The translations under genes and the position numbers were made by a program. This document shows positions 1 through 64,000 of a stretch of 64,000 nucleotides of DNA, piece by piece (within the stretch, counting starts at the first letter, position 1; every line of letters starts with the position of its first letter). Under the pieces are notes generated by a model, which saw nothing but the letters and a program-made list of their open reading frames with translations, was not told the DNA's origin and did no database searches. The stretch lies in NCBI GenBank assembly GCA_963971425.1, contig OZ020519.1, positions 14,710,028 through 14,774,027 on the forward strand, given 5' to 3'. The DNA is from Bryoerythrophyllum caledonicum (lineage: Eukaryota > Streptophyta > Bryopsida > Pottiales > Pottiaceae).

Positions 1-1560
1 GGTGGTGTTTCTGTATATGTGGTCAGAGTTTTTAAGCTAGGGAGGGCGGTGTTTAGAGATGATGCATTCCATGTAATGATGTTTGTATTGTCGTTGTTTG
101 TGCTAGTGTTTTGGTTTTGTGGAGGAAGGGCGAGGGGGGTAGGGGGTGGGTGGGTATATTCTATTATGGGGTCGAAACATTTTAGTGTCTCGTTAATTAG
201 GTTGTTAGGAAGGTGTGGAAATTTTTGTTTTATTATGTCGTTTGAGGGTGGTATGGTTTGGCTATGTATAAAGTTGTATATTTCTTTGTGTATTGAGTTC
301 CCGTGATTTATGATATTTTGATTTTCTTCAAGAAATTTTGTAAATGGGTGTGGGATATGGATATGTCTTTCCGGTGGATTTTGTAAATTTGATAAGGTTT
401 GTAGTAGTGTGTCTGTCCATGTAGTTGTATTTGAGTTTTGTGGGTTTAAAAGATTGTTACATTCGTTTATGTTTGGATGGGTGGTTACTACTAGAGCATA
501 TAAAATGTGTGTTGGTGGATGGGTATTTTGTTGTTGTATGTATTGGGCAATATTTGGGTGTGTGGTGTTGTATAAATGATGTAGTGCATGTGTTGTTTTT
601 AAGAGGGGTGCAAATGTTTGGGCAATGTGTTTATATTCCGGATGCAATTTTATGGTATTTGGTATAAAGTATATTTTAGCATTTTTCTTATGTGATGCGG
701 GATGTGTTTTTAATATGTTAGGCATTGGCCCTGGGTTGGTTTCTATGTCTTCACCTAGGAGTAGTAGCAGTATTATGTGTTTGGATTTGGTGTTGTATTT
801 TAGAATTTTTGTTTTTTGTGTGGATTTTGGATGTTTCTTTTTGTTTTTGAGATTGTATTTGTATGAATGTGTATGTGTGTCTTTGGTTTGGTGTATTGTT
901 GTTTTTGTCTTTGTGTTTCTGCTAGTGAGTGCATAAATGATATTAGGTGTTTTTGTCTTTGTGTTAATGTGTAGCATTGTGTGTTTTCTTGTGGTTATGG
1001 TGTCTATTTTCTTTTTATTGTCTATTTTGTGTGTATTGGTTTTCTTTTGGGGTTTTTTGTTGGTGTTGATGGGATTGTAGTTTTGTCATTGGAGTATATT
1101 GTGGTCTGGGTGTTGTTGTATTTAACGGGGGTGGGGTTTGGTTGTGGGTGTGTGTATAGTTGGTGTAGTATGGTGGATTGGTGTAGTATGTTTGTGGTAT
1201 ATGGTGTATTGTTTTTGGGAAGTATGTGTGTGCGAGTTTGTGTGAATGGGGGGAGGAGTCTAGCTTTTTGGATGATGAGTATATGTGGTAGCGTAGTTTG
1301 TGATTGGTGTTTGTCTTTGTGCAGTATTTGGATGTGTGTGTTAGGTATTAGTAGTGTTTTGTAATTTATTGTCGATGTGGTGTGAGGATGTTGATATGTG
1401 CCTTTTTTGGTCAATTGTTTTTGTAGTGGACAAAGTTGTGATGGTATTTTTTGTTTTTTGACATGTGGTATGTGTTTGGTAGTGGGAATTTTGGTAGTAT
1501 GCCATTGCCATTGACAATGACCAAAAGTATGTATATTGTTGTGATGGTATTGATCATATA
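1..1560. other. G/T-biased strand-asymmetric region, no gene
   Basis: The plus strand is strongly enriched in G and T, with many GTGT, TTTG and TGTGG runs and few C residues. Open frames on both strands are a by-product of this bias: their translations are low-complexity (Cys/Val/Phe/Leu on plus, Thr/Pro/His/Lys on minus) with no domain pattern. I see no gene, RNA or mobile-element end here. Confidence 0.6.
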
Positions 1561-1561
1561 A

Positions 1562-4044
1562 CTATGTCATAAGATTTAGAGGAGCCCATGTGAGAGGTTG
1601 TGGCCTTCGCATGGGTTTATACTCATACATATGACATGTGTTTACAAGAAAATACCTATTGGGAGCTATAACAAGTTCTAGGGAGGTAGAAGGTGTAGCA
1701 AGAGTAAGGAGGGTTGTAAGTGTGTGGAGAGAGCAATAATAAGTGATTATGATGAGATATATCACTAACAATACTGTAGGATGGAAGGCGGAAAGGGGAG
1801 TGATAAGGTAGATATTCAAGGTAATGGAGAGAGATGCAACTACCAAGGGAAATGTAGCTAAGAATGGAGGAGTTCGGTGATCACCATGTTGTTGAAGAGT
1901 TCGTGGGCGGTCTTTGGTCAATCCACATTTGACGGGTCATCCAAGGAGGGGGGGATGGCCTTTCTCGATTGAATTTGATACCCTTCATCACAGAGAAAGC
2001 GGCACTCATTAGCTTCTCAACATCATCAAGTTTTGAGTATATCTCGGCGTTGCGGGCGTTGGTGTATTCTCTAGTCTCCCGAATGATGTCTTTCTTGAGA
2101 GTGGATAGTTCCAAGCGGAGTTTTTCATGACCCTCCGCCACAATAGTGGCCATCTCTTCACGCATGTTGATGGTAGAAACGATGGTGGGGTTGATGGCGG
2201 CAACCGTGTTCACCAAGGCAATATTTATGTCATTGAATCCCCATTTCTCTACCAAGGTGGAGGAGGGGGGGGTCAATGCCATCAAGACTACGGCGGTGGG
2301 GTCGAATCTCCACTTGGTGACAACCTATGGTGAAGGTTTGGTTAAGGTATTGTCTATAGACAATAGGATTAGCAACTTGCACATTGGCAGAGTCATTGTG
2401 TTTGCCACTAATTTGTCGATGGAACCAAATGTTCGCAATGCTCTTGGCCTCCAAAGCTTTCGTGATGGCCTCCGTGGTTTTAACGACGCTCAGCAAAATT
2501 GGTAGCTGAGATAGCGTGAGTGTGAGCACATCCTTCTTGGCCCTATCAGTGGTTGTAAAGGTTCCAGAGTTGCTGGGCTTTGCGGGGATGATCTCGTGGA
2601 AGGTTGTAATCTGGTGCATTGCTAGTTTCTTCGCTTGGGTAGGAGTGGGTGCCACAATCCATGCAAAAAGCTCCTTCTCTTGTTTTTGGACATCAGTAAT
2701 TTCAAACTCAAGGTTACGAGTAAAGCCATTAAAAACCACGTTATGAAACAATGTATGCGCAGGAATACCACATAGGTTGTCACTCTTGATGTTGACTGAT
2801 AGGCCTTGATGGGCCACTGCGTGCCATGTTTTGCAAACTTTCCCCAAGAGGACAACGGTCCTACAGGGTCAAGTTGCAACATGAAGTATCGTGTGCCCTT
2901 GAGTAGCGAGATGGCATCAATTGCTGGGTTGAGAAGGTGCAGCTTGATCAATCCTGTAAAGATATATTTTTGCCCTGCCTTCTTCACCCCTTTATAGTGG
3001 ATGGCAAGAGGATCCAAAAGGTTAGTACCTAGGGGAATGTCCATCTTAGTGAGTCTATCTCTAGCAAGCTTTTTGACATCATCGTGAAACAACGGGGTCT
3101 TAGGGAGTTCAAACAAGATGGCTACATGGAAATCATATTTCCAGTTTCAGGATTAGTGGCGATATCAAATGGGAGTTGTGTGAGGTTAAAGTGTTGCCCC
3201 TCAACACCATCTTCCCTTATCTTGGGATATAGCTTTTGAGGAATTCTTGGGTAGGATATTATGGCATTCATGGCTTCCTCTGCCTCTGACTTGGGTACTC
3301 ACCTAATCATGTCAGAAATGCTCTCACCACTAAATAGTGGATCGAGGTTTGCATCCTTTGCAAGCTTCTCCATGTTGAGAAAGCCCAACCACAAGTGGAA
3401 TGTGGATTGGTCTGGGGTGCTACTGCTAGGATTTGGGTCTGGAATGCTACCTCTTTGTTTCTTTGCAGGGTGTTGTACTTCTAGGGGGTTGAGGGTAGAG
3501 GTTTTGTCCTTGCAAATCATCTTAGAGTGAGCTTCTCCATTTTCTATGTCCATGGCTTTGGTGGGAATGCAAGGTTCCTTCTGGAGCTGTTCCATAGTAT
3601 TCCAAGGTTCAATGGAAGGGGGGTTGGTTTGTGTGGTTAGGGGGATAAGGGGAGAGAGGTAGTGGTCCTGCGCCTCTGGCTCGTTCTCGAGAATGAAATA
3701 GGGGCGTCGTCTTCGTCGTCTGAGAGATGGATTGTCGCCTCCAGGTGTTGTGGAGGTGGGGTGGGGTCAATTTCCAATGCCTTCTTCTTCCTTCCTCTTG
3801 GTTTTGGGGTGAGGTCACGCTTCGGGGGTGAGGTTGCCAATTTTCTTGAGGACAATGGTCTTGTCTTGGCGGGTGTGGCTTCAATTCTAGAGCTGCTGGG
3901 AGTTTTGGCTTGCCTTGGGCGTGTGTTATTTTTGGGGTTTTCTTGGGGCTCTACACTATTGGTCCTCCTACGTGCATCTACACCGCTATCTTTCTTTGTA
4001 ATGGTTTTACGAGGGGTGGATTGGCACCGGCCTCCATTATTCAT
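1562..4044 (-). pseudogene. broken mobile-element-like gene, family unknown
   Basis: A series of minus-strand frames appears to be one decayed protein-coding region. The N-terminal part (about 3.3-4.0 kb) is Pro/Ser/Arg-rich and low-complexity. The middle (about 2.3-3.1 kb) reads as a globular domain with patterns such as DPLAIHYKG, LLKGTRYF, AHTLFHNVV and FEITDVQKQ. The C-terminal part (about 1.9-2.3 kb) includes KWGFNDINIALVNT followed by a charged, probably coiled-coil helix. The frames are joined by about three breaks, so it is not expressed intact. The layout (disordered start, globular middle, coiled-coil end, no recognised enzyme) is like an ORF1/gag-type protein of a mobile element, but I do not recognise the family. 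No terminal repeats were found. Confidence 0.4.
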
Positions 4045-4319
4045 GCGGTTTTGTCGGGCTCTATTAGTATTGGTGTTTGGAAGGGTTGGATATAGAATGA
4101 GGGAGGTTGGGGAGAGGGTGATGAGGGTTGAGGTATGAGTAGAGTAATTAAAGGGGTGGGGGAAGTATGTTTTATCAGGGAGAAGGGAGGGGTAGTAGAA
4201 GAAGAGGGGGTCTCGAATGTAGAGGGAGTTTGTAGCTAGGGAGAGAGTAGGTCACAAGGAGGAAAAAAGGTCGTAATGGGAGTTCTCAAGAGGAGGGAGG
4301 GGTCGTTGGAGTTTAAGGA

Positions 4320-4430
4320 GGGGGGTCGGTAGGGGAGGGGAGTCGCAAATAGGGGGGTCGGTGGGGGGAGGGGGGTCGCAAATAGGGGGATCGGTGGGGG
4401 AAGGGGGGTCGCAAGCAGGGGGGTTGTTGG
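4320..4430. repeat. 33-bp G-rich minisatellite
   Basis: The motif GTCGCAAAT followed by runs of five to six G recurs at 4342, 4375 and 4408, an exact 33-bp period, with partial units on both sides. Several G runs per unit give the plus strand potential to form G-quadruplexes. Confidence 0.75.
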
Positions 4431-6185
4431 AAAGTCCTTGGGGATTCGCAAAGAACTATACTGGGAGGGGAGTCGCAAACAAAAGGGTAGGGGGGTTGCA
4501 AACTGGTAGGTCGCTGGATTTTTAGTTTCGCAGGGAGGAGGGCGTAGGTCGCAGGGGAGGGAGCTGTCCAGGAGGACGTAGGTCGCAATCAGGGGGTCGT
4601 AGGTTGCAATCAGTGGTAGTGGCCGTTGAGTCTCGGACAAGGAGTCGACTAGCTGTCTAGAGAGAGTCGTTGAGACGAGATCTGATCTTCGTGCACGGGG
4701 CTGGGGCTGTCCAGGGAGTATGCTCGTGCGAGCTGGGGTCGCCCGCAGCTAAATCCTGTGTGCTGTGCGGGGTTGGGATTTACTATTGTTGTTCATGTAC
4801 GGGGCTGGGGCTGGGGCTGTGGTGGGGTAGGTGATCTCTGGGGTTGGGGGTGCTGAGGGTTTAGAGAAGGGGAGTCCTGTAGGGTCTCGAGGGGTGTTTC
4901 TAATGATTTTTCGAGGGAGGAGAATACTGCACAGTTTTGAGGAATTTTTGGGAGGGGTTTCAGGGTTCCTAGAGATGAGGGGGACTGTAGGGGTTAGAGG
5001 GGCATTGAGAGGACGAGGAGGAGGAGGGGCTGTAGGTAGAGAAGGAGAGGGGATGGTGGGGGATGGAGGGGATGAGGCTGTGTGGGAGAGAGAGGAGGGG
5101 CGGGGGAGGAGGGTACCTGTTGCAGAGAGGCTTTGGAGATGGGGGGGGTGTTGAGAGAAGGAGTGGAGGGTTTGCAGATATTCTTACCTGATTTTTTGTC
5201 CATTTTCTTATTTTGTCATGCTGATGTTGCGCTTGTCGATGTGCTATTGCTCCTTGCCTGCTTGCCACTTATTGTTGTCCACCTCCAGTTCTCTTATCCC
5301 TGTTGATGATGATATGTGGCGTTGTGATAATGGCGCAGATCTGCTGTGGGTGCGCGCGGAGTGGCTTCGAGTTGTGGTATCGGGCCTCCCGACTCACGTC
5401 AATGTGGAGATGTGTGCGCGTACTGGATCAACGTCTTGCAGGCTCCGTTGGCGTCTTGGCTTGCTCCTCTCGTTCATTGATTAGTGTTGTAGAGATTTTG
5501 CCAGCGCTGCCGTGTGTGGCATGCAAATACAGGTGTTCTATTGTTGTGTCTAAGGGTTAGAGGGTTAGTAGTACAGTGATTGTGCAAGGTGTAGTGACTA
5601 GTGTGCGTGAAGGCTGATGTGTTGTGACTAGTGTGTGCGGAGTGTCTATCAAGAGAAATCCATAATGTATAAAAGCAATAAGATGAGTAAAGAATGACCT
5701 GGAATGGTGAGAGGTTGCTGCCGGATCCCAGTGTTGAATGAATCTCGTGCTCAATCTTGTGTGTGAAGTGTCTGGGTCGAGAAGGAGGAAGAGACTCGAG
5801 AGAGGTAACAGATCTATTGCTTCCTCACCAGATCTAAGTTAGATCTGACTTCTAGTGTCAAGTAGTCATGGATCTAAGCACCAATACAAAACCCTCGCTT
5901 TCATATCTACTTTGCTTAGGTCGAATCCACAAACACGTTTCAAGGTCAGCTAACTCCAGATCTGGTGTGTGAGCGCTTCCCAACACACATACACTGCTTC
6001 CCAAACCTCTCTACACCTCAGATTTACAGCTTATGGGGGCTCTCAACAAGGCCTGCCACACTTATCGCCCATAAGCCTTGCTTGTGAGACTAAGTCCTTC
6101 CTCCTCCCTCACCAGAAAAAAACGGAGCTCACCTAGACCTCATTCTCCAACTGATGCGTCGTGGTAGAAGTACAAATTGATAGGC
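4431..6185. other. no recognisable gene
   Basis: The first part, to about 5.2 kb, continues the G-rich bias and has low-complexity Pro/Ser/Leu frames on the minus strand. From about 5.5 kb the composition becomes more even and frames are short. Nothing here matches a domain, RNA gene or transposon end that I know. Confidence 0.5.
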
Positions 6186-6460
6186 AAATCCAAACTGTAC
6201 CCATAGGTTGGGTACTTCACTGAAATTGGACAAACCAACCAATCGTCAAAATATTCAAATGGCCATTACTTACTCAAATTTTGTCCAAATTGAGAATATG
6301 AGGTGTTTTTTGACATCTACAAAAAGGAAATGTCAAGAAACACCTTATATGCCCAATTTGGACAAAATTTGAGTAAGTTATGGCCATTTGAATATTTCAA
6401 CGATTGGTTGGTTTGTATAATTTCAGTGAAGTATCCAACCTATGGGTATAGTTTAGGTCA
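6186..6460. repeat. foldback (hairpin) element, MITE-like
   Basis: Two arms of about 130 bp, 6186-6316 and 6330-6460, are imperfect inverted copies of each other separated by a loop of about 13 bp. Matching stretches include ACCCATAGGTTGG against CCAACCTATGGGT and AAATGGCCAT against ATGGCCATTT. The transcript of either strand would fold into a long hairpin. It may be a foldback or MITE transposon, or a source of small RNAs. No target-site duplication could be assigned. Confidence 0.75.
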
Positions 6461-7132
6461 ACTCAACCTAAACTGTATTTTCCCAAAATCATGGAATTTT
6501 TCCATTGTAACGAATATGGTGTTCTTTGGATTGAAGATTCTTCAACTAACATCTTTTATTTGGAGGTCACTTCAAACTTGAACCATATCATGTTCAAATA
6601 TGACATCATACATGTAGAATACATGACCATTTCATTGATCATGTAGTGGGTGCATTATTTGATCTGAATCCCTTTTACTCGCCCCCTTCGCCCGTGCTAA
6701 AGCCCCTTTCTCTACTAGCAATCTACACTATTAACGTAAATTGGAGGAATGTTCGATCATAAAAACCTCTCAAGTCTAGAGAAATCAAATCAATCTACAA
6801 AATGGACCTTCACAGACCGTATAGACAAAGGATAAGTTGGGTGCACTAGGAGCCCCATCGTTAATTGCCTCCAACACTTTTTAATAGCTAGACCTTGTTG
6901 GCGTAGACTCTCAATGTGCTTAACAGTGTAGACACGACCATGGACCCACTAATAATTCTAAAAGAGTAGTGTTGTCTACATAGACGGACAGAGGCCTAAA
7001 GACAGTGGAAAGCCAGACGGACAAGACGGTCATGACAGACAACAACCTAATCTAACAAATGCCTAGAATAAACCTCGAATATCCATAAAATGATCCCTAA
7101 ATATTTTAGAACATTATAGAATTTCATGTATT

Positions 7133-7435
7133 CTAGAATTTTCTAGAATATTTCTTACTGGATGGACAACAATCTCTATTGGATGGACGGATGCCGGAAC
7201 AACAATGTAAAAGAGGTGAGATTAAACATTCTAGATGCCACCCCGTAGAACACAAGTCACAAATGACCATTGTGGCAATCCGTTTGGCACTACCACACAA
7301 CCAACATCGCAATCTAACAGAGATATGAGAAAGACCAGGGTATACCATGCCATGGATGTGCGGCAAATGGCAAGGTGCGCAATTGCGCGTGTGATCTTTG
7401 CATATCTTACCATCACGACGCTCCGACAATAACAC
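7133..7435 (-). pseudogene. PHD-finger-like zinc-binding fragment
   Basis: The translation contains a Cys-x2-Cys ... Cys-x2-Cys ... His-x2-Cys series: CWLCGS, then VICDLCSTGWHLECL, then a final Cys cluster. This is the C4-H-C3 order of a PHD finger, including the usual hydrophobic-CD-x-C and GWH-x-x-C segments. A second Cys/His group (CAPCHLPHIHG) lies just before it. The fragment has no credible start and no flanking domain. PHD-like fingers of this form occur in host chromatin proteins and in polyproteins of some algal and plant mobile elements, and the lack of context makes an element fossil likelier. Confidence 0.5.
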
Positions 7436-7605
7436 TCCTAAGTTCTTTACCTCACAAACTCACAAGATCACCCGTTCCGATGTCACATCCAAGGTGGTGG
7501 GCGGTACTTGGTGCAAATACACTTAGTCTCTAGGAGTAAAATACCGCACTTGCGGTCGGTTTCCCCCTCCCCATATCGTAGCACAGCGCAACGTATCTCA
7601 ACGTT

Positions 7606-7760
7606 CACTACGGGAAATTGGCCTATAAATGACTACAGTCTACAGTACAAATGACTAGCCAGAAAATAATTACTACAGAATTACTCAGGATCTTCAGACG
7701 CTGCCTGGATCTAGCTAGTTAACTGCCCTAGTCATTTTACAGTAATTTAAGTTTTTGCGG
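7606..7760 (+). mobile_element. possible CACTA-type transposon end
   Basis: The sequence CACTACGGGAAATTGGCC at 7606 resembles the terminal inverted repeat of plant CACTA/En-Spm elements (CACTA followed by a purine-rich stretch and GGC). The next 130 bases are rich in ACTAC and GACTA motifs, as subterminal regions of this superfamily often are. No matching inverted end was found in the window, so this is either one end of a larger element or a chance match. Confidence 0.3.
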
Positions 7761-8775
7761 GCAGAGAGGTGATGAAAACCTTGTGACGGCCAACATCGTT
7801 CATATCGTCATCCTAGTGTTTTCATCCATACTTCATCTGGTAGTGTTGACGTGGCAAGAAGGTGACTGACTAGGGTTAATTAGAAAATAATATTTTTTCT
7901 AATCACGTGACTATGTTGTTCTAAATGCAAAAAAAGGGACTCCGAGCAACTCCAAAATCTTGCTACAAGTTTCTACTGGCATTAAGATATTTTGTATAGG
8001 TAAATAATATCATGTCTTTGGCTATTGTCAAAAAAACAATTATTTTCTTTGTCGTAAAAAAGCTTTTCATCCAAGTCACAATGTCACATATTTCCACCAT
8101 TAGAGAAGTTTTGGGCTCAACGAGAGGCCCTTTAAGGGAGTTTCGGGCATGGTACTTTTGAGAATATTCGTGCTTGGGCAGTGGTACTTGGAGTCTGGGC
8201 AGACTGTTGGTCGTCACTTTCGTCCGAGCAAAGGACCGGCCATATAAGCAAAATCACATCATCAACCTTCAACACTCTGTGATGTGGCATGGAGCTTGGG
8301 GAGGTGGCAAGTTTAAACAATGTTAGAAGAGCAAGTACTTTATCATGGTGTGGTCCCAGTGATGCATTTTTTTATAAATGAGTCGTCCTTTCATTCGAAG
8401 GAGAAACAGTTTAGTATAATCTGTACCAAACAATCATATTAGTAAAATAGGGGAACAAGGCTTTAGCGTACCAACAAATTAACACTATAAAATGCCAAGA
8501 AGGCATGAGTGTACTATGTAAGTATTAGTATAATATGCCAACAAGGCGGTAGTAGGGCGGGAAAGAACAAAATAAAATGGCGGGAAGGCTTATGAGACAT
8601 GGCATGTAGCATGTTTTGGCAAACGCCAAGTCTTTCTGAACTGTCTTCATGAATTATGTCTCCTTAAATTATGATGTAGCACAGTCTCATTGTAAAGACT
8701 TAGTTTCCAAGATTCACTCTCTGATGAAACTTTCTTGTAAGCTGTAGCATTGCATCTCTCTAGCTTCCCTTCAAC
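7761..8775. other. no recognisable gene
   Basis: Only short, overlapping frames of mixed composition are present. I see no transposon ends or RNA gene. Confidence 0.4.
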
Positions 8776-9108
8776 ATGGCACTTAGGGACGTTACAAATA
8801 CATATATTTCCAATGTGAGGTTGAGTTCTAGGTATGTTCCAGTTATTAAGAGAGGCGTGCTTTTGGAAGATCAAGATAATCGTGCAAGCTTTGCTGCAAG
8901 GAGGGTAGCTGGTGAAACTCACATTGACCTGTGGATTGACGATAGTTTATATCTAGTGGATCCAACTACAAATTCTCATCCATGCTTTTGCACAACAAAA
9001 GAATATTTGGAGTTCTTGTGCCATGGTGAGCGGGGTATGTTGGGGTACACTAAGCGCTTGAGGGGTGTTGAAGCAATAATGAACTTGCAGTCAACAGCTC
9101 AGGATTAG
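8776..9108 (+). CDS. small unrecognised ORF, probable transposon-derived fragment
   Basis: A 110-residue open frame starts with ATG at 8776. It has balanced composition and two short Cys-containing segments near its middle (HPCFCTT). I do not recognise a domain. It lies about 0.7 kb upstream of the decayed transposon-like gene on the same strand and may be a 5' exon or remnant of it. The region from 9109 to 9781 has only broken, Leu/Gln/Glu-rich frames that could be remains of a coiled coil. Confidence 0.3.
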   Translation: MALRDVTNTYISNVRLSSRYVPVIKRGVLLEDQDNRASFAARRVAGETHIDLWIDDSLYLVDPTTNSHPCFCTTKEYLEFLCHGERGMLGYTKRLRGVEAIMNLQSTAQD

Positions 9109-9781
9109 AATCAAATATTCGACGTTTTTAGACAAAATTTGAGGTCCAACGTGGAGTAGTTGAAAGTTTGTCAAACGCTACAACTGCGCTTGTTTAGGAG
9201 CGTGTGCAATTGCAAATCAAAGTAGCCAACTTAGAAGCTACATGTGAAGCATTAAGGATGTCAAGCGATCAACTCTTTCGAGGTGAATTTGTCAAGATCT
9301 GAGGCATCATACGAGAAGTTACAAGCAGAGATTAGATCCATGGTGGAAACTCTAAGAGGTCTCCAGAAGCATGTGCGCATCTTGAGCATCAAGAATGTAG
9401 ATGATTTTGCACGAGGTTATTAAGCAGCTCCTCTTTTGAACTGCTATTGAGGCCAGACTGTCCTCATTTTTTTGTTGAGTGATTGGTTCGTCTATGCTAG
9501 TGTTGTATTGTGGATTGCATGTTGAATAAATAATTTGCAGCTCGGTGCTACTCCTCATCGTGATGTAAAGCTTGTCCATGCTGGTCCATGCATGCTTTTC
9601 TTTGTCTTTGCTAGATATAATGCGTAATGAATGTTGAATCTATTGTAAAAGCATATGTTGCATTTGATGGTAATTGTGTTTGCTTGGATTCGGTATTTCA
9701 ATTTGCATGGCAGGATTAGGGAATGCTAAATGGCGCAGCACAATTCTAAGAGCGCATATTCAACCTCAACTTGTCGGTTAG

Positions 9782-12180
9782 TTGCAGCGATCAAATAAAG
9801 CACGCACAGAGAAGAAACGATGGGTTGGAGCAAGATACTCTCAGACTGCTACAACACGTGCTATTGCAAGCATTATGTCTACAAGTGAGGCTCTGAGGTT
9901 GGGAGAGCAGCCTAGGATGAGTCAAGCCAGTGCGGCAGCGGCGCAAACTACTTTAAAAAATATTCAAAAGGAATTGAGTGACGAAGTAATGTTGGGGGTG
10001 TATGATGGAAACAATGTAACGCATAGGGGATACCATGCACTATGCAAGGTTATCAAGCATCGAGTCACATCTGTAGCACCTGAGATAAAGCGCGGTCTCT
10101 TGCTCTCTGGCACAAGGGTGGCAGATTTGCGTAGGAAAATGAACAGTAAGCTTCCGCAGTTCATTGGAGAGTTCTTTCACATTGATGGGCAACGCATCAT
10201 TCTAGAAGTGAGGGTCGGTAGGAAGGTGGTTAGGAAATCAAAGGAGGTCATTCTCAACAACAAGAATAACCTCTTTGCAGATATTGAAGTTGTACAGCGA
10301 TCAATGGTGTTGTTCTATAACATCACAGTTGAGAGTGAGTCTCAGAAACTACGTGAAGGCAAATTTCATCTATAACTTAATTTGCTGCAACAGCAGGGTC
10401 TTGTGAAGTTTTTTAATGCTGAGTGGTTTCCACTAACTTCATTCTATTGCAGAGTGCAATAGTGGGCCACTAATATTTGTGCTGAAGCTAGACGAGGCGG
10501 AAGTGCTTCATGGAAAGAAGTTTGAAAGAGTGAGTCTGACACTCATGAATTGAGCTTTAGACCCAGAGATTCAAAAAAATGACGAGAGATATTTTTCAGT
10601 GCAGTCTGAGCAAGAGATTTGGCCAGTGGGTTGCTTCTAAGTGGAGAAAGAATCGTATGATATCTTGCAATGGGTGTTTCGACAAACAAGTTTTCCAAGC
10701 ATTATTAGCGCACAGTCCAATGGAGAAAAGCTAGACGTACCGGGCTACGGTAGTTTTTCAATGGAATGGCATCTAAGTGCAGATATGAAGACAATCAAGT
10801 GTATGTACGGGCTACAACATGGACCTTCCTGCAAGATGAATTGCATATATTGTGAGCAACAACATGAACGTCTAAGGACTTGTACGGCGGCTGAAGCAAA
10901 GCGGGCAGCTTTCTTCTCGGGGGAAAGATTCATGGCAAGGAGGCTTGTTTGCACCAAGCATTTGAGGTCCACCATGTGACATCAACACACATCCTCGATG
11001 GAAGCCGATCTTGCCAATTCCCTTGAACAGAACACACATATGCACTTTGCATGCTTTGATTTGCATTGTTGAAAAAGTCCTGCATCTCCACTACATGTTT
11101 GTCTGGAATATTCAAGATGAAGAGAGGAAATCGGTAGGAATAGATGCGATGGAGAAAACAATGTCTGCAATTGGTGTAGAGGGATCTAATTGTGTGCTAA
11201 AGGAGGATCCGCAATTGTATGGCAAAACAGGGAATGTGGTCCAGAAGCCGAGCATTGGTGGAGTCTTGGCGAGCATATTGTTTGGACCTAGTTCATGGTC
11301 CGGGAATGACCGGGTCTGGAAGGACGTGCTTGCTTTGGAGTCAAACAACCTGGAGAATGGCCAAGCAAGGGTGAAACGCAGCGGGTGTGGGAGACTCTCG
11401 AGGTGTTGCAACCATACTTCACAGGGCTTGTTCTAACAGATGAGCAAAGGCGGAGTTGTTGATTGGTGATTGAGGCTTTTGGAAGGGCCTTCGTTGTTGC
11501 TCATGGTGAGGGACATGTGACACACTACATTGTAAGTCATCAATAATCACTACACCTCAGCTTCAGTTTTTGATTGTTGCTGCTGTAGAGATCTTGCAAT
11601 AATTATTACATAACAATTCCAGAAAATTCAATTCATATCCTATGATACGTGAATATATGCTTAGTAAAGCTAGTCCTTCAATAACGTTTCTACTTGTGCT
11701 CTCAATGCTTGGAGCATGTATTGGTGAAGCACGGACCTTGGTTTGTGGAGAAATATGGGAGTTTGTCTGTTTGGAACCGCCAGGGGATGGAAAAATCCCA
11801 CCATGCAGCCAAAGCATCTAGCCAGTACCATGGACAATGCGGAAGGACAATAGCCAGGACTAGTGTTATCATGCAACAATACGAATTTTGGTATAGGAAT
11901 ATACAACACAGATATGCCGCAAAGTTGTAGAAGCGAATTTTTAAAGCAGAAAGAGCAATGCCCGATCCCACGATCATTGCAGCGGCGTCTCGTAGGCGCG
12001 ATGCGTGACATGCATCTAGGGCACGAAAAGCCTGTGAAGCGTGGCGGGAAAGTCGTACCAGCCAAGGCAATAGATACATGCATGTTGAGGCATCAGAGAC
12101 AGAAGAGCCCAATGGTAGTGTTCAGGCATCAGAGATAGAGGATCCCGTTGGTAGTGCTGAAGCAGGATGCAGTGACTTCC
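9782..12180 (+). pseudogene. decayed transposon-like gene with Cys pair and QGMEKSHHA motif
   Basis: Plus-strand frames at 9782-10375, about 10452-10979, 11011-11436 and 11694-12138 look like one protein. The first is basic and helical (DGNNVTHRGYHALCKVIKHR). The second carries SADMKTIKCMYGLQHG and CIYC, a hydrophobic-then-Cys-x2-Cys pattern. The third has THICTLHALICIVEK and FVWNIQDEE. The fourth has HGPWFVEKYGSLSVWN and QGMEKSHHAAKASSQYHG, which look strongly conserved. Similar sets of motifs occur in large uncharacterised repeat families of mosses, algae and sponges, which I suspect are transposase-like; that is recollection and not a search. Several frame changes and stops separate the parts, so the copy is dead or partly spliced. 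Confidence 0.45.
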
Positions 12181-12592
12181 AGACTAGCATAGACTATGTG
12201 GCTGATATCACGTAGTTTTAGATTGAGAATTCTTGTTCTTGTTCTTGCTATTGGACCGTGATTATCAATCAAGTTATTCAATGTTATCAGCCCCTAGTTC
12301 CATGATTGTAGACTCAAACATCTCATATTAATAGGAAGAAGCACACTTTAGATTTCAAGTTTTCAATGTTCTTAAAAAGTTAGGAGAAGGAGCAATGTGA
12401 AGTTAGGTCTAAAGGCACGTGTGGTTGTACATTCATGCTCTAGAACTTGTTGGACTGAATATAAAATGAGAGCCCCTTATTTTTTACCATGGAGTGAATC
12501 CACAATTTGTGTTTTATTTGACTTGAATATACAAATTTCAAACAATAAATTAAAATTGAAACTACGAAGTTCCAATGTTGCACTGCACTTCT

Positions 12593-12690
12593 GCAATACA
12601 ACACTAATCAGGATTGCTATCTTGTGAGCGGTGAGCCTTGAGCAGCGAGCGGTGAGCACAGTTTTTTTGGTTTTTTTTGCCCAAAAAATC
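12593..12690. repeat. repeat shared in inverse orientation with 36812-36905
   Basis: The segment GCTATCTTGTGAGCGGTGAG, then a GC-rich AGCGAGCGGTGAGC run, then a T-rich stretch and AAAATCT matches the reverse complement of 36812-36905. Both copies lie just downstream of transposase-like genes. They may be ends of related elements or dispersed short repeats. Confidence 0.6.
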
Positions 12691-13189
12691 TAAAAAAATA
12701 TATGGTACCTAAGGCCGTGGATTAAATTTACAAACTTTTGGCAATAAATTAAAAACATGCAACAATAAACAACGACAAGATATTTGGACATTGTGACTAC
12801 GTAATTCTTGATGTTTAGGATTGTAACAATTCGTCTAAAAACCTGGAGTGACATCTATGGCCGTGGATTGGATCTACTTTATCCTTTTAATACATGGGTG
12901 ACATCCATCTAATACCTAGGCGATACCCGTGTTGTTTTACTACTTTGATTTGGAAAAGTTAGATACTTTGAAAGTATTGGCATGTTCAATAAATGTGGTT
13001 TGAGATTGTAAAAATCTCGTGGCACAAAACATGAAATGTATTAACATAACACAAATGATAATTACGTTGGCTAAGTATATAAAGAAACAAATCGATATTC
13101 CTGAATAAAACACAATAGATAGAAGACTTTAATAAAGATATAAAAAAACAACATGCATTGTTAAAAAAAAATACAACCAAATGGATAAT
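12691..13189. other. AT-rich spacer, no gene
   Basis: AT-rich sequence with short poly-A and poly-T runs lies between the repeat and the 3' end of locus A. No open frame or element end stands out. Polyadenylation of the minus-strand gene would fall here, but no single signal is convincing. Confidence 0.4.
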
Positions 13190-16100
13190 TCAATTTTCCT
13201 CCCCTGATAGCTCATCTGAGCTATCCTCATAAATACCAGGCGAACTACTATCCGTACCACTACCAACCGCTTCCCCATCTATGAAGCGCTCTGCTGCGGA
13301 CCTGCGTTGGGGTACTCGTGAAATCGGAGGAGGAGATGGTAGGGCAGCCATCGCATGTGCGATGCCCCAATCCCAAGGATTCATGTGATACGAACGAGGC
13401 GGACTCATCATCTCCTTCGACAAGCGCGATAACACTCCGGTTTGAGATGTGGATGATGAAGCCATCAACGACGTCGACCGACTGCATTAATCAAGTGGAA
13501 CGGTGATGTCAACGACTGAATATTTTCAAAGGCAGTAAACTTCAACGGAAAGTCAATTAAATAAGATGGAACCCTAAACGTACTTACAAGTCCTCTTGCG
13601 AGCGGTCTTCACCTCGGGCTCGTCATCATCGACCTCCAATGGGCGTTTTCTAGAGCCTTCATGCAACGGTGGCTGAATTCCGGACTCTACTTCCATGGTG
13701 CTCGGAATCAAAGGGCGGAGGACCTCATCAACCAAACCAGCGTCCTCTTCTAATGCGAGGATGTGGCGCTTAAGGGCCTTACAAGCCTTGATGGATGCAC
13801 CTATTATAATGAAACAAGTTAATAGAAGTTAGCAAATGAGGAAAAAAAACCATGAGAGAAGAAGAAGTCTGTAGAACACTTACCTGTGGATGGTGTAAGA
13901 TCGAGGACAATCTCATCTTCTTTGGTACAAAGGTCGATAAGAGCCTCCATGAGGTTGGAGGACTTCTCTCGTGCTCCACGCCATGGCTGGTTGGTGGATC
14001 CTCTCATCGTCAGCGTCTCCTGTGAAATCAGATTGGTCAAGTGACCATCTGATGACAATTGAATCCCCTCCAGCAGCAATTCCATCCTATCATTAAATGA
14101 AAACGGAACCCAAGGCTCCAACTTCCTCACATAGCACTTCACCATGAAGCACTTGTGAGTGCGACCAGGATGGCCCTCGCGGGAGAGAGACAAGCCATTA
14201 ATGGCAAACCACTTTGTCTCCTCACGGAAATCTGCCCACTCAGCCCAAGCATGAAGTTCGTTCGAGATGAATTTCGAGTCTGGGTAGAACACGATGAGCG
14301 GTGCCCCATCGCGAAGCAAGGCCTCTGCCATCTCGAAACATCGGTGAATCCAAGGGGATTCGAGCTTTCCTCCATCAGAGTGCTGAGTTGGAAGTTTGTT
14401 CCAACTCGGCACCGAACCACCGCCCTCAATTCCAGGGATGGGCAAATCCTCAGGGACATCAAAGAGTATCATGTCCACCAAACCGTCATCGCAAGGCTCT
14501 CCGCGGTGATGCCGCAAACGCGACCCGGAATGCACCTTCATAAACTGCCGCATCTCTAACCAAAGAGATGGCAGGTCATCCTCTTCAGCAATACTATCGA
14601 ACAAAGTCATAATGCTGAGAGCGCTTTGAGAAATCACCTCCACTCCGACAGTAGACTCCAAATGCTCCACTGCAGGAATCGTGTAGATTGTCTGCGAGGG
14701 CTTTGCCACGTAGGTGGAGGGTCGGCTGCTGCCCGATGGAGAAATGCCTTGCGTCGGTCCCATGGCAGCTGGAATAGCGAACGCTGCTGCCCCTCCAAGC
14801 TGAGCAAACAACTTCTCAGGCCCCTCCTTTGCCACCAATGCCGCCAACTCCCTATTCCTCTCCCTCGTCTCCTTCTTCAAACTCTTCGCTTTGAGATTCT
14901 CCACCCTCAATGCCTCCTTCTCTGCCGCCTTGAGCGCCGCCTTCGTCGCCCTTTCCGCAGCCTTTGCACGATCCTTCTCTAAAAGCGAACCGTCAACTGC
15001 CTCAACTACGGCAGAAACTGAAGAAGGAAGCATGTCGCCATCTCCACCAGTGGCTAAGGAATCACAGTCTCTTCGAAGCTGAAGCTCTTCACCCGGTGTG
15101 GGATCCGAATTCTTCAACTCCAAGTACCAAGGGCACTGCACCAAGTGATGACGAGAAAAACGCTGCCTCTGCTGCTCGGTGAAGATACAGTCTGGTGAAG
15201 TAGGGTCCGTCCACTTCTTGAAGCGGATGGGCATTTGACTTGGCACCAACGCTCCTTTAACCACTAGCTCCCTCCAGAAGTAGCGAAGCACCGCCCGCTT
15301 CATGGTCTTCTCGCATCCCTCCTGCTTTAGAAACTCCTCTGACTTCGAGAACACACCTTTTCTCCCAAGGTGGTCCTTGAATGCCTTCGCCCACAGCATG
15401 ATGCTCCAAGCCTCCATCCAAGAACCAATGTCTTGGATGGGATTAGGGAGCCCGTCATTCTTCAATACGACGTTGTCCTCTTCAATTAGCTCCGAGAACT
15501 TCTTCTCAATTTCCTCCTCCAACTATAATATACAGTACAATCTCTTAGACAAAATCAATATCCAAAATTGTTACTTGTAATTGCAATAGATAATAGAGAT
15601 TTGGAAAACTCACCCCTGCCCAAAAGGCTGCAGTATCGATCCATCCCCGAAGACTCGTGTCTGAAGCTGGCGATTTGGGGAAATTGTACTCCGCCCTACT
15701 GTCCTTGCTCATGTTCCACCATTTGCACCATCTTCCCTTGAACTTCCCAGCCACCTTCGCCGTGCAAATGAGTTGGAGCTTCTCGAGTGTCATCTCTGGC
15801 TTAGTCTGGTAAATATCGAAATGACGCAACACCTAAAGTAGAGCACGAGTAACTGGACTCAGTTATGGTTCGAAACTAAAACAAATTGAAACAATATGGA
15901 TAAAACATAAACAGATGCCATATACTTTGAAATTCACATACCTCCTTGAAGAATTCCTCACCATTCGCCGGGTTTGCAACCGCCAACATCCGTGTGAATG
16001 TTGTTTGACAAGCTATTCGGCATCAGTGCAGAGTCTCACCAACTCTGCTGGACTTCCAACGCGATCAACACCAACACCAGTGACAAGGCTATCCTTGTAA

Positions 16101-17486
16101 TTGCGTATGCACTCCTCTTGGGCAGCAATAATCTCCCGCTAGAAACCAACATTCATCAGAAATACATAATGAAAATTTAACAGTTACTGAACAAAAATGC
16201 AATGATAATTTCAATTCAGTGTAGGCTGATAAGCATACCTCAAACATGAGTTTCTGAAATGCGTCATACGTCATGTGATACCATTTCTTTGTAGTCTTCT
16301 TCCCCCACTCGTGCACACTAGCTTCGTAATCATCATCACTAATCAAGCCCTTCAACTGCTCAAAGTCCAACAATCCGAAATGTTGGACCCTCTTCAACTC
16401 ATGTGATAAATGCAGCGTGATGTGATCAGCCTCTTTTTGCCTAGAATAAACAAACCATAATTTAGATACGTGCATGACCAATATGGATTTAAACCACCAA
16501 ATACGACCATGGCAACGATGATAATTGGAGAATTGCAGAATTATTATTGACAAAAACCAGGAGGATTGCATCTTACTTGTTAAGATCAGTCATGGCGTTG
16601 AGAAGAATATGGCGGTTTTCCAAACACGGCTCTAGAACCACTGCCCTCACCGGTGAATGGAAAATGAAGTCTCGAGAGTGCATCTGGGATATCACCTCCA
16701 TCCACGCAATGTGGCGGTGGTTGCCATCCCAGATAAATAAGTACTTGTTTGAGAACGACTGCAACTCCGGCCTCATCTGCAACATCATCTCAAACTTGCG
16801 ATCCTCCTCTTGCCAAAGTGTAGACCAGTTGGCTCGCTCAGAAGGGAGTACCTCCTGCTCGGTCATTGAGAAACTCTTCGATGCAACATAGAAACATGCG
16901 GATCCGGGTCGATATCCCTTCACAAACTCCGCCTTGAGCTTCTCAACATCACTCTTTAAGGGGAGACGAACTTCCGTCATAGGTAGCATGCGGCATAGTG
17001 GAATGAGGAGCTCCTCGATTGAAGGATAGAGTGACCTCTGTAGGACATCTGACGCTGTCCCACGAATGGACTTCCTCAACGCTTGCTCAGTCGATTCCAT
17101 CCTCGAGTCGCCCTCAAAGTCATGGATCTCTTCCACATCAGGTTGATTCATCAAATCTAAGCTCTCCCTACAGGATACCGTCCCTTGTTCTTGCGGTGCC
17201 GCCTGAAATATTAAAGCACAAAGGAACGTCACCATAGAAACACAGTGAGCCTATAAATCTCTCTCACTCGGAACGCAACAGCCTACCTCATCGAGGGGGA
17301 CGCTCCCTGTAGTCATGGACATCCCAAAGGACCCAACGTTCCTTAAGCGCTTCTGACCCAAGGCCTCCACCTCAAACCAACATACAAACCTCAGCACCAA
17401 GCATGCAATCAACATAAAAAATCAGCGTACCTTCTCCACGAGCGTATGAGATAGTCCCCTATTACGCATTCTGTCATCCTGCGACC
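13190..17486 (-). CDS. ParB-like/DNA methyltransferase-like fusion gene, locus A (multi-exon)
   Basis: Exons read from GT-AG consensus are 17431-17486, 17287-17352, 16577-17202, 16239-16440, 15942-16138, 15614-15832, 13884-15522, 13588-13800 and probably 13190-13481. Exon 16577-17202 carries FIWDGNHRHIAW, which matches the ParB/Srx-fold signature (hydrophobic-DGxHR-x-x-A). A helical linker follows, then a charged coiled coil (about 14.83-15.0 kb). The last third has the motif order of a beta-class amino-methyltransferase: a motif-IV position with DMILFDVPE in place of DPPY (about 14.45 kb), motif X (QPWRGAREKSSNLMEALI), and motif I split by an intron (EIVLDLTPSTG, then ASIKACKALKRHILALEED). 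The altered motif IV suggests weak or no catalysis. One exon (15942-16138) needs a frame change to stay open, and the last splice does not keep frame as drawn. The C-terminus is acidic (SSDELSGEEN). Function is unproven; DNA or chromatin binding is likely. Confidence 0.6.
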
Positions 17487-19946
17487 CTGCAACTTGCAAC
17501 GCGTACCCTAAACGAGGAGTAGATGGAGATAAGAAAACCGACGAGCAACAGTACTCGTGAAGAGGAAAAACAAAAACCACGACTCCCCAGACCACCCTCG
17601 GATCCGAGGGTCAAATTGTGCAACCAAAATTTCAAAAAAAAAACGCGCGTACCTCTACCACGAGCATTGGAATCTGCTCTCACTAGCGAGCTCCGCTCCA
17701 CGCAAGCACCTGACTTTGATTCGCGTACCCTAAACGAGGAGGACCAACACCTGGTCTATCACTAGTTGGAGATAAGAAAATCGACGAGCAACAGTACTCG
17801 TGAAGAGGAAAAACAAAAACCACGACTCCCCAGACCAGCCTCGGATCCGAGGGTCGAATTGTGCAACCAAAATTTCCAAACTAAAACGCGCGTACCTCCA
17901 CCACGCGCACAACAATCTGCTCTTACTAGCGAGCTCCGCTCCACGCGAGCACCTGACTTTGATTCGCGTACCCTAAACGAGGAGGACCAGCACGTGGTCT
18001 ATGACTAGTTGGAGATAAGAAAACCAACGAGCAACAATACTCGTGAAGAGGAAAAAAAAAACCATGACTCCCCAGACCACCCTCGGATCCGAGGGTCAAA
18101 TTGTACAACCAAAATTTCCAAACAAAAACGCGCGTACCTCCACCACGAGCACTGCAATCTACTCTCATTAGCGAGCTCCGCTCCACCCGAGCACGTGACT
18201 TTCATTTGCGTACCCTAAACGAGGAGGACCAGCACGTGGTCTATCACTAGTTGGAGATAAGAAAACCGACGAGCAACAGTACTCGTGAAGAGGAAAAACA
18301 AAAACCACGACTCCCCAGACCACCCTCGGATCCGAGGGTCAAATTGTGCAACCAAAATTTCAAAAAAAAAACGCGCGTACCTCTACCACGAGCATTGGAA
18401 TCTGCTCTCACTAGCGAGCTCCGCTCCACGCAAGCACCTGACTTTGATTCGCGTACCCTAAACGAGGAGGACCAACACCTGGTCTATCACTAGTTGGAGA
18501 TAAGAAAATCGACGAGCAACAGTACTCGTGAAGAGGAAAAACAAAAACCACGACTCCCCAGACCAGCCTCGGATCCGAGGGTCGAATTCTGCAACCAAAA
18601 TTTCCAAAAAAAAACGCGCGTACCTCCACCACGAGCACTCCAATCTGCTCTCACTAGCGAGCTCCGCTCCACGCAAGCACGTGACTTTGATTCGCGTACC
18701 CTAAACGAGGAGGACCAGCACCTGGTCTATCACTAGTTGGAGATAAGAAAACCGACGAGCAACAATACTCGTGAAGAGGAAAAAAAAAAACCACGACTCC
18801 CCAGACCACCCTCGGATCCGAGGGTCAAACTGTGCAACCAAAATTTAAAAAAAAAATGTGCGTACCTCCACCACGAGCACTGCAATCTGCTCTTACTAGC
18901 AAGCTCCGCTCCACGCGAGCACCTGACTTTAATTCTCCAAGCCCTAATCGTGGAGGACCAGCACGTGGTCTATCACTAGTTGGAGATAAGAAAACCAACG
19001 AGCAACAATACTCGTGAAGAAGAAAAACAAAAACCAGGACTCCCCAGACCACCCTCGGATCCGAGGGTCAAATTGTGCAACCAAAATTTCCAAACAAAAA
19101 CGCGCGTACCTCCACCACGCGCACAGCAATCTGCTCTTACTAGCGAGCTCCGCTCCACGCGAGCACCTGACTTTGATTCGCGTACCCTAAACGAGGAGGA
19201 CCAGCACGTGGTCTATGACTAGTTGGAGATAAGAAAACCAACGAGCAACAATACTCGTGAAGAGGAAAAAAAAAACCATGACTCCCCAGACCACCCTCGG
19301 ATCCGAGGGTCAAATTGTACAACCAAAATTTCCAAAAAAAAACGCGCGTACCTCCACCACGAGCACTGCAATCTACTCTTACTAGCGAGCTCCGCTCCAC
19401 CCGAGCACGTGACTTTCATTTGCGTACCCTAAACGAGGAGGACCAGCACGTGGTCTATCACTAGTTGGAGATAAGAAAACCGACGAGCAACAGTACTCGT
19501 GAAGAGGAAAAACAAAAACCACGACTCCCCAGACCACCCTCGGATCCGAGGGTCAAATTGTGCAACCAAAATTTCCAAACAAAAACAAGCGTACCTCCAC
19601 CACGAGCACTCCAATCTGCTCTCACTAGCGAGCTCCGCTCCATGCGAGCACTTGACTTTAATTCGCGTACCCTAAACGAGGAGGACCAGCACGTGGTCTA
19701 TGACTAGTTGGAGATAAGAAAACCGACGAGCAACAGTACTCGTGAAGAGGAAAAAAAAAAACCACAACTCCCCAGACCACCCTCGGATTCGAGGGTCAAA
19801 TTGTGCAACCAAAATTTCCAAACAAAAACGCGCGTACCTCCACCACGAGCACTGCAATCTGCTCTCACTAGCGAGCTCCGCTCCACCCGAGCACGTGACT
19901 TTGATTCGCGTACCCTAAACGAGGAGGACCAACACGTGGTCTATCA

Positions 19947-22740
19947 CTAGTAGGAGATAAGAAAACCGACGAGCAACAGTACTCAAGAAGAAGAAAAACA
20001 AAACCCACGACTCCCCAGACCACCCTCAGATCCGAGGGTCAAATTGTGCAACCAAAATTTCCAAAAAAAAATGCGCGTAACTCCACCACGAGCACTCCAA
20101 TCTGCTCTCACTAGCGAGCTCCGCTCCACGCGAGCACCTGACTTTAATTCTCCAAGCCCTAAACGTGGAGGACCAGCACCTGGTCTATCACTAGTTGGAG
20201 ATAAGAAAACCGACGAGCAACAGTACTCAAGAAGAGGAAAAACAAAACCCACGACTCCCCAGACCACCCTCAGATCCGAGGGTCAAATTGTGCAACCAAA
20301 ATTTCCAAAAAAAAACGCGCGTACCTCCACCACGAGCACTCCAATCTGCTCTCACTAGCGAGCTCCGCTCCATGCGAGCACCTGATTTTAATTCGCGTAC
20401 CCTAAACGAGGAGGACTAGCACCTGGTCTATCACTAGTTGGAGATAAGAAAACCGACAAGCAACAGTACTCGTCAAGACGAAAAAAAAAACCACGACTCC
20501 CCAGACCACCCTCGGATCCGAGGGTCGAATTGTGCAACCAAAATTTCCAAACAAAAACGCGCGTACCTCCACCACGAGCACTGCAATCTGCTCTCACTAG
20601 CGAGCTCCGCTCCACGCGAGCACGTGACTTTGATTCGCGTACCCTAAAGGAGGAGGACCAGCACCTGGTCTATCACTAGTTGGAGATAAGAAAACCGACG
20701 AGCAACAGTACTCAAGAAGAGGAAAAACAAAACCCACGACTCCCCAGACCACCCTCAGATCCGAGGGTCAAATTGTGCAACCAAAATTTCCAAAAAAAAA
20801 CGCGCGTACCTCCACCACGAGCACTGCCATCTGCTCTCACTAGCGAGCTCCGCTCCATGCGAGCACGTGATTTTAATTCGCGTACCCTAAACGAGGAGGA
20901 CTAGCACCTGGTCTATCACTAGTTGGAGATAAGAAAACCGACAAGCAACAGTACTCGTCAAGACGAAAAAAAAAACCACGACTCCCCAGACCACCCTCGG
21001 ATCCGAGGGTCGAATTGTGCAACCAAAATTTCCAAACAAAAACAAGCGTACCTCCACCACGAGCACTACAATCTGCTCTCACTAGCAAGCTCCGCTCCAC
21101 GCGAGCACCTGACTTTAATTCTCCAAGCCCTAAACGTGGAGGACCAGCAGGTGGTTTATCACTAGTTGGAGATATGAAAACCGACGAGCAACAGTACTCA
21201 AGAAGAGGAAAAACAAAACCCACGACTCCCCAGACCACCCTCAGATCCGAGGGTCAAATTGTGCAACCAAAATTTCCAAACAAAAACGCGCGTACCTCCA
21301 CCACGAGCACTGCAATCTGCTCTCACTAGCGAGCTCCGCTCCACCCGAGCACGTGACTTTGATTCGCGTACCCTAAACGAGGAGGACCAAGACCTGGTCT
21401 ATCACTAGTAGGAGATAAGAAAACCGACGAGCAACAGTACTCAAGAAGAAGAAAAACAAAACCCACGACTCCCCAGACCACCCTCAGATCCGAGGGTCAA
21501 ATTGTGCAACCAAAATTTCCAAAAAAAAATGCGCGTAACTCCACCACGAGCACTCCAATCTGCTCTCACTAGCGAGCTCCGCTCCACGCGAGCACCTGAC
21601 TTTAATTCTCCAAGCCCTAAACGTGGAGGACCAGCACCTGGTCTATCACTAGTTGGAGATAAGAAAACCGACGAGCAACAGTACTCAAGAAGAGGAAAAA
21701 CAAAACCCACGACTCCCCAGACCACCCTCAGATCCGAGGGTCAAATTGTGCAACCAAAATTTCCAAAAAAAAACGCGCGTACCTCCACCACGAGCACTCC
21801 AATCTGCTCTCACTAGCGAGCTCCGCTCCATGCGAGCACCTGATTTTAATTCGCGTACCCTAAACGAGGAGGACTAGCACCTGGTCTATCACTAGTTGGA
21901 GATAAGAAAACCGACAAGCAACAGTACTCGTCAAGACGAAAAAAAAAACCACGACTCCCCAGACCACCCTCGGATCCGAGGGTCGAATTGTGCAACCAAA
22001 ATTTCCAAACAAAAACGCGCGTACCTCCACCACGAGCACTGCAATCTGCTCTCACTAGCGAGCTCCGCTCCACGCGAGCACGTGACTTTGATTCGCGTAC
22101 CCTAAAGGAGGAGGACCAGCACCTAGTCTATCACTAGTTGGAGATAAGAAAACCGACGAGCAACAGTACTCAAGAAGAGGAAAAACAAAACCCACGACTC
22201 CCCAGACCACCCTCAGATCCGAGGGTCAAATTGTGCAACCAAAATTTCCAAAAAAAAACGCGCGTACCTCCACCACGAGCACTGCCATCTGCTCTCACTA
22301 GCGAGCTCCGCTCCATGCGAGCACCTGATTTTAATTCGCGTACCCTAAACGAGGAGGACTAGCACCTGGTCTATCACTAGTTGGAGATAAGAAAACCGAC
22401 AAGCAACAGTACTCGTCAAGACGAAAAAAAAAACCACGACTCCCCAGACCACCCTCGGATCCGAGGGTCGAATTGTGCAACCAAAATTTCCAAACAAAAA
22501 CAAGCGTACCTCCACCACGAGCACTACAATCTGCTCTCACTAGCAAGCTCCGCTCCACGCGAGCACCTGAATTTAATTCTCCAAGCCCTAAACGTGGAGG
22601 ACCAGCAGGTGGTTTATCACTAGTTGGAGATATGAAAACCGACGAGCAACAGTACTCAAGAAGAGGAAAAACAAAACCCACGACTCCCCAGACCACCCTC
22701 AGATCCGAGGGTCAAATTGTGCAACCAAAATTTCCAAACA
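19947..22740. repeat. six-unit (1458-bp) higher-order repeat, two copies
   Basis: Within the satellite, 19947-21404 is repeated almost without change at 21405 onward. Unit-specific variants (ACTCAAGAAGAAG, GCGTAACTCC, TCAAGACGAAAA, CAAGCGTACC) recur in the same order 1458 bp apart. This indicates a recent duplication of a six-unit block. Confidence 0.9.
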
Positions 22741-23462
22741 AAAACAAGCGTACCTCCACCACGAGCACTGCAATCTGCTCTCATTAGCGAGCTCCGCTCC
22801 ACGCGAGCACCTGACTTTGATTCGCGTTCCCTAAACGAGGAGGACCAACACCTGGTCTATCACTAGTTGGAGTTAAGAAAACCGACGAGGAACAGTACTC
22901 GTGAAGAGGAAAAACAAAAACCACGACTCCCCAGACCACCCTCGGATCCGAGGGTCAAATTGTGCAACCAAAATTTCCAAAAAAAGACGCGCGTACCTCC
23001 ACCACGAGCAGTGCAATCTACTCTTACTAGCGAGCTCCGCTCCTCCTGAGCACGTGACTTTGATTCGCGTACCCTAAACGAGGAGGACCAACACCTGGTC
23101 TATCACTAGTTGGAGATAAGAAAACCGACGAGCAACAGTACTCGTGAAGAGGAAAAACAAAAACCACGACTCCCCAGACCACCCTCGGATCCGAGGGTCA
23201 AATTGTGCAACCAAAATTTCCAAACAAAAACGCGCGTACCTCCACCACGAGCACTGCAATCTACTCTCATTAGCGAGCTCCGCTCCACACGAGCACGTGA
23301 CTTTGATTCGCGTACCCTAAACGAGGAGGACCAACACCTGGTCTATCACTAGTTGGAGATAAGAAAACCGTCGAGCAACAGTACTCGTGAAGAGGAGAAA
23401 CAAAAACCACGACTCCCCAGACCACCCTCGGATCTGAGGGTGAAATTGTGAAACCAAAATTT

Positions 23463-24922
23463 CCAAAAAAAAACGCGCGTACCTCCACCACGAGCACTGC
23501 AATCTGCTCTTACTAGCGAGCTCCGCTCCACCTGAGCACGTGACTTTGATTCGCGTACTCTAAACGAGGAGGAACAACACCTGGTCTATCACTAGTAGGA
23601 GATAAGAAAACCGACGAGCAACAGTACTCAAGAAGAAGAAAAACAAAACCCACGACTCCCCAGACCACCCTCGGATCCGAAGGTCAAATTGTGCAACCAA
23701 AATTTCCAAAAAAAATCGCGCGTACCTCCACCACGAGCACTCCAATCTGCTCCCACTAGCGAGCTCCGCTCCACGCGAGCACCTGACTTTAATTCTCCAA
23801 GCCCTAAACGTGGAGGACCAGCAGGTGGTCTATCACTAGTTGGAGATAAGAAAACCGACGAGCAACAGTACTCGTGAAGAGGAAAAACAAAAACCACGAC
23901 TCCCCAGACCACCCTCGGATCCGAGGGTCGAATTGTGCAACCAAAATTTCCAAACAAAAACAAGCGTACCTCCACCACGAGCACTACAATCTGCTCTCAC
24001 TAGCGAGCTCCGCTCCACGCGAGCACGTGACTTTGATTCGCGTACCCTAAAGGAGGAGGACCAGCACCTGGTCTATCACTGGTTGGAGATAAGAAAACCG
24101 ACGAGCAACAGTACTCAAGAAGAAGAAAAACAAAACCCACGACTCCCCAGACCACCCTCAGATCCGAGGGTCAAATTGTGCAACCAAAATTTCCAAAAAA
24201 AAACGCGCGTACCTCCACCACGAGCACTGCAATCTGCTCTTACTAGCGAGCTCCGCTCCACCTGAGCACGTGACTTTGATTCGCGTACTCTAAACGAGGA
24301 GGAACAACACCTGGTCTATCACTAGTAGGAGATAAGAAAACCGACGAGCAACAGTACTCAAGAAGAAGAAAAACAAAACCCACGACTCCCCAGACCACCC
24401 TCGGATCCGAAGGTCAAATTGTGCAACCAAAATTTCCAAAAAAAATCGCGCGTACCTCCACCACGAGCACTCCAATCTGCTCCCACTAGCGAGCTCCGCT
24501 CCACGCGAGCACCTGACTTTAATTCTCCAAGCCCTAAACGTGGAGGACCAGCAGGTGGTCTATCACTAGTTGGAGATAAGAAAACCGACGAGCAACAGTA
24601 CTCGTGAAGAGGAAAAACAAAAACCACGACTCCCCAGACCACCCTCGGATCCGAGGGTCGAATTGTGCAACCAAAATTTCCAAACAAAAACAAGCGTACC
24701 TCCACCACGAGCACTACAATCTGCTCTCACTAGCGAGCTCCGCTCCACGCGAGCACGTGACTTTGATTCGCGTACCCTAAAGGAGGAGGACCAGCACCTG
24801 GTCTATCACTGGTTGGAGATAAGAAAACCGACGAGCAACAGTACTCAAGAAGAAGAAAAACAAAACCCACGACTCCCCAGACCACCCTCAGATCCGAGGG
24901 TCAAATTGTGCAACCAAAATTT
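23463..24922. repeat. three-unit (730-bp) higher-order repeat, two copies
   Basis: The block 23463-24192 recurs at 24193-24922 with the same rare variants (GTACTCTAAACG, GGAACAACACC, GATCCGAAGG, ATCGCGCG, TCCCACTAGC). The offset is 730 bp, three units plus one base. Confidence 0.9.
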
Positions 24923-25784
24923 CGAAAAAAAAACGCGCGTACCTCCACCACGAGCACTGCCATCTGCTCTCACTAGCGAGCTCCGCTCCACGCGAGCTCC
25001 TGACTTTAATTCTCCAAGCCCTAAACGTGGAGGACCAACACGTGGTCTATCACTAGTTGGAGATAAGAAAACCGACGAGCAACAGTACTCGTGAAGAGGA
25101 GAAACAAAAACCACGACTCCCCAGACCACCCTCGGATCCGAGGGTCAAATTGTGCAACCAAAATTTCCAAAAAAAAACGCGCGTACCTCCACCACGAGCA
25201 CTCCAATCTGCTGTCACTAGCGAGCTCCGCTCCACGCGAGCACCTGACTTTAATTCGCGTACCCTTAACGAGGAGGACCAGCACCTGGTCTATCACTAGT
25301 TGGAGATAAGAAAACCGACGAGCAATTGTACTCGTCAAGACAAAAAAAAAAACCACGACTCCCCACACCACCCTCGGATCCGAGGGTCAAACTGTGCAAC
25401 CAAAATTTCCTAAAAAAAAAAGCGCGTACCTCCACCACGAGCACTGCAATCTGCTCTCACTAGCGAGCTCCGCTCCACCCGAGCACGTGACTTTCATTCG
25501 CGTACCCTAAACGAGGAGGACCAGCACCTGGTCTATCACCAGTTGGAGATAAGAAAACGGACGAGCAACAATACTCGTGAAGAGGAAAAAAAAAACCATG
25601 ACTCCCCAGACCACCCTTGGATCCGAGGGTCAAATTGTGCAACCAAAATTTCCAAAAAGAAACGCGCGTACCTCCACCACGAGCAGTGCAATCTGCTCTC
25701 ACTAGCGAGCTCCGCTCCACGCGAGCACTTGACTTTAATTCGCGTACGTTAAACAAGGAGGACCAGCACGTGGTCTATCACTAG

Positions 25785-27720
25785 TTGGAGATAAGAAAAC
25801 CGACGAGCAACAGTACTCGTGAAGAGGAAAAACAAAAACCACGACTCTCCAGACCACCCTCGGATCCGAGCGTCAAATTGTGCAACCAAAATTTCCAAAA
25901 AAAAACGCGCGTATCTCCACCACGAGCACTCCAATCTGCTCTTACTAGCGAGCTCCGCTCCACCCGAGCACGTGACTTTGATTCGCGTACCCTAAACGAG
26001 GAGGACCAAGACCTGGTCTATCACTAGTTGGAGATAAGAAATCCGACGAGCAACAGTACACGTGAAGAGGAAAAACAAAAACCACGACTCCCCAGACCAC
26101 CCTCGGATCCAAGGGTCAAATTGTGCAACCAAAATTTCCAAAAGAAAACGCGCGTACCTCCACCACGAGCACTGCAATCTGCTCTCACTAGCGAGCTCCG
26201 CTCCACGCGAGCACCTGACTTTAATTCGCGTACCCTAAACGAGGAGGACCTGTACGTGGTCTATCACTAGTTGGAGATAAGAAAACCGACGAGCAACAGT
26301 ACTCGTGAAGAGGGAAAAAGAAAACCACGACTCCCCAGACCACCCTCGGATCTGAGGGTCAAATTGTGCAACCAAAATTTCCAAAAAAAAACGAGCGTAC
26401 CTCCACCACGAGCACTGCAATCTGCTCTTACTAGCGAGCTCCGCTTCACCCGAGCACGTGACTTTGATTCACGTACCCTAAACGAGGAGGACCAACACCT
26501 GGTCTATCACTAGTTGGAGATAAGAAAACCGACGAGCAACAGTACTCGTGAAGAGGGAAAAAAAAAACCAGGACTCCCCTGACCACCCTCGGATCCGAGG
26601 GTCAAATTGTGCAACCAAAATTTCCAAAAAAAAACGCGCGTACCTCCACCACGAGCACTGCAATCTGCTCTCACTAGCGAGCTCCGCTCCACGCGAGCAC
26701 CTGACTTTAATTCGCGTACCCTAAACGAGGAGGACCAGCACGTGGTCTATCACTAGTTGGAGATAAGAAAACGGACGAGCAACAGTACTCGTGAAGAGGA
26801 AAAACCAAAACCATGACTCCCCAGACCACCCTCGGATCCGAGGGTCAAATTGTGCAACCAAAATTTCCAAAAAGAAACGCGCGTACCTCCACCACGAGCA
26901 GTGCAATCTGCTCTCACTAGCGAGCTCCGCTCCACGCGAGCACTTGACTTTAATTCGCGTACCCTAAACAAGGAGGACCAGCACGTGGTCTATCACTAGT
27001 TGGAGATAAGAAAACCGACGAGCAACAGTACTCGTGAAGAGGAAAAACAAAAACCACGACTCCCCAGACCACCCTCGGATCCGAGAGTCAAATTGTGCAA
27101 CCAAAATTTCCAAAAAAATACGCGCGTACCTCCACCACGAGCACTCCAATCTGCTCTTACTAGCGAGCTCCGCTCCACCCGAGCACGTGACTTTGATTCG
27201 CGTACCCTAAACGAGGAGGACCAAGACCTGGTCTATCACTAGTTGGAGATAAGAAATTCGACGAGCAACAGTACTCGTGAAGAGGAAAAACAAAAACCAC
27301 GACTCCCCAGACCACCCTCGGATCCGAGGGTCAAATTGTGCAACCAAAATTTCCAAAAGAAAACGCGCGTACCTCCACCACGAGCACTCCAATCTGCTCT
27401 CACTAGCGAGCTCCGCTCCACGCGAGCACGTGACTTTAATTCGCGTACCCTAAACGAGGAGGACCTGTACGTGGTCTATCACTAGTTGGAGATAAGAAAA
27501 CCGACGAGCAACAGTACTCGTGAAGAGGGAAAAAGAAAACCACGACTCCCCAGACCACCCTCGGATCCGAGGGTCAAATTGTGCAACCAAAATTTCCAAA
27601 AAAAAACGCGCGTACCTCCACCACGAGCAGTGCAATCTACTCTTACTAGCGAGCTCCGCTCCTCCTGAGCACGTGACTTTGATTCGCGTACCCTAAACGA
27701 GGAGGACCAACACCTGGTCT
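25785..27720. repeat. five-unit (1215-bp) higher-order repeat, about 1.5 copies
   Basis: Units starting at 25785, 26028 and 26271 reappear at 27000, 27243 and 27486, an offset of 1215 bp. Shared rare variants include GACCAAGACCTGG, GGACCTGTACG and AAGAGGGAAAAAG. The second copy is more diverged than the 1458-bp pair, so this duplication is probably older or was followed by gene conversion. Confidence 0.8.
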
Positions 27721-28774
27721 ATCACTAGTTGGAGATAAGAAAACCGACGAGCAACAGTACTGGTGAAGAGGAAAAACAAAAACCACGACTCCCCAGACCA
27801 CCCTCGGATCCGAGGGTCAAATTGTGCAACCAAAATTTCCTAAAAAAAAACGAGCGTACCTCCACCACGAGCACTGCAATCTGCTCTCACTAGCGAGCTC
27901 CGCTCCACGCGAGCACCTGACTTTGATTCGCGTACCCTAAACGAGGAGGACCAGCACGTGGTCTATCACTAGTTGGAGATAAGAAAACCGACGAGCAACA
28001 GTACTCGTGAAGAGGGAAAAAAAAAACCACGACTCCCCAGACCACCCTCGGATCCGAGGGTCAAATTGTGCAACCAAAATTTCCAAAAAAAAACAAGCGT
28101 ACCTCCACCACGAGCACTCCAATCTGCTCTTACTAGCGAGCTCCGCTTCACCCGAGCACGTGACTTTGATTCGCGTACCCTAAACGAGGAGGACCAACAC
28201 CTGGTCTATCACTAGTTGGAGATAAGGAAACCGACGAGCAACAGTACTCGTGAAGAGGAAAATCAAAAACCACGACTCTCCAGACCACCCTCGGATCCGA
28301 GGGTCAAATTGTGCAACCAAAATTTCCAAAAGAACACGCGCGTACCTCCACCACGAGCACTGCAATCTGCTCTCACTAGCGAGCTCCGCTCCACGCGAGC
28401 ACGTGACTTTAATTCGCGTACCCTAAACGAGGAGGACGAGCACGTGGTCTATCACTAGTTGGAGATAAGAAAACCGACGAGCAACAGTACTCGTGAAGAG
28501 GGAAAAAAAAAACCACAACTTCCCAGACCACCCTCGGATCCGAGGGTCAAATTGTGCAACCAAAATTTCCAATAAAAAACAAGCGTACCTCCACCACGAG
28601 CACTCCAATCTGCTCTTACTAGCGAGCTCCGCTCCACCCGAGCACGTGACTTTGATTCGCGTACCCTAAACGAGGAGGACCAACACCTGGTCTATCACGA
28701 GTTGGAGATAAGAAAACCGACGAGGAACAGTACTCGTGAAGAGGAAAAACAAAAACCACGACTCTCCAGACCAC

Positions 28775-30692
28775 GTGTGAGCCAAATAAACCACCTCCTA
28801 ATGGGTGGCTTATCTTGAACACAAGACCCCAATGTGGGATACAGCCCTTTGTGCAATCAACACTCAAGACCACATGCATACCTCACACTTAGAGCACAAC
28901 GGTTCATGATGTGTTTAATACAATGTTTTACTTATCATAAGTGCATTAGGGGTGAATTATGTTTTTAATTATGGGCGGACTTTGAACCTCTTTATCTTTT
29001 GCATTATAGCTCCGTTTTTAATGTTTTTTGGCTTAAACATGATCAACACCTTCTTGCTAACTTGATTAGACGATTATGCTTTGAGTCAGGACCCTTACAC
29101 GACCTCTACAGACAGATAACAGCAGACAGACCCGAATTCAAGCCAACCTTTACTCAGCTGTAACTTGTTGAGTTGGAATCCAAATTGAACGATTTAAACG
29201 CCCATTTGACTTGTTTTTTTTGTGGTCTTGCTACTGGACTATTAAAAATCTAGGTTAGGACCCTGGAGACCACCGAATTCAGACAGCCAGCCACGACAGA
29301 ACCCAAGGTCCATGGAAACTTTAGTCGATCATAACTCACTGAGTCTAACTCCGAATTGGGTGTTCTAAAAGCCTATTCTTACTGATTTTATGTGCTCTTG
29401 ATGATGGGCTAATAAAAATTCGGGTTAGGACCCGATCACCGACTGCATTCACACGACCAGCAGGCAACTCATTCATCAAGCACGGCTCACGACTTCAATT
29501 CACCTAATTTTGATTGCTCACGCACACAGCATGATACATCCGAGTGGCATTGCATTCAAGGCACATCATCCAATTCCATACAGAAAACCACATATGTTGT
29601 CCACTGATTGTGACCTAATGTGGAGGAATTTTGGGCAGCGCTTCCGCGCCTTAATTCTTCTCCCAAAAACCGTTCGATCTTGGTGGCTCAGCCACTCACT
29701 TGCAAGGAATAAGGAACAATCCCAACAAATGAAAATAACTTAGAAATTTCAGATTAGGGCTCCCTGATCAATGTTGGCAGCCTTGCTCTAACCACCAGCC
29801 CTTCCTTCTCTTCTTCCACGTTCGTGACGCCTTGACGCTTTTCTCAGCTTCGTCGAGCTCGAAGTCTTTGCAGCTGAACTTCGCCTTTGTCTTCGCTTTC
29901 CAGCCTTGGTCTCTACAGATGTGTCCTCTGCCTCTGCTGCTGCCTTGGCTTCCTCCGCCACGCCGCCGTATCCGCAATGCCACCCAATCCTATGCAATTC
30001 GGCCCTGTGCGCACAAGCTTGACTGCGGCAATCCTCACTCATCACCAACTGCTAATCTCTTTGGTGCTCAAAAGCACCATTCGCATCCTCTCCAACCTCC
30101 AATACACACATTCACAGACTACGTGAAAACACACAGGATCCTCCGATTCAGATCTACACGATTCCGCTGGGCTTCCGTCGCCGCCGTGCTCTTCGATTGC
30201 ACAGTCTTCGGGGGCGCTTCCCTTCACGTCGTTCTTCGGTTCGCAGGCAGTCTGCCTCCTTCGCCTGCTCCTCCGCCTTCACTCGCTGGACACACACTTT
30301 CTCGCGGCAGACACTCACTCTACTCCGATTTCTTCGGGGCTCTTCCCCTTCAATTCTCTCTTACTCCACGCAGCTCCCTCTTGCAATGCCGGCAGGTGCT
30401 TCCCGCGCGCACGCACTCCTCTCTCCGACGATTTCATGGGACGCTCCTCTCTCGCTGTTCTTCGACCTCCTCCCTACCGCTCACACTTTCCAACGGGGCG
30501 CTTCCCCTCACGTCCGTTCTCTATCCTCCTCCCTCCTCCAGTTCACACTCTCACAGTAAAAAAAACGCCGAGAGACAGCCGTTCCGGCAGCTCCCCCTCC
30601 CTTGATCGCAGCCCACACACAACCCTAAAAAAAACTCTACCCACCAAAAAAACGAGAGAGAGAGAAAAAACTCCCAGTCCCAGTCAATGTGG
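28775..30692. mobile_element. insertion splitting the satellite, possibly an LTR-element fossil
   Basis: The satellite stops at 28774 and restarts at 30693. Between them is about 1.9 kb of unrelated DNA. It starts TGTGAGCCAAATAAACC, followed by an inverted ACCTCC/GGGTGG pair, which resembles the start of a long terminal repeat. The 3' part (29.8-30.6 kb) is C/T-rich with Ser/Pro/His-rich frames on the plus strand and no recognised domain. The re-entry point in the satellite unit differs from the exit point, so some satellite DNA was lost. No coding domain of a known element was found, so the family is not established. Confidence 0.35.
29150..29462 (+). repeat. two diverged tandem repeats of about 175 bp
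   Basis: Two segments share the ordered blocks AACT-x-x-TGAG, AATTG, GTGCTCTTG or GTGGTCTTG, then CTATTAAAAAT or CTAATAAAAAT, then GGTTAGGACCC. The first runs about 29157-29275 and the second 29333-29440. A weaker third copy may lie just upstream. They are part of the insertion that splits the satellite. Confidence 0.6.
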
Positions 30693-31360
30693 CACTGCAA
30701 TCGCTCCACGCGAGCACCTGACTTTGATTCGCGTACCCTAAACGAGGAGGACCAGCACATGGTCTATCACTAGTGGGAGATAAGAAAACCGACGAGCAAC
30801 AGTACTCGTGAAGAGGAAACACAAAAACCACGACTCTCCAGACCACCCTCGGATCCGAGAGTCAAATTGTGCAACCAAAATTTCAAAAAAAAAATGCGCG
30901 TACCTCCACCACGAGCACTGCAATCTGCTCTCACTAGCGAGCTCCGCTCCACGCGAGCACCTGACTTTAATTCGCGTACCCTAAACGAGGAGGACCAGCA
31001 CGTGGTCTATCACAAGTTGGAGATAAGAAAACCGTCGAGCAACAGTACTCGTGAAGAGGAACAAGAAAACCACGACTCTCCAGACCACCCTCGGATCCGA
31101 GGGTCAAATTGTGCAACGAAAATTTCCAAAAAAAAACGCGCGTACCTCCACCACGAGCACTGCAATCTGCTCTTACTAGCGAGCTCCGCTCCAAGTGAGC
31201 ACCTGACTTTGATTCGCGTACCCTAAACGAGAAGGACCAGCACCTGGTCTATCACTAGTTGGAGATAAGAAAACCGTCGAGCAACAGTACTCCTGAAGAG
31301 GAAAAACAAAAACCACGACTCCCCAGACCAGCCTCGGATCCGAGGGTCAAATTGTGCAAC
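30693..31360. repeat. second block of the 243-bp satellite, about 2.8 units
   Basis: The same unit resumes at 30693 (CACTGCAATC) and continues to ATTGTGCAACC at 31360. It then grades into flanking DNA that looks like a diverged unit (TGTGCATACCTCCTCTAGGAG against the unit's GCGCGTACCTCCACCACGAG). Confidence 0.95.
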
Positions 31361-31388
31361 CTGATTTTAGAATAAAAAATGTGCATAC

Positions 31389-31409
31389 CTCCTCTAGGAG
31401 CGCTCGGGA
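31389..31409 (-). CDS. possible 21-base micro-exon upstream of the satellite
   Basis: On the minus strand ACACTGTAG precedes a 21-base segment encoding SRALLEE, which is followed by GTATGCAC. Acceptor and donor consensus are both reasonable. The donor and the T-rich sequence after it match the satellite unit and the donor at 17430. The exon is short, so it needs transcript support. Confidence 0.25.
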
Positions 31410-31689
31410 CTACAGTGTCGAGAGGGCTGCGGTTTATTCCCCTACCCCGAAGTGAAGAGCAGCAATCCTAATCGAAGTGGCCGAGCACCTTGAGGATGTG
31501 GCTGAGGAAGTGAATATTATAATAATTGGTTGACCCATGGTTCACGGTATCGTTGGCACCCGGGTAATTCTGGCGCTCCCAGAATATTTGAATGAACTAT
31601 ATGTAACGATGTGAGACATTGAGACTCTAGAAGTACTATTCATTCAATCAGGTTCTGCAGACGCCAGATAGGGAGGCTATGATACGTAC

Positions 31690-32316
31690 CTGAGGCGATG
31701 AGCCTGGTCCTGGCTCAGGTTGTGATGGGGTATTGCTGTTCTTACTTTGATGATGAAATCTAGCTAGACTAGCGAGTGTTTGAGCTGGGGAAGTGGGGTT
31801 GATCTTTGTAGACCTTGATGGATTTCCTCGGCTTCCAGATGCAATAGTTGACTTCATCGTTTGACACTGAGACTCCTCAGAACTGTCGTCAGTCTCCTTA
31901 CCTCTTTCCAAAGAGGTATCCGAGGCACCAGATCTCTAATACTGACTCATCGTATTAGCTTGAAGTAAGTCCTCTTCTAGTGTCTTCCCACAAATATGCT
32001 CACTAGGCCTGTTCACCTGCACGATATTGGAACGACTGTAGTCAAGCCCTAACACTACTCAACTTATATGAGTCAATAATCTCTGCAAATCAATGGAACA
32101 CCAATCAAAAAATACCTGATCTCTGTAACGGGATGATGAAGCTCCTTTGTGGATAGTTGTCAAATCCCTAAGTTCCTTACTTGATGTTGCGCCCACTACT
32201 ACTGTATTCTGAGAAGCTAATAATGCTAGCTTCTCTCGACGTTTCTTCTGAGCGCGTACTTGCTTAGGATTTGAAAACTTTGTAGGTCTTCTCCTCTGTC
32301 TAGCATTCTTAGTCAT
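31690..32316 (-). CDS. two exons of a basic nuclear-type protein, possible 5' part of locus A
   Basis: Exon 32116-32316 starts with ATG at 32316. It encodes a very basic, lysine/arginine-rich N-terminus (KNARQRRRPTKF, AQKKRREKL) that would serve as a nuclear localisation signal. A GTATTT donor follows, and the acceptor TCGTGCAG opens exon 31690-32016. That exon is Ser/Pro/Gln-rich and disordered, ends at a good CAG/GTACGT donor, and has one in-frame TAG near its middle. Both exons are in phase 0. The strand, phase and donor style agree with locus A, whose first clear exon lies beyond the 14-kb satellite interval. Whether they are one gene is inference; they could also be a separate truncated gene. 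Confidence 0.4.
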
Positions 32317-32919
32317 CCTCAGCACTCAACCCTAAACTGTTATCTCCACTTCCGAAACATCGCAAACTAGCAGGTATAGCACTCACTAATAGTCACAACT
32401 GCAAGGTCGCAATCGTGCAATACTTATCTCATCATGCTACCTTCGACGGGGGGGATAGATTCAGTTCTCAAAAATATCGGATCTTGACAGTCTTTAGTTT
32501 GAATAGAGACAGCGTTGTAGTCTCTAATAATGTTATTTTCACCATATATATCCCACCGTCTGGCGCAAACTTCATATTTATAGGTATACCGAGCATCACT
32601 ATTGAAAAAAGACTGCAGGCATGGTATTAAAACAATGGGCAACCCTTCCGTTTCAAGGAGCCCCGATTAGATAATTTGATATATTAAGATATGCATGGAC
32701 TACTACAAGCATGACTTTCATTGCTTTTTGTCGTATCCGTCCAGGAGGAAAGAGAATTGCTGCATGAGCATCCTACGTGTAATATTAATTTATTATCCCA
32801 CCGGAAAAAGGCCAATGAACCATCTTATTTGAATGTGGACGCAAGCAGTGACTCATTCTCTTTCGTCAACCCAAGGTCATTTCGCGAAGTTGTTCAACCT
32901 TCTTTGAGACCCCTGGAAC

Positions 32920-35900
32920 ATGGCGTCTCTTTCATCATGTCGAGGGGGCATCCCTTTTCTCATGCCTGTTGGTGAACGTGGCACTGTCATTGTCGCAGAG
33001 TCTTTGCTCTGTCTTTGTTTCGGATTTAAGAGTGGAACAATTCAAGTCGAACAGGAAGTATTTGATAGTAACGGGATTCACACGCAATCCATTTATCAAG
33101 TCAAAGATCGTGATGCGGTAGGATTTGTGTGGAATTTATGTTCGGGTTCATTCAAAGTGTACGGTGTGTTAGATGCTCAGATGTCTGGTCATGCATCTAC
33201 AGCCGTCACCACTTTTTCAGAGGATTCCGGAGATACGATACTCCTGCCTGGTTTGGGCACGAGGTCTATCCCAATTGTCCATACACTTAGCGACACAGAG
33301 GAAGAAGATTTCACTGATCCCAACGTAGGTAACTCACAAAATCTCACCAATTGTCACAAGTCATTCCTTCCCAGTATGTCTATTTCACCTGCATCGATAT
33401 CCGATACGTCCCAATCTGTTTCAATAGGAAAGCCACCAGTTGATCCTAAATCCAAAAGAATACGGAATATTCTTCTGCAAGTGCGTAAAACAGGTCTTAG
33501 GAAGGTGTCCAGGTCGGAGTTGTCACGAATTGATCTAGATAGTCTAGATCTGAAAAGTGTGAAGTACTTGCCTCCAGATTACAATGGAAACCAAATCTTT
33601 GAACTACCGCCACTTCCAGAGGGTATCCCCCCACAATTTGGAGGGGGGCTCGATGGTATGAGTAAGCAGTACGATGGTCACGCTTGGTGCAAGACGATGA
33701 CTACAAACATCAAGAATGACTTCAGCCTCACATACCGGAAGTCAACGTGTACCGGGCATCTCCAGTGTCCCAACGCAAGTTGTGACTATAAGAGCAGAAA
33801 TGAAGGGCGCACGAATCAAACCGAGTGGAGCAGGTTCGCCTTCATCCCGTTTCCTGTCAACGGACCACCCTCCGAGAAGTCAACATTGGCATGTAAGCTT
33901 TGTCGGACTCCTCCTATTTGTATATCTCTCTGTGATGCTCGTATCTACTACGTGACATCGACCGATCCGTCACGCACTCGTGCGGCCATTCATCTTGGGC
34001 ATCATGACCATCCCATCTCGAAAGGCGTCGACCAGTGCGCGATGGACGTTGTCCACGACTGTGTTGCCAAAGAAGTCCAGCGCACACCGAAGGCTACGAA
34101 CTCCGCAATCATAATGGCAGCGAGCAAGAACTTTCTTTCTGACTACTTGATTCGTCCGGCATCCGGGTCATCTACTTTGGAAGGAGCTTCTATGGACGTT
34201 GTCCTGGATCAATTCGAGACACTCTCATCTCCAAATATTAGAAACCTCGTGTCAACTTGCAAGAGGTTCTATAGTGGTGGTAAGGGAGTGATGGACAACA
34301 TTATGGCCCTAAAAGAATCGTCCAAGTTCGTGTTCATACACGAGAACAAGTTCCCTGGTCAATCCAAAGGTAAAGTATTTGTCTTCAAGATGTCAGTCGA
34401 TCGAGCAGGTAGTGGTGTGGATCTTGTCAAGCGTATGCAACCCGGGAATGACCTACAAGATTGTTGGTTGATGTTCGATCATGTCAAGCGGGTCAAAGAA
34501 TGGACAACCATGGCATGTCATGTATATGACAGTAAGTATTGTCGAGTCATGACAATTGCCATGTGCGATATGCAATCCGAGGATGCTGACGCACAACAGC
34601 TTTTCTGGGAGAATTTGAATAATACGATGAAGAACCATGGATTGGAGGCGACGAACTTCAAGGGCTTCATGGCGGATAGTGCTGGAGCTAACTGGCACGC
34701 AGTTCGTCGAGTTTACAGCAACGGCGACAAAGACAAGCCCGTGGACAACAAGGAACGGACTTGTCTATTCCATTGGACGAAATGCCTCCAGCGAGCCACC
34801 GTTCGGAACATTATTGCCGACTTCCAAGACCAACATATTGCCCTTTGCAAGATCTGGAAGAATGCAAAGTCACAAGAGGAGGCCGAAGCGCAATATAATG
34901 TAATAAGAGGGTGGTGGGTGTCCTCTGGTGCCACTACCGAAGTAGGGCGACGAGCTCTTGAGGATTGGATGGCGTTTTGGCACTTTCGGTATCGACAGTG
35001 GGGCGGCGCAATGCAACTTGTAAGTTCTCTGTACTTTTCATACAATCTATTCTCCAGTTCTATCTGTTATAGTGCTTTGAAATCATTTTATGACCCTCGT
35101 TGACTCCTTATAGGATCTGACACTGGATGAGAGGGCGGACATGCCTTCATGCAACCTCGCTGAAACCGTCCACAACCGGTGGCTTCAACAATCAGGGAAC
35201 ACGATGACATGCTTGTACGCTGCCACCGTGGACGATCTCATCCGTGCTTTCATGCAGATAACTTCATATCGTACATGGTTGAAGGGTGGAACATCTGGTA
35301 CTGGACCGGACAAAGGCACGCTGAGGCTTCGTTCTGCTCAACGTTCAGGTGATCCCAAACTCATTGCTGAGGCTATTAGGAACTTTCCAAATGCTGCAGA
35401 TCTATTAAACCGAACTGGCGGACTAGAAGGTTCGGAGATTTTTGGGTCAACGAAGCGCAAGCTTGATTTGCCCCCAGGGTCCGAACATGATTCTCACCGT
35501 TCCGATACGGTGAACTACTCTATTCCACGAGATGGGACAAGGGTGACTCGGGCACGTATCGAGGAGTCCCTTAGCGGTCAAAACTCCGGAGTTCAACTCA
35601 CAACCTCCGTCCAAGAGTCGGACTGTGATCCAATGAAGTGGCACATTGCTCGTCTTCCAAAGAAGTCCGCTCGAAGATGCCAGGCATTGCAAGCTCATAC
35701 AGGTCAGCTATGCAACGCTCGAGTACAACGTGGAAGTTATGGAACTCCGGCCCCAACATACGCTGGTTTTAAGAAGGATTTCAGGAGTCCATGAAATGTT
35801 GCTGTGGAGTTCTGGTTTTGCCCTGATGACATTAGCCGTTGTGTGAAGGGATCGAAGCGATCATTTGTACTGGATTGGCCAGCAGTTCCGATGACGTGGC

Positions 35901-36480
35901 CTGTGAAGTTTGGCACAAACCTAACAGTGCAAGAGGTATTGGCGTTAGACGAAGCCGGTTTCCAATTGCAGCAACGTGGTGCTCTTTCACCACGTAGACA
36001 ATTCCAAGTGTCTTTGGACATGCCCCTTCCGCGTTCCCACTTCCCGGTTCCCGTGAATTCAAATTCATTCCACACATTTCGGCACGGCTATGCGATCCGT
36101 AGGGCCTCGGACGTTCCCACAATTGAGCAACGCAATAGTGGTCAAGCGCGGCTCTTATGAATAACTGTTACGTTTCGAACGCCGTTGCCATACCATACCC
36201 AGGTTGGGGATGTGTTATTACCCTTGACACATGCTTTGAAAAGTCCTACTGCATCACCTTTACGGACCTCCCGGGGTGTTCTTGCCCTGATTTCTTGAAA
36301 ATGCAGTCGGAGGCATTGGGAAAAAAGGGGCAGTGGAAGTATTGCAAGCATGTGTACTACATCCTTCGTTACTTGTGTAAGATGGATTACAAGGTGGACG
36401 TATTCATGCACGCTCCCAGTTATAGCTTCAGCGAAGTGATGCGCATTCTCGAAGTTGCCAACATTGCAGAACAAGCATGA
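32920..36480 (+). pseudogene. MULE-like transposase with zinc cluster and SWIM finger
   Basis: Frame 32920-35018 continues through a GT-AG intron (donor CTT/GTAAGT at about 35020, acceptor CTTATAG/GATCTG near 35115) into 35116-36165 and 36157-36480. Residues about 250-370 form a Cys/His cluster (CTGHLQCPNASCDYK, CKLCRTPPICISLCDARIYYV, HLGHHDHP), like the WRKY/GCM1-type zinc cluster of MULE transposases. The catalytic region shows MTIAMCDMQSEDADAQQLFW, then FMADSAGANWHAVR, then CLFHWTKCLQRAT, fitting the D, D and C-x2-H landmarks of the MULE DDE fold. The end encodes a SWIM finger (CSCPDF ... YCKH). One in-frame stop and at least one frameshift lie in the C-terminal third, so this copy is probably inactive. 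Terminal inverted repeats were not identified with confidence. Confidence 0.65.
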
Positions 36481-36811
36481 GTAGTCAGAGTTTGTAGCAA
36501 AGATCAGACGTCAAGATTTGGTCCTAAGTAGCATCACAGAGTGAGCAAGATATCAAATTATACTTTTGAATTGGGGATCAAAATCCTGAATTCAGAATAT
36601 ATGAGACATGATATTGTACTAAGTAATAAATTGAATGTTCATAGAAACGTAGTCACGAGAGAGGAGAAGACCCCAAATCAGAAGTTGTTTTGACAAAGCT
36701 GAGGTGACCACAGTTATAGGACTCATTCTTAATTTAGTGAATTGTATCAAACTTTGTGTGCAATTTTTTCATTTCTGCGGATTTTTCCTTGAATTTCACA
36801 TTTTTTTGAAA

Positions 36812-36905
36812 AAAACATTTTTTTTTTTTTTTCCAGAGATTTTTAGGCTCCCTGCTCGCCGCTCGCTGCTCACCGCTCACAAGATAGCGTTGCTCATCAG
36901 TGCAT
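36812..36905. repeat. inverse copy of the repeat at 12593-12690
   Basis: A T-rich run, AGATTTTTAGG and CTCGCCGCTCGCTGCTCACC are followed by GCTCACAAGATAGCGTTGCT. This is the reverse complement of the repeat downstream of the 9.8-12.2 kb gene. Here it lies about 0.35 kb after the transposase stop. Confidence 0.6.
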
Positions 36906-37298
36906 GGTCAAAGATTGGTTTCTAGTTTTTTAGCCACACTCGGATGTTGATAATACTTTTTGGCATCACAACAAATGATGAATATGGTTTGTGTGAAGAA
37001 ACGTGGATGCATTTTCTTTTTATATGACTTTTTATACCTTATTATAATTCTACAATTTATGTGGACAAACGTAATTTTTGAAATGCTAAAGTACCGCAAA
37101 CTTTTCCATAGAAAGAAAGAAAGAAATGCTTAAGCACTGCTGACATTGTATTACAATTGCAAATGCAATTTCAAAACAAGTACAATTGCAGTTTCAAATC
37201 CGCATCTCAATGTCTATTGCAAGCTTCTGCCTATGGATTTTTGTGATGTGGTGCTTCATCACAATGGGACAATTTTCAAGGTACTAGGCTTCCCTGCT
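36906..37298. other. AT-rich spacer, no gene
   Basis: AT-rich DNA with short purine-rich runs (GAAAGAAAGAAAG near 37110). No frame, RNA or element end was recognised. Confidence 0.4.
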
Positions 37299-37321
37299 AA
37301 GAGTGCTCCAATCTCTATGCT

Positions 37322-38191
37322 TCACTCAGAGCGAGCATTGATTTTGAAATCCGGGAATGGAGGGCGCTTCACAACAAGGTCATAATATTCAGGAATGACC
37401 TCTCGTGGTAGCAAAATAGAAATCTCCTCGCGAATGTGCGACATTGGCCAAAGCAAACCAACCTCAAACCTAGGCAACTCTTTCCCTTCAAACTCAACTG
37501 TGATAGGGATCATGTGCTGAATGATGGCCTGATCGATGGGTACCCATGCAGTGCCCTCCTTTCTGTAGCGCACATACTGGAAATTCAAGTATAAAACCTG
37601 ACGTGCTAAGTGATACCGGAAGACCATGCTAGCCTTGCTCACAATAGATGTCAAGTTTCAACACATCTTGCTCTGATTGAAATTTTGGTTCCATCTAGCA
37701 TCCATTAGACTGTTCAAAACTGTGTCGGATGGTGATTTGAAGACATTGTACATTGTGGCAATACGACGTATGATATTTGCTACAACAAACAAATCTATCA
37801 TGATGTGAACAGGCATGAACCATTTCACATGCGCCGCTTTACTTCCCGTTCCTCCTTTCATTGCTTCAGCAATGTCCATGGCTAATTTTAATCTAAAAGC
37901 CTCTGATGTATGCATGTCAAGGAAGGGCCAATGGGGGTCATTAAGGGCGGGCAATGGCAACTCTTCCAGACTCCCATACAAGCATGAGCCAGACTGAGGA
38001 AGATAAATAGCTTTCAAGAAAAAGGTCCCATTATCCAACAACTGCTTGCGACTTTGGCCATTGCGTACCGCGGCCTCTCCAACTTCGTGGTGAAGCACAA
38101 GGAAGACATCCATCACCGCTGCTGGATCAATCCAATCGTCCCAATACGACTGATACAACAAGTTACATGCGCGTGGCTCCTTTAACACCAT
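37322..38191 (-). pseudogene. unrecognised protein-coding gene, one in-frame stop
   Basis: A single minus-strand frame runs about 290 codons with one TGA. The translation is well balanced and globular. It includes WDDWIDPAAVMDVFLVLHHE, LPALNDPHWPFLDMHTSEAF and HVKWFMPVHIMIDLFVVANI before the stop, and YHLARQVLYLNFQYVRYRKE after it. The region around HIMIDLFVVANI could be a buried helix and is not a clear membrane segment. I do not recognise the family. It lies on the same strand as the FCP1-like gene and may be a downstream part of the same gene or element. Confidence 0.45.
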
Positions 38192-38473
38192 ATTCGTTAC
38201 ATTGGGAAATTTCCATGACTTTGAAGATATATGATCTTTGAAGTATCTCTATATATAGACATTTGTAGGTGCAAAGCATAAAGACAATGTACCAAGAATA
38301 CTATATTCCATTCCATGGATGGACCAAATTAGCCAAATGTCCAAAAAAGATAACAGTAAAGAAAGCATATACCATTACTTCAAGCTTTATTCAAAACTTT
38401 ATGAAAAAAAATCACACAAAACACCCATTTATCCTGAGGCAAAACACAATCCTCCTATCACTAATCAGATGGT

Positions 38474-39341
38474 CTAGGGAGTTCCTACATAAGCCTCTAT
38501 ACGCGTCTTCAAAAAAGCCCTGTGACGTTGCCTAGTCCATGTTGCGCCATTCTCTTGCATTAACGGACTCTCTAGAAAACGCTGCAAACCCCGCCTACGC
38601 ACCTCGTCAGTGTTTGATTTGGGTAGTGAGTGTCGGCGGGTGGAAGCAGAAGGAGAGCATTTGTTTCTAGCAGCATTTCCAGAGAGAATACGGAGACGGA
38701 GACATTTACCGGATGGTTCCTGCACAATAGGTGCCACATACAATCCAAACAAATAAACTTTAGGTCGAATACTCCTACACCGCACACAAGAAAATTGTAT
38801 CATTAAGATCCATCCTAGTGCACTTTAGGTCGAATGGAGCTAAAATGCTGAAGGGAAAATTCACAGAGCACATTTAACATCCAACGAATAAACACAAGCT
38901 CAACTAAAACATAACTAAATGAGTGCAATGTAGCTCAACAACAAACCAAGATTGTCTAGGCAAGAACACTCAATAGTGCAATAACTCGGAGGTGAGCATA
39001 ACACGCACCGCGAGCGAGCGTTGGTAAGTAGCATCCCTTAAACCGTCATAGAGAATACGCTTTGCCGGAGTACAACTATCCGGATTTAGACGCGGAGACC
39101 CTGGAACTGAGCGAGGCCACTGCGGCGAAGGTGAGTTGTTCCTTTCATGAACTGGCTCCCGCGCAACAGGGCTTTCAACAACTCCGTCGTCCACTGCCAT
39201 GGTCGAAAAATCCATGGTTGACTGCGCGGTTGCAGCAAAGTGCAATAAAAGCCCTTTACTCCGAAGGGAAAGGGCGAACTCCTCTAGGCCCAGCAACGAA
39301 TCCACAGACGCCTGACAATCACAGCCCTGTAGAATTTTCAA
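38474..39341 (-). CDS. possible exons of unknown function
   Basis: Two minus-strand frames (38970-39341 and 38474-38803) have gene-like composition, and the first ends near a plausible donor (CTCGCG/GTGCGTG). The first is acidic then Pro/Ser-rich (SPSPQWPRSVPGSP). The second is basic, with a Cys/Arg start and an Arg-rich end (RRRGLQRFLES). They lie between the FCP1-like gene and the unknown gene at 37.3 kb on the same strand, so they may be exons linking them. No domain was recognised. Confidence 0.3.
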
Positions 39342-39597
39342 CCAAAGTGACGCTCACATACCTCAGAACAAAAGATGAAAACGCCAATCATTCAAAAGAA
39401 GACGACATTCAATCAGCAGAAGGTATCCAATCCGCACAACAAATACAGTGGTGAAACATCTCCATTTGTATTAACAAAAAATATATATACACAAAGAATG
39501 GCCCAACAAAATTTACTAAATGGAACTGTAGTCAATCTATACAGTTTAGCTCTATTCGACCTAAAGTGTATTAAGGATCTAAGCGTTTCGAACGGCA

Positions 39598-40383
39598 TTA
39601 GGAGCGGAGATTCTGATAGGCTTGGATTGCGTTACAGATACTCGCAGACTGACCACACGTCTTCGGATCATTATAGAACATCTCCCAGCCCCGGGGATGT
39701 TCAGCACGGTACCGCGCTAGGCCACTCGGAAACATATGAAGGTCAAAGAGATAGGGCAGCAATTCCTCCAGCAGAACATAATCATCTCTCGCACCATCAT
39801 GCTTGGGCGACCATGACGGAAGTAGAAGGACGTTCTCCGGCAAATTGAGCACATGCTTAATCGGGCTATCGTCAATGACTAGCGTATTCGTCGGAGTATA
39901 CTCACGACCCAACCTATTGAAGAGATGACTCGATAAGGTCTTCAAGAAGATGTCCTTCTGAGTGCCAAATTCCTTCATGTAGACTGTTCTGCTACCGACT
40001 CTAGGCTCAGGAACCCTATCGCAACTCTCCTAACCAAAGATCCTGAGAGGATACGAAGAACTATGCTGAAAAAGATATTGAGATATCTGACGTGTTGTAG
40101 ATTCCATCATCGAACTCCAGATCGTAATGGTGGCAATCTTAGACAACTTTGTCAAAAATTCAGCACAACCAGGGCGCACTCGAACTAGCTTAGGGCCTAC
40201 TTCAGCCGGTAGCGAAACCGAGTGAATGGACGGGATAGAGTTCCTGGACCCCCTGGCCTACCACGATGGCGCACACGTGCATAGAATCCCATTGAGGTCC
40301 ACCACAACATCCAACCACCTGCCCTCGGAATCTGAACGGACTCTAGGTATTTCTTCTAAATTACTGGCACCGCTTATTGATGC
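39598..40383 (-). pseudogene. FCP1/NIF-type (HAD) phosphatase-like gene, decayed
   Basis: A single frame from an acceptor at 40383 (CTGCAAG/GCATC) to a TAA at 39598 covers an FCP1/NLI-interacting-factor domain. Motif I is VVVDLNGILC. DLNG replaces the usual DLDxT, as in many plant relatives. RPGCAEFLTKL and TITIWSSMM form the core, and TLVIDDSPIKH is the conserved DD segment of motif III. Next come PSWSPKHDGARDDYVLLEELLP, the usual W ... DDY-L-x-x-L-L-P ending. Enzymes of this fold remove phosphate from serine, as on the RNA polymerase II tail. Two in-frame TAG codons interrupt this copy, so it is either a pseudogene or mis-sequenced. The first aspartate of motif I is kept, but the second is Asn. 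Confidence 0.6.
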
Positions 40384-40535
40384 CTTGCAGACTTGGATCG
40401 GAAACGCGAGAGGAACGAACAATATTACTAAAGATTCATTAACAACGACGGGTCAACAAAATGTAGAACGAAAGAGGCAAATGGGGAGAGGCGTCATGGG
40501 TGGGGAGAGTAGAGAGTGAAAAGTGTTAGAAGAGT

Positions 40536-40760
40536 ACCTCAAAAATTTCATCGTCTTCTTGCATTTCGTCTCGGACCCCCAACGATCCCAACGAACCTTG
40601 CATGGAGTCAAGGGGTTCCGAGTGCCCAACAACCATTTGAGGGCACGGTTCAGAGAGAAGAAGAGGTGGCTCCGGGACAGCACAATCATGATTGATCTCG
40701 TCTACGATCACGGCCGAAGCTTGGACGACCTCTTGTAAGACTGGGCCTGCAGTTTGGACG
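40536..40760 (-). CDS. acidic exon upstream of the FCP1-like gene
   Basis: A minus-strand frame rich in Glu, Asp and Val (HDCAVPEPPLLLSEP, then RDEMQEDDEIFE) ends at a good donor (TTTGAG/GTACTC) at 40535. It lies 150 bp upstream of the phosphatase-like exon and could be its N-terminal exon. It has one upstream in-frame TAG. No domain is visible. Confidence 0.3.
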
Positions 40761-40891
40761 ACCTAATCTATTACTGGGTAAGCGATCGCGTCATCACCGA
40801 AACTTAGATCTGGAAAAATTCAACAACTTCACACCTATCAACAGATGCGCACATTGGACAATGATGCAAGTCATAGTCATCAGATGTCAAG

Positions 40892-40918
40892 CAGTTTAGC
40901 TCGAGTCGAGCTGAAGTG
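40892..40918. repeat. 27-bp odd palindrome, single copy
   Basis: CAGTTTAGCTCGA, central G, then TCGAGCTGAAGTG. It is one substitution away from the perfect core shared with the other sites and lies upstream of the FCP1-like gene. Confidence 0.8.
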
Positions 40919-41997
40919 CTCGCTGAGCACTGTAATATTCACAAAAAATGCTAGAGTACAAAATTGGATATTGACAAAATGTTCTGCCTCTATACACTCG
41001 CAACTACGTTACACTAACCTAACGATGAGCTGGGGACATCAACGATAGATAAGTCCCGAGCGGGCGACTTCAGAGGGGAAGAGGGGCGGGTCGACGGGGA
41101 TGGGAGAACAGGAAGTGATTGACCACCAATGGAGGCAGGGGAGGATCCCGCCGGAGACGGCAGCAGCGAATCGCGGGACAGACTCGTAGTCTCGCCTTCC
41201 GCTAAGGGGGGAGGCTGGACGGCTGTAGTAGTAACTGCGGGAGGTGTCGTGGAGGCAGTAGGCAAGTTAGCCGACATGAATCTCGACATCATGAGCATCA
41301 TGTCGGCATGCCTCTGATCTTGGTCCCTCTTCATTTCTTTGTCACGCCTCCGCTGTAGATCCCTGAGCTCCTGGTCACGCTCCGCGAGCCTCTGCTCCAT
41401 CAACCTCATCCGGGTGGCCTCCTCTTCGAGCTTCTTCTCGAAGGAGATCAACCTGCTGTCATCCTGAGCGCTGCTCGCCACAGCCAACGGAGAGCGTCTG
41501 CTCGCGCTGGCGACCTTCCTCTTCTTGGCCGCGGGCCGAGCGGATGACCTGCCTAAGGTAGGCGCTGAACGAGGCCTGTCGGAAATATCCAGTGAATCCA
41601 ACTCCGGGAAGTCAAGTCGTTGCCGCGAGGAATCGATTGTGTCTCCCGCTTCAGAGACACTCTGGAACTCCGGCGAAGTGGCGTCAACGTAGTCGTCATG
41701 GGACTCACTATCCGGAGTGGCCGTGCTCGAGGTCGGGAACTCAACCAGGGCGCTCGAGTCCTCATCTTCCTCCTCATCGCCGAGGTCAATAACTGATTTT
41801 CCCTTCCCTTTGGGAACTACCGTGCCAAGCTCGGGAAAGATCTCCGCATTGACGTGATACAAACCAATAACGAAATTGGCCCGATCCAACATCAACGTGA
41901 CCTCCGAAGGGTCGTCGATGTCCTTTTCATCGGTGTCATGGGAGATGCAGAGTGCCTCCAGATCCAACATCTGTACACCAATGGATTGAACGAGTTA

Positions 41998-42242
41998 CAC
42001 TTTAGGTCGAATCGAGCTAAAGTGACTACAAAATAACACTGCTATTAAAACTTAGCTATTAGAACTTGAAAGGATATGACGTGAATGATGACGGCTAGAA
42101 AACCATATAAGTATAAGCCGACACATTAGCTCAAGTCGAGCTAAAGTGCTACGCTGCAAAGCATAAGCGATGGCCTCTCTATACACAATCCATTCACAGA
42201 GAGAGGGCCTATCAACAGTTTAGCTTGAGTCGAGCTAAACTG
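41998..42242. repeat. three 27-bp palindromes in one intron of locus B
   Basis: Copies at 41998-42024 (centre GAATC), 42122-42148 (one arm altered) and 42216-42242 (outer bases CAG/CTG in place of CAC/GTG) lie inside the 285-bp intron between exons 42256-43623 and 41014-41970. Changes in the outermost base are matched in both arms. Confidence 0.8.
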
Positions 42243-43703
42243 TAGAAAAACTTACCAGACTCGCAATGAGTAATTTCGTCCCGCCAAACAGCTGGACAAC
42301 TGACTCCCCTGGTTTGCAAAACAGTTCCAGGACCTTGATGACGAACTCCATCCTGAGCTCATTCATGTTCATCGAGTACTCCAGCTCGTTGTACTTCCGA
42401 AGCTTTGTGTGTAACACATGGTTCGGAGTTGCGTAGGTCTTCCGCACCGCAGGGATCTAGGTGAGCTCTTGCTTGAAGAAGAAGAGGAGGCGAACATGGC
42501 CGAGAGCATTGTTGCTCTTCGGCGCGAATCCTCCCAAGCGCTCGTTATCGGAGGGAAGATACTTTGACTGCAGGACGTCGTACGCATGGCACAACGACGG
42601 GCCCTCAGCAAACGCTGACACTTGAAGGTGCGACTACTCGTCGCCGCAAATGAAGAGCCAGGCTGGAGGATTGGTCAGGGGAGGCTGCCCTTTTGATGCG
42701 AACATCGTCATGAACTCGTCGAAGAAGGGCTTCTCCAACGAAGACGTTGCCTTCCCTGAGAAACCAGGTATATTCCGGAAATCGATGATGCCGAGCTTCA
42801 CGTTGCACCCCATGGTCCGCCAAGAATCCGAGGGCCATCCTCCGAGCGAGTTGGTTGCCGCCTTGTATGGACAAAAGTGCAAGCCCCCCTGTGGTGGAAC
42901 GAACCGCGACCGCACATTGAGGAAGACTCGGAAGAACTCCTTCGCGTACGAAGAGAGATCTTCACATTTGTAGTTGCAAAACTGCGTCTGCCTCGAATCC
43001 TTGTAGTACGAATCCGGTGGACCTCAATCCAAGAGGGCACGCTTTGAGGCCTTGCTGACGTTGTAGTCCTTCTTGAACTTCCGCCAGTTGGATCGACTGT
43101 ACGCCCCAGAGCTGTTGAAAAATGCCAGCTCCGGTCTGATCAACTGAAGCTCCATTCGAGCGACCTCCTTCATTTTCCTCCGATCAACCCAATCCCGGGC
43201 GGTGTAGCAATCCTCCAGTATAGAAGTCGGCTGCTTTATAACCACCTTAGGATACGGCAATCTCCGAGATGGACCGGATCGATTGAGAATGTGCTTGCAC
43301 AATTTCGCGTGATTAGCCTCAATCATGTTGCCGAAGAATTTGAAGAACTCGCGCGTCACGACCCCATCCTCCTCTGGCACCCAGGACTTGGGGTCCTTAA
43401 ACTTTGACATGGACGACGTTGTTGAATCGACGTTGATGAGGTCGCCTTGCGCCGCCGAGGAGATGACATCCGACCAGAGCTTGAAGGTCTCATCAATCGA
43501 GGTGATGATCTTCACCTCATTCGTAATCGAGAGCTCCTTCGCCTTTCCGGCTTTCTTGAGCGCTGCCTGGCTCTTCGCAACGTCCATCATTGCGAAGCGC
43601 TCACAAACCGCGTTCAGAAATGGCTGCGCAGAACAAAATCAAGGTTGACTGAGTTTACAATTAGACCAGTAATATAAACATATTCCGTAGGGTCCAATAA
43701 CTG

Positions 43704-43730
43704 CAAGTTAACTCGAGTCGAGCTAACTTG
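43704..43730. repeat. 27-bp palindrome near the 3' splice side of an intron
   Basis: CAAGTTAACTCGA, central G, TCGAGCTAACTTG. The outer arms CAAGTTA/TAACTTG pair with each other although they differ from the common arm, so pairing is kept while sequence has changed. Confidence 0.8.
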
Positions 43731-43739
43731 CAACCTGGG

Positions 43740-46700
43740 AGTACACTATGAAAGTGTCATAGTTTGCAAAGTCAGTATTCCTCCGGAATGCACTCAGTCA
43801 TCACTAAGCACGTCCAAAGTAAACCACTCCGGTTTCGTTCCCACAGAGAGCTATTTATCCTTTCAAACTTATCCAAAACCTAAAAGTTATCGAGCACCTA
43901 TGTTAGTTATTCTATTCCGCACAGGAACTGGATCCGTAAACCGTAAGTGGTTTCCGGTACCTTTATCCGGAATATTCCGGAGCAGGTTTCCGGTACATTG
44001 TACACAGTATTTTCCGGAAAGGATTTCCGGTAAACCAGATGGGTAGTTTGATTTACCTCTGTTTCCCCTCAGAGCAACTTCCGGAAGGTTTAAACGAGTG
44101 ATCGGAAGGCCACTGATCCTGTTTTGTGTGAGTGGCTGGATTCCCCACTGCCTTGTGACTTTAAGTGGCTAGACACCCACTGTCCCGGAGTTTATAGTGT
44201 CCGGACGTTCACTCTCTCCCTAATCTACTCACTGGTGTTATGGTGTTGAGTCTAGACTTCACTCTCACAACATCCGGAAGGCCTTCCGGATGCGGTCACA
44301 CAAAGTTAAGTCCGGACTACAGCGACGTTCCGGCGGTACATTTGCTGCACTCTGAAGATAGGGATGTAGTTTTACTTGGGAGGATTCCTTCTAGACTCAC
44401 ATAACAGGTTCTATCTATCGTGGGGGTAGACTCCAGCTCTGGAATCGGAATCCGGGTTCACACGGACTATTCCGTGCCCTAGATACTACCAGGAACACCT
44501 CTGCAATAGATCTCTTCCCCTCCTGGTTCTTCCGGACTTCTGAAGGTGACCAGGAACACCTCTGCAACCTCCTCCTTTTATTCCGGACACTCCCCTGCTG
44601 GAGATCCACGCCGGTTCACTCCTTAGATCAACAAAACAACCTTCTCTTCAAAGAAACTTGTGCAAAACGTACTACAGCAACGGACCTTGTACCTTACGAA
44701 GAACAACTTTCGTCACCCAAACTAGGTAGCAAATCTAGCGATAGCTCTGGAATATATTCAGTCTTAAAGAAAAAAAACAAGATCTTGAGTTGAGAAAACT
44801 CAGTATACTAGGTACTAGGAAATCAACCTGATCACCGCACTATCCTATCTGCGAGAAATCCGGAAAATCTAATCTAGAAAATCTTACCCCCAAAAGGTCC
44901 GGGATTTTAAACTTGAGATCCAAAAATTATGGATCTCAGATCCGATTTTTCCGCCGGCCACAATTCTAAGTGTCCGGTTTGACAGACAGCTCGGTAGCCG
45001 GGTGCAGTTTGGAGCCCCATCGTTAATCGCTACGACAAGTCTGATGACCGGAACTAACTAACCTTCTAATAAAACTAACTACGGAGTCCTCTTATTCCGT
45101 CCACTCCGGCGCATCGGAGATGCTCCCACAGTTTGCCTTCTGCCACCTACCTTGTCCGGAGTTGGATCCGGTACGGCTCCACTTCCAGAAGCTGGGGCTT
45201 CCGGCTCCGGTCGTTCGGTGGAAGCCGCCGCCTGCGTGCCCTTGTCTAATGTACCGATGGTAGTCCCTTCCGTTGTCTTGGGGCTGGCGGCAACATCCGG
45301 ATAGCCTCGGGACAGGGGAGAAGTAGTCTTACGGCGACCGGAGGTCGGTAGAGAGAGGGGATCCGGAAGCCGGGAGACTGCTCCTAGAACAGTGCTGAAG
45401 GAAGAGGGGTCTTCCTGGAAGTCACTGGACTGTTGGGAGGGGCCCTACCCTGTGGTCCAGGAGGATTCGTTTCCGGAGTTGCCATCGGCTCCTCCATCGG
45501 TTCCTTACCCTTCCCCGAGGGTTTCGGTGCCTGCTGTGATGGTCCGGTCGCCTCCGGGGAAGATGTAAGGTCGATGGTGGGGTTGGCCGCCACCGGCTTC
45601 TCCGGAATGACAATACTGGCTGCGTTGTTCGCCAGTAGTTGCATCTGTCCCCACGTCTTCTCCATCTTCCGGGCGTGGTTTAGAAGGAAACGGATGACCT
45701 GACCCCGGTTTGCTTCACCTCCTTTCTCTAGGTACTCTGTGAAGAGAATACTCCGGTTGACAGTGTCAACCAGAAAACTCAACGCTTCTCGTACCTCACC
45801 AAGGGCTTGAGCTGATGCGGCTGTCTTTGCTTCTGCTGCTTCCCGGAATACTTGGGCTTCTTCGAGAGCTGCATCTACCTTCGACAGGTCCTGCTGCATC
45901 TTCGCCCGGGCTTGCAGAAGGATCCGGTGTTGGGCTTCCATCTGCTCTAACCGGAAATCGCTCTCCCCCAGCGTCTTCAAGCGAGGGAGGATCTCCTCCG
46001 AGTTCTCCACCCGGAGCTCGCCCATGATGGTGTAGATCAGGGCGGTGCTGTCATTCAGGTGTTGGTTGATCCGGGTGGCTCTCCACGCGACATGTTGGAG
46101 CAGCTCCATGATGTCCTCCTTGTGTCTCCCGGTGAGTGTAGGAATATCCGGGGTCGGGCATCGCTCCGGCCGCTTCGACGGCCCCGCTCCATCTTCATCT
46201 TCACCTTCGGGAGTCGGGTCTAGATGGGTGGATGGAGAGCGCACTGGTGGTGATTCCGGTTGGGCTGAGCGACTCCGTTACCGGGTCTGGGGTGTTGGCG
46301 CCGGAGCTGTCTCCGTTTCTTCATCTTCCTCACCCTGCTCATCAGCCTCCACCCCTCCGTACCTCTGAATGGTCAGTAGGGCTTCGTATTCGTCGTGCTC
46401 TTCCGGTTTAAGCAACTCATGATGGTGGTAGAGGTGGGTTAGGTACGCCAGAAGCGGCGATCCAGCCTTCCGGTTACGGTGGAGATTCTTGATCAGTCGC
46501 TCCACCAAATCTTGCATGAAGGTCCCCCAGTCGACGGTGATCTTCTCGCGTATAGCTCCTAAAAACGTCGCTGCCCACTTCAACACTAACCGCTTGGGTT
46601 TCTCCGGGTGAAAAATAGGGTTTAGAAACCCTAATACGATCTGAGCTCGTGGGTCGGTTAGGTCGGCGACGGAGTATCCCTCTTTCGGATCAGCCGGTCC

Positions 46701-47650
46701 CCGGAACTCGCCGTCCGTGATCTCGTCCTTCCGCTCCGTCGCCTTGACGTCTCCATCGGCGAAGCCGTAGGTCCGCTTCCACTACGCCCGAGTCTACTTC
46801 TCCGGGTGTGCGCGTATACTACCGTCATACTGGTTGTCGGGTGCGCCTATGAGCTCCGTGACGACCTTCTCATCCTTCGTCCCCCACGCCGCTGCCATCA
46901 GGCCGAAACACCCCATGATGTCCAGGAAGTGGAACAAAGTATGCATATCTCGGTCGGCCACCGGGTACTCCGGTATCACCCTGACGATGGGTGGTCCCCC
47001 GGTGGCAGCGCTCTTCACCTTCTCCTGTTTCCCGGATCGCTCGCCGGCCATAGCGCTCTTCCGTCAGCCTCCGGTCGTACCTGCACGCACTGACCTCACA
47101 AGAGCTCTCTAGTACTGCCGGATGCTGGAGGGGCAACCGGCTGAGAAACCTGTAGAAAGACTAAGGGAGGGAAATTCGAAAAGAGCCCGGAGGAAGAGAA
47201 GCAGAAAGGGAGGAGGGAGGAGAATAACTGTTTTGGTTATTCCCCGTCGGTTGGCCTTTTTATAACGGCCCCAAAGTACGGGATTTCTCCAACGGTAGTG
47301 ACGTCACCATCAAAGCCTTTTAACGGCTCTGACGTCACCATCGCCATTATGACCGGTTCCATGGTAGGTATATTCTGATTTCTTCTCCCGGTTTAAGGCA
47401 TGGCCAGGTTTCTCTAGGTTCTACCCAGTTCCGCACATGCCAGGCCGACCGGATTAGGCACTTCGTTAGACCTTTTAAGGACTTAGCTGATCCGGCGCCC
47501 ATCCTATTTTCTAGTTATTGATTCTGTACTATCTAACTCAACTTTACTTATATTATCACCATGATTTTTTTCATTTTAGCCGGATTTTATGGTAATTATC
47601 CGGAAACTTGTGGAACGACTTCCCACAGAAAGCGGTATCCATCGCTAAGC
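43740..47650 (-). mobile_element. retroelement-like insertion in a locus B intron, incomplete fossil
   Basis: About 3.9 kb separates two palindromes inside one intron and differs in composition from its surroundings (many TCCGGA and TTCCGG hexamers). Its minus strand has a TATAAAAAGG box near 47.26 kb, then open frames between 47.1 and 45.4 kb. These encode a helical domain (LVERLIKNLHRNRKAG, LLAYLTHLYHHHELL), an acidic stretch, a coiled coil and a Pro-rich tail, a gag- or ORF1-like layout. No polymerase, protease or integrase was found, so it is a truncated or non-autonomous relic. The 43.8-45.2 kb part is non-coding and may be a terminal region. The copy has about three breaks. Confidence 0.4.
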
Positions 47651-47678
47651 AAAATAATACAGAATGTGAAAGAACATG

Positions 47679-47705
47679 CACTTTAGCTCGAGTCGAGCTA
47701 AAGTG
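47679..47705. repeat. perfect 27-bp palindrome next to exon 47731-48010
   Basis: CACTTTAGCTCGA, central G and its exact reverse complement. It lies 25 bp inside the intron from the donor site of exon 47731-48010, on the far side of the insertion from the copy at 43704. Confidence 0.85.
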
Positions 47706-50005
47706 CATGACCTTCGTTAAGATATATTACCTCAAACCTTTTGTCATTGGCCATTTCAACTGCAGTTCTCCGACCTGACTTGTGAGACCCGCGAATGCTC
47801 GTGGCGGAATGCTTGGGCATTGGTCTCCCAGCTTGGATCCTCAAAGCACGAGAGCCAAGGATATTGGTTGCCCATGTCGGCTTGAATTGGACCAAGTGAT
47901 TCACGCGATTATTATACGCGGATATCTTCCTCAGCTTCTCCAGATCCTGCGTCCAGACAATGTAACAGTGCCATGTTCGGATGTGCCTTCTCATGACCTC
48001 TGGGAGGTTGCTGTAGAATGTGTAATTAGTTTTTGTGTTCACATGCGGATTAGAATTGATTAGTTTTGGAAGTTAGCAAGTTAGTTTTGTAGTTCAGTAG
48101 TAAGATTGGAAAGTTACATGAAAAGTTGGTTAAGAAGCAAATGTGACGTTTGAAATCTGGAAGTTAGGTTCAGTTTTTGGATAAAGACTTTGTGGAAGAT
48201 GGATTCGAGGCCAGACTGTGATAGTCGTAAGCCGAGGCAAGCTTGGTGCTACCTCTTTGTTTCTTTTGATTTTATTATTTTCTTTCGTAGGATTGTGATT
48301 AGATGAAGTGTTAATGAAATTGGAGTTAAGAAAGTGTGATTGTGTGATTGGAAGTGAAGTTTATGAGTATTGTATGAGAACTGTGAAGATAGAATAATTA
48401 GAGAATGGAATTGTGAATGTGAAGAGATTGTAATCTCTGTGGAAGAATTGATTATTGAAAGTGATTATGGAAGATAATCACGTATTATTGAATGCACTGT
48501 ACAGTGATTAGAGTGAAGAAGATAAATTGACATGATTATAAGATCATGAAGGCAAGAGAATTGGAGAATATTTAGGTTTAGAGTAATGCAAGAGAGTAAT
48601 TGAGTGTTGATAATGGTTAAGAGAAGTTAGCAAGCAAGTGTGTAATCAATCGTGACAATAACATAGTGGCATTCATAGAAACAGTCTTTCCTCACGAACG
48701 AATCCACATATACTGATTTGGTGCTTTGGGTTTATTTCCAATCTGACCAAAAACGATAACTACAGTTGCCGTTATCATCTCCTTTGATGCAGCAACGTAG
48801 TGCTGGCCGTTGATGATGTAGTAGTGGCAGTCGCTGAGCTCCTCAACAGTCGTCGGCATATGATCGAGCTTGGGCATGACGCAGAGAGCTTGCTTCTGCG
48901 TCTTGTCGGGCATTTCGAGATAGTAATGCTTCAACTCCTCCATACCCCGAGGTTCGAATGCACGGATCGTCCACTCCGGCGGTGCATTGTACAACCTCAT
49001 CACGTCAAGCTCGATCTTCATCTCTCTGTCTCCTTGGAAGAAACAGCTCTGGCACTCCGTCTAGAATTTTTGGTAAATCTGTTAGACGTTGTTGTAGTCG
49101 ACTGTCTCTCCGAACCCGAGGGCGTGAGGGAGCTCAGAGAGTGCAGAGGCCATCGAGGTTGCCAACTCCTCCTGTGAAACGAGCTTCGACTTCTTTCTCG
49201 AAGAGGTCTCCGGCTTCTTAGCAGCTGAGCGCTTCTTGATGGGGGAAGCAGACAGCGTGTTGTGTAGGGTGCTTCGACTCGATCTTGCACCTGGTGTTCT
49301 AACCGGTACCGACGCTTGACTCATATCCTGGCTACCGGTCACAGCCCCAGAGGCTATTGAAATTTCTATCGGGAGTCTTGCCGCGATATTTTTGGCCTTA
49401 TCTAGAGCGGCAAAGGTAGTCATTCTCGATAGAATGACGCAGAGTTTATTAGCTACAGCCTTTGCTTTCAACGGCTGACCGCTACTAGTCTCCCATTTCT
49501 TTAGAAAGATTTCATGGTCTATCTGAGCCACTACTTCATCAAACTTGGACCCCCTGAGTGATTCGACTAAATCGTGGATACAGAAGAGAGATGAACTGTT
49601 GTCCACTACAATAGTAAACATATACGGATCTACGGACTCAGAGGTCGTCTCACACGACAACTTAACGTGATCATTATCTTCGTGGACTACGTCAGTAATT
49701 TTGGTCTTGAAGTCGAGGTGTTGGGGATCGACGATAGCACCAGCGAAGGTCTGACCAAACACTAAATGATCCATATAGGTCGCCCACAAAAGCGTCCACT
49801 TCAGTATCATTGATGGGTCCTTGAGCTCCCAGCAATCCAAGTGGTTGTTGTCGTCTCCTTTGTCATCGTCAATGTTGACGGCCTTTTGCTGGAAGAAGTG
49901 CTGCAGCTGAGTCACCATCATGTCTTTCTCAGAGCTGCGAACACACGAAACAGAGCACAAATATTAGATTGCTTAACCGATCATCCAATTAGGACGGCGA
50001 AGTTA

Positions 50006-50032
50006 CACTTTAGCTCCACTCCAGCTAAAGTG
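50006..50032. repeat. variant 27-bp palindrome
   Basis: CACTTTAGCT and AGCTAAAGTG arms are intact, but the centre reads CCACTCC, breaking the GANTC core. It lies in the first large intron of locus B. Confidence 0.75.
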
Positions 50033-50326
50033 TAACCAAATACAAGTATATCAATAATAATCCGCATACAGAATTTAGTCTTTTGGAATACTTCCCTAGA
50101 ACCATTAAATTAGTTAATGCCGACTTCTCGTTCGACTCCCAGAAACCTTGGAAAAGCTTCTGAACCGATCCAATCACTCACGAACCTCGGGTTTCGAGGT
50201 TCGTGAGTGGTTGGATCAGGACTGAAGATCGTGCAAGATTTGTGAGAGGTGAACGAAAAGTAGACATGAGTTGAGAAACTAGACAATTACACGTCTGTAA
50301 CATTGTTTTTGTCAAGCTTTAGCTTC

Positions 50327-50353
50327 ATCTTTAGCTCGACTCGAGCTAAAGTG
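50327..50353. repeat. 27-bp palindrome, single copy
   Basis: TTTAGCTCGA, central C, TCGAGCTAAAGTG; the left outer bases are changed. In the first large intron of locus B. Confidence 0.8.
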
Positions 50354-50682
50354 CTTATACATAGAATGCATAGCTCAACAGTTCTGACACTTACAATATT
50401 CATTCAAACAACTTTTCTATACATTTTAGGAAAATCATGGCTACTTCTCATTTAACTCTCAGAACTATCGAAGAGCTTCAGTTCCGCTACAATCACTCAC
50501 GAACCTCACTCTTTGAGGTTCTCAAGTGGTTGGAGCGAGACTGAAGCTCTTGCACACTTGTGAAAATTGAACGAGAAGTGGACATGAGTTGGGTCATCGA
50601 TATCATTGGTAAACTTTACTTTTGTAAGTCTTATGTCTGAAAGTAGAGGTGTTTGAGACGTGTTTTAGGTATGCCGTTCTAC

Positions 50683-50709
50683 ACTTTAGCTCGATTCGAG
50701 GTAAATTGT
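50683..50709. repeat. 27-bp palindrome, diverged single copy
   Basis: CACTTTAGCTCGA, central T, then a right arm with two changes. The centre is GATTC, a further example of a variable middle base. Confidence 0.7.
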
Positions 50710-50927
50710 AATGCCTTTGATAAATTGAATGAGATATCTTGAGACCCAGAGTGTTAGCGTAGATGTTATGATCTCTTTTGCTGGAGACGGGCTTTAGCGC
50801 GACTTTAGACGCATTTAGTTGTTCATGTTAGCTCGATTTGAGAAAATGTGCGAAGGTTGTTTCAGTAGTCCTCTTCAAATCAGTACTACTTGTGCTGTTG
50901 TAAACTGGTCTAATGCATGTTATTGCG

Positions 50928-51218
50928 CACTTTAGCTCGAGTCGAGCTAAAGTGAGCTCTCCAGTGTGTTTTATTTGCCACACTTTATCTCAAGTCGACG
51001 TAAATGCAGCCAAAAGAGCACACTGGGGAGCTCACTTTAGCTCGACTCGAGCTAAAGTGTGGACCATATTGCACAGTGGTGGCCCCACTTTAGCTCGATT
51101 CGAGCTAAAGTGTGGCCCATTTTGCACAGTGAAGGCCAAACTTTTGCTCGACTCGAGCTAAAGTGTGGCCCATATTGCATAGTGGTGGCCCCACTTTAGC
51201 TTGAGTCGAGCTAAAAGG
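50928..51218. repeat. 53-bp-period palindrome array, six copies
   Basis: Palindromes start at 50928, 50981, 51033, 51086, 51139 and 51192, spacing 53, 52, 53, 53, 53. Each is 27 bp and is followed by a 25-26 bp spacer. The last three complete spacers are nearly the same (GGACCATATTGCACAGTGG type). The first two spacers are inverted complements of each other (AGCTCTCCAGTGTG against CACACTGGGGAGCT). The array lies in an intron of locus B. Confidence 0.9.
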
Positions 51219-51389
51219 TGTTCATTGAATAGCATAATTATGGCAGTTTGTGCAGATTTGTATTTTGTTATATGATATTCAAGACATAGGGTTGAGGGCT
51301 ACTGGGTGAGTATGGATTATACCTTTCAGCCATTGATTATGAACTTGAATCCCAGACAAATTCTGCTGGAACTAGACGTCCTGCAAGAA

Positions 51390-52440
51390 CAATAACAAAC
51401 CCACACACAATCAATCAAAGTAGCACATGGAAACCAACACAATAGTACCAGCACATTGGAAATAGAACATCGAAACTAGCACAAACAGAACATTGACACG
51501 AGCACAAACGAGCACAAACCAACAAAAATAAACGAGCACAAACCACCACAAACGACCACATTCAATTAACAACCACAAACCACCACAAACAACCACATTC
51601 AATTAACAGCACATTTAAACTAGCACAAACCACCACAAACAACCACAAACCACCACAAAACACCACAAAACACCACAAACCACAGCAAACCACCACAAAA
51701 CACCACAAAACACCTCAAACCACCACAATGAAACCACCAAATTAAAATCACGATATTCAAACCAGCACATTCAATTAACAAACTCATCTACGTGCATCAA
51801 AAGCAATGGTACATTCACATACATAAAAAGAAATGGTACACATATATAATGATTCAACACATCACATCAAAAGCAATACTACACAAATATCAAAAGAAAT
51901 GCAAGACTGAATGAGTGCACTTACCTTTAAACCTGAGAAATCCGGCTGAAGTAGGTGCAAGTCTTGTTTCTCGTTCACCTCAATCCTCCGCGCACGGCCG
52001 ATTCAGACTCTACGTGCTCACAGAAACTCACAGAAACTCACAGAAACTCACCGAAACTCACACAAACTCACACAAACTCTCACAAACTCATAGAAACTCA
52101 CACATCTCACACAAACAACCTAGAACTCGAGCGCTACAGTATACACAAACTCACACAACCAGAATCGCACGTCCTACAAACCCTAGCCGTAGAAATCCAG
52201 TAAATTGCGCACGAAAGCCTGAACTGCAGCGCTAGTGTATACACAAACTTAACAATCCCTGTAGATAACGAAACTAATAGAAATCGCAAAGACGAAACGA
52301 CGAACCAACGCATAAACTCACAAAACTCACAAAACTCACAACACAAAACTCACAAAACTCACAAAACTCACAAAACTCACAAAACTCACAACTCACATAA
52401 ACTCACATAAACTCACAAAACTCACAACACAACAACGCCT
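51390..52440. repeat. C/A-rich simple repeats
   Basis: The plus strand is almost free of G over long runs. Three simple families follow each other: CCACAAACCA-type (51.5-51.75 kb), CACAGAAACT-type (52.01-52.11 kb) and ACTCACAAA-type (52.31-52.42 kb). A donor-like AAAG/GTAAGTGC on the minus strand at 51928 may end an untranslated first exon of locus B, in which case the G/T-rich transcript strand would be part of its leader. Confidence 0.7.
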
Positions 52441-53359
52441 GGACGCACACACAGAAAACCTGGACAGCAACGAAAAGAGGGGAAAAAAAGACTCGCGCCA
52501 CGATTTCGTGGGGTACTTCGTGGGGCGCCTAAAGCCGTGAGGGTCGAAACCCTGTGGCCGTGTGGTGCTCCAACATACCCTCGAGATACCCTTTGCGATA
52601 ATGGGGTGAGACCCTGGGGTATTATAGGTGGATGCACCACAAATCATTCACCTACGTTATTGATACCCGGAGTTTCAAGAAGTCAATTTAATCTTACTAG
52701 AATAAGTTCAAGATATTTTGCGCGTGTAGTATTTAAGTACCCGTAAATTTCCTACACAATTTATTTGAGCCATTAACACTACAATTTTGCATATTCCGAG
52801 GCAATGAGCAAGTAGCAAAGGAAAAGTGATTATTCCCAATTTCATTCGTATGATCTCAATTAAAACTTATAAATTTACATATTCTCAATAATACACAAAC
52901 GTAGATTGCACGGAAGTGAACGATTATAGTGTTTACTGTTAGAAACAGGATAATAGTGGTTAGTTTTCTTTCATGCATTCAGTGGAACAGCTGGCTTTCA
53001 CTTGACTTGATTTCAATTTCTGCATTACACAAGGAGTAAATTCATTACCATCGATACATATAAGTTCCTCCTACACCAGTTATTAGGTGAAGCACATTCA
53101 ATCTTAAGTACTTAAGATGTTTCAACATTCAATCCCCCGTCCCCGTCCCCATTCCCATCCCCATCCCCACCCCGTCCTTTTATTCAAAACCCTAACTTTT
53201 TGCTTTTCATTTTATCTAAAACCCTAACTTATAGCTTTTACCTTTTAGCTTTTAGCGTTTTTCCTCAACGCATCACTTATTCATCCAATCTCGACGTGTT
53301 CATCCATCTACGCGTTCATCCATTTGACGAGTTTGTCATCTTGTATTCTTTTATAGATA
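52441..53359. other. no recognisable gene
   Basis: Mixed-composition DNA. A short CCCCATCCCC-type run occurs at 53145-53175, with CCCTAAC fragments beside it. No frame with a domain and no element ends were found. Confidence 0.4.
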
Positions 53360-53430
53360 TAGATATAATGAATGTATATATATACATACATATATATATA
53401 AATAAAACGAATGAATGAATAGTTATATGT

Positions 53431-53466
<36 letters not shown>

Positions 53467-54985
53467 TAAATATTTAAAAAATAAATATACATATATATAT
53501 ATCGTATCAATCCATAATTATTGTCTGGTGTATATATGTACAAAATGTATGTATGTATCATTGTATGTTGTAAAAATAGATATAAATCGTATGGAGATAT
53601 AATTGAATGATGTGTGTATATATATATATAACATCAATGTATGTATAGTTGTATGTTGGATATATATATAAATATATAACATGTATTCATATATAATTAT
53701 TGTATGCAGAATATATGTACAAAGTGTATGAATGTATAATATTATGTTGTCTAAATAGATACAAATCGTAAGGACATATAATTGTACGTTGTCTATATAT
53801 AATAACATCTGGGTATGTATAGTTGTATGTTGGATATAAAAATAATTATATAAAATGTACCAATATATAATTCTTGAATGTTGTATGTATGTTTCAAATG
53901 TATGTGTGTATCATTGTATGTATGTTGGATATATATATGAATATATCAAATGTAGCGATATATAATTATTGTATGTTGTATATATGTGCAAACTGTTTGT
54001 AAGTATAATTATATGAATCATATGGAGATGTAATTGTATGTTGCCTATAATTATATAACATCTATGTATGTATACTTGTATGTTGGATAAAAACATAATT
54101 ATATAAAATGTATTGATATATAATTCTTGAATGTTGTATGTATGTTTAAAATATATGGATGTATCATTGTATGTTGCATAAATAGATATAAATCGTATGG
54201 AGATATAATCATATGTTGTATATAAATATGTAACATCTCTGTATGTATGGTTGTATGTTGGATTTATATGTAAATATATAGAATCAAGTATCGATATATA
54301 ATTATTGTATGATGTATATATGTACAAAATATATGTATGTATCATTGTATGTTGTATAAATCGATATAAATCGTATGGAGATATAATCGTATGTTGTATT
54401 TAAATATGTAAAATTTGTGTATGTATAGTTGTATGTTGGATTTATATGTAAGTATATAGAATCATGTATGGATATATAATTATTCTATGTTGTATATATG
54501 TACAAAATATATGTATGTATCATTGTATGATGTATAAATCGATATAAATCGTATGGAGATATAATCGTATGTTGTATATAAATATGTAACATCAATGTAT
54601 GTATGGTTGTAAGTTGGATTTATATGTAAATATATAGAATCATGTATCAATATATAATTATTGTATTCAGTACATATGTACAAAATGTATGTTTGTATAA
54701 TTGTATGTTGTATAAATAGATGTAAATCGTATGGAGATATAATTGTATGTTGTTTATATATGTATAACATCTGTGTATATATAGTTGTATGTTGGATATA
54801 AAAATAATTATATAAAATGTACCGATATATCATTTATGGATGCAGAATATATGTACAAAATGTATTTATGTATAATTGTATGTTGAATAAATAGATATGA
54901 ATCGTATGGAGATATAATTGTATGTCATGTATGTGTATATAACATCTATGTATGTATTATATATGTTGGATAAATATATAATTAT
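53360..54985. repeat. AT-rich tandem satellite, about 178-bp period
   Basis: The phrase AATCGTATGGAGATATAAT or a close variant occurs at about 53584, 53763, 54015, 54190, 54367, 54547, 54724 and 54899. Most intervals are 175-180 bp; one is about 252. Each unit also holds GTATGTATCATTGTATGTTG-like and GTTGGATATATA-like phrases. The first part is nearly pure TA repeats. Open frames here are by-products of the repeat. Confidence 0.85.
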
Positions 54986-56397
54986 CCTTTTTTTGTCACG
55001 AGGAGGTCATTCCATTTCTTGTTTAAATCTTTTAATATTGTTCGAGTCTCTATGTTTTACAAGTGATAGAGTCTATAAATTTCACGTCAAAACATAAAAT
55101 AAATTGTGCATGGTCAAGAAATCCTCCATCTTTCATTTCATCCTTAGATTGTCACACCCTAAACTCATGATAGTACAATGCGAACTCAAGAATAAGATAT
55201 TTTAATCCAACTATTAGTTTCCGCACATTTTTAGTCTTTGAGTACTTACTGGATAGTAATCAATTTCAATTCCAAATCCAGACGACGGGGACACTTGGGA
55301 TTCTTGCAAAAGAATGAACAATTTTAGTTAATTACAAAATAGTGACAACATGCACTTTTTAAAACCCCAATGAAATGATGTCCAAAGCATGTTTGAATAC
55401 ATACTTTTTTGATAAAAATTACACGTGCACATATAATTTGTTTTCTGTTTTTATAATGCTACTCGTTGGTAAAGGCCTTTGACCTCAACTTTATAGATAA
55501 GTCTTATTTGGATTGTAATACAAATTCACTCTAATCATTTCAATATGTTCTCTACATTTCCCTATACCTTAGTTGAATTGTCAATATCCGGAATATTCAA
55601 AGTATTAGCAAATTGAAATGAAATATCATTGGCAAGATAATACCAAAACCAAAGACCCTAAACCCTGAATCCTAACCCTGAATCTAAATTCTAAACCCTA
55701 ATCCTGAATCTAAATTCTAAACCCTAAACCCTAACCCAAACCCTAACTCTAACCCAGAGCATTACCCAAACCCTGAATCCCACATTTACGTACATGTAAC
55801 TTGCATTTTTGAGTATATTCGAGGTATGTACTTTTCCTTATTTTAGTCGACCGGGTAATAGTTCTTTAAGTGTCCCGCCAAGATTTCAAATTTGCTTTTT
55901 TTAAGGGGCTGTGGAAAAGTTTCCTACCGCTAATTCTGAAGTTTTCTCCCGCCAATTCTGAAACGGTCGTGTGTGCGTGAGTGACCTCGCCGAACCTCCG
56001 CCCACTTTCTTCATTTTTTTTCCTTCTCAGTTTGGTTGTTGTGCAAGGTTGTTGGGTAGAGGCTTCGAGGGTGTTCAACTGTGGGAGGTTGAGGAGGGTT
56101 TAGGATTGCGCACGGTTGAGTTCGGCGCTTGCACGACGCAACAACGCATCGAAACTCTACTTTATAAGGTACACATTGATGTATACTTCTTGCATTCTCA
56201 GTGCAGTCTAGCAATTAGGATGTGACAGTGAAGGTTATTGCTCTAGTTCTAGTTGTCACTGTGATTTTGAAGCGTCACTGCGAGTATGTCGATGACTAAC
56301 GCAAGAATTCGGGTGCTAGTATACAAACAGGCAGATTCATAAGTTGAAGAGTTTGTCATTTTGAAGACCAAAAATGACGCCGAGAATCACGGAAGGA
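54986..56397. other. no confident gene; interstitial telomere-like motif inside
   Basis: AT-rich at first, then mixed. A G+C-richer segment at 55.9-56.2 kb has short Cys/Phe-rich frames, but none is convincing. It also contains the telomere-like stretch annotated separately. Confidence 0.4.
55660..55785. repeat. interstitial plant-telomere-like repeats, degenerate
   Basis: Repeated CCCTAAACCCT, CCCTGAATC and CCCTAACCC variants run for about 125 bp. CCCTAAA is the complement of the plant-type telomere unit TTTAGGG. The array is degenerate, so it is an internal relic and not a chromosome end. Confidence 0.75.
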
Positions 56398-56800
56398 CAC
56401 TTTAGCTCGACTCGAGCTAAAGTGCCATACCATATATTCAACAACAGTTTAGCTCGAGTCGAGCTAAAGTGTTGTACCGATTTATTGACGACAGTTTAGC
56501 TCGAGTCGAGCTAAACTGTCGTTGTAAATAAGGGATGACAATTTAGCTCGACTCGAGCTAAACTGTCAAAATAAGAACAATAGAACAGTTTAGCTCGAGT
56601 CGAGCTAAACTACCATCCACAATATGGTATGACAGTTTAGCTCGAGTCGAGCTAAATTATTATATCATATTGTGGACGGCAGTTTAGCTCAACTCGAGCT
56701 AAATCGTCATTGTAAACAAGGTTCGACAGTTTAGCTCGAGTCGAGCTTAATTGTCGTACCTTGTTTACAACGACAGTTTAGCTCGAGTCGAGCTAAATTG
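56398..56800. repeat. exact 47-bp-period palindrome array, nine copies
   Basis: Palindromes start at 56398, 56445, 56492, 56539, 56586, 56633, 56680, 56727 and 56774, all 47 bp apart. Each is 27 bp: arm CAGTTTAGCTCGA (CAC in the first), one central G or C, and the reverse-complement arm, with a few changes. The eight spacers are all 20 bp. Spacers 56613-56632 and 56660-56679 are near inverted complements. So are 56707-56726 and 56754-56773. The array ends about 270 bp before the DUF7869-like gene. Confidence 0.95.
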
Positions 56801-57084
56801 TCATTGTCAACGGTGCGATTATTTCATAAACGCATTTAGTGTGCTGACATGAAATTGTATTCTTGTCCAATAATACCATCCGAGTTACCTCGAGTCGCGC
56901 TAAAGTTGATTGTTGCACAGTGTCAATTCAGTTAAATGCAAGTTAATTTTCAAGTACTAGTCGTTACCTCGATTCGAGCTAAATTACCCGCTTCCTAAGC
57001 TTCAGCATTGATGTCCATTCGTACATAGTATTCACCCATACTTATTAGAAGGGTTATCTAATATTCATCTCATTGGAATGCAGG

Positions 57085-59952
57085 ATGTCTTCCTCGGAGG
57101 ACGACAATGTTCATGATGAGGCTCCCGTTAACCCTGACCTTCCTGAGTTTGATGTTATTCCTCGCCGTTTGTGGGCCGGGATGATTGTTTCGCTTTACAA
57201 TGGTTCAGGTGTTCGCAATGCGGAAGGGTTGGTTCGCAATGTCCGGTCCAGTGCAATTCTATGTTCCCCTGGTCCTCTTGGGGATTCTAATGTAGTAGTA
57301 CAGGTGTCCAGTACTTTTGTTGAGGAAGAAGCTCCTGATGAATGGAGGTACTCGTTTAAGTCGTGGCCGATTCAACAAGTTTTTTTAAACGGTGTGAGTC
57401 TCTTCCATCATTGCCTTAGGGACGTTTACAATCTCTGGTTGGTTGAGCGTAACGAACCTCTAGGTGGGAGCTCCCGTTCGTACGACAATTCCTCAAGGAA
57501 TGCACGTCCAACAGTGTCTAGGAATGCTGATTTCCTCATGACCCCTTATTCCATTAATGCAGTTGCGAGCAATAGTTGTTGCATTCAAAACTGTGTTCAG
57601 CACTACCCTAGAGATAAAATAAAATTCCTCTGTACGCGCTTGTACAGTGAGACCATCATGCAGTTCAGGAATCATATCAAACTCGATGTTCACAGGCAAT
57701 TTCATAGAAACGTTGCGGGTAGGAAGGTTGTGACTCTAGAGGGTTTGGACGTTTGTGCTCATGCCTGGATGAAAATAATGGGTGTAAGTTCGAGTACCTT
57801 CTATCAGAATGCGAAGGACGCTGCCGCTGGTCATGCCGCTCAACACGACGGGAATACCGATTTGCGTAAGTCTAGAGGTCATACGGTTGTAGCTACTGCC
57901 GCTCTTGGAGCCATCCTCGATAGACATGCGGACCACATGCCTCACAAGTCTCGTGTTCTCCCATCTGGCGAAAAGGCTGTGGCAAGGGTCCTCCCTACGA
58001 GTCTTAAGTGGAAGGATCAGATACCGCTTCTTGATGATCACCTCGCTGATTGTGGATTGCCGCCAATCTTAGCTTCAAGCTTGAGTAAGATTCGGCGAGT
58101 GAGCTTCCCTGAGTACTATGCCAAGAAAGGTGGAGACAACTTTGCTCGTTGTTCTACGTGTGACAAATACCAGGATCAGAAGAAGCTTACTCAACCTGGG
58201 ACCCAAGCATCACTGCTATGGCAGAAGAAAATGTAGGTTCACATCGATTCTGCTTTCGCACATCGGGAGTTGTACTACCTAAACCGATTTCGATCAAAGT
58301 CGTCGCCCCAGGAGGTTCTAACCATCATGCATGATAAGATGGATCACTCGAAGACCGCCTCCCCGGTTTTTTCACATAAAACAAAGCACCTAGATGGGCT
58401 TCTGAAGTTGCCTCTTGTAGTCACAGGCATGCTTGCCCATGGTCATGTGGACCAGCGTTACGCCCATTACGGCCTTGATTTATACTCCCATGATGCCAAT
58501 TACACGGTCGGGTCGTTCGCAAAACTATTGCATGACCTGGAGGCGCCTCCGAAGTCATCGTCCAGGCAACTCTTTCCTGAATCTAGTTCTCATCCATTGT
58601 ATGCGGCGGTATTACGGGGTGCAGAGATGTGTTTGGATCCATTAGGGCAGATTCCAGATATCTCAATTCCAGGGAGGCCTTTGCCTCCAATATTGAACGT
58701 GCAAATGGACAATGCTGTTGGTGATAACAAAAATAGATTTGTTTTCTGTTTTTGGTCTCTCCTTGTTGCAAAACGCATCTTCCGCGAGGTATATGTTAAT
58801 TTCATGCTAGTTGGTCATACACATGATGATATAGATGCATTATTTAGACGTTGGAGTATGACACTGAGGAAGGAGAGTTTTCCAACCATTCCTTTGCTCA
58901 TGAGGTCGTTCATGAAAAATGAGGGTGTTCCCACAATCCCGCATCTCATCCAAGAGGTTCAGGACTTTAAGAAGTTCATTGGAGATATGATTGCGGACGG
59001 TGATGAAGCTTTGCAGGGTCATACGAAGGCTCATCAGTTCAAGTTTTATGTGGACTCAAGTGGTTGTCCGGTAATGAAGTATAAAATCCTTTGTCATGAT
59101 GAGGATTGGCTTCCTAAGGGTGGAGAAGGTAGTGGCATCAAATTGTAGAAGGAGGATAGTGAAGGGAGAAGTTTATGGCCTTGTGGAGAACCTGACGCAT
59201 TGAAGCCCTCTACGATGCGGCATCTCCCTGAGATTGTGAATGGGCTTTCAAGATTCATCGATCACTGGGAGCAATCATCGTGGGAGTCTGTTGAAGCCAG
59301 ATCACGTTTTGAGCCGCTATCGTACTATTGGCGCGACGTTAGAGATGCTCTGATTCTTCCAATGGATACGCTGATATCATTGGAAGACGGCTTTTGGCCA
59401 ATAACGCAAATTGCCCATGCTATTCAAGATGAGTTCTCAGCGAAGGATGAGGTTCGCGAGGAGTACCGTGAAGATGAGCATTTTGTTGGCCAGAGACGCG
59501 ATCGTCCACCTCCTTCTTTTAGAGTTGGTCGTGATCTCTATGCTGGCTATTTTGTTGCATTGCGGCCTTGTGATGGAGACGAGCGCCCATTTTGGATTGC
59601 TCAAGCAGTTTCAGATCCTAACTCTAACCCGGATATGCCAAACACCATCCATATTCAATTCTTCCGCCCTATATCACGCGATCGGGATATTCTGAAGTTC
59701 TATATAGATAGGGATACGGATTGCAACCTTCGCTGGACAGTTGAAAAGGGGGTAGCCATAACGTGGGAGAGTACCGATTCAATCTTAGCCTTGGTCTTCA
59801 AAGAGGGATGGAGGTCATGTACAAGATTCAACTACAAAATTTCCAAAGGGTCAAGTAGCGATTATCAAGGCCTCCTTGGAAGCACTTGCAAGGGCCGAAT
59901 CGTAATAGAGTTAGATAAATGGACTTTTTTTTTCCTAGATTTTGGATTCTGA
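57085..59952 (+). pseudogene. DUF7869-like gene, two in-frame stops
   Basis: One reading frame runs about 955 codons from ATG at 57085 to TGA at 59952 and is broken only by two TAG codons. Residues about 330-380 include CSTCDKYQDQ, a Cys-x2-Cys. The central part holds LNVQMDNAVGDNKNRF and, about 50 residues on, FMLVGHTHDDIDALFRRWS. This pair (Q-x-DN ... NKN, then GHTHxDID-x-x-F) is the signature of DUF7869-type proteins, common in repeat-rich plants, algae and animals. An RNase-H-like, transposase-type fold has been suspected, but the function is unknown. The C-terminal 250 residues include FWPITQIAHAIQDEFSAKDE and FWIAQAVSDPN, the latter like a BAH or Tudor-type edge. The intact frame suggests recent loss or read-through. 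Confidence 0.6.
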
Positions 59953-60083
59953 TGCGTGATCTACTTATATAATAGGCGACAGTCCGTCTGTCCGCCGCTC
60001 CCGGTCACGTGACCTTTGGAATTGCCATTTGAATCAAATGTGCCTTTTGAATTGAATGAGAACTTCAAAAGAATCCTCCATAT

Positions 60084-60290
60084 GTGCCCTTTGGAGGAAT
60101 CCTTTATAGTGCCCTTTGAAAGAATCCTTTATAGTTCCCTTTGGAGGAATCCTTTATAGTGCCCTTTGGAGGAATCCTTTATAGTGCCCTTTGGAGGAAT
60201 CCTTTACAGTGCCCTTTGGAGGAATCCTTTATAGTGCCCTTTGGAGGAATCCTTTACAGTGCCCTTTGGAGGAATCCTTTATAGTACCCA
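60084..60290 (+). repeat. 25-bp minisatellite, about eight copies
   Basis: GTGCCCTTTGGAGGAATCCT starts units at 60084, 60109, 60134, 60159, 60184, 60209, 60234, 60259 and, partly, 60284. The period is exactly 25 bp. GGAGGAATCC and CCTTT blocks are constant; ATA/ACA alternates at the joint. It lies just after the DUF7869-like gene. Confidence 0.95.
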
Positions 60291-60299
60291 TTATTCAAA

Positions 60300-61756
60300 T
60301 TTGGCTTATTGAGTTTTAAAATTGTATTATGTATCAAAAATAGAAAAATAAAACCATAATTTCCAACATATTGAAACTATACAATATACTACCTTGGGTA
60401 CATAAAATAAATGATAGTTATCTAAATACAATAACACATATATGAAATAAATAATGGGTATTTAAAGTGAATAGTAGGTATATATAGTACATAATGCATA
60501 TATAATGGGTAGATTTTATTTTTGCATTTACATATGTTTATTTAACTTGGGATTGCCCCGGTCAGTTGATGACAACGGGGAATGTACTTGATTCGATTTA
60601 GATTCGATTTGAGCTTATAGGTTTTAAAATACAAAACATACAAACGTAAATTTAACACACCACCCTCCACTCTCCTCGTCGGGACGACGGGTACCAACAC
60701 TAGTACTTCATATAGTATGGTTAGATCCATTGGTGCTGAGATTATAGATATTTGTATTCTATTACACTCTGTATGACTATATCTAATGCCAGTGATTGCT
60801 ATGATATATTCTCTCCATTGTTTTTGCGTATCGGTGATAATTTGCAGTATGTTTTTGTTTCTTTTTTAAAATAACAATGTGGTAAATTACTTCTAATCTT
60901 GAAACCAATTATACCAGTAATTGCCTTCATGGTGAATGATATAAAGTAAATGTTGGTGCACACTTTAGCTCTAGTGGAGCTAAAGTGTGAGCAAGTCTTC
61001 TTTTTAGTTCATTGCACTTAGGAAATGGTGCGCACTTTAGATCAAGTAGAGCTAAAGTGTGTGGAATTGCTTTTTTGAGTTCATTGCACCTCTAAGTGAT
61101 GGGGATACTTTAGTTTGAAGAGAGCTAATGTGTGTGCAACTTTTTTTCCACTTCTAAAAACCGTCATTTGAAACTCGTTACATATTTTTTTAGCCAATGT
61201 GTATTCCACAAGGTAATCTGAAATTCTTTTGAATAAAAAAAGGCTCATCAGAATGTGTTTAGATAATTCTCTTACAAGTGGATATTTGTCCGTCATTTAG
61301 CTTACTTTTAGCTAACTTGGAGCATGGGGTTAATCCAGGCTAGTAAGATCGAGTGTGCATATTTAGCTATTCATATTCAATGAACACATGTGGTATACAA
61401 GAAGTGAGGACTAATGTGTTCTTCTTTTCAATATTATAGTTAGATTCGTAATGTAATGTTATCCGTAGTACTTATTTTTCTAGGGATTTTTGTAGTGAAC
61501 ATTACCTCCCAATTTAATGGAAACTCATATCCCTTCATATTGTAGAGTTTAGATGTGCATTTTAGGCCTTATGATCTACATGTGTTAATTTGGGAGTCGC
61601 TAAATCTCCCAATATAACGAATATGGTGTTCTTTGCAGAGGTCACTAGATCAAGCAACAACTGTCGGTGCTGATAAGCATGTCAAACTTTGATGGCGTCT
61701 AGCTGTAGCACGTCTTTTCCCCGTCGCACCATCACTTTGAACCGGAACTCCAAAAT
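60300..61756. other. AT-rich DNA without recognisable genes
   Basis: AT-rich with short frames. The only structure I can support is the 73-bp palindrome array at 60961. A TTTTTGTAGTG near 61485 resembles a CACTA end in reverse but lacks a partner. Confidence 0.4.
60961..61132. repeat. degenerate palindrome array, about 73-bp period, three copies
   Basis: Copies start at 60961, 61033 and about 61106. CACTTTAG and GCTAAAGTG or GCTAATGTG arms are kept, but the centres have drifted (CTCTAGTGGA, ATCAAGTAGA, TTTGAAGAGA). The spacers share TTTTTTGAGTTCATTGCAC-like text. It appears older than the 47- and 53-bp arrays. Confidence 0.75.
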
Positions 61757-61945
61757 TTAAGCCTTCCATGCTCCAGCAAAAGAGCCGACACCATCAATTC
61801 TGGCATCCTGGGACCACGGACCTCTCTCAGCCGCTCTCAATGTCACCCACGAACCTATCTCTACCTGCAGTGGAATATGTACTCCACGTGCATCCACATT
61901 ATTATAAAGCACAACACCGTGGACCTCTTCTATTGGCTTAGCCAT
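61757..61945 (-). CDS. small unrecognised ORF, possible exon
   Basis: A 62-residue frame starts at ATG 61945 (MAKPIEEVHGVVLYNNVDAR). It has balanced composition, with a Trp/Gly-rich middle (GSWVTLRAAERGPWSQDA). An acceptor-like TTTGCTGCAG lies just upstream, and the same frame stays gene-like after its stop. It may be an exon or a gene fragment. No family was recognised. Confidence 0.25.
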   Translation of the reverse strand: MAKPIEEVHGVVLYNNVDARGVHIPLQVEIGSWVTLRAAERGPWSQDARIDGVGSFAGAWKA

Positions 61946-62313
61946 CCATGCTGCAGCAAAGAAAATTGTCTCAGTAGTAACTAGTCACTCACGAGGTCTC
62001 ACTAGTTACTCCACCTTTTGTTAACAAGACGTACCAATAATGACTAGAGCAAAAGAAGAGGTCTCACTAGTAACCATAGAACATTAGCATGACATTGATA
62101 AAGCCCTCAGGTCTCACAAGTAGCTACAGCAAATTAGGATGACATCTTTCAAGTGATTGAAGCAAAGCAAGACATTGATGAAACCTTGGGATTGTGTGAC
62201 TCAATCCCTGTCGTAAGCTTTTCCCCATAGCAATATACTATCATTATTGTGTCTTATTAGTTTGGCTAGGACGATCCATAGTATTTTATTTTGGATAAAA
62301 AGACGTGGCTCTA

Positions 62314-62481
62314 GTAAAATAATCTAAGTATGTTGAAGGAAAAATCATAGCGTCCATGGTACATAGTACAATTGACCTTGCTTATGTCTGATTGGTGGTA
62401 AAATAATCTAAGTATGTTGAAGGGAAAATCACAGCGTCCATGGTACATAGTACAATTGACCTTGCTTATGTCTGATTGGCG
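62314..62481. repeat. 84-bp tandem duplication
   Basis: The 84-bp segment starting GTAAAATAATCTAAGTATG at 62314 is repeated at 62398 with about three differences. The minus-strand frame over it repeats the peptide SDISKVNCTMYHGR. It is a simple local duplication. Confidence 0.9.
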
Positions 62482-62539
62482 AAAATTGAGCATGATAGGG
62501 TACAAGTGTATATGTGGCACATTGTGTGCTAAGCACACA

Positions 62540-64000
62540 CATAAATGACATTACCTTCTTTGAGGACGGTTCCAAAACCCATGTAATAACAGAGGACCTT
62601 GAGAATGTTAACATGGCCTAGAATATTGACCTGACTCAAACATAGGAAAAATGAAAATAGGGGTTACCAATTCTTTTAAATCAAAAAGAGGAAATTCAAT
62701 ATTTACTGAACCAAATTTTAGCAAACAGAAAACTCTTTTCTGAATGTTAGTTTTCCATTCAATAACACCTAGGTACAGAAAGTCAAGTGCTTCGAAATTG
62801 GTACAATTGTATCATAACTTTTACTAAGACCATGTGGCAGCAGGACTTTACCAGGTCAACCATGATTCAATCCTCCTGTACATTGTCATCACACCCTAAA
62901 CCTAGCCTAAGTCAAGAGCTTCATCATCAGCGTGACTGCCTAGATTATGCAAAGTACCTACTGCCTCGTCAATTCCAACTTTTGGTCTTCATTTGTCTTT
63001 TAAAATACACTTCTTGCTTGTTTCAGGTGGTAGTGTGCAAGTTTGTTGGAACTGCGACTGGCCATCGTACCTTATCAAGTAATAAAGATAAATCATTAAT
63101 CTTTAACCCTAAAAACTAAATCATAAACCCTAAACCCCAAACCCCAAACCTTTAATTACAGATTGAGTGCATTGAATGAAGAAGTGCCAACATCAATTCA
63201 TTCTGAATGGAACTATAAAATTTGTTGGTTAAATTTATGTATAAACAAATATAACATAATAATAATAGTATCTACCCTAAACCCTAATGAGGACCAGCTT
63301 GGTTTAAGGCTCTGCATGAAGATTCAATAGAAGTAACAAAATATCATCAAAAGTGAAATTTTTCCTTTTGATGAAAAATTATGAGTAAAAAGATGCAAAG
63401 GTCTAAAACGTAGGCTTATGTAGATTAATAAACATTGCTATTTGAGGTACACCGAAGATTAGACATTATTCTTGAATCTTGTCTGTCTTCATATTGTTTA
63501 ACTACTTTTCAAGCAAGGAAGTTAATAATTTGTGAAAAGATTTTTGTCAATTATAAAATAGTAAATATTTATGGTTTTCAATTTTGCCACGGTGATTTTA
63601 CAATTGTTGAAGAGAATTTTCTATATCCTATTAGATAGAAAGTAAGTTAAAACTTTTAGGTTGCTGATGAATATTGTATCAAGAATATAACCTAGGCTCA
63701 TTCAAAGTTCAATTATAAAACCTTCTTATTTAGATATCATTTAGATATCAAATGAAGTGAAATGAAGAAAAATCTAATAAATATAACATTCAAAGTCTAA
63801 TCCCTACTAGTAAAACCCGAGTAATTCTACGTTGGATATCTCATATCTGCCATGTGATTTGGACAACTCCCATAATGTAATAGATGGCATATGCAGTAAT
63901 TAATATTAACTCATGATACATGTGTTGTACTAGGGAAAAAAATTGAAATTAGCATTGACTGCCATTGCATTGTCTCTAGCATGACTAAATATCGTGTGGC
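62540..64000. other. AT-rich DNA, no recognisable gene
   Basis: Short CCCTAAACC-type relics lie at 63105-63150 and near 63275. Remaining frames are short and AT-driven. No element end or RNA gene was seen. Confidence 0.4.

Follow-up and report, generated by a model that had tools for sequence, protein, structure and literature searches.

The window analyzed here, a 64,000-nucleotide stretch of the Bryoerythrophyllum caledonicum genome, contains a 24.3-kb, two-gene Mutator-like element at 12610-36895, delimited by the ends of matches in other copies, by terminal repeats and by target-site duplications. The longest matches to other copies end at 12607 (copies L009 and L018) and at 36894-36895. 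The core of the left terminal inverted repeat, GCTATCTTGTGAGCGGTGAGC, lies at 12616-12636 on the plus strand, and an identical core lies at 36868-36888 on the minus strand; this core is present at both ends in four copies (the window copy, Ca, Cb and Ce), one of the Cb ends being imperfect. The element is flanked by 10-bp target-site duplications at 12600-12609, whose twin borders the sister copy on its right, and at 36896-36905, whose twin borders it on its left, such that two duplications of 10 to 11 bp are swapped between the two copies. Copy Cb has a 9-bp and copy Ce a 10-bp duplication, within the 8 to 11 bp used as the criterion for Mutator-like elements (MULEs).

One of the two genes lies wholly inside the terminal inverted repeats on the minus strand, from 17322 to 13190, and is predicted from the DNA sequence to have eight exons with GT-AG junctions. 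Exon 1 (17287-17322) is the least certain, as is its start. Exon 2 (16577-17202) encodes a ParB-like domain with the motif FIWDGNHRHIAW, which lies within a minus-strand open reading frame at 16573-17250. Exons 3 (16239-16440), 4 (15942-16138) and 5 (15614-15832) follow. Exon 6 (13884-15522) encodes a middle region followed by methyltransferase motif IV, motif X and the start of motif I; exon 7 (13584-13800) encodes the end of motif I and the methyltransferase region after it, and exon 8 (13190-13481) the C-terminal tail and stop. The exon order is the same in related copies, and distant copies carry extra introns in the methyltransferase part. An earlier note on this DNA had described a single intron-bearing gene joining the FIWDGNHRHIAW motif to a methyltransferase; this holds, and the GT-AG introns hold as well, whereas we found eight exons rather than about nine.

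The protein is approximately 1140 residues long. In the window copy its reading frame is broken by a 13-base deletion in exon 4, at 16017/16018, which the sister copy L009 shares. Because two copies sharing the deletion occupy two target sites, the gene seems to be dispensable in cis. Values of dN/dS are low, at 0.03 to 0.32 in the seven ParB pairs, out of nine, for which dS was usable, these values being rough since dS exceeded 1 in several pairs, 0.15 to 0.18 in the methylase part (four pairs), and 0.05 in the transposase (one pair).

The transposase gene is arranged head-to-head with this gene, on the plus strand. Its main open frame of 731 codons is at 32908-35103, and further frames at 35114-36480, conserved in other copies, end in a SWIM-like CxC..CxH pattern that was labeled by eye and has no Pfam match. 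The transposase scored E 0.067 (main frame) and E 0.033 against PF00872 (Transposase_mut), both below the cut-off. PF10551 was not found in the window transposase frame at E 1, and this transposase is absent from 138 PF10551 matches in the genome (150 of 384 candidates scored). The genome contains a LEAFY SAM domain and 14 Dirigent matches above the cut-off, families characteristic of land plants, which suggests a land-plant host. Across the 437-Mb genome, a first look returned 2554 transposase candidates, of which 121 were scored, and 1822 candidates for the ParB-like exon, of which 150 were scored. At least 77 of the 121 scored transposase places lie within 30 kb of a companion exon in divergent orientation, compared to a chance expectation of 1.0 on average and 5 at most. 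Among the 218 companion exon matches listed, none is paired with a transposase in the other orientation (0/121), and 44 of the 121 places have no partner. At linked places, conservation is higher in the transposase core (84% at C11:4002246, for instance) than in the companion (61% at C11:4008188). The minus-strand gene is the transposase's companion in a Mutator-like DNA transposon belonging to a many-copied family.

Between the two genes, a 243-bp unit is repeated in an array 46 times (17520-28774), and a second block of this array at 30702-31392 holds 2.8 units. The exact palindrome ACCCTCGGATCCGAGGGT occurs in 26 of the 49 anchored units of both blocks. When array units of the window were compared to those of two other copies, the palindrome was common to all (20 bp exact in Cd, 17 bp with one mismatch in Ce), and outside it the units share only A-runs and short words. 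Within the window array itself, palindrome columns are only slightly more conserved than other columns (0.974 versus 0.950), and 30% of column windows score at least as high. New here is that the tandem arrays differ among subfamilies, yet share the site CCTCG-N4-CGAGG, with a center that varies by subfamily. With subfamily groups assigned by eye from alignments, the main center is GATC in L009 and L026; GTAC in L011, L016, L020, L024 and L027; GCAC, which does not give a perfect palindrome, in L015 and L025; and TGCA in L028. Several loci have mixed centers. In 11 of 19 loci, the region upstream of the companion gene contains the site with at most one mismatch (shuffled sequences average 0.00 to 0.27). 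The remaining eight lack it; one of these, L022, has eight copies of a two-mismatch version, and the other seven have none. Genome-wide, the site has 2488 matches versus 281 for the control. Most of the sites lie between the genes, away from the element ends; L011 and L020 have a few downstream as well.

The N-terminal motif is not a chance occurrence, given that the exact pattern FIWDGNH has 93 matches in the genome and the reversed pattern none. DGNHR is invariant across an 18-row alignment of the ParB-like exon; L012, which is outside that alignment, has DGNHS. The ParB/Srx signature proposed earlier stands as a motif, and membership in the ParB family is suggested, though unproven, by the motif, the order of the predicted fold and weak sulfiredoxin matches. 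No member matched a ParB model in Pfam (0/10) or NCBIfam (0/10); against PHROGs, one of ten hit a ParB family (E 0.58). An AlphaFold model built from 18 sequences (pLDDT 68; an earlier run on ten exons, at pLDDT 43, was set aside) has the order strand-helix-strand, three inserted helices, strand-helix-two strands. The structural check that had been proposed gave, for this model, Foldseek matches to the sulfiredoxin chains 1yzs, 2rii and 1xw4 with probabilities of 0.14, 0.10 and 0.09 and E values all above 1 (best 1.4), and nothing under E 0.001 in PDB or BFVD. Profile-profile comparison with 12 phage proteins scored 14.2, or 15.6 without the insert, within the range of shuffled controls (the eight highest of 40 column shuffles scored 14.3 to 17.4); the same comparison placed the DGNHR box on the GHTR box. 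The window exon had no match to phages in protein mode. Pattern scans, which would overlook distant relatives, gave 12 and 40 matches in viral contigs and 35 in genome contigs, none of them confirmed by tblastn, and these searches turned up no close relatives in prokaryotes or viruses.

Further downstream in this gene, the methyltransferase motifs occur in the order IV, X, I, in agreement with the beta-class assignment made in the earlier note. The 285-residue stretch of the window scored 25.5 bits against PF01555 (E 1.5e-5), just below the 26.7-bit cut-off, and 29.2 bits with the L009 letter at one motif-I position; PF01555 matched eight of eight typed family members, the first of these being the window stretch with that letter. 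The family profile aligned with CcrM over motifs IV to I (E 5e-5) and with DpnA at X-I (E 3e-5), and the methylase-part profile matched six phage proteins (E 2.5e-5, probability 75). As the note had read it, motif IV of the window is DVPE. Across 26 loci, the canonical (D/N/S)PP(Y/F/W) was never found, and the aromatic position holds D, E or K in 25. One subfamily has DQPF, with an aromatic residue at the fourth position; this pattern occurs at 10 genome places (control 0). These comparisons support a C-terminal beta-class methyltransferase fold, and we do not claim an enzyme, because the catalytic motif is found in 0 of 26 loci.

ParB-parS partition systems combine palindromic sites with a nearby gene for a protein with a ParB-like box, and the arrangement here is alike in its sites and box, to which the comparison is limited. 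The closest described gene, compared by description only, is carried as an accessory gene by Sola1-1_Ec32, a brown-algal transposon of 21.5 kb, and encodes ParB-like and N4C/N6A methylase domains in 1104 residues (PMC12477816). Both are large transposons with an accessory gene of similar length opposite the transposase strand; the methylase domain is matched here, whereas the ParB-like domain is unproven here. Sola1-1_Ec32 is a Sola1 element of an alga, and ours is Mutator-like and from a land plant; arrayed palindromes, present here, are without mention in the portion of its description drawn on (PMC12477816). Algal ParB-methylase transposon genes are already on record, from one or more classes other than Mutator-like elements (PMC12477816). 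A literature search at the level of titles and abstract openings found no such gene in land plants. Phage and bacterial fusions have the same domain order, with the N6_N4-type methylase placed after the ParB-fold part (PMC12704722), in addition to the profile match above. Five phage fusions (L036-L039, L044) are 414 to 437 residues long and have DPPY, and their box reads GHGR or GHQR, whereas the companion has approximately 500 intervening residues and an altered motif IV. VANC, the anti-silencing protein of Arabidopsis VANDAL/Hiun MULEs, often targets tandem repeats in non-coding parts that vary between related elements (PMC5735166). The likeness is one of arrangement alone, an additional MULE gene with tandem-repeat targets: the description drawn on mentions no ParB or methylase domain in VANC, the VANC21 motif YAGTATTAY is non-palindromic, unlike CCTCG-N4-CGAGG, and anti-silencing was shown there and is inferred here (PMC5735166).

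We favor, with a probability of roughly 0.6, the reading that the gene encodes a Mutator-like companion whose ParB-like part binds the arrayed sites, whose methyltransferase-like domain is non-canonical, and which counters silencing or regulates transposition. Binding to CCTCG-N4-CGAGG would be through the ParB-like N-terminus, probably in dimeric form, which would thereby recognize its own element only. In most subfamilies the methyltransferase-like domain may bind S-adenosylmethionine or DNA and would not carry out canonical methylation. The bound arrays could keep both divergent promoters expressed, or could regulate transposition. By analogy with VANC, the protein is perhaps best viewed as a self-recognizing regulator with an anti-silencing role.

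The arrayed sites might instead be bound by the transposase, with the companion acting otherwise, and we consider this fairly unlikely. In other superfamilies, transposases do bind repeats inside the element, in keeping with such a role. The companion could then assist integration, for which maize mudrB is described as apparently required (PMC6446971). The sites, however, are mainly intergenic and not terminal, apart from the few downstream in L011 and L020, and the site center changes by subfamily while the transposase core is the more conserved of the two proteins. Less plausible is an active enzyme that methylates adenine in its own sites, marking or protecting the element. The beta-class domain, the adenine contained in all four centers, the DQPF subfamily and the self-modifying role suggested for the algal proteins (PMC12477816) all point that way, but motif IV lacks the canonical form at all 26 loci and has D, E or K in place of the aromatic residue at nearly all of them.

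It is also improbable, slightly more so, that the sites serve a host DNA-binding factor, or work as promoter or insulator elements, independently of the companion. Their position in the upstream region common to two divergent genes would suit such a function, but the main center differs by companion group, and the palindrome is also different in another element, which has a ParB-like gene of its own. The earlier note had proposed an old bacterial transfer into a host gene, later remodeled, which fits the conserved, intron-bearing gene structure. We rejected this as highly implausible, since the gene lies inside terminal inverted repeats and belongs to a repeated, transposase-linked family found at many places.

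If the self-recognizing regulator is the correct reading, a recognition code between a transposon protein and its amplified sites would make evasion of silencing without derepression of competitors directly testable, with the GATC, GTAC, GCAC and TGCA centers as candidate orthogonal pairs. Such a code would likewise point to a role for the ParB-like proteins of eukaryotes, and would extend the range of phage-style ParB-methylase fusions from algal transposons to the Mutator-like elements of one land plant. More tentatively, at somewhat less than even odds, at least two kinds of land-plant transposon may carry ParB-methylase proteins as self-addressed epigenetic switches, each recognizing a subfamily-specific, parS-like site that is tandemly amplified within its own element, array and protein co-evolving in a way that lets each subfamily escape silencing and leaves the rest unaffected, and the catalytic site having become a reader or clamp in most subfamilies. 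The window also contains a second element of similar design, with a different ParB-like gene and another palindrome in its arrays.

We compared the companion gene, which lies on the minus strand at 17322-13190, with its copies in the Bryoerythrophyllum caledonicum genome (C-numbered contigs), where the window occupies C7:14710028-14774027. Marker domains of this genome, LEAFY SAM (7 matches, best E 1.3e-27) and Dirigent (15 matches, 14 of them above the cutoff), point to a land plant. The ParB-like motif and the order of methyltransferase motifs described in an earlier note are both found on the window's minus strand. The GT-AG junctions described there also hold, and the exon count becomes eight (17322 to 13190) rather than about nine. 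With a custom-written spliced alignment program, identical exon order was recovered in related copies, and more distant copies showed additional introns in the methyltransferase part. The exact pattern FIWDGNH occurs at 93 places in the 437-Mb genome compared to 0 for the reversed control, and a genome-wide query with the ParB exon gave 1,822 first-look candidates, 150 of which were scored, all at ≥61% identity. The companion gene is a repeated gene.

The companion gene sits inside a transposon. In the longest matches of other copies to the window, similarity stops at 12607 and 36894-36895, and GCTATCTTGTGAGCGGTGAGC is found at both element ends in opposite orientation. Copies with long flanks were Ca (loci L029 and L009, about C7:14782327-14793110), an inverted sister near-identical to the window copy; Cb (L035, L030, and L023, on C9); Cc (L034, L031, and L026, on C11); Cd (L032 and L018, on C3); and Ce (L022 and L033, on C8). 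The target-site duplication is 9 bp in Cb and 10 bp in Ce. Comparison of flanks revealed no matching duplication pair of its own in either the window copy or Ca; each copy's left flank instead matches its sister's right flank, over 11 bases in one pairing and 10 in the other, and only 3 of 20,000 random pairs reached 10 bases. These swapped duplications are most simply explained by an inversion between two earlier insertions. Window 12600-36905 and C7:14782327-14793110 have exchanged target-site duplications, as an inversion between near-identical inverted copies predicts.

Head-to-head with the companion gene, on the plus strand at 32908-36480, is a candidate transposase. Its protein matches the Mutator transposase profile only weakly (PF00872, E 0.067; E 0.033 in Ce); on visual inspection, it contains a C-x-x-H stretch and ends in a SWIM-like CxC..CxH motif. 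The Pfam MULE model gave no match in the window open reading frame at a threshold of E 1; genome-wide, it had at least 138 matches, with 0 in the window (150 of 384 candidates scored). The Mutator-like label therefore draws on the length of the duplications, the terminal repeats, and the weak PF00872 match. A divergent companion exon was found within 30 kb at 77 of the 121 scored transposase places (median distance 6.0 kb), compared to 1.0 expected and a maximum of 5 in 200 trials of random placement; a companion exon in any other orientation was found at 0 of 121. The other 44 had no companion among the 218 companion places listed. Contigs C5 and C13 showed, by eye, no match among the matches listed in several genome-wide searches; contigs with neighboring numbers are 22-32 Mb long.

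The methyltransferase assignment of the earlier note was borne out by profile: PF01555 matched all eight typed family members (best E 2.3e-9), with the window's own letters at 25.5 bits, slightly below the 26.7 cutoff, and the 618-residue exon stretch at 23.1 bits. Genome-wide, the cutoff was passed at eight or more places (150 of 235 candidates scored), and the one that was read, L046/L051, is another subfamily of the companion gene. Against the PDB, the family profile matched DpnA (E 3e-5) and CcrM (E 5e-5), the latter alignment spanning motifs IV to I. Motif IV, which is DVPE in the window copy, was read at 26 loci: 17 longer ones (window, L009, L011-L014, L016-L020, L022-L025, L027, and L028, with window and L009 near-identical), L046/L051, and 8 short ones; L010, L015, L021, and L026 yielded no motif IV and were left out of the count. 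None of the 26 reads (D/N/S)PP(Y/F/W). The first residue is D in 25 and E in 1, and the aromatic position is D, E, or K in 25, with DQPF in 1; across the genome, the DQPF form was found at 10 places, against 0 for the control. Among the longer forms, the most frequent, of the type D-x-P-E-G-L-P-V-P-G, resembles a retained but altered site.

Profiles did not back the ParB assignment in the same note, as the ParB models in Pfam and NCBIfam had no match to family members; PHROGs gave one ParB match (E 0.58) in 1 of 10 members. The better AlphaFold model of the domain (18 sequences, pLDDT 68, pTM 0.63) has the order strand, helix, strand, three inserted helices, strand leading into DGNHR, helix, and two strands, an arrangement we interpret as the ParB order interrupted by an insert. 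In Foldseek, every match was insignificant: sulfiredoxin, of one superfamily with ParB, ranked third (E 1.4, probability 0.14), and a phage ParB-like protein ranked eleventh in the viral library (E 1.3). Profile comparison with phage ParB proteins gave scores no higher than shuffled controls. Given these database, Foldseek, and profile results, a ParB identity for the N-terminal domain is plausible but unproven.

A 13-base deletion relative to four other copies disrupts the reading frame in exon 4 of the window copy, and the deletion junction occurs at 2 places genome-wide, the window copy and Ca. These two occupy separate target sites, which means that an element whose companion gene is broken has moved or been duplicated. 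Stop-free ParB exons are present at many other genome places. Pairwise dN/dS values, which are rough because several pairs have dS >1 (some copies also have stops elsewhere), were 0.03-0.32 in the ParB part (seven of nine pairs with usable dS), 0.15-0.18 in the methyltransferase part (four pairs), and 0.05 in the transposase (one pair).

Between the two genes, the window holds an array of 243-bp units, 46 in one block and 2.8 in a second, with the exact palindrome ACCCTCGGATCCGAGGGT in 26 of 49 anchored units. Units are 265 bp in Cd and 126 bp in Ce. At the palindrome, the window unit shares 20 exact bases with Cd and 17 bases with one mismatch with Ce; outside it, the three have only A-runs and short words in common. 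Ce carries the longer AAACCACCTTCGGATCCGAAGGTGGTTT. More distant loci keep CCTCG-type half-sites with differing, sometimes mixed, centers: mainly GTAC in L011, L016, L020, L024, and L027, TGCA in L028, and GCAC (an imperfect palindrome) in L015 and L025. Palindrome conservation inside the window array (0.974 vs 0.950 elsewhere) shows no marked excess; therefore, the site argument rests on comparison between subfamilies, whose groups were drawn by eye. Of the 19 loci for which upstream sequence was available, 11 have sites at ≤1 mismatch (shuffle means 0.00-0.27) and 8 have none; one of these 8, L022, has eight copies of a related two-mismatch form. Genome-wide, CCTCG-N4-CGAGG had 2,488 matches compared to 281 for the reversed pattern. 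The 50 positions listed are all on C1, 43 of them in clusters of two or more; with only the forward pattern mapped and known family places far from a full list, 13 of the 50 lie within 8 kb of such a place (1.0 expected).

The window array has 46 units and that of Ca two perfect palindromes, in copies 99.4-99.8% identical outside the array. This size gap between near-identical copies (17520-28774 vs L029 and L009) indicates rapid change in array size. A distant copy, L013, has repeated GCCATGGCCATGGC-type palindromes at 1726-2678 in place of the CCTCG form, and L014 (at 6422) and Cd (at 19883, reversed orientation) each have a single copy of a 24-bp palindrome, GTTGGTCTCCTTAAGGAGACCAAC.

VANC of VANDAL MULEs is described as binding motifs arrayed in tandem repeats and inducing loss of DNA methylation (PMC5735166), and PMC6446971 mentions MULEs that carry additional genes. 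The diversity of the ParB fold, with phage fusions to PF01555 among its forms, is the subject of passages in PMC12704722, whose main text lacks the words "plant" and "transpos"; ParB domains within polyvalent proteins appear in PMC5512222. Among the texts our literature search reached, we found no earlier case with a land-plant host, a Mutator-like vehicle, or subfamily-specific arrayed sites. These three features would be what is new here, ParB-methylase transposon genes as such being already reported in algae.

A second divergent gene pair lies at about 37-61 kb (approximate bounds). On its minus strand, YYIINGQHYVAASKEM (48695-49060) resembles the ParB box (GQH) and LFCKPGESVVQLFGGTKLL, near the gene end (42238-42456), resembles methyltransferase motif I, both by eye; Pfam gave neither a ParB nor a methyltransferase match for this gene. 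Its plus-strand gene encodes DUF7869 (Pfam E 6e-44). AGCTCGANTCGAGCT has 14 copies in the window compared to none in 100 shuffles, and 11 of them lie upstream of the pair's two genes, at 50.9-51.1 and 56.4-56.8 kb; the tandem 21-bp palindromes upstream of each gene have the form TTTAGCTCGA(G/C)TCGAGCTAAA. Open frames at 45387-46781 on the minus strand, between exons of the second minus-strand gene, resemble by eye a retroelement gag-like protein and are perhaps a nested insertion.
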